A DNA stretch of 37,251 nucleotides from a virus, in IMG/VR virus record IMGVR_UViG_3300035670_000663, positions 1 through 37,251 of that record; one strand, written 5' to 3'. A model generated the notes under the pieces. The model did not search any database. It saw only the letters and a program-made list of their open reading frames with translations, and was not told the origin of the DNA. How positions within the stretch are numbered: position 1 is the first letter of the stretch; each line of letters begins with the position of its first letter. Position numbers and translations under genes: made by a program. Below, piece by piece: positions 1 through 37,251 of this stretch.

Positions 1-1544
1 CAGTTGCTCGAGAATGCCTGACAAAGCTGGGCATCACCGCATCTTCCATCCCACTGACCAACCGCTTCAGTATTCCTGAGTTTGACTTTGGCAGCGGCTA
101 TGTCCAGATCCTGAGTGATCTGCTTGTCTCGGAGTCTTACTGCGGCTACCTCGACTTCAGCGAAACGCTGCAGATCATCAGCCTGGCCGCTCCACCTGGG
201 ACGGGTCCATCATTCGGCACTGACAAGGTGATTGATGTTGGCCCCATCGGTGTTGGCGATCTTGCTGGCGATGCGGTCACCGTCAGCTACAGCACCCTCA
301 AACTCAAGGTGCCCGATGGCACTGAGGTGGCCGAGCGTGAAGAAGGCGAAGATTCACCGACCTCCCTGATTCCCCGTAGCTCATCTGGTTGGGGGACTGA
401 TGTTGCCACAACCTCTGCTAGCAGTGTTGCATCTGTGGCCTACACCGCTCCTGATGGCACTGAAATCATTGCCACCTATAACACCAAGACCAGCACCAGC
501 GAACAGACAACTTACGCTAAGCGTATCTTCAAAGGTGAAAACCGCTACGTCGTTGTTCGCCGGCAGATTAACGAAGACACAAGCCTGATTCAAATTGCGG
601 GCAACATTGCATCGGCATACTTAAGCAACGGTAGAGCGTTTGGCAACAGTCAGGCTTCCTCAACCACTGTAGAAACCTTTGACTACGACATTGATGGCAA
701 CGAAACATTTCGCGAATTGATCCGCACCGGCAGCGCTGCATTCCTGGCCGGTGCAGCCTCCATTGGCTGGGTCTACCCCAATGAGGACGGCAGCAATACG
801 TTCATCCCAATCCCTACTGGAACGGTCACCTTGGAGCGGACCACCGTCAACAGCTACACCAACGGGGACTATCGCAAGACCATTACCCGTCGCTTTCAGC
901 CTTGGATTTACAGCTCTGCTGGTCAACAGGCGATTGCTGAAAGCCGTGAATCAACCTCAACGGTTGATGCTGCCAACTCGATCCTCAGCACGATCTACAA
1001 CGGCCTTGTGCTGGTTGATGTGACAGTGAACACCACCCGTTCCGCTCCTGGTGCTGGAACACAGGAGGCCCCTTTGCCTGAGGACATCAACAACGAAAAT
1101 CTGGCCGACTCCAACACGGCAGACCCTGACAACGGTTTCCGCACTGAGAACACAAGCGAGGTCGAGCTGGCATTAGGCAGCCGCACTGCGACCCGTCGTA
1201 TTGAGTTTTCGTTGCCGTATGCCCCTGACGATAGGTTTGTGCGATCTGTCAAATCGGTCAGCCCCACAACCTACAGCTACACCGCTTTCAGTAGTGACGC
1301 TCCAGCCAAGGCCAAGCTGTACGGCACCACACAGAACCGCATCCTGTTTGGCAACCGCAACGGCATGAACATCCAGACCGTGCCCGAGAACCTACCGGCT
1401 GCACCATTCGGCCCCTTCTACCTGACCGCTAACGGTGTCGTCACCCAGTACCGCACCAACGGCACGTCTTGGACGATGGATTCCGAGGGGATCGTTGCTT
1501 CTACTGATGGCCTCTACTGGGGCGTTGTCGGGAGGACCGCATGA
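1..1544 (+). CDS. Baseplate hub-like tail protein, 5' partial
   Basis: The reading frame is open from the first complete codon at position 3, so the gene enters from beyond the left edge; 513 residues are visible. The first ATG/GTG-type start inside it (position 228) is internal. The visible N-terminal part (ARECLTKLGI, then an aromatic and glycine-rich segment ending in SETLQIISLA) resembles the middle domains of gpD/gp27-type hub proteins, which normally follow another beta domain that would lie off the window. The rest is Ser/Thr-rich beta-type sequence. It overlaps the next gene by ATGA, so the two are probably translationally coupled at the start of a tail-tip operon. The hub assignment is inference from fold-like pattern and position; a generic minor tail protein is the alternative. 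Confidence 0.6.
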   Translation, partial: VARECLTKLGITASSIPLTNRFSIPEFDFGSGYVQILSDLLVSESYCGYLDFSETLQIISLAAPPGTGPSFGTDKVIDVGPIGVGDLAGDAVTVSYSTLKLKVPDGTEVAEREEGEDSPTSLIPRSSSGWGTDVATTSASSVASVAYTAPDGTEIIATYNTKTSTSEQTTYAKRIFKGENRYVVVRRQINEDTSLIQIAGNIASAYLSNGRAFGNSQASSTTVETFDYDIDGNETFRELIRTGSAAFLAGAASIGWVYPNEDGSNTFIPIPTGTVTLERTTVNSYTNGDYRKTITRRFQPWIYSSAGQQAIAESRESTSTVDAANSILSTIYNGLVLVDVTVNTTRSAPGAGTQEAPLPEDINNENLADSNTADPDNGFRTENTSEVELALGSRTATRRIEFSLPYAPDDRFVRSVKSVSPTTYSYTAFSSDAPAKAKLYGTTQNRILFGNRNGMNIQTVPENLPAAPFGPFYLTANGVVTQYRTNGTSWTMDSEGIVASTDGLYWGVVGRTA

Positions 1545-2773
1545 CCACCATCACTGCCCCGCTGACGTCAATCGCACTCGCGGCACCTGTGCCCGACGTG
1601 GTGCGGAGCTGCGTTGTCTCGCAGCCTTCCCCTCCACCGGCCCCCGGCGAAGAACCACCGTCCCCGGTCACAGTCCCCGGCATCTACACCCCCATCGCGC
1701 CGGGCGTCACCTACGCCAACCTCCCGGTCGCGCCGTCAGTCATTGACACCTCACCAGATCAGATGATCGGGTGCATCGTCACCGTTGCTGACAACCCCCA
1801 AGGCAGGCTTGATGCCCTCTTCCCCTCTGCCGTGGATGGTGATGGCGTCATTGACCGGACCACCAATGACATCTGGGTCTACAACGGCACCACATGGGAC
1901 AACGTTGGCCCTACGCCTGGTCCGACCATCGTTGCCACCGTGGTCATCCCCCCGTGGAACGAAATTGTGCTGGCTGTCGCTCGCACCCGCACCAAGCTGA
2001 CCGTCACCTCTCTGCCCTATGCCCTGACGCTGCTAACTGAGCCCGACCCGATCATCACCAAAACCAAGGTATCTGCTCGCCGTCTGCTCAAGCCTCAACC
2101 CGTTGCCCTGACGCTGGAAGGCCATCCCCCTTACGTCAATGAAACTGTCATCCAGCCGCCAACGGCTACAACTACGCTGATCGGCTTTGCTCCTGAAATC
2201 AGCACTTCGTTTGTGGCGTTAGCTCCATCTGTGGGCTTGCAGCTGACTGCTTTGGCTCCTGTTGCCGTGGGTGGTGGTGCCTCGGTAGTCCTGCAACCTC
2301 CAAGCGCTGATATTGCTGTAACAGCGGCAGTCCCGGCAGTGACAAGCACTATCAACGTTTCGGCCATTACCTACAGCCAGTCGTCTGTGTGGTCTGGCTC
2401 CACAGCGGCCAACAACACCATCATGACCGATGGATCGTTCACGAACACAGGGGCTGCCACCGATCTAGGCACCAGTTCATGGGTGCGTATGGATCTTGGT
2501 AGCACCAAGGCAGTTGGCAGCGTCGTCATCGGCACTGCCACTAGCAACATCCCCGGCGGATGGACAAAAGCTTACACCGAAAACCTGGACGTTGAGTATT
2601 CACTGAACGGCACCAGCTGGACAACAGCTTTCAATACCGGCACGTTTGCGGTTAACGGTATCTACACATTCTCAGTAGACTTTTCCGCCCGTTACATCAG
2701 AATCGTCGTTGCGGATGAGTACGTGGCTATTTCTGAGTTCTACGCTCTCGCACCGGGTCAGACCTATCCCTAG
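1541..2773 (+). CDS. Tail protein with C-terminal discoidin (F5/8 type C)-like domain
   Basis: This 410-residue protein starts on an ATG that overlaps the previous stop (ATGA). Residues 1-70 are rich in Pro and Ala. Around 70-125 there is a short module with IWVYNGTTWDNVG, a pattern common in phage appendage proteins. Residues 130-270 are repetitive Pro/Thr/Val beta sequence. Residues about 275-403 look like an F5/8 type C (discoidin) fold, with WVRMDLG at 314-320, YSLNGTSW at 353-360 and ARYIRI at 383-388 in the usual order. Such domains bind surface carbohydrate or lipid, so the protein is probably a receptor-binding tail component. The domain call is good; the exact role in the virion is inferred from position. 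Confidence 0.7.
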   Translation: MTTITAPLTSIALAAPVPDVVRSCVVSQPSPPPAPGEEPPSPVTVPGIYTPIAPGVTYANLPVAPSVIDTSPDQMIGCIVTVADNPQGRLDALFPSAVDGDGVIDRTTNDIWVYNGTTWDNVGPTPGPTIVATVVIPPWNEIVLAVARTRTKLTVTSLPYALTLLTEPDPIITKTKVSARRLLKPQPVALTLEGHPPYVNETVIQPPTATTTLIGFAPEISTSFVALAPSVGLQLTALAPVAVGGGASVVLQPPSADIAVTAAVPAVTSTINVSAITYSQSSVWSGSTAANNTIMTDGSFTNTGAATDLGTSSWVRMDLGSTKAVGSVVIGTATSNIPGGWTKAYTENLDVEYSLNGTSWTTAFNTGTFAVNGIYTFSVDFSARYIRIVVADEYVAISEFYALAPGQTYP

Positions 2774-2825
2774 TAGGCCGTTACCCTGCTACTCGGCAAA
2801 CTAGGTGCAAAGCTGAACTGCGTTC

Positions 2826-3257
2826 GTGGCTGTCACAATCTCACCGTATAACCACACGGCTGCCCGCTTTGGCAGCGGCGCAAACGCAGTGGGTGATACC
2901 TACAAGCTGATGCTCTGCACGGCGGCCACCTTCAACGCTGCCAACACCACGCTCGCCGGCATCACCAAGACTGAGGTGACCAACGCCAACGGCTACACCA
3001 CAGGCGGGGCCACTCTGGCCAACGTGGCTGTGACCACCGTCACCACCAATGACGCCAAGTTTGACGCTGATGATGTGACCTGGAGCGCCACGGGAAGCGG
3101 GATCACCGCCAGCTACGCCATCCTCTACAACGACACCGATGCTGATGATCCCCCAGTGGCCTTCATCGACTTCGGCGGTTCTGAGTCTGCGGCCAGCGGC
3201 ACCGACTTCCTGATCGTCTGGAACGCCAGCGGCATCTTCACCTGGACGGTTGCCTAA
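2826..3257 (+). CDS. Putative virion protein, paralogue of the next gene
   Basis: This is a 143-residue protein starting at GTG, with no strong Shine-Dalgarno site. It is Thr/Ala/Asn-rich with alternating beta segments and no catalytic motif. It shares with the next gene the order (L/V)MLC, a V-x-GY segment, then A-x-F-x-A-x-G-x-G and an LYxD turn, so the two look like products of duplication. Its stop overlaps the next start (TAATG). The function is unknown; the location between tail-tip and fibre-like genes suggests a small structural or appendage protein. Confidence 0.65.
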   Translation: MAVTISPYNHTAARFGSGANAVGDTYKLMLCTAATFNAANTTLAGITKTEVTNANGYTTGGATLANVAVTTVTTNDAKFDADDVTWSATGSGITASYAILYNDTDADDPPVAFIDFGGSESAASGTDFLIVWNASGIFTWTVA

Positions 3258-3661
3258 TGGCCATCTCCACCACGATCAGCACCAAGGAACTGGAGCGTCA
3301 GGCTGCCTTGGTCTTTGAGGGCGAAACCCTGAAGGTCATGCTCTGCCAGGTTGGCGTGACCGGCTACACAGCAGAGAGCACCGTGGCCAACTGGCAGTCT
3401 GTCGAGGTCAGCGGTGGCGGTTATGCCCGCTATTCCGAGGTCATCGGCACCGGCAGCTACAACGGGACTGCAGGCGTCTATCAGCTCCCTGCCATTGATG
3501 CCGAGTTCACCGCGACGGGTGCTGGCTTCACCTATGACCGCATCGTGCTCTACATCGACGGGGCTACGTATCCGCACTCGGTCATGGTCGAAGACCCCAA
3601 TATCGTCCTTCTCGCGGGTCAAGTTCAGACGTACAGAATCGACCTCAGCCAGGATGATTGA
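3257..3661 (+). CDS. Putative virion protein, paralogue of the previous gene
   Basis: This 134-residue protein starts at an ATG overlapping the upstream stop. Visible landmarks are LKVMLCQ near residue 27, a GGGY segment and ATGAGFTYDRIVLYID near the middle, all matching the previous protein in order. There is no membrane segment or known catalytic motif. The tight coupling and shared pattern suggest that both products go into the same structure in fixed proportion. The function is unknown. Confidence 0.65.
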   Translation: MAISTTISTKELERQAALVFEGETLKVMLCQVGVTGYTAESTVANWQSVEVSGGGYARYSEVIGTGSYNGTAGVYQLPAIDAEFTATGAGFTYDRIVLYIDGATYPHSVMVEDPNIVLLAGQVQTYRIDLSQDD

Positions 3662-3664
3662 GCT

Positions 3665-5188
3665 GTGACGACCCGTATCACGGTCACCACAGATAGCGGC
3701 GGTTTACTGGATCGCAACGCCCAGCAGCAGGCCGCCGCACGACAAGCCGCACTTTTGAAAGCACAGGCAGAGAAGGCCGCCGCCTTAGGTGAGGCCCAGT
3801 TACGCCAAGACCGCATCAACGCCGGCCTCGACCCAGCCACAGGCCGCCCCCTCCCCTTCACCGGCTCAACCCTCAGCCGCGTTAACCAGCAGCCTGCTGC
3901 CTCTCGCCAAGGGCTGGATTTACGTGTAAACGTCTTCGGCCTTTCTGCCTCTGTGTTTACCGAAAGGACCGAGGATGGCAGAACTTACTACGATTTCACA
4001 AGAACAGTAACCATACATCCGCCCCGAGCTTCTGCCCCTATTGTATTTTCTCAGGCAGGCGATGTATTTGAACGCACACTGCCGGAGCTTGACCCAGCCG
4101 AAGACATCTCAACATACATCTCAACCCCATTTCTTGACCGAACGACAATAAGCACAGCGGGTTCTGGTACAGATACTAATTTCTATACCGCTAGTGGTGA
4201 AACCTATGGATTCTATGATAGCGGCATACCCTCTCCTTCTTACTTTGATTCATGGCGCTACGACATATTACAACAGAGCGCATACACGCACATCGTTCCT
4301 GCTGGAACAGGGAGTGCATACGTCATCGTGGCATTTGACGTCAACTACAAAGCAGAGCGCATCAGGACAACATACACAAGATCGGGCACCATATTCAACC
4401 CTCCCACTTCATACGACAGCACCACAACAGTAACCGCAACGATCTCAACGCTATTTCAACATTCTTATGAGTCCCGCAATGTAGAGTGCTTTTTCGTGAC
4501 AGACACAACGGCTGTCAGAGTAAACACACCAACTACATTGCAGGCTAGGGTTGATGCCCTATACCCTGCTCCAGTCAAAAACGCTACAACCGAAATAAAC
4601 GCAGGCACCTTCGGGCCATTCCCAGGAGTCAGCACCCCTAACACGCGCACCAGGACAACTGTCTCTACTGGCGGATCAACATTTACGTGGGCAGAAACAT
4701 CTTCTTACACTGCTGTTACTGTCCCAAAAGCTGAAAGCACAGCTATACCCTATGCAGCGCCACTATCCCGATACCTCGGTGGTTCGCTTGCTTGGACTCC
4801 TGCCGCTGCCCTAACGCTTCTTGCAGGGCCAGTCACAACGAAAACCCAAAGCGAGGTAACACCAGAAGAGATAGCTACGTTTAACAATTACATATTCATG
4901 GAGTCTCAAGGCTTTGGCGCAAACAACATAACTAACACACGCAAATACTATATTGACACCTTCGACGGTACTGACACTGAGGGAAACCGATATACCTTTG
5001 TAGAATACTCAGAACAAAGACCAACCACATGGGGCGATCCAGTACCAAATGGCAAAACCTGGCCAAGATCACCCGTTGTTACGCCCGCCTTGCAAGGTGA
5101 GTACACTCGGCACTCTAACTGGGGAAACTCAGCTATTTGCTCAAGGTATGTGGCGGCGCTTGGTCTTTCTCCCTCCCCTTCACCATGA
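3665..5188 (+). CDS. Fibre-like structural protein with N-terminal helical stalk
   Basis: This 507-residue protein begins at GTG, three bases after the previous stop. Residues 15-50 are Ala/Gln/Lys-rich and probably form a helix or coiled coil, as in the virion-attachment end of trimeric fibres. The remaining 420 residues are rich in Thr, Ser, Tyr and Asn, fitting an extended beta fibre. From about position 3950 the DNA is clearly more AT-rich and uses codons such as ACA, ATA and AGA that neighbours use rarely, which suggests exchange of the host-contacting part. The fibre role is inference; no enzyme motif was recognised. Confidence 0.6.
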   Translation: MTTRITVTTDSGGLLDRNAQQQAAARQAALLKAQAEKAAALGEAQLRQDRINAGLDPATGRPLPFTGSTLSRVNQQPAASRQGLDLRVNVFGLSASVFTERTEDGRTYYDFTRTVTIHPPRASAPIVFSQAGDVFERTLPELDPAEDISTYISTPFLDRTTISTAGSGTDTNFYTASGETYGFYDSGIPSPSYFDSWRYDILQQSAYTHIVPAGTGSAYVIVAFDVNYKAERIRTTYTRSGTIFNPPTSYDSTTTVTATISTLFQHSYESRNVECFFVTDTTAVRVNTPTTLQARVDALYPAPVKNATTEINAGTFGPFPGVSTPNTRTRTTVSTGGSTFTWAETSSYTAVTVPKAESTAIPYAAPLSRYLGGSLAWTPAAALTLLAGPVTTKTQSEVTPEEIATFNNYIFMESQGFGANNITNTRKYYIDTFDGTDTEGNRYTFVEYSEQRPTTWGDPVPNGKTWPRSPVVTPALQGEYTRHSNWGNSAICSRYVAALGLSPSPSP

Positions 5189-5304
5189 CTGACGCCAAAG
5201 CCCTACTGCAAAAAGCCCAGACCCAAACGCAGGCTAACCGCTATGCGTTTCTCATTCGTCAACTCAACGCTAAGCTCACTAACAACATCCGTAATTCCAA
5301 GTGA
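5185..5304 (+). CDS. Small hypothetical protein of 39 residues
   Basis: The ATG overlaps the fibre gene stop (ATGA) and the stop overlaps the next GTG start (GTGA), so this short frame fills the gap between two genes with coupling at both ends. The product is polar and probably helical, rich in Gln, Ala, Asn and basic residues. No family was recognised. The perfect overlaps are the main support; it could also be merely a relay for ribosomes moving into the chaperone gene. Confidence 0.55.
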   Translation: MTDAKALLQKAQTQTQANRYAFLIRQLNAKLTNNIRNSK

Positions 5305-5885
5305 CGACACTACCGTTCGTCGAATCTCCAGCTTCCCATTCAATTCGTCGTCTTGGCACCCCTGCTTCTGGCATCCTCGAGATGCCTGTCATTGGTGGGT
5401 TGACCGTTGATGAGTCGGCCATCATTTCAGAGATGCTGGCCTCTGAACGCTCAGCCTTTGTTACTGGTGCTGCAGCAGCAGACGTGATTGCCAAGGTCGA
5501 GGAAGTCTCCCTGACTGAAGCGTTCCAGATCATTGAGAAGGCTGTCATGGGCAGACCTTTGGATGGTGACGCAGATCAAATCCGCATCCGTCATGCTGAC
5601 CGGATTGCTGAGGTGGCCCGCGTCTATTCCAAGGCAGGCCAGGCCAACATGGAAGCGACCGTGACTGCCCTGATCCGCTGCAGGCTCAAGCTGCCGGAGT
5701 GGACAGTTGAGGAGACCCGTGGACTGCATAAGGCCCTCTTTGATGCCATCTGGGAGCTGGCACAGGAGGAGCAGGCTACAGAGCAGATGCCTGCTAGCCC
5801 GCCAACGGAGGAAGACCTGGGAAAGCAGCTGCCGGCCACTGGGAACAGCAGGAAGCCGACTGGTCGAAAATCTTCTGGGAGCTAG
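5301..5885 (+). CDS. Tail assembly chaperone-like protein (short form, lambda gpG analogue)
   Basis: This 194-residue protein is mostly helical and starts at GTG inside the previous stop. It contains a GGLTVDESAIISEML segment and ends with a Ser/Lys-rich tail. At codons 174-175 it carries the heptamer G GGA AAG in the correct phase for -1 slippage, followed about 20 codons later by a stop. The -1 frame continues with convincing protein sequence to 6472. This short-plus-extended arrangement is typical of tail assembly chaperones that coat the tape measure during tail assembly. The gene lies after the fibre genes, whereas these genes normally precede the tape measure, so the assignment rests mainly on the frameshift. 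Confidence 0.65.
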   Translation: MTTLPFVESPASHSIRRLGTPASGILEMPVIGGLTVDESAIISEMLASERSAFVTGAAAADVIAKVEEVSLTEAFQIIEKAVMGRPLDGDADQIRIRHADRIAEVARVYSKAGQANMEATVTALIRCRLKLPEWTVEETRGLHKALFDAIWELAQEEQATEQMPASPPTEEDLGKQLPATGNSRKPTGRKSSGS

Positions 5886-6472
5886 CTAACGGTTACCCCG
5901 GCCAGTTTGACCGGCAGACCTTTGGCCAGGAGAAGCGGGTCGTGGTGCTTAAGGCCTGGCGGACGCTGCACAGCATTAGACGGGAACAGGCAGCAATGGC
6001 AGAGCTGCCGGTGGCGAACCTGTCGGCCTTGATGGCCAACATGAACCGCGACCCGAAGAAGGCTAAGCCATTCAGCTTGTATGACTTCTGCGTCTTCAAT
6101 GACAAGCCTGATGATGGCCCCGGCCAACTGTCACCAGAGGTGGCTGCTGTGGCCCTGGCATTGCGGCATGAGGACCGTGCACCTCGAGGAGTGCTGGCCA
6201 TTTGGGATTCGATTCTGGCAGCTGCTTCAGAGTCGGCCAGTGTGCCAAGCATCAGGGCATTGGCATCCTCCGATGATCGGGTCTGGATTCTGTGCCCACG
6301 ATGGGAGGGCCCGCATGTGCGTGGTGGGTTGGTCTGTGTGCTGGGCCAGGCCCATGGGTTGATTGAGGTCAGGGACATTGACCGCCCGCTGGCCAGCTAT
6401 CAGGTCAGTGTGCCCAATCGAAGGTTGGCCGGCTGGATTGAAGCTGACCTGCTGTTGAAAGGGGAAACCTAA
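5301..6472 (+). CDS. Extended tail chaperone-like protein made by -1 frameshift (lambda gpG-T analogue)
   Basis: Slippage at 5819-5825 joins 175 residues of the short form to 215 residues of the -1 frame, giving about 390 residues. The -1 frame is open across the short-form stop and reads as good protein there (SKIFWELANGYPGQFD, then a Gln/Lys/Arg helix). Further on it holds KPFSLYDFCVF, like the (K)PFxLxDFxxF element often seen in extended chaperone products. A separate gene starting with GTG at 5942 is possible, but would leave this well-formed upstream sequence without use. The gpG-T role is established for lambda; applying it here is inference. Confidence 0.65.
5819..5825 (+). other. -1 ribosomal frameshift slippery heptamer GGGAAAG
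   Basis: The heptamer reads G GGA AAG in the frame that starts at 5301, which is the X XXY YYZ phase needed for tandem -1 slippage and the same heptamer used by lambda G/T. It sits 20 codons before the zero-frame stop, and the -1 frame is open for another 215 codons. A weak GCTG/CAGC pairing (5828-5849) lies downstream; no strong pseudoknot was seen. Confidence 0.75.
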
Positions 6473-6493
6473 GGATCAGGAGGCCTAAAGCTG

Positions 6494-6874
6494 ATGACAG
6501 TATTGGAGCTGCGCAATGCACTGGCAGCCTTGCTGACCGCATCCTTGGGCACCTACACCTTGGGCAACGGCAGCACCACACCAGCAATCAGTGTGCGGGC
6601 CGTGGGCGAAAGGAGGCCAGTGGATACCACGGTCACGGGACTGGAGGTGGTCATTGTCCGTGACCCTGAGCTGACGCCAGTTGAGGTCTACAAAGAGCCT
6701 GGTGCGTTCAGGGAATGGACGGTCTACTTGATTGACTGGTCTGATGCCACGAGTCTCGAGGCTCCTGCGGCAGCGGTCGTCGCGGCCTATCCCGGCACGC
6801 TTGTCAGAGCAGCGAGTGTGCCCAAAGGAGTCGGTCCGCAAAACCAGATGGAACTGACGATCAGGTTCCAGTAG
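6494..6874 (+). CDS. Putative tail terminator or tail completion protein
   Basis: This 126-residue protein has a good AGGAGG ribosome site ten bases before the ATG. It starts with a short helix (VLELRNALAALLTASLG), followed by alternating beta strands with a WTVYLIDW core and a final beta strand ending in LTIRFQ. The size and helix-then-sheet layout fit small tail terminator or neck proteins, and it follows the chaperone-like gene. No diagnostic motif was recognised, so a generic small tail protein is equally possible. Confidence 0.5.
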   Translation: MTVLELRNALAALLTASLGTYTLGNGSTTPAISVRAVGERRPVDTTVTGLEVVIVRDPELTPVEVYKEPGAFREWTVYLIDWSDATSLEAPAAAVVAAYPGTLVRAASVPKGVGPQNQMELTIRFQ

Positions 6875-6909
6875 CGGAAACCTAGAAGTGTCGTGCTCCA
6901 GCTTTGGTT

Positions 6910-7194
6910 GTGACTCCCGAGCAGCAACCACCACCCTTTGTGGAACGGAGGACGCTGAGCCGTGTGCAGGTCATGGAGGCCACTGCTGCGGCAGTGCTTG
7001 CCGCCGCCATTATCGGCACCGCTAGCGGTGTGGGTTGGCTCGTTGTCCAGCTTCCCACCCGTCTTCAGCAGTTGGAAAACCGGATGAACCAGATTGTTGA
7101 AAACCAGGAGCTGTTTAACCAGAAATTCATCCAACTGGAGAAAACAGTGCAGGAACACGACCGCCGCATCATCCGCTTGGAGCTTTCCCAATGA
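6910..7194 (+). CDS. Small membrane protein with coiled coil, lysis cassette
   Basis: The product has 94 residues from the GTG at 6910; a TTG two codons earlier is an alternative, and neither has a clear Shine-Dalgarno site. A hydrophobic segment of about 23 residues (roughly 23-46, Ala/Ile/Gly-rich) is followed by a helix with regular Leu/Ile/Val spacing and many Gln/Asn/Glu, probably a coiled coil. This resembles small holin-associated or spanin-like phage proteins. The stop overlaps the next ATG. The location directly before further membrane proteins and the endolysin supports a lysis role, but the subtype is not identifiable. Confidence 0.55.
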   Translation: MTPEQQPPPFVERRTLSRVQVMEATAAAVLAAAIIGTASGVGWLVVQLPTRLQQLENRMNQIVENQELFNQKFIQLEKTVQEHDRRIIRLELSQ

Positions 7195-7433
7195 ACCGCT
7201 TTGTCAAGGGTCAGGTTGATGCCAGCTTGTTCATCCCGGTCTTGATTGGGTTGATCTATGCCGGAAGCGGAGGCTGGACCGCTGAACGGTGGAATGGTGC
7301 CTTGGCCATCATGGGCATCGGTGCTGGCACTCGAGCTGGATTTGAGCGCGGCTACAACACGTTCAACCCTGACCTGCGGCAGCCGCAACAACCCCGCGAT
7401 GAGCATGGGCGATTCTCGCGGCGCGAGGAATGA
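7191..7433 (+). CDS. Small membrane protein with C-terminal RDEHGRF motif
   Basis: This 80-residue protein has one or two hydrophobic segments (about 11-25 and 36-50) and a polar tail ending in RDEHGRFSRREE. The RDxxGRF element at residues 69-75 recurs at the N-termini of three basic proteins elsewhere in this window. Both start and stop overlap neighbours (ATGA). It is a candidate holin or antiholin from context; the RDxxGRF tail is not expected in a holin and may mark interaction with another phage component. Confidence 0.55.
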   Translation: MNRFVKGQVDASLFIPVLIGLIYAGSGGWTAERWNGALAIMGIGAGTRAGFERGYNTFNPDLRQPQQPRDEHGRFSRREE

Positions 7434-7639
7434 TGGACGACAACCAGCACCAGCGGCGAGTCACCGACCACTGGCACATCATGGAACTGGTCATCCCCGT
7501 GGGTGCCATGTTCCTGCTGATCATCGGCGCAGTGTTCGCCTGGACGTTGAGCAGTACCGTGCATGAACAGCACCGGCTTCGTGGTGAACATGGTCAGCTG
7601 CTGGAGCAAATCACCCATTCGTGCAAGGGGCGCAAGTGA
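7430..7639 (+). CDS. Small single-span membrane protein, lysis cassette
   Basis: The product has 69 residues from the first of two adjacent ATG codons. A polar N-terminus is followed by one transmembrane segment (about 19-42, PVGAMFLLIIGAVFAW in its centre) and a His/Gln/Glu-rich tail with one Cys. The topology is compatible with a pinholin-like or inner-membrane spanin-like protein. It overlaps both neighbours (ATGATG at the front, TGATG at the back). The function is inferred only from topology and the adjacent endolysin. Confidence 0.55.
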   Translation: MMDDNQHQRRVTDHWHIMELVIPVGAMFLLIIGAVFAWTLSSTVHEQHRLRGEHGQLLEQITHSCKGRK

Positions 7640-7842
7640 TGGCCGTTCACTGGAGCTGGGATGACCTACGGATCATCGCGGACATCGTTGCTGGAAGCCT
7701 GCTGGCAGGCACACTCCGTCTGATCGTGCTCAAGGCGTTCCTTGAACCCATCGCTGCCTACGTGGGACAACAGGCATACCGCCGCGCTGATCGAGCAGTC
7801 GGTGGCCGGCTGCCGGATCTACCGCCAATCGCTGAACCCTGA
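7639..7842 (+). CDS. Small membrane protein directly before the endolysin
   Basis: This is a 67-residue protein. The ATG at 7639 overlaps the previous stop (TGATG); a GTG at 7621 would add six residues but overlap more. Residues about 10-40 form an amphipathic to hydrophobic helix (ADIVAGSLLAGTLRLIVLKAF), followed by a basic helix and a Pro-rich end. The stop overlaps the endolysin ATG (TGATG). Holin genes often sit exactly here, so it is a leading holin candidate, unproven. Confidence 0.55.
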   Translation: MAVHWSWDDLRIIADIVAGSLLAGTLRLIVLKAFLEPIAAYVGQQAYRRADRAVGGRLPDLPPIAEP

Positions 7843-9032
7843 TGACTTACGCCTCGGTCCGCGCTGCAGCGGAACATGCCGCTCGCCAGGGCGCGCTCAC
7901 ACCGCATCAGCTGGCTGCCTTCGGCTGGTTGGATGAATCGCTAAGCACCGAGCAGCGTCAAGAATTCACGGAGCTGTGGCGAGCAGCGGGGAGCCCAGCA
8001 GCGCCAGCTGATCCTGACTGGCTGGCGCCTGCGCTGAAGATCATCCGCGAGTTTGAGGGCTGCCGGCTTGAGGCATACCGCTGCCCTGCTGGCGTGTGGA
8101 CGATCGGCTACGGCACCACCCGCTATCCGAACCCTGGTGGTGGGCCGGTGCGCAAGGGCGACTCAATCATGCAGCAGCAGGCTGAAGACTTCCTACGCCA
8201 TGACCTGCTGACCCTGCGCGGTCCCGCCCTGCTGGATCTGCTGCCCATGGCCACCAGCTGGGCGCCCAACCGCATCGCCGCATTGGTGTCCTGGGCATAC
8301 AACGTAGGCCTGGCTGCCGTTGAGGATTCAACCCTGCGCAAGCGGCTGAACGCTGGTGAGGATCCCGTAGTGGTGGTGACGGAAGAACTCCCCCGATGGA
8401 ACAAGGCAGACGGCAAGGTGCTCGAGGGCCTGGTGCGTCGCCGCAATGCTGAGGTGGCGCTGTTCGTTGGTCAACCGCTCCAGCAGTCCGGCCATGGCAA
8501 CCCGCTGCAGGTTCCCTGGTTTACGCAGATGGACAGTGCCGACCGCGACCAAGCGGCACGAATGTGTTTCTCCAGCAGCTGCGCCATGATGCTGGCCTAC
8601 CTAAAGCCTGGTGTGCTCACCGGCCCCAACGGTGATGACCAGTATCTGAAGCGCGTCCTGCAATACGGCGACACCACCAACCCATCAGCGCAGATCCGTG
8701 CACTATCCAGTTACGGCGTCAGGGCCAAGCTCACGAAGGTGGCCGGCTGGCGCACGCTTGAGGATCAAATCGCTGCCGGTATTCCCGTGCCCTGCGGGTT
8801 CCTGCATCGTGGCCCTGTCACTGCACCATCAGGTGGCGGTCACTGGCTTTGCGTGGTGGGCCACACCACAACCGATCTGATCGTGCATGACCCCTTTGGG
8901 AAGGCCGACCTGGTGACCGGCGCAACGATTGGCAGCCCTGCACGGTTCGCCAAATACTCCCGCCAGTATTTCGGCCCACGCTGGGAAGTTGAAGGCACGC
9001 GAACAGGCTGGGCGATCATTGCCGAAAGGTGA
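7842..9032 (+). CDS. Two-domain endolysin: GH24 lysozyme plus C39-like peptidase
   Basis: This 396-residue protein should cleave peptidoglycan. Residues 1-55 are a helical N-terminal extension. Residues 58-210 match T4-type lysozymes (GH24): REFEG with the probable catalytic Glu72, then AYRCPAGVWTIGYG (78-91) including Cys81 and Thr87 in the usual triad order. Residues 222-396 look like a papain/C39-type cysteine peptidase, with Cys247 in FSSSCAMM, His334 in GGHWLCVVG and Asp350 in VHDPFG. A muramidase joined to a peptidase would attack both glycan and peptide bonds. There is no signal peptide, so export would rely on a holin among the neighbouring membrane proteins. The domain calls are strong; activity of the second domain is inferred. 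Confidence 0.85.
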   Translation: MTYASVRAAAEHAARQGALTPHQLAAFGWLDESLSTEQRQEFTELWRAAGSPAAPADPDWLAPALKIIREFEGCRLEAYRCPAGVWTIGYGTTRYPNPGGGPVRKGDSIMQQQAEDFLRHDLLTLRGPALLDLLPMATSWAPNRIAALVSWAYNVGLAAVEDSTLRKRLNAGEDPVVVVTEELPRWNKADGKVLEGLVRRRNAEVALFVGQPLQQSGHGNPLQVPWFTQMDSADRDQAARMCFSSSCAMMLAYLKPGVLTGPNGDDQYLKRVLQYGDTTNPSAQIRALSSYGVRAKLTKVAGWRTLEDQIAAGIPVPCGFLHRGPVTAPSGGGHWLCVVGHTTTDLIVHDPFGKADLVTGATIGSPARFAKYSRQYFGPRWEVEGTRTGWAIIAER

Positions 9033-9241
9033 AAGATGCCTTCCTGCTGCGCTTGCTCGGCTGGGTCTTCCTGGCGCAGTTCGCCATCTACCTCGCTGGT
9101 GCCGCAAGCTGCATTTACATCGGCATCCGTCTGGAGCGTGCAGTCTGCGCCGACTTTGACGCCAACCTACAGCGCACCTTTGAGAGTGCCACTGCCACCG
9201 TGCTGGCACTGCTTGGCGGTCGAGCACTCAACAAGGACTAG
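9029..9241 (+). CDS. Small membrane protein after the endolysin
   Basis: This 70-residue protein starts at a GTG overlapping the endolysin stop (GTGA). One long hydrophobic segment spans roughly residues 5-33, followed by an acidic then amphipathic helix (TATVLALLGG). Size, position and overlap suggest holin, antiholin or i-spanin, closing the lysis cassette. No diagnostic motif is present. Its 3' end overlaps by four bases the end of a possible leftward gene. Confidence 0.55.
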   Translation: MKDAFLLRLLGWVFLAQFAIYLAGAASCIYIGIRLERAVCADFDANLQRTFESATATVLALLGGRALNKD

Positions 9242-9402
9242 GGCGTTTTCATCCCTCGGCTTGCGCAGATCACCCGCAACACCTCCAGTGCTCGCTGTCC
9301 GCAGTAGCAGTTGACTGCCATCCCTGCTGCTACAACCTGCCAGACCGCTGATCCTCGTTCGTCCAAAACAACTGTGATGTAAGGCACAACATCAACAGCC
9401 AT
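9238..9402 (-). CDS. Possible small protein of 54 residues
   Basis: The leftward frame runs from ATG at 9402 to TAG at 9238. It reads as plausible protein: an Asp/Val-rich start (VVPYITVVLDERG), then a hydrophobic helix, a CYC pair and a basic C-terminal helix. No clear Shine-Dalgarno site and no family match were seen. It would lie downstream of the sigma factor in the leftward operon, with a rightward gene between them. A coincidental open frame is a real alternative. Confidence 0.35.
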   Translation of the reverse strand: MAVDVVPYITVVLDERGSAVWQVVAAGMAVNCYCGQRALEVLRVICASRGMKTP

Positions 9403-9426
9403 GGCGGGCAACATACATACAAGACC

Positions 9427-9714
9427 TTGCTTAAGTTGCCAGTGGCTTGGAGTGAATGGTTAGTCCCGAGATTAAGCATTTCTGCAGAAGCGCAGATGCA
9501 CAGTCACCTCTCCGCAATCAAACGTGAAGGGCCTGAGAACGTTGACCAGCTTGTGAACATTGCTTGCTCACTGGCTCAACAAAATGCAATGCAATCTGCA
9601 ATCATTCGTCAAGCCATCCATCACGTGAGTCTGCTTGAAATGCAGGCCGAGCTAAACAACCGCAAGCATCCCCCACGGATCATCCGCTGGTTGCTTGACC
9701 TGTTTAGCCAATAG
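9427..9714 (+). CDS. Small helical protein, convergent with the sigma factor gene
   Basis: The frame gives up to 95 residues from TTG at 9427; later TTG, GTG or ATG (9496) starts are possible. The core (EAQMHSHLSAIKREG, then SLAQQNAMQSAIIRQAIHHV) is a convincing pair of amphipathic helices and recalls short helical proteins of picocyanobacteria. The 3' end overlaps the end of the sigma factor gene by about 63 bases on the opposite strand. The DNA is less GC-rich than its surroundings. The function is unknown; the arrangement would let one transcript oppose the other. Confidence 0.5.
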   Translation: MLKLPVAWSEWLVPRLSISAEAQMHSHLSAIKREGPENVDQLVNIACSLAQQNAMQSAIIRQAIHHVSLLEMQAELNNRKHPPRIIRWLLDLFSQ

Positions 9715-10581
9715 CATCTGCCGCTGCAGGGCCTTGTAGGCTCGTTCAGCTTGAAGCCTGACTGCTTCACGGGTCACATTCAGTTTGCGACCAATGGCCG
9801 TAAACGTGTGTGGCTCGTTGCCATCCAAGCCATAGCGCAGCTTGATGATCAACTGTTGCCGTTCAGGCAGCGCAGCCATGGCCGTGCTCAATAGTTCCGT
9901 GTCAATCTGATCTGACACCTGTTCAAGATGCTGGTCCGCATCAGAGCCATCCCCGATCAGTGCGCCAAGATCACTGCCATCATCAAAGATGGCAATATCA
10001 AGGCTGGCGCAGGGTGCAGCCAGCAGCAGGGCCCTTTCGTATTCATCTTCAGTGATGCCCATTGCTTCGGCCACTTCTGGCCTGCTGGGCTGCCGGCCTA
10101 GCTCACCGGCTAGCCGCTGGATGATGCGGTTATGCCCCATAAACTTCTCAGCAATCTTGTGGGGCAGCCTGATTGGTCTACCGTTGGCCTCGATGCCACG
10201 GGTCATCATTTGAGTGATCCACCAGTAGGCATAGGTGGAAAACTTGTAGCCCCGTTCAGGGTCAAACTTCTCAACGCCACGGATCAGGCCGAGGATGCCG
10301 TCTTGCATCATGTCTTCGGCACTAGCCTGGAATCCACCCATGGACCGCTGGCGTTTACGGCAGATGGCTGCCACCAGCTTGAGGTTGGCGCTGATCATGC
10401 GATTGCGAGCAGCGATGCCGCGTTTGATGATCCGCTGTTCAGCTGTGGTGTAGGGCCCGCTGTTTTCCTCTTTGAGCTGCATCATGGCTTGGATGCGGCG
10501 GCCTAGGTGGATTTCTTCTGCTGGCGTGAGGAGGGGAATCCTGCCGGCCTCGTTCAAGAAAACATCAAGGGTGTCTTTCAT
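9652..10581 (-). CDS. RpoD-like RNA polymerase sigma factor, cyanobacterial type
   Basis: The product is 309 residues from the ATG that overlaps the dcd stop (TAATG); the longer open frame to 10707 lies inside dcd and is rejected as a start. Region 1.2 is seen as DVFLNEAGRIPLLTPAEEI (6-24), region 2 as NRMISANLKLV through GYKFSTYAYWWITQMMTRGI (60-130) with the -10 recognition helix, and region 4.2 as a helix-turn-helix around TAIGRKLNVTREAVRLQAER (261-280). Region 1.1 is absent, as in group 2/3 factors. It should redirect host RNA polymerase to particular promoters. Being last of a leftward early operon and inside a phage, it probably drives phage late or lysogeny-linked transcription; that target is inference. 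Confidence 0.92.
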   Translation of the reverse strand: MKDTLDVFLNEAGRIPLLTPAEEIHLGRRIQAMMQLKEENSGPYTTAEQRIIKRGIAARNRMISANLKLVAAICRKRQRSMGGFQASAEDMMQDGILGLIRGVEKFDPERGYKFSTYAYWWITQMMTRGIEANGRPIRLPHKIAEKFMGHNRIIQRLAGELGRQPSRPEVAEAMGITEDEYERALLLAAPCASLDIAIFDDGSDLGALIGDGSDADQHLEQVSDQIDTELLSTAMAALPERQQLIIKLRYGLDGNEPHTFTAIGRKLNVTREAVRLQAERAYKALQRQMLLAKQVKQPADDPWGMLAVV

Positions 10582-11102
10582 TAGAGGTGTCCTCGACTGG
10601 CAGTGACAATCTGATCGCCGTTGTAGTTCCCAACGACCGCATAGCTTTTGATTGGCACGTCGGCCATTACATAGAAGATCATCTGGCCGATCTTCATGCC
10701 AGGCCAAATTGGCACCGCATGAAGCTGTCTGCTGTTGTGCAGTTCAAGCGTCATCACTGAACCGTTGAATCCAGGGTCCGCAAACCCTGCAAGAAGATGC
10801 TCAATCCCTTCCCTGGCCCTGCTGGACTTCAGGACGAACTGTGCCGCTAGATCGACTGGGATATTGAAGACCTCAAGGGTCTGGGCTAGCACAAACTCAC
10901 CGGGGCGCATCATGTACGGGTGCTCTTGGCTGTGGTGCTCGAGCGGATACGGGACCAGCTGCGGTGATTGGGCAGACTCAATCAAGAGCGTGCTGCCAAG
11001 CCTGACGTCAAGGCTTGCTGGGTTGACCAGTGCTGGATCAAACGGTGTGACCATGCCGCCATCACAGCGAGCCTTGATCTGAAAATCAGCAAGAATGCCC
11101 AT
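10581..11102 (-). CDS. dcd: dCTP deaminase
   Basis: This 173-residue protein has the length and trimeric dUTPase-type motifs of dCTP deaminase: KSSRAREG near 92-99, AGFADPGFNG at 105-114 and LELHN at 119-123, where Glu120 is the probable catalytic residue. It converts dCTP to dUTP, feeding dTTP synthesis for phage DNA. A bifunctional deaminase-dUTPase is possible. Its stop overlaps the sigma factor start, so the two are coupled. A 47-base spacer separates it from the upstream gene. Confidence 0.9.
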   Translation of the reverse strand: MGILADFQIKARCDGGMVTPFDPALVNPASLDVRLGSTLLIESAQSPQLVPYPLEHHSQEHPYMMRPGEFVLAQTLEVFNIPVDLAAQFVLKSSRAREGIEHLLAGFADPGFNGSVMTLELHNSRQLHAVPIWPGMKIGQMIFYVMADVPIKSYAVVGNYNGDQIVTASRGHL

Positions 11103-11149
11103 TGGCTTGTTTGGTGTTGAATAACGGAGAATTGATCGGGTGGTCTTGT

Positions 11150-11752
11150 TTAAGCAGTCTTCCAGTGGTAACCAGCAGCGGTCTCATTTGTATTGAGCAC
11201 TGCTCTTAGCCGTTGTGGGGTCACATAAACTGACTTTGCCGCTCGATAGATTGACGAATACCGCCGCCCGCGCTCAATGCAGATCACAGGTTTGCGGGCC
11301 CATGGTTTCGGCAGTTCCATGGCTACGATTCGCGCTGCGGTCTTCTCGTTGTTAAAGAGCATGACCAGCGTTGATTCAGACTGCCCACCAAATAGGTAAG
11401 GCCGTTCTTCGGCCAATCGCCGCAAGCTATCCCTGGTAAAGAAGTGGACGTTATGTGGACCGTGGGGATAGTCGCGGGTTTTCAACCAGCCATTGGCAAT
11501 CCACCGTTGGACGGTTGAATGCGAAACCCTCATGAGCTGGGCCACAAAACCAGTCGTGACCCATTCACCAGTGGATCGCCGCTGAAGGCCAAGGCCATCG
11601 CACTTTCGCTTTAGGGCAGTCTCTGACCGCTCGATGAAGCCCCGACCTTTGGCCTGACTGTTGTAAGCAGGCGTGACCATTGGCCAGGGCATATCACCAC
11701 AGAGCGACATCAGAATTTCAAGTTCTGCGTCAGACCAGTGGCGATGTCCCAT
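11150..11752 (-). CDS. DNA-binding protein with HTH and NUMOD1-like module
   Basis: This is a 200-residue protein. Residues 4-55 form a SANT/Myb-like helical segment (HWSDAELEILM...). Residues 65-115 contain a MerR-like helix-turn-helix (TTGFVAQLMRVSHSTVQRWI) followed by a wing. The last 40 residues (YSSIYRAAKSVYVTPQRLRAVL then AGYHWK) match the NUMOD1-type module found in homing endonucleases. No HNH or GIY-YIG nuclease core is visible, so it may be a regulator or a nuclease remnant that kept its DNA-binding parts. Its start lies one base after the upstream stop. Confidence 0.65.
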   Translation of the reverse strand: MGHRHWSDAELEILMSLCGDMPWPMVTPAYNSQAKGRGFIERSETALKRKCDGLGLQRRSTGEWVTTGFVAQLMRVSHSTVQRWIANGWLKTRDYPHGPHNVHFFTRDSLRRLAEERPYLFGGQSESTLVMLFNNEKTAARIVAMELPKPWARKPVICIERGRRYSSIYRAAKSVYVTPQRLRAVLNTNETAAGYHWKTA

Positions 11753-11753
11753 C

Positions 11754-12077
11754 TCAGAATGCAGGCTCTTCGGATGAGAGGGTCACAGCTTGTGGGTTGA
11801 TGGTGCCAAAGCTGCCGCGCTGGCCATCACGACCTTTGCCGTTGATGTAGACGCCAGTAACCTCAACCTCGCTCTTGGTTGCATAATCCCAGATCTTGCC
11901 CGTCTTATGACGGGAAGGATCATCAGCCAAGTTCATCAGGTACTGGGCAAAGGCATACGCTGATTCCAGTGGGATGAATAGCGACAGGTTAATGGGGTTT
12001 TTGCCCGACTGGTCATACCTGTTCTCTCCAGTGCTCCACTTCACTGGCTTGGGCAATGCAGGAGTAAAATCGCTCAT
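11754..12077 (-). CDS. Conserved-looking hypothetical protein of the early operon
   Basis: This 107-residue protein has a short polar start, a helix (ESAYAFAQYLMNLAD) and then beta strands with a GKGRDGQRGSFGTINP turn. It overlaps its upstream neighbour by four bases (ATGA) and ends one base before the next start, so it is an integral operon member. Position next to ERF might hint at DNA metabolism, but no motif for ssDNA binding or catalysis was recognised. Confidence 0.6.
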   Translation of the reverse strand: MSDFTPALPKPVKWSTGENRYDQSGKNPINLSLFIPLESAYAFAQYLMNLADDPSRHKTGKIWDYATKSEVEVTGVYINGKGRDGQRGSFGTINPQAVTLSSEEPAF

Positions 12078-12298
12078 GGGATTGGGGGGAGTTGATAGTG
12101 TTGACGAATGATGCGGTGGGCCATTCCGCTAACGGTCAGGCCATTAGTTGAGGCATCTGCTACAAGCAGTTCATGGGCATCAGGCCAGAGGTAAACGCCA
12201 ACGCGATGGCCGCTGTCAGTGCCAAAAAGTGCTTGCCGCATCTGGTGTGCTTCGCTGCTGCGACCAAGACGCTTGCGTTCGTTAGCCCTAGTGCTCAT
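12074..12298 (-). CDS. Ribbon-helix-helix-like small DNA-binding protein
   Basis: The product is 74 residues from the ATG at 12298, which overlaps the upstream stop (ATGA) and has GGAGG 12 bases ahead; a longer start at 12319 would invade the upstream gene. A basic N-terminus is followed by RVGVYLWPDAHELL and then TNGLTVSGMAHRIIRQHY, the strand then helix-Ser-helix pattern of Arc/CopG-type proteins. It is probably a dimeric transcription regulator. It is one of several such small proteins here. Confidence 0.55.
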   Translation of the reverse strand: MSTRANERKRLGRSSEAHQMRQALFGTDSGHRVGVYLWPDAHELLVADASTNGLTVSGMAHRIIRQHYQLPPIP

Positions 12299-12552
12299 GA
12301 GCAGCCCGAGACCTCCCAAGCATCCAAGCGATCAGGTGCGCTTGGGTTGATGTTGAAGATGACGCTGGCCACTTGCACATCGGAAACCTTGTAGAACTCC
12401 CGTGTGGCCCGCAGCTGCTCAAGCACAGTCTCCATAAGCGTGTAGCGGAACGCTTGCCGTGGGTCGGCTGTCCAGGTCAGTTTCCCGTTCAGTGCTCCTG
12501 ATAGGTACTGCCCCGTCTCCGTGTGCTGCACTAGGAAACGTTCCCGTTGCAA
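12295..12552 (-). CDS. Hypothetical protein, start uncertain, overlaps upstream frame
   Basis: From about 12552 to 12295 this frame reads as good protein (QRERFLVQHTETGQYLSGAL, then helices with VLEQLRATREFYKVSDVQV). Upstream in the same frame, back to an ATG at 12726, it is low-complexity Ser/Thr/Arg and looks like an off-frame shadow. A TTG at 12552 or GTG at 12531 could start it. Alternatively it is the second half of the protein beginning at 12745, joined by a +1 shift. The function is unknown. Confidence 0.45.
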   Translation of the reverse strand: MQRERFLVQHTETGQYLSGALNGKLTWTADPRQAFRYTLMETVLEQLRATREFYKVSDVQVASVIFNINPSAPDRLDAWEVSGCS

Positions 12553-12745
12553 GCATGGTGCGGAGTTCAGCGGCAATCCGCTCGAGGACTGCTCGCCGGA
12601 CGCAGTGTGTCCCATAGGCCGTGATGCGTGATTCAAAGGCTGCCGCAGCGAAGACTTTGTGCTCGTCCTGCTCGAGCTGACGGCTGGCCTTGTCGATGTG
12701 GTGGATCGCATAGACGATGTGCTCATGAGTCGATGCCTGTGACAT
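12419..12745 (-). CDS. Hypothetical helical protein downstream of erf
   Basis: The product is 108 residues from the ATG at 12745, overlapping the end of erf by 23 bases. Residues 8-70 form convincing helices (HIVYAIHHIDKASRQLEQDE, then VRRAVLERIAAELRTML). From about residue 70 the quality drops (Gly/Thr/Arg/Pro-rich), just where the neighbouring frame becomes protein-like. Either this is a gene with a long overlap, or the real product switches frame. No family was recognised. Confidence 0.45.
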   Translation of the reverse strand: MSQASTHEHIVYAIHHIDKASRQLEQDEHKVFAAAAFESRITAYGTHCVRRAVLERIAAELRTMLATGTFPSAAHGDGAVPIRSTERETDLDSRPTASVPLHAYGDCA

Positions 12746-13445
12746 TGGAGATGGTCTGCGAGAGGAAGTCGATGTGCTCTTGCGTCTTGATGTGGTCTGC
12801 GATGCCGACACCTGCAGGCAGGCCGTATTGCAGACGGAACGCATCGACCAGTTGGGAACGCTGGTCAGGATCAAGAGCAAGGATGGCCTTCTTGATGGCA
12901 TTCAGCGCATCAGGGGAGGCAGCAGGGACTGCTGGGACCGCTGGGGCAGGGGAAGAAGTCTGCGGCTTGCTTGCGGGTGCAGGCTTAGCGGCAGCGCGAG
13001 CAGGCTTGCTAGTGCTAGCAGCTTTGGGCTGATCAAAAGCATCCCCGTCATCATCTGGAATGCCAGCAGCCAGTCCAAGCATCGCCAGCACCGCATAGCG
13101 TCGCTGATAGGTCACGGCGCCGCCCCAATCGTGCAAAGCGTTGCCACGACTGGAGCTTGGTGTCAGCAAGGGCAGCTCAGAGCGTTCTTCCTCGCCGGAC
13201 GTGTGCTTGAGGCTAGTGACCAGCATCGTGCCAAGACCGTCCTCAGAAGGCCAAGGCCGAAAGGTCTGGGACAGGCGAATGCCGCACTCGGCCAGCTTGG
13301 GGAGGATCTCACCGAGAACCGTGGCTAGGTCGGCATAAGTGCCGTACTGAGCTTTTGAGGTTTCGTGGATGGTGCCGACTTTCTTGTGAAAATCGACCAA
13401 GGCGGCAGTGAGGGGACTACCAGTGGATGGAGAGGGGTTAGGCAT
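12723..13445 (-). CDS. erf: ERF-family single-strand annealing protein
   Basis: This 240-residue protein anneals complementary single strands in phage recombination and genome circularisation. Residues 10-135 carry the ERF core, including GGAVTYQRRYAV (108-119) and the acidic PDDDGD (130-135), the family hallmark. Residues 140-190 are an Ala/Pro/Ser/Lys linker, and 190-240 form a helical C-terminal domain probably for partner contacts. A promoter-like sequence with tandem CTAG sites lies directly upstream. A PD-(D/E)XK nuclease on the rightward operon is a plausible exonuclease partner. Confidence 0.85.
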   Translation of the reverse strand: MPNPSPSTGSPLTAALVDFHKKVGTIHETSKAQYGTYADLATVLGEILPKLAECGIRLSQTFRPWPSEDGLGTMLVTSLKHTSGEEERSELPLLTPSSSRGNALHDWGGAVTYQRRYAVLAMLGLAAGIPDDDGDAFDQPKAASTSKPARAAAKPAPASKPQTSSPAPAVPAVPAASPDALNAIKKAILALDPDQRSQLVDAFRLQYGLPAGVGIADHIKTQEHIDFLSQTISNVTGIDS

Positions 13446-13468
13446 GGGCTAGGCCCGTGGACCCCTCA

Positions 13469-13498
13469 ACACTACCCCTAGTAGTGACTAGTGGTCAA
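13469..13498 (-). promoter_or_regulatory. Promoter of the leftward early operon with tandem CTAG operator
   Basis: On the minus strand TTGACC (13493-13498) and TAGTGT (13469-13474) are separated by 18 bases, giving a sigma-70-type promoter for erf. Two CTAG tetramers (13488-13491 and 13478-13481) lie in the spacer, ten bases apart. The same CTAG-N6-CTAG unit occurs at three other early intergenic sites, so it is a strong operator candidate. Confidence 0.55.
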
Positions 13499-13509
13499 GG
13501 GATTGGCGG

Positions 13510-14220
13510 CTAGCGCGGGCAAAGCTCTCGAAACTCAGCGCACAGCTCGTCCGAGTCGCACCATTCCTGCATCGCTTCAATCGCTGGATTCCGCCCACGG
13601 TCATTGGTCATCTCAGCCAGCTCCGCAGGCTTCCAGACCTTGTGGCCGCCAAGCACCAGCTTGAAGGCTGCCACCTGTTCCCTCGTCATACCCGTGCAGT
13701 GCTGCTGCAGGTCACGCCAGGCCTCCTGTCTGTCCATCAGGCAGTCCTGCGCATGGCGTAGGAACATTTCTCGCTGCTGGTTGCTCAGGCGTTCTGCTGC
13801 TTCCTCGCTGATCGCCCATTCCCGTTCCTTCAGCGCCCAGTCAGGGGCATCCTCCAGCCCGCAGAAGTGGGCGAAGAAGTCCACGGCGGTCCATGGCTGG
13901 CCATCCGGTCTACAGATCGGCTCCTGAGCCTTGATCTGATCGATCAGCCGGCGGTCAGCAATCGTCCCAAATTCCCTGCGGTGCAGGCGGTCGTTAGCGA
14001 GGCCAAGCTGAATGAAGGTCAGCGGCAGCGGCTGCGGGGTCTGGCCACGCTCGATTTTGTTCCAAACCGCATCAGTGACCGAGCTGAAGCCTGCTGATTT
14101 GCCCCATCGGCTCAGCGTGTCCTGCTTCCACCCGGCCCGTAATCGCCAGAGCTTGAGCGTTCGACCAAAGGTCACCCTGGCCTCTTGGCCGGGGAATAGC
14201 TCTCTGTCGGTTTCGGCCAT
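13510..14220 (-). CDS. XRE-type HTH protein, candidate lysogeny repressor
   Basis: This is a 236-residue protein. Residues 15-75 hold a helix-turn-helix of the XRE/Cro type (FGRTLKLWRLRAGWKQDTLS, later VWNKIERGQTPQPL). The remaining 150 residues are helical, rich in Trp, Glu and Arg, and do not look like a LexA-type cleavable peptidase, so RecA-triggered self-cleavage is not indicated. It sits between the integrase and the leftward early promoter, the usual place for a repressor. Repressor is inference; an early activator is possible. Confidence 0.65.
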   Translation of the reverse strand: MAETDRELFPGQEARVTFGRTLKLWRLRAGWKQDTLSRWGKSAGFSSVTDAVWNKIERGQTPQPLPLTFIQLGLANDRLHRREFGTIADRRLIDQIKAQEPICRPDGQPWTAVDFFAHFCGLEDAPDWALKEREWAISEEAAERLSNQQREMFLRHAQDCLMDRQEAWRDLQQHCTGMTREQVAAFKLVLGGHKVWKPAELAEMTNDRGRNPAIEAMQEWCDSDELCAEFRELCPR

Positions 14221-14241
14221 GGCGGGTGTCCTTATGCGAAA

Positions 14242-14255
14242 CCTGCATCGGCAGG
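14242..14255 (-). promoter_or_regulatory. Perfect hairpin in the leader of the HTH gene
   Basis: CCTGC and GCAGG (five base pairs) flank a four-base loop in the 75-base gap between the integrase stop and the HTH start. TTGCAG lies upstream on the minus strand, but no clear -10 box follows at normal spacing. It could be an operator or a leader hairpin. Confidence 0.3.
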
Positions 14256-14295
14256 CCCTTTCAGTATCGGCTGCAACAGCAGCACACAGCCATAA

Positions 14296-15969
14296 CTAGC
14301 GGCTTTCTGCAGCTTGCCGGGATTCGGGCGCTGGCGCAATACCCCCCTCTGTCACCTCTTGTACGAGTTGGCCTGCTTCCGCTAGCCTCCCCCCGGCCCA
14401 CAGGACACGGCGGTCCAACGGGCGCATGGTCTGCCATTCCAGTGGCCCACCGGGCAACCCCAGCCCCATTCGGCGCTCTTCGCCATCAATCACGATCCGT
14501 AGCCCCAGCTCCCGCAGGCACCGATTGACAGCCCTGCGCTGCTCGCTGCTGTCTTCCCCTAACGCAAACGCTTGACGGAACGCTGCTAGCGGCTGAGCGG
14601 CTGCTTCAGATTTGCTGCTGTCTTGCTGCACCGCCAGCTGGGCCTCGAGCCCCATCAGTTCCTGTTCAAGTGTGTTGGCCTCCTTCTGCCGAAGGCTGAG
14701 CTGCTCAGACAGCACCTCGACCGCCAGGCCCTGCTCCGCTGCCTTGACCAGGGCCCGCTCGAGGTTTTGACGTTTGGTCTTGATGGCAGCCAACTCAGCT
14801 TTGAGGTGCTCGGCACGCTGCTGCAGGCCTGATGCCCCATCGCTGGCCTGTGCGGCCTCGACCATCGCCAGCAGGGCCTCTGGTTCCAGCCTGCGCAACA
14901 GATGGGCAGTGGCATCAAGCAACGGCACGTTGGCCCTGCGACAACCGTCGTTATGGCTTGCCCGGTGACGGCAGTACAGATAGCGGTATTCGCTTGAGCC
15001 GGAGCTGACGATGCCGACCCGTGTGCCGCAAATGCAATGCGTCAACCCCTGACCAACAAAACGCATCGTGCCGTTGGGCCCTGCCTGCTCAGCGGTCCTG
15101 CCCCGCTGGCGCATGATCTCCCGCACGGCCATGACCTTGGCCTTGTCCACGACCACCGGCAGCACGTCTTCATACAGCTGCTCCTGAGCATCCTTGCCGT
15201 GATGACGCCTGCTGTTTAGGCGTAGCCCGCCATAGACCGCATCGGTGTTCATGGCCAGGTTGCGGACAGAGCCATTCGTCCAGCGGTTGCCTGAAGGGGT
15301 CAGGAGGCCTTTGGCATTGAGATCCCTGGCCGTGGCCGATGCCCCTTGGTAGCGGAGCATCTCAAAGCACAGCTTGATCGTCTTGACCTTGGCCTGATCG
15401 ACCACATACCCCTGCTCGTCCCATTCGCACCAGGCAGGGCAGAAATGGCGGGGCCGTGGGTTGACGTTGGCCTCGAGCTTGGCGCGGTGAGCCTGCCAGC
15501 TGCCTTGCATCCGCATGGCCAAGCGAGCGGAGTATTCGTAGGCCGCCTGAATCTTGACCACCAGCACGATGAGTTTGCTTGGGTCGGAGCGAAGGGTGGC
15601 CCTGCTGTATTCGCTGCCGTCTTCCAAGGTCACGATGCGGACGCCGCTACCGACTAGGCCGCTGAGGATGGTTTCAATGGCATCCAAGGGCTCCTGTCTG
15701 CTCAAGCGGTCAATGGCCTCGACCAGCAGCAGCGGTGTGGTGCCGAGTTGGCCAGCTTGTGCCAGCTGCAGGAACCTGCCTAAGGCCCCCTTGCTGAGGT
15801 GGTCACCCTTGGAGGCTGAGCGGCCCGCATCACAGAGGTGCAGGGTGGTATCCAGCTGCAGGCCATGGCGTGCTGCCCATTCCTGCGCTGCCCCGCTCTG
15901 ACGCCCCAGACCGCTGCCTGTGACCTGCTGCTTGGAGCTGACGCGCTCGTAGCTGAAGACCCGTTCCAT
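14296..15969 (-). CDS. int: Large serine recombinase (phage integrase)
   Basis: This 557-residue protein integrates or excises phage DNA. Residues 1-150 form the resolvase catalytic domain, with YERVSS (Ser11 as nucleophile) and EAIDRLSR (84-91). Residues 170-255 match the recombinase domain (LNAKGLLTPSGNRWTNGSVR at 217-236). A zinc-ribbon follows with Cys312, Cys314, Cys333 and Cys343, then a coiled coil at about 382-447 and a C-terminal tail. The size and order are those of phage integrases rather than small resolvases. It implies a temperate lifestyle. The attP site should lie next to the gene; candidates are the gaps on either side. Confidence 0.9.
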   Translation of the reverse strand: MERVFSYERVSSKQQVTGSGLGRQSGAAQEWAARHGLQLDTTLHLCDAGRSASKGDHLSKGALGRFLQLAQAGQLGTTPLLLVEAIDRLSRQEPLDAIETILSGLVGSGVRIVTLEDGSEYSRATLRSDPSKLIVLVVKIQAAYEYSARLAMRMQGSWQAHRAKLEANVNPRPRHFCPAWCEWDEQGYVVDQAKVKTIKLCFEMLRYQGASATARDLNAKGLLTPSGNRWTNGSVRNLAMNTDAVYGGLRLNSRRHHGKDAQEQLYEDVLPVVVDKAKVMAVREIMRQRGRTAEQAGPNGTMRFVGQGLTHCICGTRVGIVSSGSSEYRYLYCRHRASHNDGCRRANVPLLDATAHLLRRLEPEALLAMVEAAQASDGASGLQQRAEHLKAELAAIKTKRQNLERALVKAAEQGLAVEVLSEQLSLRQKEANTLEQELMGLEAQLAVQQDSSKSEAAAQPLAAFRQAFALGEDSSEQRRAVNRCLRELGLRIVIDGEERRMGLGLPGGPLEWQTMRPLDRRVLWAGGRLAEAGQLVQEVTEGGIAPAPESRQAAESR

Positions 15970-15999
15970 GCCTCACAGCATAGGTGCGTGCATCTACGT

Positions 16000-16017
16000 C
16001 CTAGTCCCTGGACTGGG
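16000..16017. promoter_or_regulatory. Imperfect inverted repeat in the integrase upstream gap
   Basis: CCTAGTCC and GGACTGGG form an 8-base imperfect inverted repeat around a CT centre, between the integrase start and the rightward promoter. It abuts the -35 box at 16018. It could be an operator or part of attP; serine integrase sites are short imperfect inverted repeats with a dinucleotide core. The sequence alone does not decide. Confidence 0.35.
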
Positions 16018-16047
16018 TTGCAGACTCGCGCAGTCATGGTGTATGTT
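16018..16047 (+). promoter_or_regulatory. Candidate rightward early promoter
   Basis: TTGCAG (16018-16023) and TATGTT (16042-16047) are 18 bases apart, a good sigma-70 layout. The predicted start falls inside the TGGAGCAG element that follows at 16050. The first downstream gene begins at 16186. Confidence 0.5.
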
Positions 16048-16049
16048 GA

Positions 16050-16078
16050 TGGAGCAGGGGCAAGGGCCCCTTGGCACC
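16050..16078 (+). promoter_or_regulatory. TGGAGCAG plus hairpin element, divergent copy
   Basis: TGGAGCAG starts three bases after a -10 box and runs into GC-rich pairing (AGGGGC with GCCCCT, 16056-16071). The same layout is found at 26092 and 34977, where the hairpins are closer to each other. This copy could fold in two exclusive ways (AGGGGC/GCCCCT or CAAGG/CCTTG). Confidence 0.4.
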
Positions 16079-16185
16079 TAGAAAATTGAAGAACTAGCGG
16101 GCAGTCAGCCCGATCCCGGTTGTGGCCTTCACCCAGGCACCCGATGAGTCCCGCCTGGGGGCTCAACCACACACCGGAGATCACC

Positions 16186-16365
16186 ATGGCTGACGAGACC
16201 CGCGCCCTCCTCGCTGAAGCGGAGGCTTCCCGGCAAGAGACCGAACAGATCCTTGCTGAACTGGATGCCGCGCTGAAAGCGTACGGACGCTCAATCGAGC
16301 AAGGGCTGGCCTTGGCCGCAGAGATGCGCGACCTAGCCGCCCAGCTTGAGGAGTGGTTCTGCTGA
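16186..16365 (+). CDS. Small coiled-coil protein, first rightward early gene
   Basis: The product is 59 residues from an ATG with CCGGAGA just upstream, a spacing matched by the next gene. The protein is almost entirely Ala/Glu/Leu helix with a heptad-like pattern and ends in WFC. It is probably a coiled-coil adaptor. No family was recognised. A hairpin follows its stop. Early position near the lysogeny region suggests a host-takeover or regulatory role, as inference only. Confidence 0.6.
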   Translation: MADETRALLAEAEASRQETEQILAELDAALKAYGRSIEQGLALAAEMRDLAAQLEEWFC

Positions 16366-16370
16366 GGGAT

Positions 16371-16386
16371 GCCCCCAACTGGGGGC
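16371..16386 (+). terminator. GC hairpin after the first early gene
   Basis: GCCCCC, loop AACT, GGGGGC: six perfect base pairs five bases after the stop codon, without a T-run. It may be an attenuator or processing hairpin between this gene and the next. Confidence 0.4.
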
Positions 16387-16463
16387 TGAGTATTTCACCG
16401 GCACATGCCCGGCACGGCCTGGAAGCGATGGCCTGCAGGGCACACCATTACCGGAGAACACCA

Positions 16464-16841
16464 ATGTCCACTAGCACCATGGCCGGCACTGCTGGCCGCA
16501 TCACTGGTACAGCTGCCAAAGGTCTGATCTGGGCTTACCGCACCATTGATTGGGCCGAGGTCGGCGCGATCGTGCTGCACGGCCTTCAGGTTCTGATCGT
16601 GCTGACGCTCCTGGCTGGCAGGTACAGCCGCCGCGCATGGGACACGGTGCCAGTCCTGAGTGAACAGCTCGGCCACTGGTACGCCGGCCTGATCGCACCA
16701 ACGCCAGCCCCAGCCCCAGCACCCACACCAGCGCGTCAGCGTGCCGAACTCGAGCAGCTCACATGCCGTCAGCTCATGGCCATCACCGGCACCCGCAGGA
16801 AGCTCGCCAAGCGTCACCTCATTGAGCTGGCCTTGGCCTAG
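16464..16841 (+). CDS. Membrane protein with C-terminal SAP-like motif
   Basis: The product is 125 residues from the ATG preceded by CCGGAGA; longer starts upstream lack this site. A hydrophobic segment (about 32-51, VGAIVLHGLQVLIVLTLLAG) is followed by an Ala/Pro repeat linker (80-92). The end, LEQLTCRQLMAITGTRRKLA then a Lys/His helix, resembles a SAP or Rho-N type nucleic-acid-binding motif. A membrane anchor joined to a DNA/RNA-binding tail could tether DNA to the membrane. Its TAG stop lies inside a CCTAGG palindrome that also ends the opposing gene. Confidence 0.55.
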   Translation: MSTSTMAGTAGRITGTAAKGLIWAYRTIDWAEVGAIVLHGLQVLIVLTLLAGRYSRRAWDTVPVLSEQLGHWYAGLIAPTPAPAPAPTPARQRAELEQLTCRQLMAITGTRRKLAKRHLIELALA

Positions 16842-17287
16842 GAACCAGGCAGTTGACGACGGGAGCGTTTCGGCGTTCCCTTGATCGCCTTCTTGCCACC
16901 TGTGCTGCCACCAGTCATCTGCGTTACGCCACGGAAGTATCGAGCATCGGATTGGGCCAGATTTTGCAAGGTGCCCCGCAACGCATCGCTGACACGACCA
17001 GTGCGGCCTGTGCTGCCTACTGCCGTTGAGGCACCCTGCTGCACTCCTCGGCGGATGCCACCACGGATCAGGCGAAGGCCTGCCACGCTCCCGCCACCAG
17101 AGATTTTCATCAGCCCTTGGGCGCGGACCTGCTCGGCCTTATACAGCTCGGTCTGACCACGACGCAAGGCACGGGTCATGGACCCCCCTTTGGGCTGCGG
17201 GCGTTCCTGCTTGGCGCGAGAGACGACACCACCACCTTTCGACGAGAACCGTCCCTGTTTATCGCGCACGTAATTGCGGACGGCCAT
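16838..17287 (-). CDS. Basic Gly/Arg-rich protein with N-terminal RDKQGRF motif
   Basis: The product is 149 residues from the ATG at 17287. It starts with a RDKQGRF motif at residues 8-14, then low-complexity basic sequence rich in Gly, Arg, Ser and Lys. Two other proteins of the head region begin nearly the same way, although this gene sits alone on the minus strand in the early region. It probably binds nucleic acid or a phage structural partner. Ribosomal proteins and known toxins do not fit. It is divergent from the next gene, with an 80-base gap. Confidence 0.6.
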   Translation of the reverse strand: MAVRNYVRDKQGRFSSKGGGVVSRAKQERPQPKGGSMTRALRRGQTELYKAEQVRAQGLMKISGGGSVAGLRLIRGGIRRGVQQGASTAVGSTGRTGRVSDALRGTLQNLAQSDARYFRGVTQMTGGSTGGKKAIKGTPKRSRRQLPGS

Positions 17288-17367
17288 GGCTGCTGCTCCC
17301 TGGCCATAGGTTTCCAGCGGTCCTGCTGCCCTCGTTACGGTCAGCGGCAGATCGCTGCTATCAGCAC

Positions 17368-17541
17368 ATGGCAAAACGGATCACGCTGACCCTGGCCCCT
17401 GAGCTGCTGGAGGAGGTGGTCAAGGCCAAGCCGAAGGCCTTGAGCCTCTCGACCTACTGCGCCTTGCTGGTCGAGCGTGGCATGGGGACAGGGGAGGCCG
17501 TAGGGCAAGACCGTCACGTTGAGCACTTGACCAGCGGCTAG
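17368..17541 (+). CDS. Ribbon-helix-helix-like regulator of 57 residues
   Basis: The short protein has a strand (RITLTLAPELLEEVV) followed by helices around SLSTYCALLVERGM, the typical Arc/CopG/MetJ-like layout. It should dimerise and bind operator DNA. Its TAG stop forms the first CTAG of a tandem CTAG-N6-CTAG site, which it might bind itself. It is divergent from the basic protein gene at 17287. The fold call is by pattern only. Confidence 0.6.
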   Translation: MAKRITLTLAPELLEEVVKAKPKALSLSTYCALLVERGMGTGEAVGQDRHVEHLTSG

Positions 17542-17551
17542 CCGTCGCTAG
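17527..17551 (+). promoter_or_regulatory. TTGACC and tandem CTAG operator-like site
   Basis: TTGACC (17527-17532) is followed by CTAG at 17538-17541 and 17548-17551, ten bases apart. Further CTAG tetramers at 17571 and 17586 make this 61-base gap unusually rich in a normally rare word. A good -10 box is not obvious (TAGTCT at 17549). It probably controls the gene at 17602. Confidence 0.5.
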
Positions 17552-17601
17552 TCTCCCGTGCGTGCCGGCCCTAGTCGTCGGCTACCTAGGAGCTATCGCT
17601 A

Positions 17602-18240
17602 ATGCCTCAGCTGAATTTCACGATTCCAGAGTCCCTGCTAGCCAGGATCGACGCCGCAGTCCCCGAATACCTAGACAGGAAGGGCTTTCTCTGCCTGTTG
17701 ATCGATCAGGCGCTTGACTCGTCTGGTACGCTGGGAGCCACGAGCGCAGCCGGGGCTCCCTCTACTTCTTCTCTTCTTACTTCTTCTATAGAAGAAGAGA
17801 ATAAAACCTATAAAAACAATACGCGCGCGCGCGAGCTTTTGACGCCGCGTGATCTTGGGACGAATCCACGTGCCAGGCGCGACCCGTATGCGAGGAGGAT
17901 GCTGCCTGAGGATGCGGTGCCTGCTGAGCTGAAGGAGGTGGAGGATTTGCTGAGGGAGTTCTGGAGCGTGAAGAAGGGAACACGCTCTGAGCGGGCCTGG
18001 AAGCGGCTTTGCAACAAGCTCAGCACCTTTGCCCCAAAGGACCGCGTACCGGCTCTCCAGGCGGCTTGTAACGCGGGCTGGGCGGACATTTACGAGCCAG
18101 CTCCTGCCCGGCCTCGTTTTGGTAGCCCTAGCGATCCCTTGGATGTGCCCAAGCACCCGGCCAGCAGGCTGTTTCAGAACGGGCGGTTTGTGGATGAGGA
18201 CGGCCCCACGACCAATCCGGCCCTGCAGGGCCTCTTCTGA
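17602..18240 (+). CDS. Replication-type protein with RHH-like N-terminus
   Basis: This 212-residue protein has an AGGAG site nine bases before the ATG. Residues 1-40 (LNFTIPESLLARIDAAVPEY) look ribbon-helix-helix-like and resemble the preceding small protein. Residues 45-95 are a Ser/Thr then Arg-rich linker encoded by unusually AT-rich DNA with an 18-base palindrome and a CG-alternating tract. Residues 100-165 are helical (LLREFWSVKKGTRSERAWKR), like domains in phage and plasmid replication proteins. Origin-like DNA inside a replication gene recalls lambda O. The replication role is inference. Confidence 0.55.
   Translation: MPQLNFTIPESLLARIDAAVPEYLDRKGFLCLLIDQALDSSGTLGATSAAGAPSTSSLLTSSIEEENKTYKNNTRARELLTPRDLGTNPRARRDPYARRMLPEDAVPAELKEVEDLLREFWSVKKGTRSERAWKRLCNKLSTFAPKDRVPALQAACNAGWADIYEPAPARPRFGSPSDPLDVPKHPASRLFQNGRFVDEDGPTTNPALQGLF
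17763..17834 (+). other. AT-rich palindromic tract, candidate replication origin
   Basis: Inside the replication-type gene a pyrimidine tract leads into an 18-base perfect palindrome, CTTCTTCTATAGAAGAAG (17780-17797), then two ATAAAA units, then an alternating CG run (17822-17832). The composition contrasts sharply with the GC-rich surroundings. Palindrome, AT-rich unwinding-type DNA and location in a candidate initiator gene fit an origin. Confidence 0.4.
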
Positions 18241-18244
18241 CCCC

Positions 18245-18274
18245 TTGCCCATTTGCGGTAACTAGGGCTATCGT
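18245..18274 (+). promoter_or_regulatory. Candidate promoter before the 195-residue unknown gene
   Basis: TTGCCC (18245-18250) and TATCGT (18269-18274) are 18 bases apart, with a CTAG at 18262 in the spacer. The downstream leader holds the CTGTCCCACCCTTCA repeat just before the ATG at 18330. Confidence 0.4.
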
Positions 18275-18306
18275 CAGAACAAGCGCAAGCGTCTTGACGC
18301 TTCGCC

Positions 18307-18321
18307 CTGTCCCACCCTTCA
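18307..18321 (+). repeat. Pyrimidine-rich 15-base leader repeat, copy 1
   Basis: CTGTCCCACCCTTCA lies eight bases before the ATG at 18330, in place of a Shine-Dalgarno site. An identical copy sits nine bases before the ATG at 18982. Confidence 0.6.
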
Positions 18322-18329
18322 GAACACTC

Positions 18330-18917
18330 ATGACCATCACGCTTCCACGTCGGGAGAAGGCTGCCGCCAAGGTCGGTCCTCGTCTCGAAATCTCACCCCT
18401 CGAACTGCGCGGTGAACTCGAAAACGAGCACGGCCTCTCATCCCTGCTTGCCAATGCTTCCTCCTGGGAACCCTTCGCCTGGAAAGGCAACGACCTGTCT
18501 GCTCCCCTTCGTGCCCTCTACGTGGCCGAAGCCCGTGGCCTCCTTTCCAAGCGTGGTGAGCGTGCTGTTGATGTGGCCATCGCAGACATCACCGCTGACA
18601 TCAACGGCTACCTGATGAGCTTCGGCAAACCACCCGTCAGCGAAAACGCTGTCCTCAACAACCTCAAGCAGGCCTCCCTGTACGTCAACGCTGCGGTTGG
18701 TGTTGCTGTCGTCCCTGACCGCAAGGCCATGACCGTTCGCTTTGTTGATGGCATCGAGACAGCAGAAAACATCGAGCGGTACTTCTCGTCGATGTCCAGC
18801 AAGCTGCAAAAGCTCGGTTCACAGCTCAAGCACGCTGAAGCCTGCGGTTACGACATCAGCCATGTCCTCAGTGCTGCTGAGGCATCAACTGGCGTCAAGC
18901 TCCTGCCTGCTGGCTGA
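18330..18917 (+). CDS. Hypothetical early protein of 195 residues
   Basis: The ATG at 18330 follows the 15-base leader repeat; no purine-rich ribosome site is present. The N-terminus is basic, then helices alternate (LSAPLRALYVAEARGLLSKR, AVDVAIADITADINGYLMSF), with a beta section (AVGVAVVPDRKAMTVRFVDG) and a long C-terminal helix (ERYFSSMSSKLQKLGSQLKH). It is soluble and probably DNA-associated from location. No family was recognised. A hairpin terminator follows directly. Confidence 0.65.
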   Translation: MTITLPRREKAAAKVGPRLEISPLELRGELENEHGLSSLLANASSWEPFAWKGNDLSAPLRALYVAEARGLLSKRGERAVDVAIADITADINGYLMSFGKPPVSENAVLNNLKQASLYVNAAVGVAVVPDRKAMTVRFVDGIETAENIERYFSSMSSKLQKLGSQLKHAEACGYDISHVLSAAEASTGVKLLPAG

Positions 18918-18931
18918 TCCCCTCATCAATC

Positions 18932-18957
18932 AAGCCCCTGCCCACTAGCGGGGGCTT
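18932..18957 (+). terminator. Intrinsic terminator-like hairpin
   Basis: AAGCCCC (18932-18938) pairs with GGGGCTT (18951-18957) across a 12-base loop containing CTAG. There is no clear T-run, so termination may be partial. Confidence 0.5.
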
Positions 18958-18972
18958 CTGTCCCACCCTTCA
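18958..18972 (+). repeat. Pyrimidine-rich 15-base leader repeat, copy 2
   Basis: This copy is identical to 18307-18321 and lies nine bases before the ATG at 18982. It directly follows the terminator stem. Confidence 0.6.
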
Positions 18973-18981
18973 TCCCCTCTC

Positions 18982-20058
18982 ATGTCAACTGCTATCACCC
19001 CAGAGGTTGTCGGACTAGACAACCCAACCCAGGTCTTGGAAACCAGTCCCATCACCGCTGCGGAGGTTCAATCACGCCATCGGCGGATGGTCAAGATCAA
19101 AGCGGCCCAGCTGGAAAAGATGGAGAGGGATCTCTTCATCGGTCAGCAGCTGCTGGAGATCACCCGCACCAAGGAATACCGTGGCCTCAACGAAGGTGAA
19201 TCCGGCCTGACGTTTGAGGACTGGCTTAGGGCTGAGTCGGCGGAGATGATGCCTGACGGCAAGCCCATGGACAGAAAGACCGCAGGCTACCTGCGCGGTT
19301 TCTATTACTTCCGCCAAGAGGTTCTGGGTCCGGCCGCGGCCGCGGCGGCACACAAGGGTATCCCCCTGCCGACCTCGGCCTATCAAGTGCGCCCTCTGCT
19401 GTTCCTGCTGGATCACCTCCACCGAGAAGATCACAGCGATCCGCGTTACAAGTCCTACGACGAGCGCCGAGCTGCTGAGGCTAAGGCCATCGAAATATGG
19501 AAGGCTGCAGTAAGCCAAGCCAACGGAGTCCCGACCTTTGAGCAGGTCAACGAAGCCCGCTTGCGTGATGCTGCTGCTGAAGAGCACCGACTCCGTGGGG
19601 CCCAGCGTCCTGCACCAAGTCTTGATAGGCCAAGCCCTGGCATAGCTCCTCCTGCTTCATCCGATCACAACCCAACCGACACCACTTTCTTCAACCCACA
19701 GCCAACCAGCACCTCACCGGCACCAACCATCCCCGCTTGGGAGCTGCAAAAAGACGACAACAGCCTTGATGCTGCCGCCGAATGCAAGAAGGTATCCCGT
19801 GCCATCAATGAAGCCCACAAGGCCATTGGCCTCCTCCGTGGCATCCTCTACAGCCAAATCCACAAATATGGCCGCGACTATCTCGGCTTCCTTCGTCAAG
19901 TCGATGCAGGCGTCTACAGCCTTCATGCCATCGACGACCAAATCCAGCAGATGGGTGAAGACATTGATTTCATCGCCTCACTTCTTGTTGCTGATGTTGG
20001 CGAGGGCGAGCTAGCGCAAGCCACAATTGACATTCACGCCATTCCTACCCGTGCATGA
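18982..20058 (+). CDS. ParB-related or DUF3102-like DNA-binding protein
   Basis: This is a 358-residue protein. Residues 30-115 (FIGQQLLEITRTKEYRGLNE, FEDWLRAE, KTAGYLRGFYYFRQ) resemble phage and plasmid proteins that start with a 'how long to decide' helical module. Residues 125-205 (LPTSAYQVRPLLFLLDHLHR, then IWKAAVSQANGVPTFEQVNE) follow the LP-x-x-x-Q-x-RPL ... V pattern of ParB-associated DNA-binding domains. A Pro/Ser linker (205-250) leads to a helical C-terminal domain. It may organise replication or partition. It uses the leader repeat in place of a Shine-Dalgarno site. Confidence 0.5.
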   Translation: MSTAITPEVVGLDNPTQVLETSPITAAEVQSRHRRMVKIKAAQLEKMERDLFIGQQLLEITRTKEYRGLNEGESGLTFEDWLRAESAEMMPDGKPMDRKTAGYLRGFYYFRQEVLGPAAAAAAHKGIPLPTSAYQVRPLLFLLDHLHREDHSDPRYKSYDERRAAEAKAIEIWKAAVSQANGVPTFEQVNEARLRDAAAEEHRLRGAQRPAPSLDRPSPGIAPPASSDHNPTDTTFFNPQPTSTSPAPTIPAWELQKDDNSLDAAAECKKVSRAINEAHKAIGLLRGILYSQIHKYGRDYLGFLRQVDAGVYSLHAIDDQIQQMGEDIDFIASLLVADVGEGELAQATIDIHAIPTRA

Positions 20059-20061
20059 GAA

Positions 20062-20081
20062 AGGGGGCCTGCAAGCCCCCT
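20062..20081 (+). terminator. GC-rich hairpin after the ParB-related gene
   Basis: AGGGGGC and GCCCCCT (seven base pairs) enclose a six-base loop four bases after the stop. No T-run follows; it is probably a terminator or an mRNA-end stabiliser. Confidence 0.45.
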
Positions 20082-20116
20082 CCCTCTGATCAGTCGTCCC
20101 ACCGATCTCTTCCATT

Positions 20117-20608
20117 ATGAACCCCGCCACACAGGACCGCATCCGTAAAGCAGCCCAGGATGCCCTCGCTGATCGTGATGACACCTCAGCACTCGAGCTG
20201 CTGGCCCTGCTCGCACCACAGCTACAGCTGATCCCTCAGCCTTCACCGCAGCTTCCCTTTGCTGCCCTACCACCCGCCAAGCAGGTCATTGAAGGCCCTG
20301 CCCATGATTACCACTACTGGATGCGGTTGATCCGTGAGCACTTCATCCCGTTCATGACGGAAAACGGCAGGCTGAAGTTCACCAGCCATGAGCTGCTCTC
20401 CTGGATTCAGCACCGCAGCGACCTGGCCCTGAGCAGCGGTGACCTGACAACCCACAGCTGTGGCCGTGAAACCTGGCGCAACATCGTTGGTAACGCTCTC
20501 ACTGCCCTCAAGCAGATGGGTGTGGTCTCTGCTGCTCCTTTTTCCAAGGGTTACACCATCAACACTGAGCAGACCAGCTACGCCCCAACCCAGCCGTTGC
20601 TGAATTGA
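20117..20608 (+). CDS. Hypothetical protein with possible winged-helix C-terminus
   Basis: This 163-residue protein follows a TCCCACC-containing pyrimidine leader related to the two upstream leader repeats. The N-terminal helices are followed by a Pro/Gln stretch (40-60). The C-terminal half (FTSHELLSWIQHR, then WRNIVGNALTALKQMGVV and YTIN) has the helix-helix-strand order of a winged helix, so it may bind DNA. No family was recognised. It belongs to the replication-recombination block. Confidence 0.6.
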   Translation: MNPATQDRIRKAAQDALADRDDTSALELLALLAPQLQLIPQPSPQLPFAALPPAKQVIEGPAHDYHYWMRLIREHFIPFMTENGRLKFTSHELLSWIQHRSDLALSSGDLTTHSCGRETWRNIVGNALTALKQMGVVSAAPFSKGYTINTEQTSYAPTQPLLN

Positions 20609-20617
20609 GCTTGTGCC

Positions 20618-21112
20618 ATGAATCCTGCCTTTGACCTGTCCACCGTTCGACGCCTCCTCACCCACGGCATCAACGCAGGCCATTGGACCCTCTCAGATCT
20701 CGACCAGCCCCCCTCTGGCTGGGCCTATTGCAACACCCAAGCCAAACGCATCCACGGCTTCACACCCTCCCCCTACCGCAACCTCCTTCGTGATGACGCA
20801 CCCCCCTCCGAAACCGTCCAGCTCGTCAACCCCAGAGACTTTGACGTGGCTGCAACCTCTAGGCCTAACAAGGGACAACCAGACCTGGACGTACAACCTC
20901 TCCGATGGCCTGACGACATACCGCTTCCCAGTCAGCGTCACCCAGGTCATCTCCCAGGTGACCAAGACGCCAGAGCAGATGGCCCGGATCATGGCCCTGA
21001 AGGACACCTGGGAGCCTCGGGGCAATACGGTCCACTTAGCCCTCGAGCACTTTGTTCACCATCGCTGGAACCCGGCGACTACTTACAAGACCCCGATCAG
21101 TTCGACTTCTGA
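20618..21112 (+). CDS. Small early protein; only the first part of the frame is convincing
   Basis: The first 75-80 residues read well (STVRRLLTHGINAGHWTLSD, then HGFTPSPYRNLLRDD and VQLVNPRDFDVAA). After about position 20855 the frame becomes Pro/Gly/Asp-rich and looks like an off-frame copy of the nuclease encoded in the +1 frame. Either the protein is extended by chance to 21112, or it is the N-terminus of the nuclease joined by a +1 shift near 20840-20870. The function is unknown. Confidence 0.45.
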   Translation: MNPAFDLSTVRRLLTHGINAGHWTLSDLDQPPSGWAYCNTQAKRIHGFTPSPYRNLLRDDAPPSETVQLVNPRDFDVAATSRPNKGQPDLDVQPLRWPDDIPLPSQRHPGHLPGDQDARADGPDHGPEGHLGASGQYGPLSPRALCSPSLEPGDYLQDPDQFDF

Positions 21113-21506
21113 GCCTTACTGCCAATACCAAGACTGGATTGACCCGCTCCTGGCCCATCCCCTTTGGGACCGCATCACACCAGTTGGCTCTGAAGTCATG
21201 GCCTACTGCCTTAAACGCAACGTGGCCGGCACCTTTGATCTGGTCTTTCGCTTTGCTGATGGCACCTATGGCCTAGCCGACCTCAAGACCCAATCCTCCG
21301 CATCCTCCCAGCCCTATGACATCCGCCCTCAGCTTGGCGCTGGTGTCCACATGGTCGGTGATCGTTACGGCATCTACCTGACCCGCTGCCTAGGCCTCTG
21401 GGCCCGTCCTGGTGGCCTCACGGTCCAGACCTACAAGGCTCAAGAGTGTCTGGATGCCTGGTTCGACGTGCTCGAGCAGTACGAAGCCAGATTCAGACCC
21501 TTCTAG
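20793..21506 (+). CDS. PD-(D/E)XK exonuclease (RecB/Cas4/lambda-exo-like)
   Basis: The C-terminal 200 residues carry the nuclease core: GNTVHLALEHFV, then RNVAGTFDLVFR (metal-binding Asp) and GLADLKTQ (Asp-x-Lys), with a following Gln in RPQLGAGVHM. This fits phage recombination exonucleases that resect ends for an annealing protein, here ERF. The start is uncertain: ATG 20793 gives 237 residues but a Pro/Ser-rich beginning; TTG 20841 gives 221 residues with a better N-terminus (TWLQPLGLTRDNQTWTY). The upstream frame might be fused to it by a +1 shift. Confidence 0.7.
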   Translation: MTHPPPKPSSSSTPETLTWLQPLGLTRDNQTWTYNLSDGLTTYRFPVSVTQVISQVTKTPEQMARIMALKDTWEPRGNTVHLALEHFVHHRWNPATTYKTPISSTSEPYCQYQDWIDPLLAHPLWDRITPVGSEVMAYCLKRNVAGTFDLVFRFADGTYGLADLKTQSSASSQPYDIRPQLGAGVHMVGDRYGIYLTRCLGLWARPGGLTVQTYKAQECLDAWFDVLEQYEARFRPF

Positions 21507-21529
21507 CCCTAGCGGGTGCTGTTGACCCC

Positions 21530-21558
21530 TTGACGCCTAGCGGCACCTAGCCCATGAT
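21530..21558 (+). promoter_or_regulatory. Promoter-like site with tandem CTAG operator
   Basis: TTGACG (21530-21535) and CATGAT (21553-21558) are 17 bases apart. CTAG at 21537 and 21547 fills the spacer at ten-base spacing, with one base between TTGACG and the first CTAG, as in the erf promoter. A second TTGACC lies just upstream at 21522 and two more CTAG at 21503 and 21509. Confidence 0.55.
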
Positions 21559-21586
21559 GGACAGGTAGTCGCCCCTACCCCAGCAT

Positions 21587-21817
21587 GTGATCCACCCAGA
21601 CCACAAGCCTTCCCCCCTCCAGACCATCCTCCCGCCAGCCACACCCTCCAAACCCTGGCCGCGCTGGCACTTCAAGTCACGCCTCATCGAAGACTGGGCC
21701 TCCATTCGCCCTGGTGACTTTGACCTCGTTCAACGCTTCTTCGAATGGGATGGCCTGCCCTACACCATCCAATACCACCCGCCCCTTCTCACGCCCTCAA
21801 CCCCTAGCCCTAACTAG
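21587..21817 (+). CDS. Hypothetical protein of 76 residues
   Basis: It starts at GTG with no strong ribosome site. The N- and C-termini are Pro-rich, and the middle (WHFKSRLIEDWASIRPGDFD then LVQRFFEWDGLPY) is a plausible folded core. Its TAG stop forms the second CTAG of a tandem CTAG-N6-CTAG site. The function is unknown. The Pro-rich ends lower confidence in the limits, not in the core. Confidence 0.5.
   Translation: MIHPDHKPSPLQTILPPATPSKPWPRWHFKSRLIEDWASIRPGDFDLVQRFFEWDGLPYTIQYHPPLLTPSTPSPN
21804..21817 (+). promoter_or_regulatory. Tandem CTAG operator-like site
   Basis: CTAG at 21804-21807 and 21814-21817 are ten bases apart, at the end of one gene and 27 bases before the next start. 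There is no TTGAC box in the same position as at the other sites. Confidence 0.4.
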
Positions 21818-21843
21818 GACCGTGCCCTCTACCCCTTCATCCG

Positions 21844-22206
21844 ATGTCTTCCTCTTCCTCTTCTTCGCAGCCTTCTTCGCAACAGTCATCGCCCACTTCG
21901 GCGCTTGAGCTGCTGGATGAACTCTCAGCCCTCAAGCTCCACATCGACGACCTCAAGGCCCGGTACGACGCTCTCCTCCAGCAGCTGGACGCTGCCTACC
22001 GCGACCACCAGCTAACTGACGACGACCTGCAGACCACCACCCATAAGTTCTCTCGTCAGTGCCGTAAGTCCTATTCCTTCGCCCCAGAGCACCCTGTCAC
22101 CATCCATGAAGCCTCCCTCAAGGCTGAAAAGGAACTGGCCATTGCCCTAGGTGAAGCCGAGGAAAAACTGACCTACTTCTGGACCCTCCGCCGTGTGACC
22201 AAATGA
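21844..22206 (+). CDS. Coiled-coil protein of the replication-recombination block
   Basis: This 120-residue protein has a Ser-rich start (1-20), then a long helix (LELLDELSALKLHIDDLKAR onward) and a second helical pair ending WTLRRVTK. The leader before the ATG is pyrimidine-rich (CCCCTTCATCC), similar to the leader repeats upstream. Its stop overlaps the next ATG. The coiled coil suggests dimerisation; the partner is unknown. Confidence 0.6.
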   Translation: MSSSSSSSQPSSQQSSPTSALELLDELSALKLHIDDLKARYDALLQQLDAAYRDHQLTDDDLQTTTHKFSRQCRKSYSFAPEHPVTIHEASLKAEKELAIALGEAEEKLTYFWTLRRVTK

Positions 22207-22373
22207 CAGTTGCCATTGAAACCCGTCGCCTCTCTGTCGTCCTCACACTCCCTGAAGTCGAAGCCCTACGCCGTCACCTTCAACCAGAAGAAGGCATGAA
22301 CGACCTCCTACGCAGAATCGTTCATGATCGGATTCAAGCAGGCAAACCATCCACGCTCAATAGCAACAGATGA
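22203..22373 (+). CDS. Small ribbon-helix-helix-like protein of 56 residues
   Basis: It is coupled to both neighbours by ATGA overlaps. The order strand (RRLSVVLTLPEVEAL), turn, helix (NDLLRRIVHDRIQAG) fits an Arc/CopG-type DNA-binding fold. It probably regulates the surrounding operon. The fold is judged by pattern only. Confidence 0.6.
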   Translation: MTVAIETRRLSVVLTLPEVEALRRHLQPEEGMNDLLRRIVHDRIQAGKPSTLNSNR

Positions 22374-22801
22374 CCCTCTGCTTCGTGGTCTACGGCCTGC
22401 CTGCTGCCCAAGGTTCAAAACGACACATGGGGAACGGCATCCTCGTGGAATCCTCCAAAGCAGTCTCCCCCTGGCGTCAAGACTGCAAACACGCAGCCCT
22501 CGCCATCAAACCTCATGACTGGGACACCTCCCTTCCCATGGGGCTCTCCGTCATCTTCCGCTTCAAACGCCCCGCTACCCATATCGGTAAACGGGGCGTC
22601 AAGCCTTCTGCCCCACTTCACAACACCTCAGCACGCTCCGGTGACCTTGACAAGCTCTGTCGATCCACCCTCGATTCCCTGACAGGAGTCCTTTACGACG
22701 ATGACCGTCAGGTCGTCTCCATCACCGCCACCAAGCGGTACTGCCTTTCTGATGAACCTCAAGGGGCTCTCATCACCCTTATCCCACTAGCGGCAAGCTA
22801 A
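22370..22801 (+). CDS. rusA: RusA-type Holliday junction resolvase
   Basis: This 143-residue protein has the RusA layout: YGLPAAQGSKRHM near the start, then GDLDKLCRSTLDSLTGVLYD (91-110) with the catalytic Asp residues 92/94 and 102 and the following acidic DDRQV. RusA homodimers cut four-way junctions and are frequent in phage replication blocks, clearing recombination intermediates before packaging. It is coupled to the upstream small regulator and ends before a strong Shine-Dalgarno site of the next gene. Confidence 0.85.
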   Translation: MTLCFVVYGLPAAQGSKRHMGNGILVESSKAVSPWRQDCKHAALAIKPHDWDTSLPMGLSVIFRFKRPATHIGKRGVKPSAPLHNTSARSGDLDKLCRSTLDSLTGVLYDDDRQVVSITATKRYCLSDEPQGALITLIPLAAS

Positions 22802-22817
22802 GCCGGAGGTAGACGTC

Positions 22818-23129
22818 ATGGCCGACTTTGCCATCCTTGCCAGTCACCCTGACTGCTCAAGCCTTCTCGTTGGTATCCGCTTGGATGCCTTCGATGAATC
22901 CACTGCCACTGATCACGCTTTCCACCTCACCCACTCCTACTTCATCCCAGGCCTTCACCTCCCATACAAAGCCCTGTCCAAGGAAGGTGATTACCTCGTC
23001 GTCTACTCGTATAACGGCTATACTCGTATCACCCTTGTGCCTGCATCCTCTTACGATGAAGCGGTAAGGGTCATGGCACAACTCAAACATCACGGGCGCA
23101 TCGTCACCCCTGATCAGCCCATCGCATAA
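22818..23129 (+). CDS. Hypothetical protein of 103 residues
   Basis: A strong GGAGGT lies seven bases before the ATG, unlike most neighbours. The protein is mixed alpha/beta with many His, Tyr and Asp (LHLPYKALSKEGDYLVVYSY, then a helix EAVRVMAQLKHHG). No motif was recognised. It lies between the resolvase and the methyltransferase. The function is unknown. Confidence 0.6.
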   Translation: MADFAILASHPDCSSLLVGIRLDAFDESTATDHAFHLTHSYFIPGLHLPYKALSKEGDYLVVYSYNGYTRITLVPASSYDEAVRVMAQLKHHGRIVTPDQPIA

Positions 23130-23138
23130 TCCATAATC

Positions 23139-24371
23139 ATGGCCTCAATCTCAGACCTAAAGTTTGACCATAAGAACGCTCGTAAGCGCACCAACTCCTC
23201 CAGCACCCTCATACGCGAATCGCTACAGCGTTACGGTGCTGCACGCTCTATCGTCATTGACGAAGACAATCGCATCCTTGCCGGTAACGGCACCATCGAA
23301 GCTGCCAAGGCCCTAGGCCTCGACAAGCTCAAGGTCATTGAAGCCGCAGGCGATGAAATCATTGCCGTCAAGCGCACTGGCCTCTCCGAGCACGACAAAG
23401 TAGGCCTGGCCCTAGCCGATAACCGTGCTGCTGAACTGTCAGAGTGGGACGCTGAAATGCTCCACCAGCTCAGCGAAGAACACGACCTCAAACCCTGGTT
23501 TGAACCAGAAGACCTCGAGCAGCTGCTCAGCCAAACCCAAACCCTTGACCCCGTAGAAGGCAACACTGACCCTGACGAGGTTCCAGAGCCCCCAGCTGAT
23601 CCCATCACCAAGCCCGGTGACCTCTGGATTCTCGGCAACCATCGCCTCCTCTGCGGCGATTCCACCGACCCTCTGGCCCTAGAGCGTCTGATGGAAAACA
23701 AACCCGCAGACCTTTGGCTCACTGATCCTCCATATAACGTCTCCTACGAAGGCAAAACCAAAGACGCTCTCACAATCAAAAATGACTCAATGTCTAACGC
23801 TGCTTTTAGGCAGTTTCTTGTTGATGTCTATAACACCGCCAATTGCTTCCTCAGACCTGGCGCATCATTTTATATCTGGCACGCAGACTCAGAAGGTTTT
23901 AACTTTAGAGGAGCTGCATTTGACGTAGGCTGGAAAGTTCGCCAATGTCTTGTCTGGGTCAAATCCGTTATGGTCATGGGACGTCAAGACTATCAATGGA
24001 AACATGAACCCTGTCTATACGGCTGGACTGAAGGTGCTGCACACTTCTGGGCCTCAGATCGCAAGCAAACTACCGTCCTTGAATTTGATAAGCCTCGTCG
24101 CAACGGTGAGCACCCAACCATGAAGCCCGTTGACCTCTTTCAATACCTCATGGGCAACTCCACCAAACAAGGCGATATCGTTCTCGATTCCTTCGGTGGT
24201 TCTGGCACCACCCTTATCGCAGCAGAACGTACTCACCGTCACGCTCGCCTCATGGAACTCGACCCCGTCTACTGCGACGTCATCGTCAAACGCTGGGAAG
24301 ACTTCACGGGCCACACCGCCGTCTGTATCCCATCAGACGCTCACTTCACGGAGTCCCAGGAGGCAGCCTAA
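23139..24371 (+). CDS. ParB-domain / N6-adenine DNA methyltransferase fusion
   Basis: This is a 410-residue protein. Residues 1-105 match the ParB/Srx N-terminal domain (SLQRYGAARSIVIDEDNRIL, LAGNGTIEAAKALG). After a Pro-rich linker (140-160) a beta-class methyltransferase follows: LTDPPYN (195-200) as catalytic motif and DSFGGSGTT (350-358) as the AdoMet site, in DPPY-first order. It should methylate adenine in phage DNA. No restriction nuclease is adjacent, so it looks like an orphan enzyme for protection or regulation. DNA around 23740-24010 is more AT-rich than the rest. It ends in a TAATG overlap with the small terminase gene. Confidence 0.9.
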   Translation: MASISDLKFDHKNARKRTNSSSTLIRESLQRYGAARSIVIDEDNRILAGNGTIEAAKALGLDKLKVIEAAGDEIIAVKRTGLSEHDKVGLALADNRAAELSEWDAEMLHQLSEEHDLKPWFEPEDLEQLLSQTQTLDPVEGNTDPDEVPEPPADPITKPGDLWILGNHRLLCGDSTDPLALERLMENKPADLWLTDPPYNVSYEGKTKDALTIKNDSMSNAAFRQFLVDVYNTANCFLRPGASFYIWHADSEGFNFRGAAFDVGWKVRQCLVWVKSVMVMGRQDYQWKHEPCLYGWTEGAAHFWASDRKQTTVLEFDKPRRNGEHPTMKPVDLFQYLMGNSTKQGDIVLDSFGGSGTTLIAAERTHRHARLMELDPVYCDVIVKRWEDFTGHTAVCIPSDAHFTESQEAA

Positions 24372-24694
24372 TGGCCCCACCTCGTGGCCCTAAAAAAGAA
24401 ACCCTCGAGCGTGCTCAACGCTTTGCTCGCATCATCGCTAATGGCGGAAGGCGCTCAGATTGCATCCGCTACGCACGGGAAAACTGGGGGGTTAAAGACG
24501 ATGCCTGTGACCTTTACCTTCGCATTGCTCGTGAGCAGCTCAAGGCCGACTGGGATCTAGAACGACCCCAAATGGTCGCAGACCTGCTCTCCCAATGCTC
24601 CACCCTGCAAATGGAAGCTCGTCGTGCTGGGCAGTATCACATCGCTCTGGGTGCCATTAACACCGCTGCCAGGCTGGCGAAAATCTGTTCGTGA
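24371..24694 (+). CDS. terS: Terminase small subunit
   Basis: This 107-residue protein directly precedes the large terminase, overlapping it by four bases (GTGA). The N-terminal half has a helix-turn-helix-like section (NGGRRSDCIRYARENWGVK), and the C-terminal helices include ARRAGQYHIALGAINTAARL, a pattern common in small terminases. It should recognise the packaging start. The assignment rests on position plus pattern. Confidence 0.75.
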   Translation: MAPPRGPKKETLERAQRFARIIANGGRRSDCIRYARENWGVKDDACDLYLRIAREQLKADWDLERPQMVADLLSQCSTLQMEARRAGQYHIALGAINTAARLAKICS

Positions 24695-26079
24695 CCATCC
24701 TTGCTGAATCCTCCGGTCACGTCCTCTATGCCGATAGCTCGGCATCCTCGGCACCCTCTACCACCGAAGTCCTAGCCCGCATCCAGGCCAACCTCCTCCC
24801 CCATCAGCAGGCCTTCTGTCAAGACACCACACACCGCAAACTCGGCCTAGTTTGCGGCTTCGGTGCTGGCAAAACCTATGGCCTCGTTGCTAAAGCCGTC
24901 ACCCTGGCAGCACAGAACATCGGCTATGCCTCGGCACTCTTTGAACCTGTTGCCCCCATGCTCCGCGACATCCTCGAGCGGACCATGGATGACCTCCTGA
25001 CCGAATGGCAGATCCCCTTCACTTTCCGCGTTAGCCCCCTTCCTGAATACGTCCTGACCTTTGCCGAAGGGGAGCACACCATCCTGCTGCGGACCATGGA
25101 AACCTGGAACCGCATCCGTGGTCAGAACCTTTGTGCCATCGGCTTTGATGAAGCTGACACCGCCCCGATGCGCGTTGCAGAGAATGCAACAAGGATGGCC
25201 CTAGCCCGCTTGCGTGCTGGCAACATCCGTCAGTTTTACGCGGCTACCACACCAGAAGGTTACGGCTGGGCATTCCAAACGTTCCAGCGTGATGCCAAGG
25301 AAGACACCCGCCTGATTCAAGCCAAGACAGAAGATAACCCCCATCTACCGGATGACTTCATCCCCAGCCTGGTTGACAACTATCCAGCCAACCTGATCCA
25401 GAGCTACCTAAATGGGGAATTCGTCAACTTGACGACGGGCACGGTCTACGACCGCTTCAATCGTGCTCACCACGTCCGACCACTTCCGCCACTCATTGAT
25501 CCCACTACGAAAATCCAAAAAGATTACGATCACAGTAGACCCCATCCAGATGAGACCATTCTGGTCGGCATTGACTTTAACGTCGGTAATACCAACGCAG
25601 TCCTGGCCGTTCGCCGTGATCGTGAACTATTCATCTTTGATGAGGTGGCCGCTGCACATGACACCGATGCTCTAGGCAAAGAGATCCGCCGTAGGTTCCC
25701 AGACTCGAGAATCCTTGGATACCCTGACGCATCAGGCCGCAACCGCTCCACCAACAGCTCTAGGTCTGACATCGCCATCCTGCAGAGCTACGACATCAGC
25801 AACATGGCACCCTCGGCCAATCCACCCGTCAGGGATCGGGTGGCCAGCGTCCAAGCAGCCTTGGAAAACGGCAACGGTGACACCCGGCTATGGATCAGCC
25901 CAAGCTGCAAGAAGCTGATCGAATGCTTGGAGCTGCAGTGCTGGACGGAAAAAGGCGAACCTGACAAGGAAAACGGCTACGACCACATGAACGACGGCCT
26001 CGGCTATCTCGTGCATCGTCTGTTCGAGGTAGGCCGAGCTACCGCAGGCAAGTCGGTTCGCGGTATTCGCCTCTATTGA
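24691..26079 (+). CDS. terL: Terminase large subunit
   Basis: This 462-residue packaging motor starts at GTG. The ATPase has Walker A GFGAGKT (56-62) and Walker B LCAIGFDEAD (147-156), with ATTPEGYGW as the coupling element. The nuclease domain has VGIDFN, YPDASG and DHMNDGLGYLVH, providing the acidic metal ligands of the RNase H fold. This is the standard Terminase_6/3-like layout. It is the last gene before the late promoter-like element at 26083. Confidence 0.93.
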   Translation: MTILAESSGHVLYADSSASSAPSTTEVLARIQANLLPHQQAFCQDTTHRKLGLVCGFGAGKTYGLVAKAVTLAAQNIGYASALFEPVAPMLRDILERTMDDLLTEWQIPFTFRVSPLPEYVLTFAEGEHTILLRTMETWNRIRGQNLCAIGFDEADTAPMRVAENATRMALARLRAGNIRQFYAATTPEGYGWAFQTFQRDAKEDTRLIQAKTEDNPHLPDDFIPSLVDNYPANLIQSYLNGEFVNLTTGTVYDRFNRAHHVRPLPPLIDPTTKIQKDYDHSRPHPDETILVGIDFNVGNTNAVLAVRRDRELFIFDEVAAAHDTDALGKEIRRRFPDSRILGYPDASGRNRSTNSSRSDIAILQSYDISNMAPSANPPVRDRVASVQAALENGNGDTRLWISPSCKKLIECLELQCWTEKGEPDKENGYDHMNDGLGYLVHRLFEVGRATAGKSVRGIRLY

Positions 26080-26082
26080 AGG

Positions 26083-26118
26083 TACAATAGGTGGAGCAGC
26101 GGGGCGCCAACCCCCTGC
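26083..26118 (+). promoter_or_regulatory. Late promoter -10 box plus TGGAGCAG 5' hairpin, copy 1
   Basis: TACAAT (26083-26088) is followed after three bases by TGGAGCAG (26092-26099) and a hairpin: GCAG, bulged C, GGGG, six-base loop, CCCC, CTGC (26096-26118). No good -35 was seen. The same hairpin with a 3-base upper stem recurs at 34981. Transcription should begin inside TGGAGCAG, putting the hairpin at the mRNA 5' end. A TTGACA at 26155 may be a second promoter, without a good -10 box. Confidence 0.55.
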
Positions 26119-26231
26119 CCCCGGTCACCTGCACTACCAGGCAACATGGACATCTTGACACGGCTTCATCTTTTTGCGTTTGCTAAAGCTGGAGGGCACG
26201 TAGCTCAGCCCCAGCAGCAGGAGGTGAAGTG

Positions 26232-26453
26232 ATGACTGACTTCCGTGCGCTATGCGCTGAGCTGGCCGACTCGGTTGAGCTGTTGCTTGAAATGCGAGCG
26301 GTTGACGCTAAGCCGATGGCTATTACCGAAGATCGCCTCTCCCGCGCCCGCGCTGCCTTGGCCCAGCCCGAGCCGCAGGGGCCGAGTGATGAGGCCATCT
26401 CCACCGAGCTGGAGCAGGCGGCTGACACCAACACTACGGAGACAACACCATGA
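26232..26453 (+). CDS. Small acidic protein, first gene of the late operon
   Basis: The product is 73 residues from the ATG preceded by AGGAGG at good spacing; a GTG one codon earlier is possible. An acidic helix (FRALCAELADSVELLLEMRA) is followed by a basic helix and an acidic Thr-rich tail. The stop overlaps the next ATG. No family was recognised. With the next two genes it forms an inserted trio between terminase and portal. Confidence 0.6.
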   Translation: MTDFRALCAELADSVELLLEMRAVDAKPMAITEDRLSRARAALAQPEPQGPSDEAISTELEQAADTNTTETTP

Positions 26454-26758
26454 CCACTGAACATCCGATCGCCCTGCCGTCAGAATTATTTGAAGAATGG
26501 ATACGTCTACCAGTAAGCACTAAACAGCTTCTTGAGACTGCTGTCCAATGGGGTGCTGACATGGAGCTGGAGGCGTGCTGTGAGTGGCTGGACTACAACT
26601 GCCCCTCTGTCGGTGCACACCATCTCCGCTCTGATCGTCGCCCCAATCCGCCGAGTTTGAAGCAGCAGGCGCTGGAGGAGCTGAGAACGATTGAAATGAC
26701 GGATCTGGTGATTACCGACACCATCCGCCGTGCCCTGGAGGCCCTGCCCGATGACTGA
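26450..26758 (+). CDS. Small hypothetical protein, inserted trio
   Basis: This 102-residue protein is coupled by ATGA to the gene before. It contains WIRLPVSTKQLLETAVQWGA, a Cys/Trp-rich segment (ELEACCEWLDYNC) and a C-terminal helix (LKQQALEELRTIEMTDLVIT). The style resembles small proteins common in picocyanobacteria. The function is unknown. Confidence 0.6.
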   Translation: MTTEHPIALPSELFEEWIRLPVSTKQLLETAVQWGADMELEACCEWLDYNCPSVGAHHLRSDRRPNPPSLKQQALEELRTIEMTDLVITDTIRRALEALPDD

Positions 26759-27032
26759 GCAACAACAGCATCGCATTGCAGCGCTGGAGACAGCAGCAAG
26801 TATTGGCCCGCCCGTCACACCAGCCAATACTTCAGCCCCCGCCGATTCGCTGGTGGAGCGGGTGGCCAAAGCGCTTCTTCGCTCTGAAGACGGAGGTTGT
26901 TGGACCGATACCGACTCCGCAGTCAACTGGAAACCTGAAGCCCGCGTCGCGATCCGTGAGGTGGCAGCTTGGCTGGATACCAAAGGTCAGCATGGCTGCT
27001 CCCTATGGCTGCGTGAGGAAGCCAACCGCTAA
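26751..27032 (+). CDS. Small hypothetical protein, inserted trio
   Basis: The product is 93 residues from the ATG at 26751, overlapping the previous gene by eight bases. A Gln-rich start and Pro/Ala linker lead to SLVERVAKALLRSEDGGCW and a final helix EARVAIREVAAWLDTKGQHG. The final pattern is typical of cyanobacterial small proteins of unknown role. No catalytic motif was seen. Confidence 0.6.
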   Translation: MTEQQQHRIAALETAASIGPPVTPANTSAPADSLVERVAKALLRSEDGGCWTDTDSAVNWKPEARVAIREVAAWLDTKGQHGCSLWLREEANR

Positions 27033-27076
27033 CCGGGTCTGCTGGCGGAAAGCTAAAGGCAAAGATCCGCCCTGCC

Positions 27077-27607
27077 ATGGCCCGTTCCTATAAGCGCGAT
27101 AAAAACGGTCGATTCTCCGGTACAGGAGGTGGTGGTAGCAGTGGTGGTGGCAGCAAAGCAGCGACCACACGCAAGGCCAATACTGCTCGAGCAGCTGAGC
27201 TGAAAGCTAAGGGCACCACTGGCCTTGGTGATCGCCTCAAAGCTAAAGGCTTCAGTGGTGGCAAAGGTGCTCAGGAGCGTGCTGGTGGCCTTCGTAGCAG
27301 TGCCTCTGCATCTGGTAAAGGTGTGGCCTTCACTGTTGGCAAAGGCGGCAAAATGTCCAGCGGCCAGGCTGCTGCAACTAGCGGGGCCATCAAGGCTGCA
27401 GCAAGTGCCAAGTCCAAGGCAGGCAATGCTGGCAAAGCTCCTGCACGCACTGATAAGGCACCAGCAAGTGCTGCTAAGGCTCGTTACAAGCAGCTCAGTG
27501 GTGCTGCCCGCAAGAGTTCACCGTTCCGTTCTGCTGCTGATAACCGCAAGGCAGCAGGCGCCAACCGCAGCTTGAAAAGCATGATTGCTAAGCGCGGACG
27601 TGGTTGA
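27077..27607 (+). CDS. Histone-like basic protein with N-terminal RDKNGRF
   Basis: This 176-residue protein is very rich in Lys, Arg, Ala, Gly and Ser, like the tails of histone H1 or bacterial DNA-condensing proteins. It begins MARSYKRDKNGRF, then a Gly/Ser stretch (16-27), repeated AKG/KAAA-type units, and ends KRGRG. It lies directly before the portal gene, so it may be an internal head protein that neutralises packaged DNA. That role is inference; RDKNGRF is shared with the proteins at 16838 and 29277. Confidence 0.65.
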   Translation: MARSYKRDKNGRFSGTGGGGSSGGGSKAATTRKANTARAAELKAKGTTGLGDRLKAKGFSGGKGAQERAGGLRSSASASGKGVAFTVGKGGKMSSGQAAATSGAIKAAASAKSKAGNAGKAPARTDKAPASAAKARYKQLSGAARKSSPFRSAADNRKAAGANRSLKSMIAKRGRG

Positions 27608-27644
27608 TCGCCGCTAACTTCAATCATTCGCCCTAACAAGGATC

Positions 27645-27779
27645 ATGCCAACCGTTACTGCCGTAGGGCGCATCCTCAAGTCAAAGCACGGTGAAGCCAG
27701 GATTCACCACGTCATTGCCATTGATGTTGATGGCACCGTGTCCACTCGCATCAAACGCGTCCTTAAGCCGGAAAGCTAG
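27645..27779 (+). CDS. Small hypothetical protein of 44 residues
   Basis: An ATG to TAG frame lies between the basic protein and the portal gene. The sequence is plausible for a small beta protein (VGRILKSKHGEARIHHVIAI, then DGTVSTRIKRV) and ends PES. A weak AAGG lies upstream. The stop codon is part of a GGAAAGCTAGA motif that recurs at other gene ends. Function unknown. Confidence 0.5.
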   Translation: MPTVTAVGRILKSKHGEARIHHVIAIDVDGTVSTRIKRVLKPES

Positions 27780-27782
27780 AAC

Positions 27783-29258
27783 ATGCTTAATACCACCGGC
27801 CCTGTTCAGCTTCTGACCACGCCCAGCATCCTTGATCTTCGTGTTCAGGATCCTGGCCTTGCCTGGAGGCGGATGCAACCCCGTTGGGAGTTGCTTGAGG
27901 CACTCTCCGGTGGCACCCTCCAAATGCAGGCCCTAGCCACCAAATGGCTGCCGCAGGAACCCAAGGAAGCTGACGAGTCATATAAGAACAGGCTGGCCAG
28001 CTCGATCTGCCCGCCATACTTCCAGCGAATGGAAGCCATGCTGGCCGGCATGGTGACCCGTAAGCCTATCCGGCTTGATGGTGTTTCTGATGTTGTAACC
28101 GAGCACCTGTATGACGTAGACCTACAGCAAAACGATCTACAGGTCTGGGCCTATAACTTTTGCCGTCAGCTTATACGTTACGGCCACATGGGCGTTTTGG
28201 TTGATTATGGCCGTGGCGAAGATGGCCAAACTACTGATCGTCCGTATTGGGTTAGCTATACCCCTCGGGATATTCTTGACTGGCGTGCAGACCTGCGGGA
28301 TGGCACGCAGAAGCTGACCATGCTCAGGCTGCATGAACGCCTAGAGCTGCCCTACAACGAATGGGGCACCGAGGTGGTTGAGCAGGTCAGGGTGCTCGAG
28401 CCTGGCCGGTTCCGGTTGTTCCGCAAGCGTCCCAGTCAAGGTGGCGACTGGACGTTGGTTGATGAAGGTCAGACCAGCCTGCCTGATATTCCCTTTGCCG
28501 TGGCCTATGCCAATCGCATTGGCCTGTTGGAGTCGGCTCCGCCGCTGGAAGAGATCGCCTGGCTGAACCTCAAGGCATACCGCTGCGATAGTGACCAGTC
28601 CAACCTGCTCCATATCTCCGCTACCCCTCGGCAGTTTCTGTACGGTGTGCCTGCAGAGCTGGATGAGATTGACGCTGGGCCCGAGTCGGCCATTGCGTTG
28701 CCGCAGGATGCACGGGTCGAGTTTGTTGAGCCTGCCGGTCAGAGCTTCCAGGCCCGCTTCCAGCAGCTGGAAAAGATCGAACAGCAGATCAATCAGCTTG
28801 GGTTGGCGGCGATCATCGGGCAGAAGATGGCAGCAGAAACGGCCAGTGCTAAGGCCATTGACCGCAGTCAAGGCGATTCAGCCCTGATGAACGTGGCCTT
28901 GCAGTTGCAGGATCTGATCGACAACTGCCTGAAGTTCCATGCGGACTACTTGGGCATTGGTGACCCTGGTAGCAGCATGGTCAACACTGACTTTGTGAGT
29001 CAGCGGCTGGAGCCTGCGCAGATGGCTGAACTGGTCAAGCTGTGGAGCTTGGGCGGCATCACGCTGGAAACCTTGCTGATCCAGTTGGCTGATGGGGAGA
29101 TTTTCGTTGATGACTTTGACGTTGATGCAGAGGTAGAGGCGACCAATGCGCTACGGGAAGCTCGGATGCAGGAACAGGAGGCGATGCTGACGGCCAACCT
29201 GAACGCCCAGCAGCAGGGACAGCAGGAGCAGCCTGAGGAGCAGCAGACGGAAAGCTAG
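27783..29258 (+). CDS. Portal protein, DUF4055-like
   Basis: This 491-residue protein forms the dodecameric ring where DNA enters the head. Recognisable portal features are RMEAMLAGMVTRKPIRL near 80, YWVSYTPRDILDWRADL (about 155-171), the core DIPFAVAYANRIGLL and a helical Gln-rich stem (FQQLEKIEQQINQLGLAAII) at about 325-345. The C-terminus is acidic and Gln-rich. This layout fits the DUF4055 portal family. It is followed by a small basic protein, scaffold and capsid genes in the expected order. Confidence 0.85.
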   Translation: MLNTTGPVQLLTTPSILDLRVQDPGLAWRRMQPRWELLEALSGGTLQMQALATKWLPQEPKEADESYKNRLASSICPPYFQRMEAMLAGMVTRKPIRLDGVSDVVTEHLYDVDLQQNDLQVWAYNFCRQLIRYGHMGVLVDYGRGEDGQTTDRPYWVSYTPRDILDWRADLRDGTQKLTMLRLHERLELPYNEWGTEVVEQVRVLEPGRFRLFRKRPSQGGDWTLVDEGQTSLPDIPFAVAYANRIGLLESAPPLEEIAWLNLKAYRCDSDQSNLLHISATPRQFLYGVPAELDEIDAGPESAIALPQDARVEFVEPAGQSFQARFQQLEKIEQQINQLGLAAIIGQKMAAETASAKAIDRSQGDSALMNVALQLQDLIDNCLKFHADYLGIGDPGSSMVNTDFVSQRLEPAQMAELVKLWSLGGITLETLLIQLADGEIFVDDFDVDAEVEATNALREARMQEQEAMLTANLNAQQQGQQEQPEEQQTES

Positions 29259-29276
29259 AGCAACGTCAGGGTTGCA

Positions 29277-29636
29277 ATGGCTAGGAAGTACGCACGGGAC
29301 AAGAACGGGCGGTTTGCCGGTAAAGGTGGCGCTACCTATGGCAATCGCTCTGACCGTGATTCAGACGACCGCTATTTCAAGCGCGAAACCAAGAAGTTGA
29401 ACGCGGAATCAAAATCACTCAAAGCTCAAAAGGCAAAGCTGGAAAGCAAGCAGCCTTCTGCAAAGGTGGCCAAGGCAACTGCAGGCCTGAAAGCTGCGCG
29501 GGCCAAGAAGGCCGAAGCAACGGCCAAGATCAGCGCCAGCAAGCAGCGCATGGCTGAACTGCAAAAGCAGCTTGATGCCAGTAAGGCCAGACTTGGAGGC
29601 CAATCAGCTACCAAACGTGGTGCAAAACGCCGTTAG
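29277..29636 (+). CDS. Basic coiled-coil protein with N-terminal RDKNGRF
   Basis: This is a 119-residue protein. It begins MARKYARDKNGRFAGKGG, then an acidic patch, then a long Lys/Ala/Gln helix with regular Leu spacing (LKAQKAKLESKQ..., MAELQKQLDASKARL), and ends KRGAKRR. It resembles the basic protein at 27077 at its N-terminus. Position between portal and scaffold suggests an internal head or assembly protein. The molecular role is unknown. Confidence 0.6.
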   Translation: MARKYARDKNGRFAGKGGATYGNRSDRDSDDRYFKRETKKLNAESKSLKAQKAKLESKQPSAKVAKATAGLKAARAKKAEATAKISASKQRMAELQKQLDASKARLGGQSATKRGAKRR

Positions 29637-29677
29637 CACTAGCAAGGCAAGCTAGTTAGCAACTCTGCCCTGTGGGC

Positions 29678-30361
29678 ATGTCTGAAGATCAAGCAACGGC
29701 TCCTGTGGAGTCCAATGCACCTGCTGACCCTCTCAACACTGAACTCGAGGCCCTTCGTCGTAAAAACAAGGAACTCCTAGACGAAGCCAAACGAGCCAAG
29801 GCCAAAGCCCGTGACATTCCTGATGATGTCAACATCCAGGAACTCCTCGACTTCAAGCGCAAGACCGAACAAGCAGAAGCCGAACGCAAGGGCAAATACG
29901 AAGATGCCCTCAAGGTCTACGAACAGCAGTTCCGTGACCGAGAAACCAAGTACCAAGAGCAGATCACTGCCCTCGAGCAAGAGGTCAGGATGCTCAAGCT
30001 GGATTCCCGTGTCGTCTCCAAGCTGGCAGACCAGGTCCACGACCCTGAAGCGGTCCTACGCCTGGAAGGCGACAAGCTGACCCTCAATGATGCCGGTGAA
30101 CCTGTCATCAAGGACGGCTACACCGAAGTGCCCCTTGACCAATGGGTAGCTGACCTGCAGCAGCGCAGGCCGTACCTGTTCAAGCAAGCTGCCAAACCAG
30201 TCGGCACCGGAGCACCTATCGCCACCCGCTCTACTGGTGGTATCCCTGCTGGCCTGAAAAACCCATTCAGCAAGGAACACTTCAACCTCACCGAACAGGG
30301 TCGCCTCTTCAAGACCAACCCTGAACTCTATGCACAGTTAAAAGCAGAGGCAAAGCGGTAA
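29678..30361 (+). CDS. Scaffolding protein
   Basis: The product is 227 residues from the ATG at 29678; a GTG two codons earlier is an alternative. It is acidic at the start, then a long charged coiled coil (about 20-120, EALRRKNKELLDEAKRAKAK onward) and a C-terminal section ending in an amphipathic helix. Scaffold proteins directly before the major capsid gene have this make-up and size. It would direct procapsid assembly and then leave. No protease domain is fused to it. Confidence 0.75.
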   Translation: MSEDQATAPVESNAPADPLNTELEALRRKNKELLDEAKRAKAKARDIPDDVNIQELLDFKRKTEQAEAERKGKYEDALKVYEQQFRDRETKYQEQITALEQEVRMLKLDSRVVSKLADQVHDPEAVLRLEGDKLTLNDAGEPVIKDGYTEVPLDQWVADLQQRRPYLFKQAAKPVGTGAPIATRSTGGIPAGLKNPFSKEHFNLTEQGRLFKTNPELYAQLKAEAKR

Positions 30362-30435
30362 GCTATAGCCAAAGCGGAAGGCTGTGCTTTCCCTGTCGGC
30401 TTGTGGCCACAACAACCCTTCATTAAAGGTCCGCT

Positions 30436-31452
30436 ATGGCAACCCTGCGATCCGATGTGATCGTTCCCGAGGTTTTTAGCGCTTACGTTGATGAAGCCGT
30501 GACCACCCGGTCGGCTTTCATCAATTCAGGCGTCATCCAGCCTCTGGACATCCTCAATGCCACTGAAGGTGGCGACTACGTCAACGTCCCCAGCTGGTCA
30601 GCCAATCTGTCCGGTGATGTGGAAATCCTCTCGGATACCACCAGCCTGACGCCTGGCAAAATCGGCGCTGAGAAGCAAATCTGCCCTGTCCTGCACCGTG
30701 GTCGTGCATGGGAAGTCCGCACCCTGGCCGCCTTGGCCGCTGGTGATGACCCCATGGCTGCCATTGGCCGTAAGGTCGCTGACTACATCAGCCACCAACA
30801 GCAGAAGGACATCTTTGCCATCCTCGCTGGCATCTTTGGTCCCCTGACCTCCAACACCACTGGTGTGCTGAAGGATCTGGCCATTGATTCCAATGCCACT
30901 GCTGCACCGCTGAGCCCCTCCAAGGTGGCTCGCGCTCGAGCTGCACTGGGCGATCAAGGCGAAAAGCTGAGCGTGATTGCCATGCACAGCAAGTGCTACT
31001 ACGACCTGGTGGAGCGCAAGGCCATCGACTACGTAACGGCAGCAGAGCTGGGGATCACCCCGGATACTGCGCAGCCTGATGCGTTTGCTGGCAGCGTGGC
31101 TGGTGCCTACTCGACTGATGTCACAGTTCCATTTTATATGGGGCTCAGAGTGATTGTTAGTGACGACGTGAACAACGATGGCACTAACTATGCCAGCTAC
31201 TTGTTCACGCCTGGCGCTATGGCCTCCGGCACCCAGTCCGGTCTGGTCACTGAAACTGATCGTGACATCCTCGCGCTGAGCGATGCCATGAGCGTGCATT
31301 GGCACAACCTCTACCACCCGCTCGGTGTGTCCTACACCTCTGGTGGCGTCAACCCCAACCGCACCGTGCTCGGCACTGTCGGTAACTGGACTCAGGTCTA
31401 CGAGACCAAGAATCTCGGGATCGTGTCCATCGTCTCCAACCCGAGCATCTGA
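30436..31452 (+). CDS. Major capsid protein
   Basis: This 338-residue protein has the pattern of an HK97-fold coat family without a long cleaved delta domain: LRSDVIVPEVFSAYVDEAVT near the start, VNVPSWSANLSGDVEILSD, RGRAWEVRTLAALAAGDDPM and later HWHNLYHPLGVSY. It forms the icosahedral shell. AAAGG lies six bases before the ATG, with a possible promoter and a small hairpin (GGAAGG/CTTTCC) in the 74-base gap. Position after scaffold supports the call. Confidence 0.85.
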   Translation: MATLRSDVIVPEVFSAYVDEAVTTRSAFINSGVIQPLDILNATEGGDYVNVPSWSANLSGDVEILSDTTSLTPGKIGAEKQICPVLHRGRAWEVRTLAALAAGDDPMAAIGRKVADYISHQQQKDIFAILAGIFGPLTSNTTGVLKDLAIDSNATAAPLSPSKVARARAALGDQGEKLSVIAMHSKCYYDLVERKAIDYVTAAELGITPDTAQPDAFAGSVAGAYSTDVTVPFYMGLRVIVSDDVNNDGTNYASYLFTPGAMASGTQSGLVTETDRDILALSDAMSVHWHNLYHPLGVSYTSGGVNPNRTVLGTVGNWTQVYETKNLGIVSIVSNPSI

Positions 31453-31463
31453 GGTAGCTAACC

Positions 31464-31850
31464 ATGGCATCTATCTTTGAGCTGGAATCCCCCAGCTTTG
31501 GCCGGTCTTCCACCGGCAAGGCTCTGGTTGCTGCTAGCAATACCGCTGGCACCAGCCTCACTGCTGCCCAGTCGGTTGGGGCGATCATCACCGCTACCCC
31601 GACTGGTAACCGCACCATCACTACAGCCACGTTCGCTGAGATTGTGGCTGAGCTTGGCGCCCAGGCCAAGGTCGGTCAGACCTTTGAGCTGACCATCGTC
31701 AACCTCGCTGCTGACACCCACACGCTGACCCTTGCTGGTGGCGATGCTGGTGTGACGGTGGTCGGTGCTGCGGCTGTAGCTGCTGCTTCGACTGCGACCT
31801 TCATTGGCCGCATGAACAGCACTTCTGCAATCGTGTTTTACCGCTCCTGA
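31464..31850 (+). CDS. Probable head decoration protein
   Basis: This 128-residue Thr/Ala-rich beta protein follows the capsid gene after 11 bases. It alternates short strands (TGNRTITTATFAEIVAELGA, TFELTIVNLAADTHTLTLAG) as in small decoration or head-fibre base proteins. The place directly after the capsid gene is the usual one for decoration proteins. No family motif is decisive. Confidence 0.6.
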   Translation: MASIFELESPSFGRSSTGKALVAASNTAGTSLTAAQSVGAIITATPTGNRTITTATFAEIVAELGAQAKVGQTFELTIVNLAADTHTLTLAGGDAGVTVVGAAAVAAASTATFIGRMNSTSAIVFYRS

Positions 31851-31852
31851 TC

Positions 31853-32011
31853 GTGGGTTTGTTTGCCTTCAGGCGACTGCGGGAACAGGAGGCTGCTTCT
31901 TCGGAGGTGGCCTCTTTCTCTATGCAGAGCCAACAGCAGGAAGAACCTGCTGAGAAGCCAAGGCGTCAGCGGCGGCAACCTAAGACCAGCAATGGTGATG
32001 GTGCCGAGTAA
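31853..32011 (+). CDS. Small basic/acidic hypothetical protein of 52 residues
   Basis: A GTG two bases after the previous stop opens this short frame, whose TAA overlaps the next ATG (TAATG). It starts MGLFAFRRLREQEAASSEVA, then Gln/Glu and Arg-rich sequence. It may be an accessory head protein. Tight spacing on both sides is the main support. Confidence 0.55.
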   Translation: MGLFAFRRLREQEAASSEVASFSMQSQQQEEPAEKPRRQRRQPKTSNGDGAE

Positions 32012-32586
32012 TGGCAGTTTTCTTGGGTGGTGGTGATGCCCGCATCGACATCGGCGACGCCGGCGAGTCGCTCACGGTTGACGGGAAGGCGTATCGCGCT
32101 GCGGTGACCGTTACCAGGCCGAGCAATACCACGGCCTATACCGCTGGTGACGTGATTGGCGTTGCTGACTCGGGCACGCCGGCTAACGCTGGCTCGGCAA
32201 TCATCACGCTGCCGAGCATCGGCCCCAGTGGTGGGTATGTGCTGGTGCAGTCTGTGCGGCTGATGATCGGTCTGAGCGCCGTAACAGCCGGGATGGCGGG
32301 CTTCCGCTTGCATCTCTATACCGCCAGCCCCACGGCCATCCTCGACAACGCTGCTTTTGATCTGGTCAGCGGTGAGGTGGCGAATTATGCCGGGTTCATT
32401 GATCTGCCAACACCGCAAGATCTGGGCAGCACGCTGATGACGCAGTGCGACTACTGCGGCACGATGGTGAAACTGGCCTCTGCGAGCACGTCGCTGTTTG
32501 CTGAGCTGGAAACTCGCGGAGCCTATACACCAGCCAGTGGCACGGTGTTTGATCTGCGGGTGTTGACGCTGGAGGCAGGGCTGTAA
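32011..32586 (+). CDS. Putative head-associated beta protein
   Basis: This is a 191-residue protein: Gly/Asp start, then beta strands (YRAAVTVTRPSNTTAYTAGD, GYVLVQSVRLMIGLS) and a C-terminal domain with CDYCG. It is found between the decoration-like protein and a fibre, coupled to both by start-stop overlaps. It could be the base that holds the following fibre. The function is unknown. Confidence 0.55.
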   Translation: MAVFLGGGDARIDIGDAGESLTVDGKAYRAAVTVTRPSNTTAYTAGDVIGVADSGTPANAGSAIITLPSIGPSGGYVLVQSVRLMIGLSAVTAGMAGFRLHLYTASPTAILDNAAFDLVSGEVANYAGFIDLPTPQDLGSTLMTQCDYCGTMVKLASASTSLFAELETRGAYTPASGTVFDLRVLTLEAGL

Positions 32587-33908
32587 TGCGTGGCTCTGCA
32601 GCGTTCAGGGCTGCTGTAGCGCCTGGCGGTGTGCTTGCCGGCCCGTGGGCGAGGAATGAGCTGTGGCGGCGTGCGCGTGCGATGCCGTCGCTCGACCTGC
32701 GGTTTGCTGAGTCAAAGTCACTGGTTGATGCGGTCAGCGGCCAGAACCTGATCACGTTCACCAGGGCGTCTACTGGGACGTTTGTGGATTCTGATGGGGT
32801 GATCCGCAGCGCCGGAAATGACGTCCCACGCTTCGACCACAACCCGCTAACGGGCGAGTGCCTGGGGTTGCTGGTCGAGGAGCAGCGGCAGAATTTGCTG
32901 CTCAGGAGTGAGGAATTTGATAATGCGAGCTGGACAAAAGGAAACTCAAGCGTTTCTGCTGATGCTACTCAAGCCCCAACCGGCACGACTACTGCTGACA
33001 AGTTGGTTGAGAACACAGCCACGACGGAGCACAACATCACGCAAAGTGCGACTTGGTTGGGAAATACAACCTACACATTTTCTGTTTACGCCAAGCCAGA
33101 CGGGAGAAGCAGATTTGACCTTTTGTTTGGAACAGCCGGAAACTGGTCTGGTGGTCGGCAGGCTGCGTTTGATGTGTCAACAGGTAGTGTTGTGGCTACA
33201 GATGGAGCTATGGCAAGCATCACAGCCGCTGGCGATGGCTGGTTTAGGTGCAGAATAACAGCAACTACAACGGCATCACCTTCCGCATCACTTGTTGCTT
33301 TGCGGATGATTGCCAGCGGCACATCGGTTACATACACCGGAGACGGTACCTCCGGCCTATTCCTCTGGGGCGCCCAACTAGAAGCCGGAGCATTCCCGAC
33401 TTCGTACATCCCCACCACCGGCACCGCCGCGACGCGCACGGCTGATGTCGTGTCGATTAGTGGAATTGACCTGTCTAGTTGGTATAACCAATCAACTGGG
33501 TCTATCTTTTGCGAAGCCCTTAATAAAGGCTTACTTGGAACCGCAGCGCCAAGACCTGTCTCCTTTAGCAATGGAACTAATAATAATCTTGTTGAGTTTT
33601 TCGGGTCAACTGACACTAGCATTGGATGGCAAGTTCTTGATGGCGGAGTCACGCAGGCTAATGTTGCCCAATCCGCTAGTAGCTCTACCATAAACAAACT
33701 GGCTGCTACTTACGCGTTAAATAATTTTGCGTTATCAATAAATGCTGCGGCAAGTTCTACAGATACAAGTGGCACGATTCCAGTTATAGATCGTGTCCGA
33801 ATTGGCAACCGACAAGACTCGGCACGCTCTTGGAACGGCCCAATCCGCCGCCTCACTTACTGGCCAACCCGCCTCCCCAACTCCACTTTGCAGAGCATAA
33901 CTCTCTAG
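32586..33908 (+). CDS. Fibre/adhesin with carbohydrate-binding-type domain, in the head operon
   Basis: This is a 440-residue protein. Residues 35-115 contain ITFTRASTGTFVDSDGVIRS and LGLLVEEQRQNLLLRS, a module known from phage adhesins. Residues 115-290 form a jelly-roll carbohydrate-binding-type section (TTYTFSVYAKPDGRSRFDLL, then LFLWGAQLEAGAFPTSYIPT). The C-terminal 150 residues look lectin-like (FALSINAAASSTDTS...). The DNA from about 32900 to 33800 is AT-richer than its neighbours, suggesting exchange. Being among head genes, it may be a capsid fibre rather than a tail fibre. Confidence 0.7.
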   Translation: MRGSAAFRAAVAPGGVLAGPWARNELWRRARAMPSLDLRFAESKSLVDAVSGQNLITFTRASTGTFVDSDGVIRSAGNDVPRFDHNPLTGECLGLLVEEQRQNLLLRSEEFDNASWTKGNSSVSADATQAPTGTTTADKLVENTATTEHNITQSATWLGNTTYTFSVYAKPDGRSRFDLLFGTAGNWSGGRQAAFDVSTGSVVATDGAMASITAAGDGWFRCRITATTTASPSASLVALRMIASGTSVTYTGDGTSGLFLWGAQLEAGAFPTSYIPTTGTAATRTADVVSISGIDLSSWYNQSTGSIFCEALNKGLLGTAAPRPVSFSNGTNNNLVEFFGSTDTSIGWQVLDGGVTQANVAQSASSSTINKLAATYALNNFALSINAAASSTDTSGTIPVIDRVRIGNRQDSARSWNGPIRRLTYWPTRLPNSTLQSITL

Positions 33909-33910
33909 CC

Positions 33911-34240
33911 ATGTACTGCTACAAATTCTCCACCCGCCAACAGTTCCGTACTCTCGCGGCAGCCGAGGGCCTCATCGACGCTGACGGCAACCTGATCACC
34001 AGCAGCCACACGCACGCCATTGATGAACTGGGGACCATATATCAAGGCGGCGAGTATGGCCCTGATGGTGAAGTCATCACCGCGCCAACTGCACTGACCG
34101 GCTGGCACGTGAATACCTTAGGTCTAGCCCCTGAATCATGGGATCAATACCTTGTAGTGGTGAATTCTCCCAGCCGGATCTTCGCTGGTGGTGCTACCCA
34201 GGCACCTGATGATGCAACCCTGCAGGAGATGCTCGCATGA
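33911..34240 (+). CDS. Small hypothetical protein after the fibre gene
   Basis: The product is 109 residues from the ATG two bases after the fibre stop; the longer frame upstream overlaps the fibre and is rejected. It starts MYCYKFSTRQQFRTLAAAEG and has the polar, small, mixed alpha/beta make-up of fibre-assembly chaperones that often follow fibre genes. That role is inference. It overlaps the next gene by four bases. Confidence 0.55.
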   Translation: MYCYKFSTRQQFRTLAAAEGLIDADGNLITSSHTHAIDELGTIYQGGEYGPDGEVITAPTALTGWHVNTLGLAPESWDQYLVVVNSPSRIFAGGATQAPDDATLQEMLA

Positions 34241-34440
34241 ATCCTTACATCAGAGCTGCCAAGAAACACCCGAAGGTCAAGCAGCAGGCTGCTGAGCGCA
34301 TGGGCAAACGACCCGTCAAACCTGAGCCACCTGTCAAACCCGAGCCACCCAAGGGCAAGCAGCGTGCCCGCCATGAGGACGGCACATTCCAAGCCGACAA
34401 CCCTGCCACACCCGAGGTGGACGAAGCATGGGAAGCCTGA
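34237..34440 (+). CDS. Small basic protein with KPEPP repeats
   Basis: This 67-residue protein has a Lys/Arg-rich start, a PVKPEPP direct repeat (26-40) and an acidic end. RHEDGTF (45-51) recalls the RDKNGRF motif of other proteins here. It overlaps its neighbours by 4 and 13 bases. It is probably flexible and may link head components. No family was recognised. Confidence 0.5.
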   Translation: MNPYIRAAKKHPKVKQQAAERMGKRPVKPEPPVKPEPPKGKQRARHEDGTFQADNPATPEVDEAWEA

Positions 34441-34928
34441 TTGAACGCGAACTGGTCAACCACACCCAGTCGTTTCTCGGCAAGAACGACGTGCTGACGT
34501 ATGGCTTCGCCAAGGGCAGTTATACGCCGCTCTACCGCGACTACATGAAGGGCATCATTGCCAAGGTTGATGACCGCCTGACCGGCATCAAGTTCGAGCG
34601 GGTCAAACCACGCGATGCCGACCTGATCATCAATCATGGCGAGCTTGCACCCGGCACTTCCGGAAGTGCAGTCTGGGATTCGCAAGGCTGGGAGATCAGG
34701 ATGCCCGCTGGCAGCAGCTTCTCCACTACCGTCTTCCGCCATGAGTTGGGCCACGTACTCGGCCTAGGCCATGCACCGATGGGCAGCAACAGCCTGATGC
34801 AGCCGCAGATGAACGGCATCTACGACTTCACCGGCAAGGACTGGCGGGCGCTGGAGTCGATCTGGGGCAAAGGCCAGCTGTTCATGACTGACGGTCTTCT
34901 GCCACAAGCCGCTGCAGTAGCCCCCTAG
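34428..34928 (+). CDS. Metzincin-type zinc metalloprotease
   Basis: This 166-residue protein has the full metzincin signature HELGHVLGLGH (105-115), giving three zinc-binding His and the general-base Glu, and a Met-turn candidate in SLMQP (Met124). Matrixin-like proteases have this order. There is no signal peptide or propeptide, so it probably acts inside the infected cell or within the virion. Among head genes it could process a capsid or scaffold protein, as no other prohead protease was seen here; a role on host envelope proteins at entry is the alternative. Confidence 0.8.
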   Translation: MGSLIERELVNHTQSFLGKNDVLTYGFAKGSYTPLYRDYMKGIIAKVDDRLTGIKFERVKPRDADLIINHGELAPGTSGSAVWDSQGWEIRMPAGSSFSTTVFRHELGHVLGLGHAPMGSNSLMQPQMNGIYDFTGKDWRALESIWGKGQLFMTDGLLPQAAAVAP

Positions 34929-34961
34929 GCCTAGCTACTGGCACTTTCCGCCAGCGTCGCA

Positions 34962-35001
34962 TATCTTGGAATTAGCTGGAGCAGCGGGCTGGCACCCCTG
35001 C
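34962..35001 (+). promoter_or_regulatory. TGGAGCAG plus 5' hairpin element, copy 2
   Basis: TGGAGCAG (34977-34984) leads into GCAG, bulged C, GGG, six-base loop, CCC, CTGC (34981-35001), the same bulged hairpin as at 26096. A TATCTT box lies at 34962 and GGAATT at 34968; no clear -35 was found. It precedes the envelope-protein cassette. Confidence 0.5.
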
Positions 35002-35029
35002 CCCATGACCACCCTGCTATTCCAAGGTG

Positions 35030-35395
35030 ATGAAGCAATCGTATCTAATCGCTGCTGCCGCAAGCATTCCTGCTGTTTTGATCGTTTCGTGGTTTGCGGT
35101 CCCACTGATCTCTGTCCTGCTGTTCCCGCCTAAACCACAACCTGAAGTGGTGCGGAATGAACCTGAACCGCAGCCTGCGCCACAACCCGTCTCAACCGAT
35201 CCCTACCGTGAGATCAGCAGCCTCGAGCTGACCTCCTGCTGGATGTTCCTACGGGACAGTGCCAAGGATCCCCGTAGCTTCCGTGTGCTCAGCAAGACCC
35301 CAGCCAATGGCGGCATCGTTGAATTCACTGCCACCAATTCCTTCGGTGGCCCAGCCAGGCACACTTACCGCTGCACCACGGGACAACTGCAATGA
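35030..35395 (+). CDS. Envelope-anchored moron-type protein
   Basis: The product is 121 residues from the ATG at 35030; a GTG one codon earlier is possible. Residues 4-34 are a signal-anchor or signal peptide, followed by a Pro/Glu/Gln linker (35-57) and a small domain with two Cys (in TSCWMF and TYRCTT) that could form a disulfide in the periplasm. It is flanked by its own promoter-like hairpin element and a terminator, so it looks like a separately expressed moron. Superinfection exclusion or host surface change is plausible, unproven. Confidence 0.65.
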   Translation: MKQSYLIAAAASIPAVLIVSWFAVPLISVLLFPPKPQPEVVRNEPEPQPAPQPVSTDPYREISSLELTSCWMFLRDSAKDPRSFRVLSKTPANGGIVEFTATNSFGGPARHTYRCTTGQLQ

Positions 35396-35398
35396 AAA

Positions 35399-35423
35399 AG
35401 CCGGGGCCCCTCAGCACCCGGCT
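35399..35423 (+). terminator. Intrinsic terminator after the envelope-protein gene
   Basis: AGCCGGG (35399-35405) and CCCGGCT (35417-35423) form seven base pairs around an 11-base loop, preceded by an A-run directly after the stop and followed by CTCCCCTTT. Confidence 0.7.
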
Positions 35424-35429
35424 CTCCCC

Positions 35430-35459
35430 TTTCATCCGTGCCTACCCTAACGATATAAG
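35430..35459 (+). promoter_or_regulatory. Promoter upstream of the MuF-like gene
   Basis: TTTCAT (35430-35435) and TATAAG (35454-35459) are 18 bases apart. Transcription would start near 35466, only about five bases before the GTG at 35471, so the message may be nearly leaderless. Confidence 0.4.
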
Positions 35460-35470
35460 CACGACCTGCT

Positions 35471-36505
35471 GTGGAATCTGAACTGATCATCGAATTCCTC
35501 CGTAATGCCTTGCGGCAGAAACGGCTGGAAGATCGACTGATCAATCAGGCCATCGCAGACTTGCGCTCAACCTTGGCTGCTGTTGAAGGCATCCTGCAGG
35601 CTTCCTCTGCCTTGACCCTTGGCCCTGCTCGACAGCGGTCCATTGAAGCTGTTGCCGCTGCAGTGGCCCGCAACGTGCAGCAAACATGGGGTATCCCCCA
35701 GTTGGCCAGTCTGCAACAGGCCCTCGAGCCGTTCATTGAACAACAGCTGGAGTTTGGCCGGCGTGTTGTTGAGCTGGCTGGTGGCACCCTCTCTGCCCCT
35801 GGTGCGGCCAACCTTGGAGCAGCGCAAGCTGTCAACAATGCAGTGATTGGCGGCAAAACGCTAGCCGAAACCTTGACCACCAGCTTCCCTGCACTGGTCG
35901 CTGATCGGGTGGAACGCTACCTACGGCTGGGGTTACAGCAAGCTGCTGGTGAGGTTGAAATCATTGGCTACAAGGATGCGGTCGTCGCTGTCTCTGAACG
36001 CAATGTGACAGCCATTATCCGCACAGGCGTGCAGGAGGTGGCTAGTGCTGCACAACAGGCCATCTATGCCGTTGAGTCTGATCCGGCATGGCTTGAGGGA
36101 AGGCTGACCTGGACGGCAGTGTTGGATTCAGCGGTCTGCCCGGTGTGCATTGGTCTAGACGGGCGAGAGTATGAACTGGGCCAGCCGGGGCCATACTTTG
36201 ATGGAAGGAACAAGGTGTCAGTTCACCCCTCTTGCCGCTGTTACCTCCTCCCCAGCAAGTGGCGGGAAGAAACTATGCAACCTCCTGATGGTGGCAAACC
36301 TCAGCCCGTGGCCAGGCCTGCCGAAGGCGATAGCGGTGAGCAGACCGTCAGCTTTCGCAAGACCGTCAACCAATGGCTTCGTGACAACCCAGAGACGACC
36401 AAGGAGATTTTTGGTAAACGTCTCGGCTCGCGTTTGCTAGACCGGGAGGACAAGCTAGACCTACCTAGCGCCATTAGACTTTGGCAAGCTCCTAAGGGCT
36501 CATGA
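35471..36505 (+). CDS. MuF-like minor head protein
   Basis: This 344-residue protein starts at GTG. Residues 1-200 are long helices. Residues 210-260 carry the MuF C-terminal pattern: TAVLDSAVCPVC (Cys223, Cys226) and VHPSCRC (251-257). A Pro-rich linker leads to a final helical section. Mu gpF and SPP1 gp7 type proteins bind the portal and ride in the head with DNA. No toxin or other enzyme domain is fused to it. It lies further from the portal than usual, after the protease and the moron. Confidence 0.8.
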   Translation: MESELIIEFLRNALRQKRLEDRLINQAIADLRSTLAAVEGILQASSALTLGPARQRSIEAVAAAVARNVQQTWGIPQLASLQQALEPFIEQQLEFGRRVVELAGGTLSAPGAANLGAAQAVNNAVIGGKTLAETLTTSFPALVADRVERYLRLGLQQAAGEVEIIGYKDAVVAVSERNVTAIIRTGVQEVASAAQQAIYAVESDPAWLEGRLTWTAVLDSAVCPVCIGLDGREYELGQPGPYFDGRNKVSVHPSCRCYLLPSKWREETMQPPDGGKPQPVARPAEGDSGEQTVSFRKTVNQWLRDNPETTKEIFGKRLGSRLLDREDKLDLPSAIRLWQAPKGS

Positions 36506-37062
36506 CCGTCACCGTTACTGCCACCGTTGGCGCGTCTAATGCCAACAGCTACCTGACGGTGGCCGAAGGTGATGCCTATGCCGCTCTGGAGCTGCGCACC
36601 CTGAGCTGGTCCACTGCCACAACAGACAACAAGGGCAAAGCGGTCATCGCTGCTACTGCTGCCCTTGATCAGCTTGAGTGGGTTGGCACCAAGGCCAGCA
36701 CAACCCAAGCGTTGCTCTGGCCACGGTCTGAGGCTGCCTGCGGAGAGAAGGCTTACGACGATGACGAGCTACCGCTTGAGCTGAAGCGGGCCACCTTTGA
36801 GCTGGCCAACTCCCTGCTAGCTGATTCTGGCCTCCTGAGCAGCAGCAACCCAGCAGTAGGTGAACTGATCCCTGGCATCCCAAATGCCAACCTCAAGGCT
36901 GCTCGCATCGACGTGATCAGCGTTGACTTCCGCGATGGTGGCGGTGCTCCGGTCTACACCAATGCTTTGACCATGGTCCCGGCACTGAAGGGCATCCTCG
37001 GGTGCCTGTGCTTGAGCAGTCCGGTCAGCAGTGTTGGCAGCGTCAAGGTGCAACGCAGCTAA
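36502..37062 (+). CDS. Head-tail connector, DnaT-like family
   Basis: This 186-residue protein overlaps the MuF stop (ATGA). SNANSYLTVAEGDAYAAL near the start, then TAALDQLEWVGTKAS and LLWPRSEAAC match the family often labelled DnaT-like, found as an adaptor after the portal/MuF genes. The C-terminus is beta. It would join the portal to the tail. Position supports connector over a DNA-binding role. Confidence 0.7.
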   Translation: MTVTVTATVGASNANSYLTVAEGDAYAALELRTLSWSTATTDNKGKAVIAATAALDQLEWVGTKASTTQALLWPRSEAACGEKAYDDDELPLELKRATFELANSLLADSGLLSSSNPAVGELIPGIPNANLKAARIDVISVDFRDGGGAPVYTNALTMVPALKGILGCLCLSSPVSSVGSVKVQRS

Positions 37063-37251
37063 TGGAACCCTCCAGCCAGCTGAACATGTTTGCTGGGCTG
37101 GGCGTTGCCGAGCAAAAGAAGCGGAACACTGATCTGCTGAGCACACCGTTGACAAGGCGTGAGCAGCGAGAGTTTGGCCGCTTGTATGCCGAGAACATCA
37201 AGCTGGTCAAATTCTTTCAGGCCAAGCTGGCTAGGAAGTACCGCTACTGCA
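37062..37251 (+). CDS. Hypothetical protein, 3' partial
   Basis: The ATG overlaps the connector stop (TAATG) and the frame runs off the right edge after 63 residues. The visible part is polar and helical (TRREQREFGRLYAENIKLVK). The position suggests a neck or tail-completion protein. No family was recognised. Confidence 0.5.
   Translation, partial: MEPSSQLNMFAGLGVAEQKKRNTDLLSTPLTRREQREFGRLYAENIKLVKFFQAKLARKYRYC

Follow-up and report, generated by a model that had tools for sequence, protein, structure and literature searches.

An O-like phage replication gene with a ribbon-helix-helix-like N-terminus and a candidate origin tract in its linker-coding DNA

The replication origin of phage lambda lies within the gene of its own initiator; PMC7466680 describes ori as a set of iterons accompanied by an AT-rich tract, located centrally in O, and two of the iterons together with that tract suffice for unwinding. 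A viral record of 37,251 bp (IMGVR_UViG_3300035670_000663; hereafter the window, meaning the whole stretch analyzed) raises the question of whether a comparable arrangement exists in other phages: a first-pass annotation, made from the sequence alone, had described an origin-like palindrome, AT-rich units and a CG tract inside a replication-type gene. The reading that we favor, with a probability of about 0.6, is that this gene encodes an O-like initiator with a lambda-like origin, whose binding sites would be found in the leader and whose melting tract would be found in the linker-coding region, the DNA of the gene being itself part of the origin.

The gene and its two-form family

The gene (17602-18240, plus strand) encodes a protein of 212 aa that, searched alone, matched no Pfam and no PHROG profile. 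In two IMG/VR scans for relatives, 41 and 71 loci were confirmed; counted by name they amount to 72 contigs, many of them near copies, so that the counts given below are not independent. In the annotated phage collection relatives were found only in cyanophage KBS-S-2A (two records) and in Marine virus AG-345-A17, and none of the 92 candidate stretches from a scan of cellular genomes was confirmed as a family member. The family combines one C-terminal domain, located in the window at residues 108-158 (17923-18075, plus strand; three predicted helices and an EFWSVKKG motif), with two unrelated N-termini, namely a winged helix and the ribbon-helix-helix (RHH)-like segment of the window. Over residues 93-212 the window protein is 45% identical to CPKG_00028 of KBS-S-2A (HQ634187), annotated as a hypothetical protein. 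The two share the homologous C-terminal part and a place at a gene-strand switch, whereas CPKG_00028 has a winged-helix N-terminus and CAAAAGG-type iterons in its linker.

Pfam HTH_36 was matched by 11/11 winged-helix members (best E 6.3e-8; the one member printed scored below the Pfam cut-off), and all 11 also matched PHROG 678, "replication initiation O-like" (best E 1.1e-19). Among the RHH proteins, this PHROG was matched by 4/10 in a first alignment; in an alignment that mixed 30 RHH proteins with nine winged-helix C-terminal pieces the matches numbered 23/39, which implies that at least 14 RHH proteins reach PHROG 678, the one from the window not being among them. The proposal that this is a replication-type gene is thus supported by the relatives, through C-terminal homology and the kinship of the family to PHROG 678, and the gene appears to be of the lambda-O kind, even though its own protein returned no hit.

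A tree of the C-terminal domain (53 rows) placed one change between the RHH and winged-helix forms, with a support of 66 and too few columns to be relied upon. Locus L004 was left out of this tree as it carries a different C-terminal domain; its segment 5001-5696 is a mosaic of an L003-like RHH region, a type B-like linker, that different domain and a tail identical to the one of the window (KHPASRLFQNGRFVDEDGPTTNPALQGLF). The linker analyses described below covered, of the 72 contigs, 34 with the RHH form plus the window, and 21 with the winged-helix form plus KBS-S-2A. The 17 further contigs, which either nearly duplicated others or were truncated at the end of a contig, were left out, L055 among them being used for the leader only.

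Lambda O begins with a winged helix; the window protein begins instead with about 40 residues (codons 1-39, 17602-17718, plus strand) predicted to form two helices, 10-19 and 26-39, with no strand in a monomer model of middling quality (mean pLDDT 69.4). The best profile match of this N-terminus was NikR, an RHH regulator (E 0.39), to which it could also be aligned structurally (VIA-align, Z 4.3 over 41 residues, weak when taken singly). RHH_5 was matched by 2/26 family N-termini (best E 0.02, also weak), and the best Foldseek match in the PDB had an E of only 5.1. Weak one by one (E 0.02-0.39), the profile matches suggest an RHH-like DNA-binding domain.

The regulators omega, CopG and ParG are RHH proteins with tandem-site operators. 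The RHH form of the present family may resemble RHH regulators (NikR by match) in its N-terminus, putatively of strand-helix-helix type, and in arrays with a spacing of about one helical turn upstream of the gene; the window protein differs from them in its fusion to an O-like replication domain, and its binding to such sites is a prediction. In a full-text literature search that covered few subscription papers, none of the matches listed described an RHH domain in a phage replication initiator. Directly upstream of the gene, at 17368-17541 (plus strand), a standalone RHH-like protein of 57 aa is encoded, which resembles the RHH domains of the L054/L087 type and had no hit in a Pfam search; it is a possible source of the fused domain.

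The linker-coding DNA

All the elements that had been described at about 17763-17834 were present on inspection of the sequence, and three of them are extremes of the 37,251-bp record. The 18-bp perfect palindrome CTTCTTCTATAGAAGAAG (17780-17797, inside a wider inverted repeat at 17766-17804) is the longest of the record, the runner-up having 16 bp. The 12-base alternating CG run (17822-17833) is the longest of its kind, followed by runs of 6 bases (5 with a narrower pattern). A candidate DNA unwinding element at 17777-17821 is the least stable 45 bp, with no weaker region of that length (z -5.3), and the tract ranks first at 30, 45 and 60 bp and third at 80 bp. No strand is assigned to these three features. 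The polypyrimidine run, although present, does not stand out: its longest pure stretch (17765-17778) has 14 bases, and the record contains runs of 20, 18 and 14 at other places.

Such a composition, palindrome included, might be a by-product of ordinary coding for a flexible linker rich in Ser, Glu and Asn, and the linker is indeed predicted to be disordered (residues 43-73 and 75-77 under pLDDT 50). When the protein was kept fixed and synonymous codons were redrawn, with codon use taken from family genes outside the linker, the palindrome (spacer of 0-5 allowed) was reproduced in 6-7/300 resamplings, so that alone it reaches only a p of about 0.02; the AT-richness over 40 bases, by contrast, was reproduced in 0/300 and is not explained by the protein. 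The coincidence of three record-wide extremes likewise argues against a coding by-product, as do the compensatory changes between repeat arms and the conservation of a TTGAC element across reading frames described next, and we consider this explanation most improbable.

The TTGAC element lies at the junction between the RHH codons and the linker (17714-17718, plus strand) and is conserved at the nucleotide level. It was present in all 33 distinct RHH rows (32 in the alignment, with L088 as the 33rd), and its reading frame in L004 and L031 differs from that of the other 30 alignment rows. Inverted repeat 1 (GGGAGCCACG/CGGGGCTCCC, one mismatch; 17733-17760, no strand assigned) begins 19 bases downstream of the first base of TTGAC in the window, and 19-21 bases downstream of it across the RHH linkers. 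Among the 32 rows retained for this test after dropping duplicates and L088, the repeat exceeded codon resampling at p < 0.05 in 16, with a p of 0.01 for the window, while it was significant in 0/10 rows with a type B linker. Its arms vary among relatives yet stay complementary (GGGAGCC/GGCTCCC, GATAAAACC/GGTTTTATC, GATGAAACC/GGTTTCATC and GGGGACGGC/GCCGTCCCC).

The combination CTTGACN{6,10}TACGCTGRNAAAACCGAG matched 10 viral stretches, none of them on a contig outside the known family set. Within the window, TTGAC-N6-GGTACGCTG occurs exactly at 17714 and with 2-3 mismatches at seven other places, including 12844, 14801 and 18818; these 8 places compare with 2.96 expected and with at most 7 in 100 shuffles, and a version with N7 misses the 17714 site, where the gap is 6. 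The linker TTGAC was also considered as part of a promoter and rejected, as no -10 element was seen by eye at the usual distance and a consensus scan of 16800-18400 gave no promoter.

In linkers of the window's type, TTGAC and inverted repeat 1 are followed by the pyrimidine/purine palindrome, A-tracts and the CG tract. The arms of the palindrome are longer in L054, L065 and L070 (13 bp, TAATTCTTCTTCT/AGAAGAAGAATTA), and in L057 both sides are altered in a compensatory manner (TAAGTCTTCTTCT/AGAAGAAGACTTA). The closest relative of the window, L003, has only 8-bp arms around a 6-base spacer and is without a palindrome at spacers of 0-5, and L005 and L046 have no arms longer than 4 bp. Other linkers carry inverted repeats of their own. 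A further repeat of type C linkers, GGGGATGA/TCATCCCC (L011, 5280-5297), is rearranged and kept in L035 as TCGGGGAT/ATCCCCGA, and the type B linkers of L047, L048, L051, L058, L090, L093 and L102 have a small one with a compensatory outer pair (CCAGAGC/GCTCTGG versus GCAGAGC/GCTCTGC).

AT content exceeded that of codon resampling in 27/35 RHH linkers at p <= 0.0033, those of type B being less AT-rich. The weakest 45 bp of the locus fell within the gene in 24/30 RHH loci, and in 20 of the 30, the window included, it lay at an offset of 158-188; in L047, L090 and L004 it was elsewhere in the linker and in L051 before it. An AT-rich melting tract, as found in lambda O-type genes, is thus predicted in the window by duplex stability, and the AT-rich palindromic tract is probably the DNA-melting part of a phage replication origin. 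CG-rich tracts occur in many type A linkers, G-runs taking their place in L005, L046 and L102. Some family members, such as L005, L009, L046 and those with type C linkers, have no CG tract, so that an essential role for it is unlikely.

The iterons that lambda has inside O are another matter. No direct repeats were detected at p <= 0.02 in 18/20 RHH linkers, the exceptions being L011 and L050, and the same test found no direct-repeat pair in the linker of the window. In the winged-helix genes, linker direct repeats exceeded synonymous resampling in 22/22 cases (p <= 0.01, 100 samples each). The unit (A/G)GGTC(G/A)AAAACGACC is read in three frames in L099, L107, L108 and L110, and other units also occur in more than one reading frame elsewhere, which argues that it is the DNA sequence of these repeats that is maintained. 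Behind the iterons comes an A-rich stretch containing AACCC repeats, which has the lowest duplex stability of its locus in no more than 2/22 winged-helix loci. The sister form thus resembles lambda O in having iterons followed by an AT-rich tract in the linker DNA of the gene. The comparison of the window with lambda ori in O, as put forward in the first-pass annotation, therefore holds for the sister linkers with their iterons and for the window linker as the weakest duplex of its record, but the latter has no direct-repeat pair, and the likely initiator repeats lie before the start codon, outside 17763-17834.

Leader repeats and a possible exchange of modules

The 66 bases before the start codon were tested for periodicity in 33 loci of the RHH set (L024, L025 and L088 left out, L055 added). 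Repeats with a period of 10 or 11 were found in 19 of them at p <= 0.05, with arrays such as ATCCGTTCAA in L054 and GGCGCCAAAC in L109. The remaining 14 had no significant period; these include the window itself (p 0.35), L003, L004, L005, L046, L009, L031 and 7/7 loci with type C linkers. Only 3/21 winged-helix leaders reached p <= 0.05, with periods of 13, 13 and 15.

A weight matrix trained on five loci of the window's RHH subtype (L047-L051), to which neither the window nor L046 of the same subtype contributed, identified two candidate RHH iterons in the leader of the window, TCGGCTACCTA at 17578-17588 and GGAGCTATCGC at 17589-17599 (both plus strand). Their positions, -24 and -13, are those used in all five of L047, L048, L049, L050 and L051. 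The pair ranks second among 74,460 pairs spaced by 11 on both strands and sixth among 223,380 with spacings of 10-12; it falls to rank 4 when the closest training unit is removed and to rank 58 when three units are removed. The initiator sites are thus probably before the start codon, judging from these matches. Further upstream, a promoter-like element, TTGACC-16-TAGTCT (17527-17554, plus strand), overlaps CTAG inverted repeats. The same loose pattern was present in 17/20 RHH leaders searched, and a stricter consensus scan of 16800-18400 did not pick up the element. Six CTAG tetramers lie within 150 bases at 17538-17674, more densely clustered than anywhere else in the record, where the mean is 0.39 per 150 bases.

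A location between a promoter-like element and the start codon is the classical place for autoregulation. The leader repeats and the linker inverted repeats could accordingly do no more than regulate the gene, as a repressor operator and as mRNA hairpins, with the origin elsewhere, and the region does fold as RNA (z -2.5 on one strand and -2.2 on the other). A search of the window against Rfam at gathering scores matched no known structured-RNA family, and no intrinsic terminator was found. The folding of 17714-17800 as single-stranded DNA (z -4.29), the rank of the tract as the weakest duplex of the record and the lambda-like iterons inside the genes of the winged-helix sisters all speak against a role in regulation only. 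So does a tandem repeat search of the record, which returned three small unrelated rows and no other clear array, though it was also blind to the two candidate leader units. On this evidence we regard regulation alone as rather unlikely. At 34311-34350 the record has an 18-bp tandem repeat, ACCCGTCAAACCCGAGCC, in 2.2 copies.

In 16 chosen loci with leader repeats, the similarity between leaders followed the RHH subtype whatever the linker type (mean 7-mer Jaccard 0.35-0.37 versus 0.003-0.007), and the similarity between linkers followed the linker type whatever the RHH subtype. The association of leader with RHH domain could be plain linkage of neighbors. Two RHH subtypes and two linker types were seen in every possible pairing (L049, L047, L054 and L058), and TTGAC with inverted repeat 1 sits at the boundary between these exchangeable modules. 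The two elements might for this reason be mainly a recombination joint through which phages swap N-terminal modules. Homologous joints, however, need the opposite of what is found here, where the repeat sequences differ widely and their symmetry is kept; the AT tract would moreover be left unexplained, and we think this account improbable.

As part of the split-origin reading, we propose, at even odds, that the RHH domain replaced the winged helix and brought its own iterons, and that RHH-plus-iteron modules and linker modules reassort freely at the TTGAC joint, giving interchangeable cyanophage origin specificities. As the replacing domain would have brought its own iterons, the sites would have moved from inside the gene to the leader, with the melting tract staying in the linker.

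A possible division of the origin between leader and linker

In the arrangement that we favor, dimers of the RHH-like N-terminus would occupy a short run of 10-11-bp repeats immediately ahead of the start codon, which would also let the initiator control its own gene. The protein would in this way be placed close to the linker-coding DNA, some 180 bp further downstream, where the weakest duplex and the inverted repeats are located. Under negative supercoiling the linker tract would then open, perhaps with extrusion of hairpins, and recruitment of the host helicase would be assisted by the conserved C-terminal domain. A winged-helix domain would play the equivalent part in the sister form via iterons inside the linker, which would imply a joint exchange of the DNA-binding domain with its sites, an AT-rich linker tract and the C-terminal domain being retained. 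From the arrangement of the sequence we infer that the N-terminus binds the leader repeats, that the strands open, that the helicase is recruited, and that the locus is autoregulated and acts as an origin. Among the genes at 18294-20605, downstream, which were unrecognized or gave no loader match, no helicase loader of the P or DnaC-like type was found.

Several observations weigh against a split origin. Iterons and melting tract would lie about 180 bp apart, a distance not usually seen in origins of the lambda type; in addition, the RHH matches are weak, the leader of the window is aperiodic, some loci have no leader repeats and the skew is uninformative. With respect to the last point, a change in GC skew had been suggested as a check. 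The detrended skew of the window does turn inside the gene, at 18203; this turn, however, is a maximum that coincides with the gene-strand switch, and in KBS-S-2A the homologous gene (16348-17142) contains neither extreme, these being located at 14208 and 33843. No skew minimum was found at either gene, so that the check was not decisive and GC skew was dropped as evidence for the origin.

Compared with lambda O/ori, and with O of Stx phages, as described in PMC7466680, the window is alike in having an O-like gene, recognized via PHROG 678 in its relatives, and in having origin-type DNA, an AT-rich tract, in the linker between the DNA-binding N-terminus and the C-terminal domain. It differs in its RHH-like rather than winged-helix N-terminus and in the linker, where no iterons were found; it has candidate 11-bp units before the start codon and inverted repeats beside the AT tract. 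Since both the winged helix and the iterons inside the gene are missing, the window represents a variant and not a strict member of the lambda O class. No description of origins in these cyanosiphoviruses was found by the full-text search of the literature, with its limited coverage of subscription papers; the one match on cyanophage origins and iterons deals, judging from its abstract, with a different system. The family constitutes a natural domain-swap set for testing the coupling between initiator, sites and melting tract; from it, origin positions can be predicted in KBS-S-2A, which is in culture, and in dozens of contigs from uncultured phages.

As to the surroundings of the gene, a minus-strand block at 9652-15969 encodes a sigma factor, an Erf-like annealing protein and a recombinase-type integrase, and the initiator gene is located near the start of the plus-strand block opposite to it. 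In a 1-kb profile of the record, the strongest AT skew was at 29001-30000 (+0.31).
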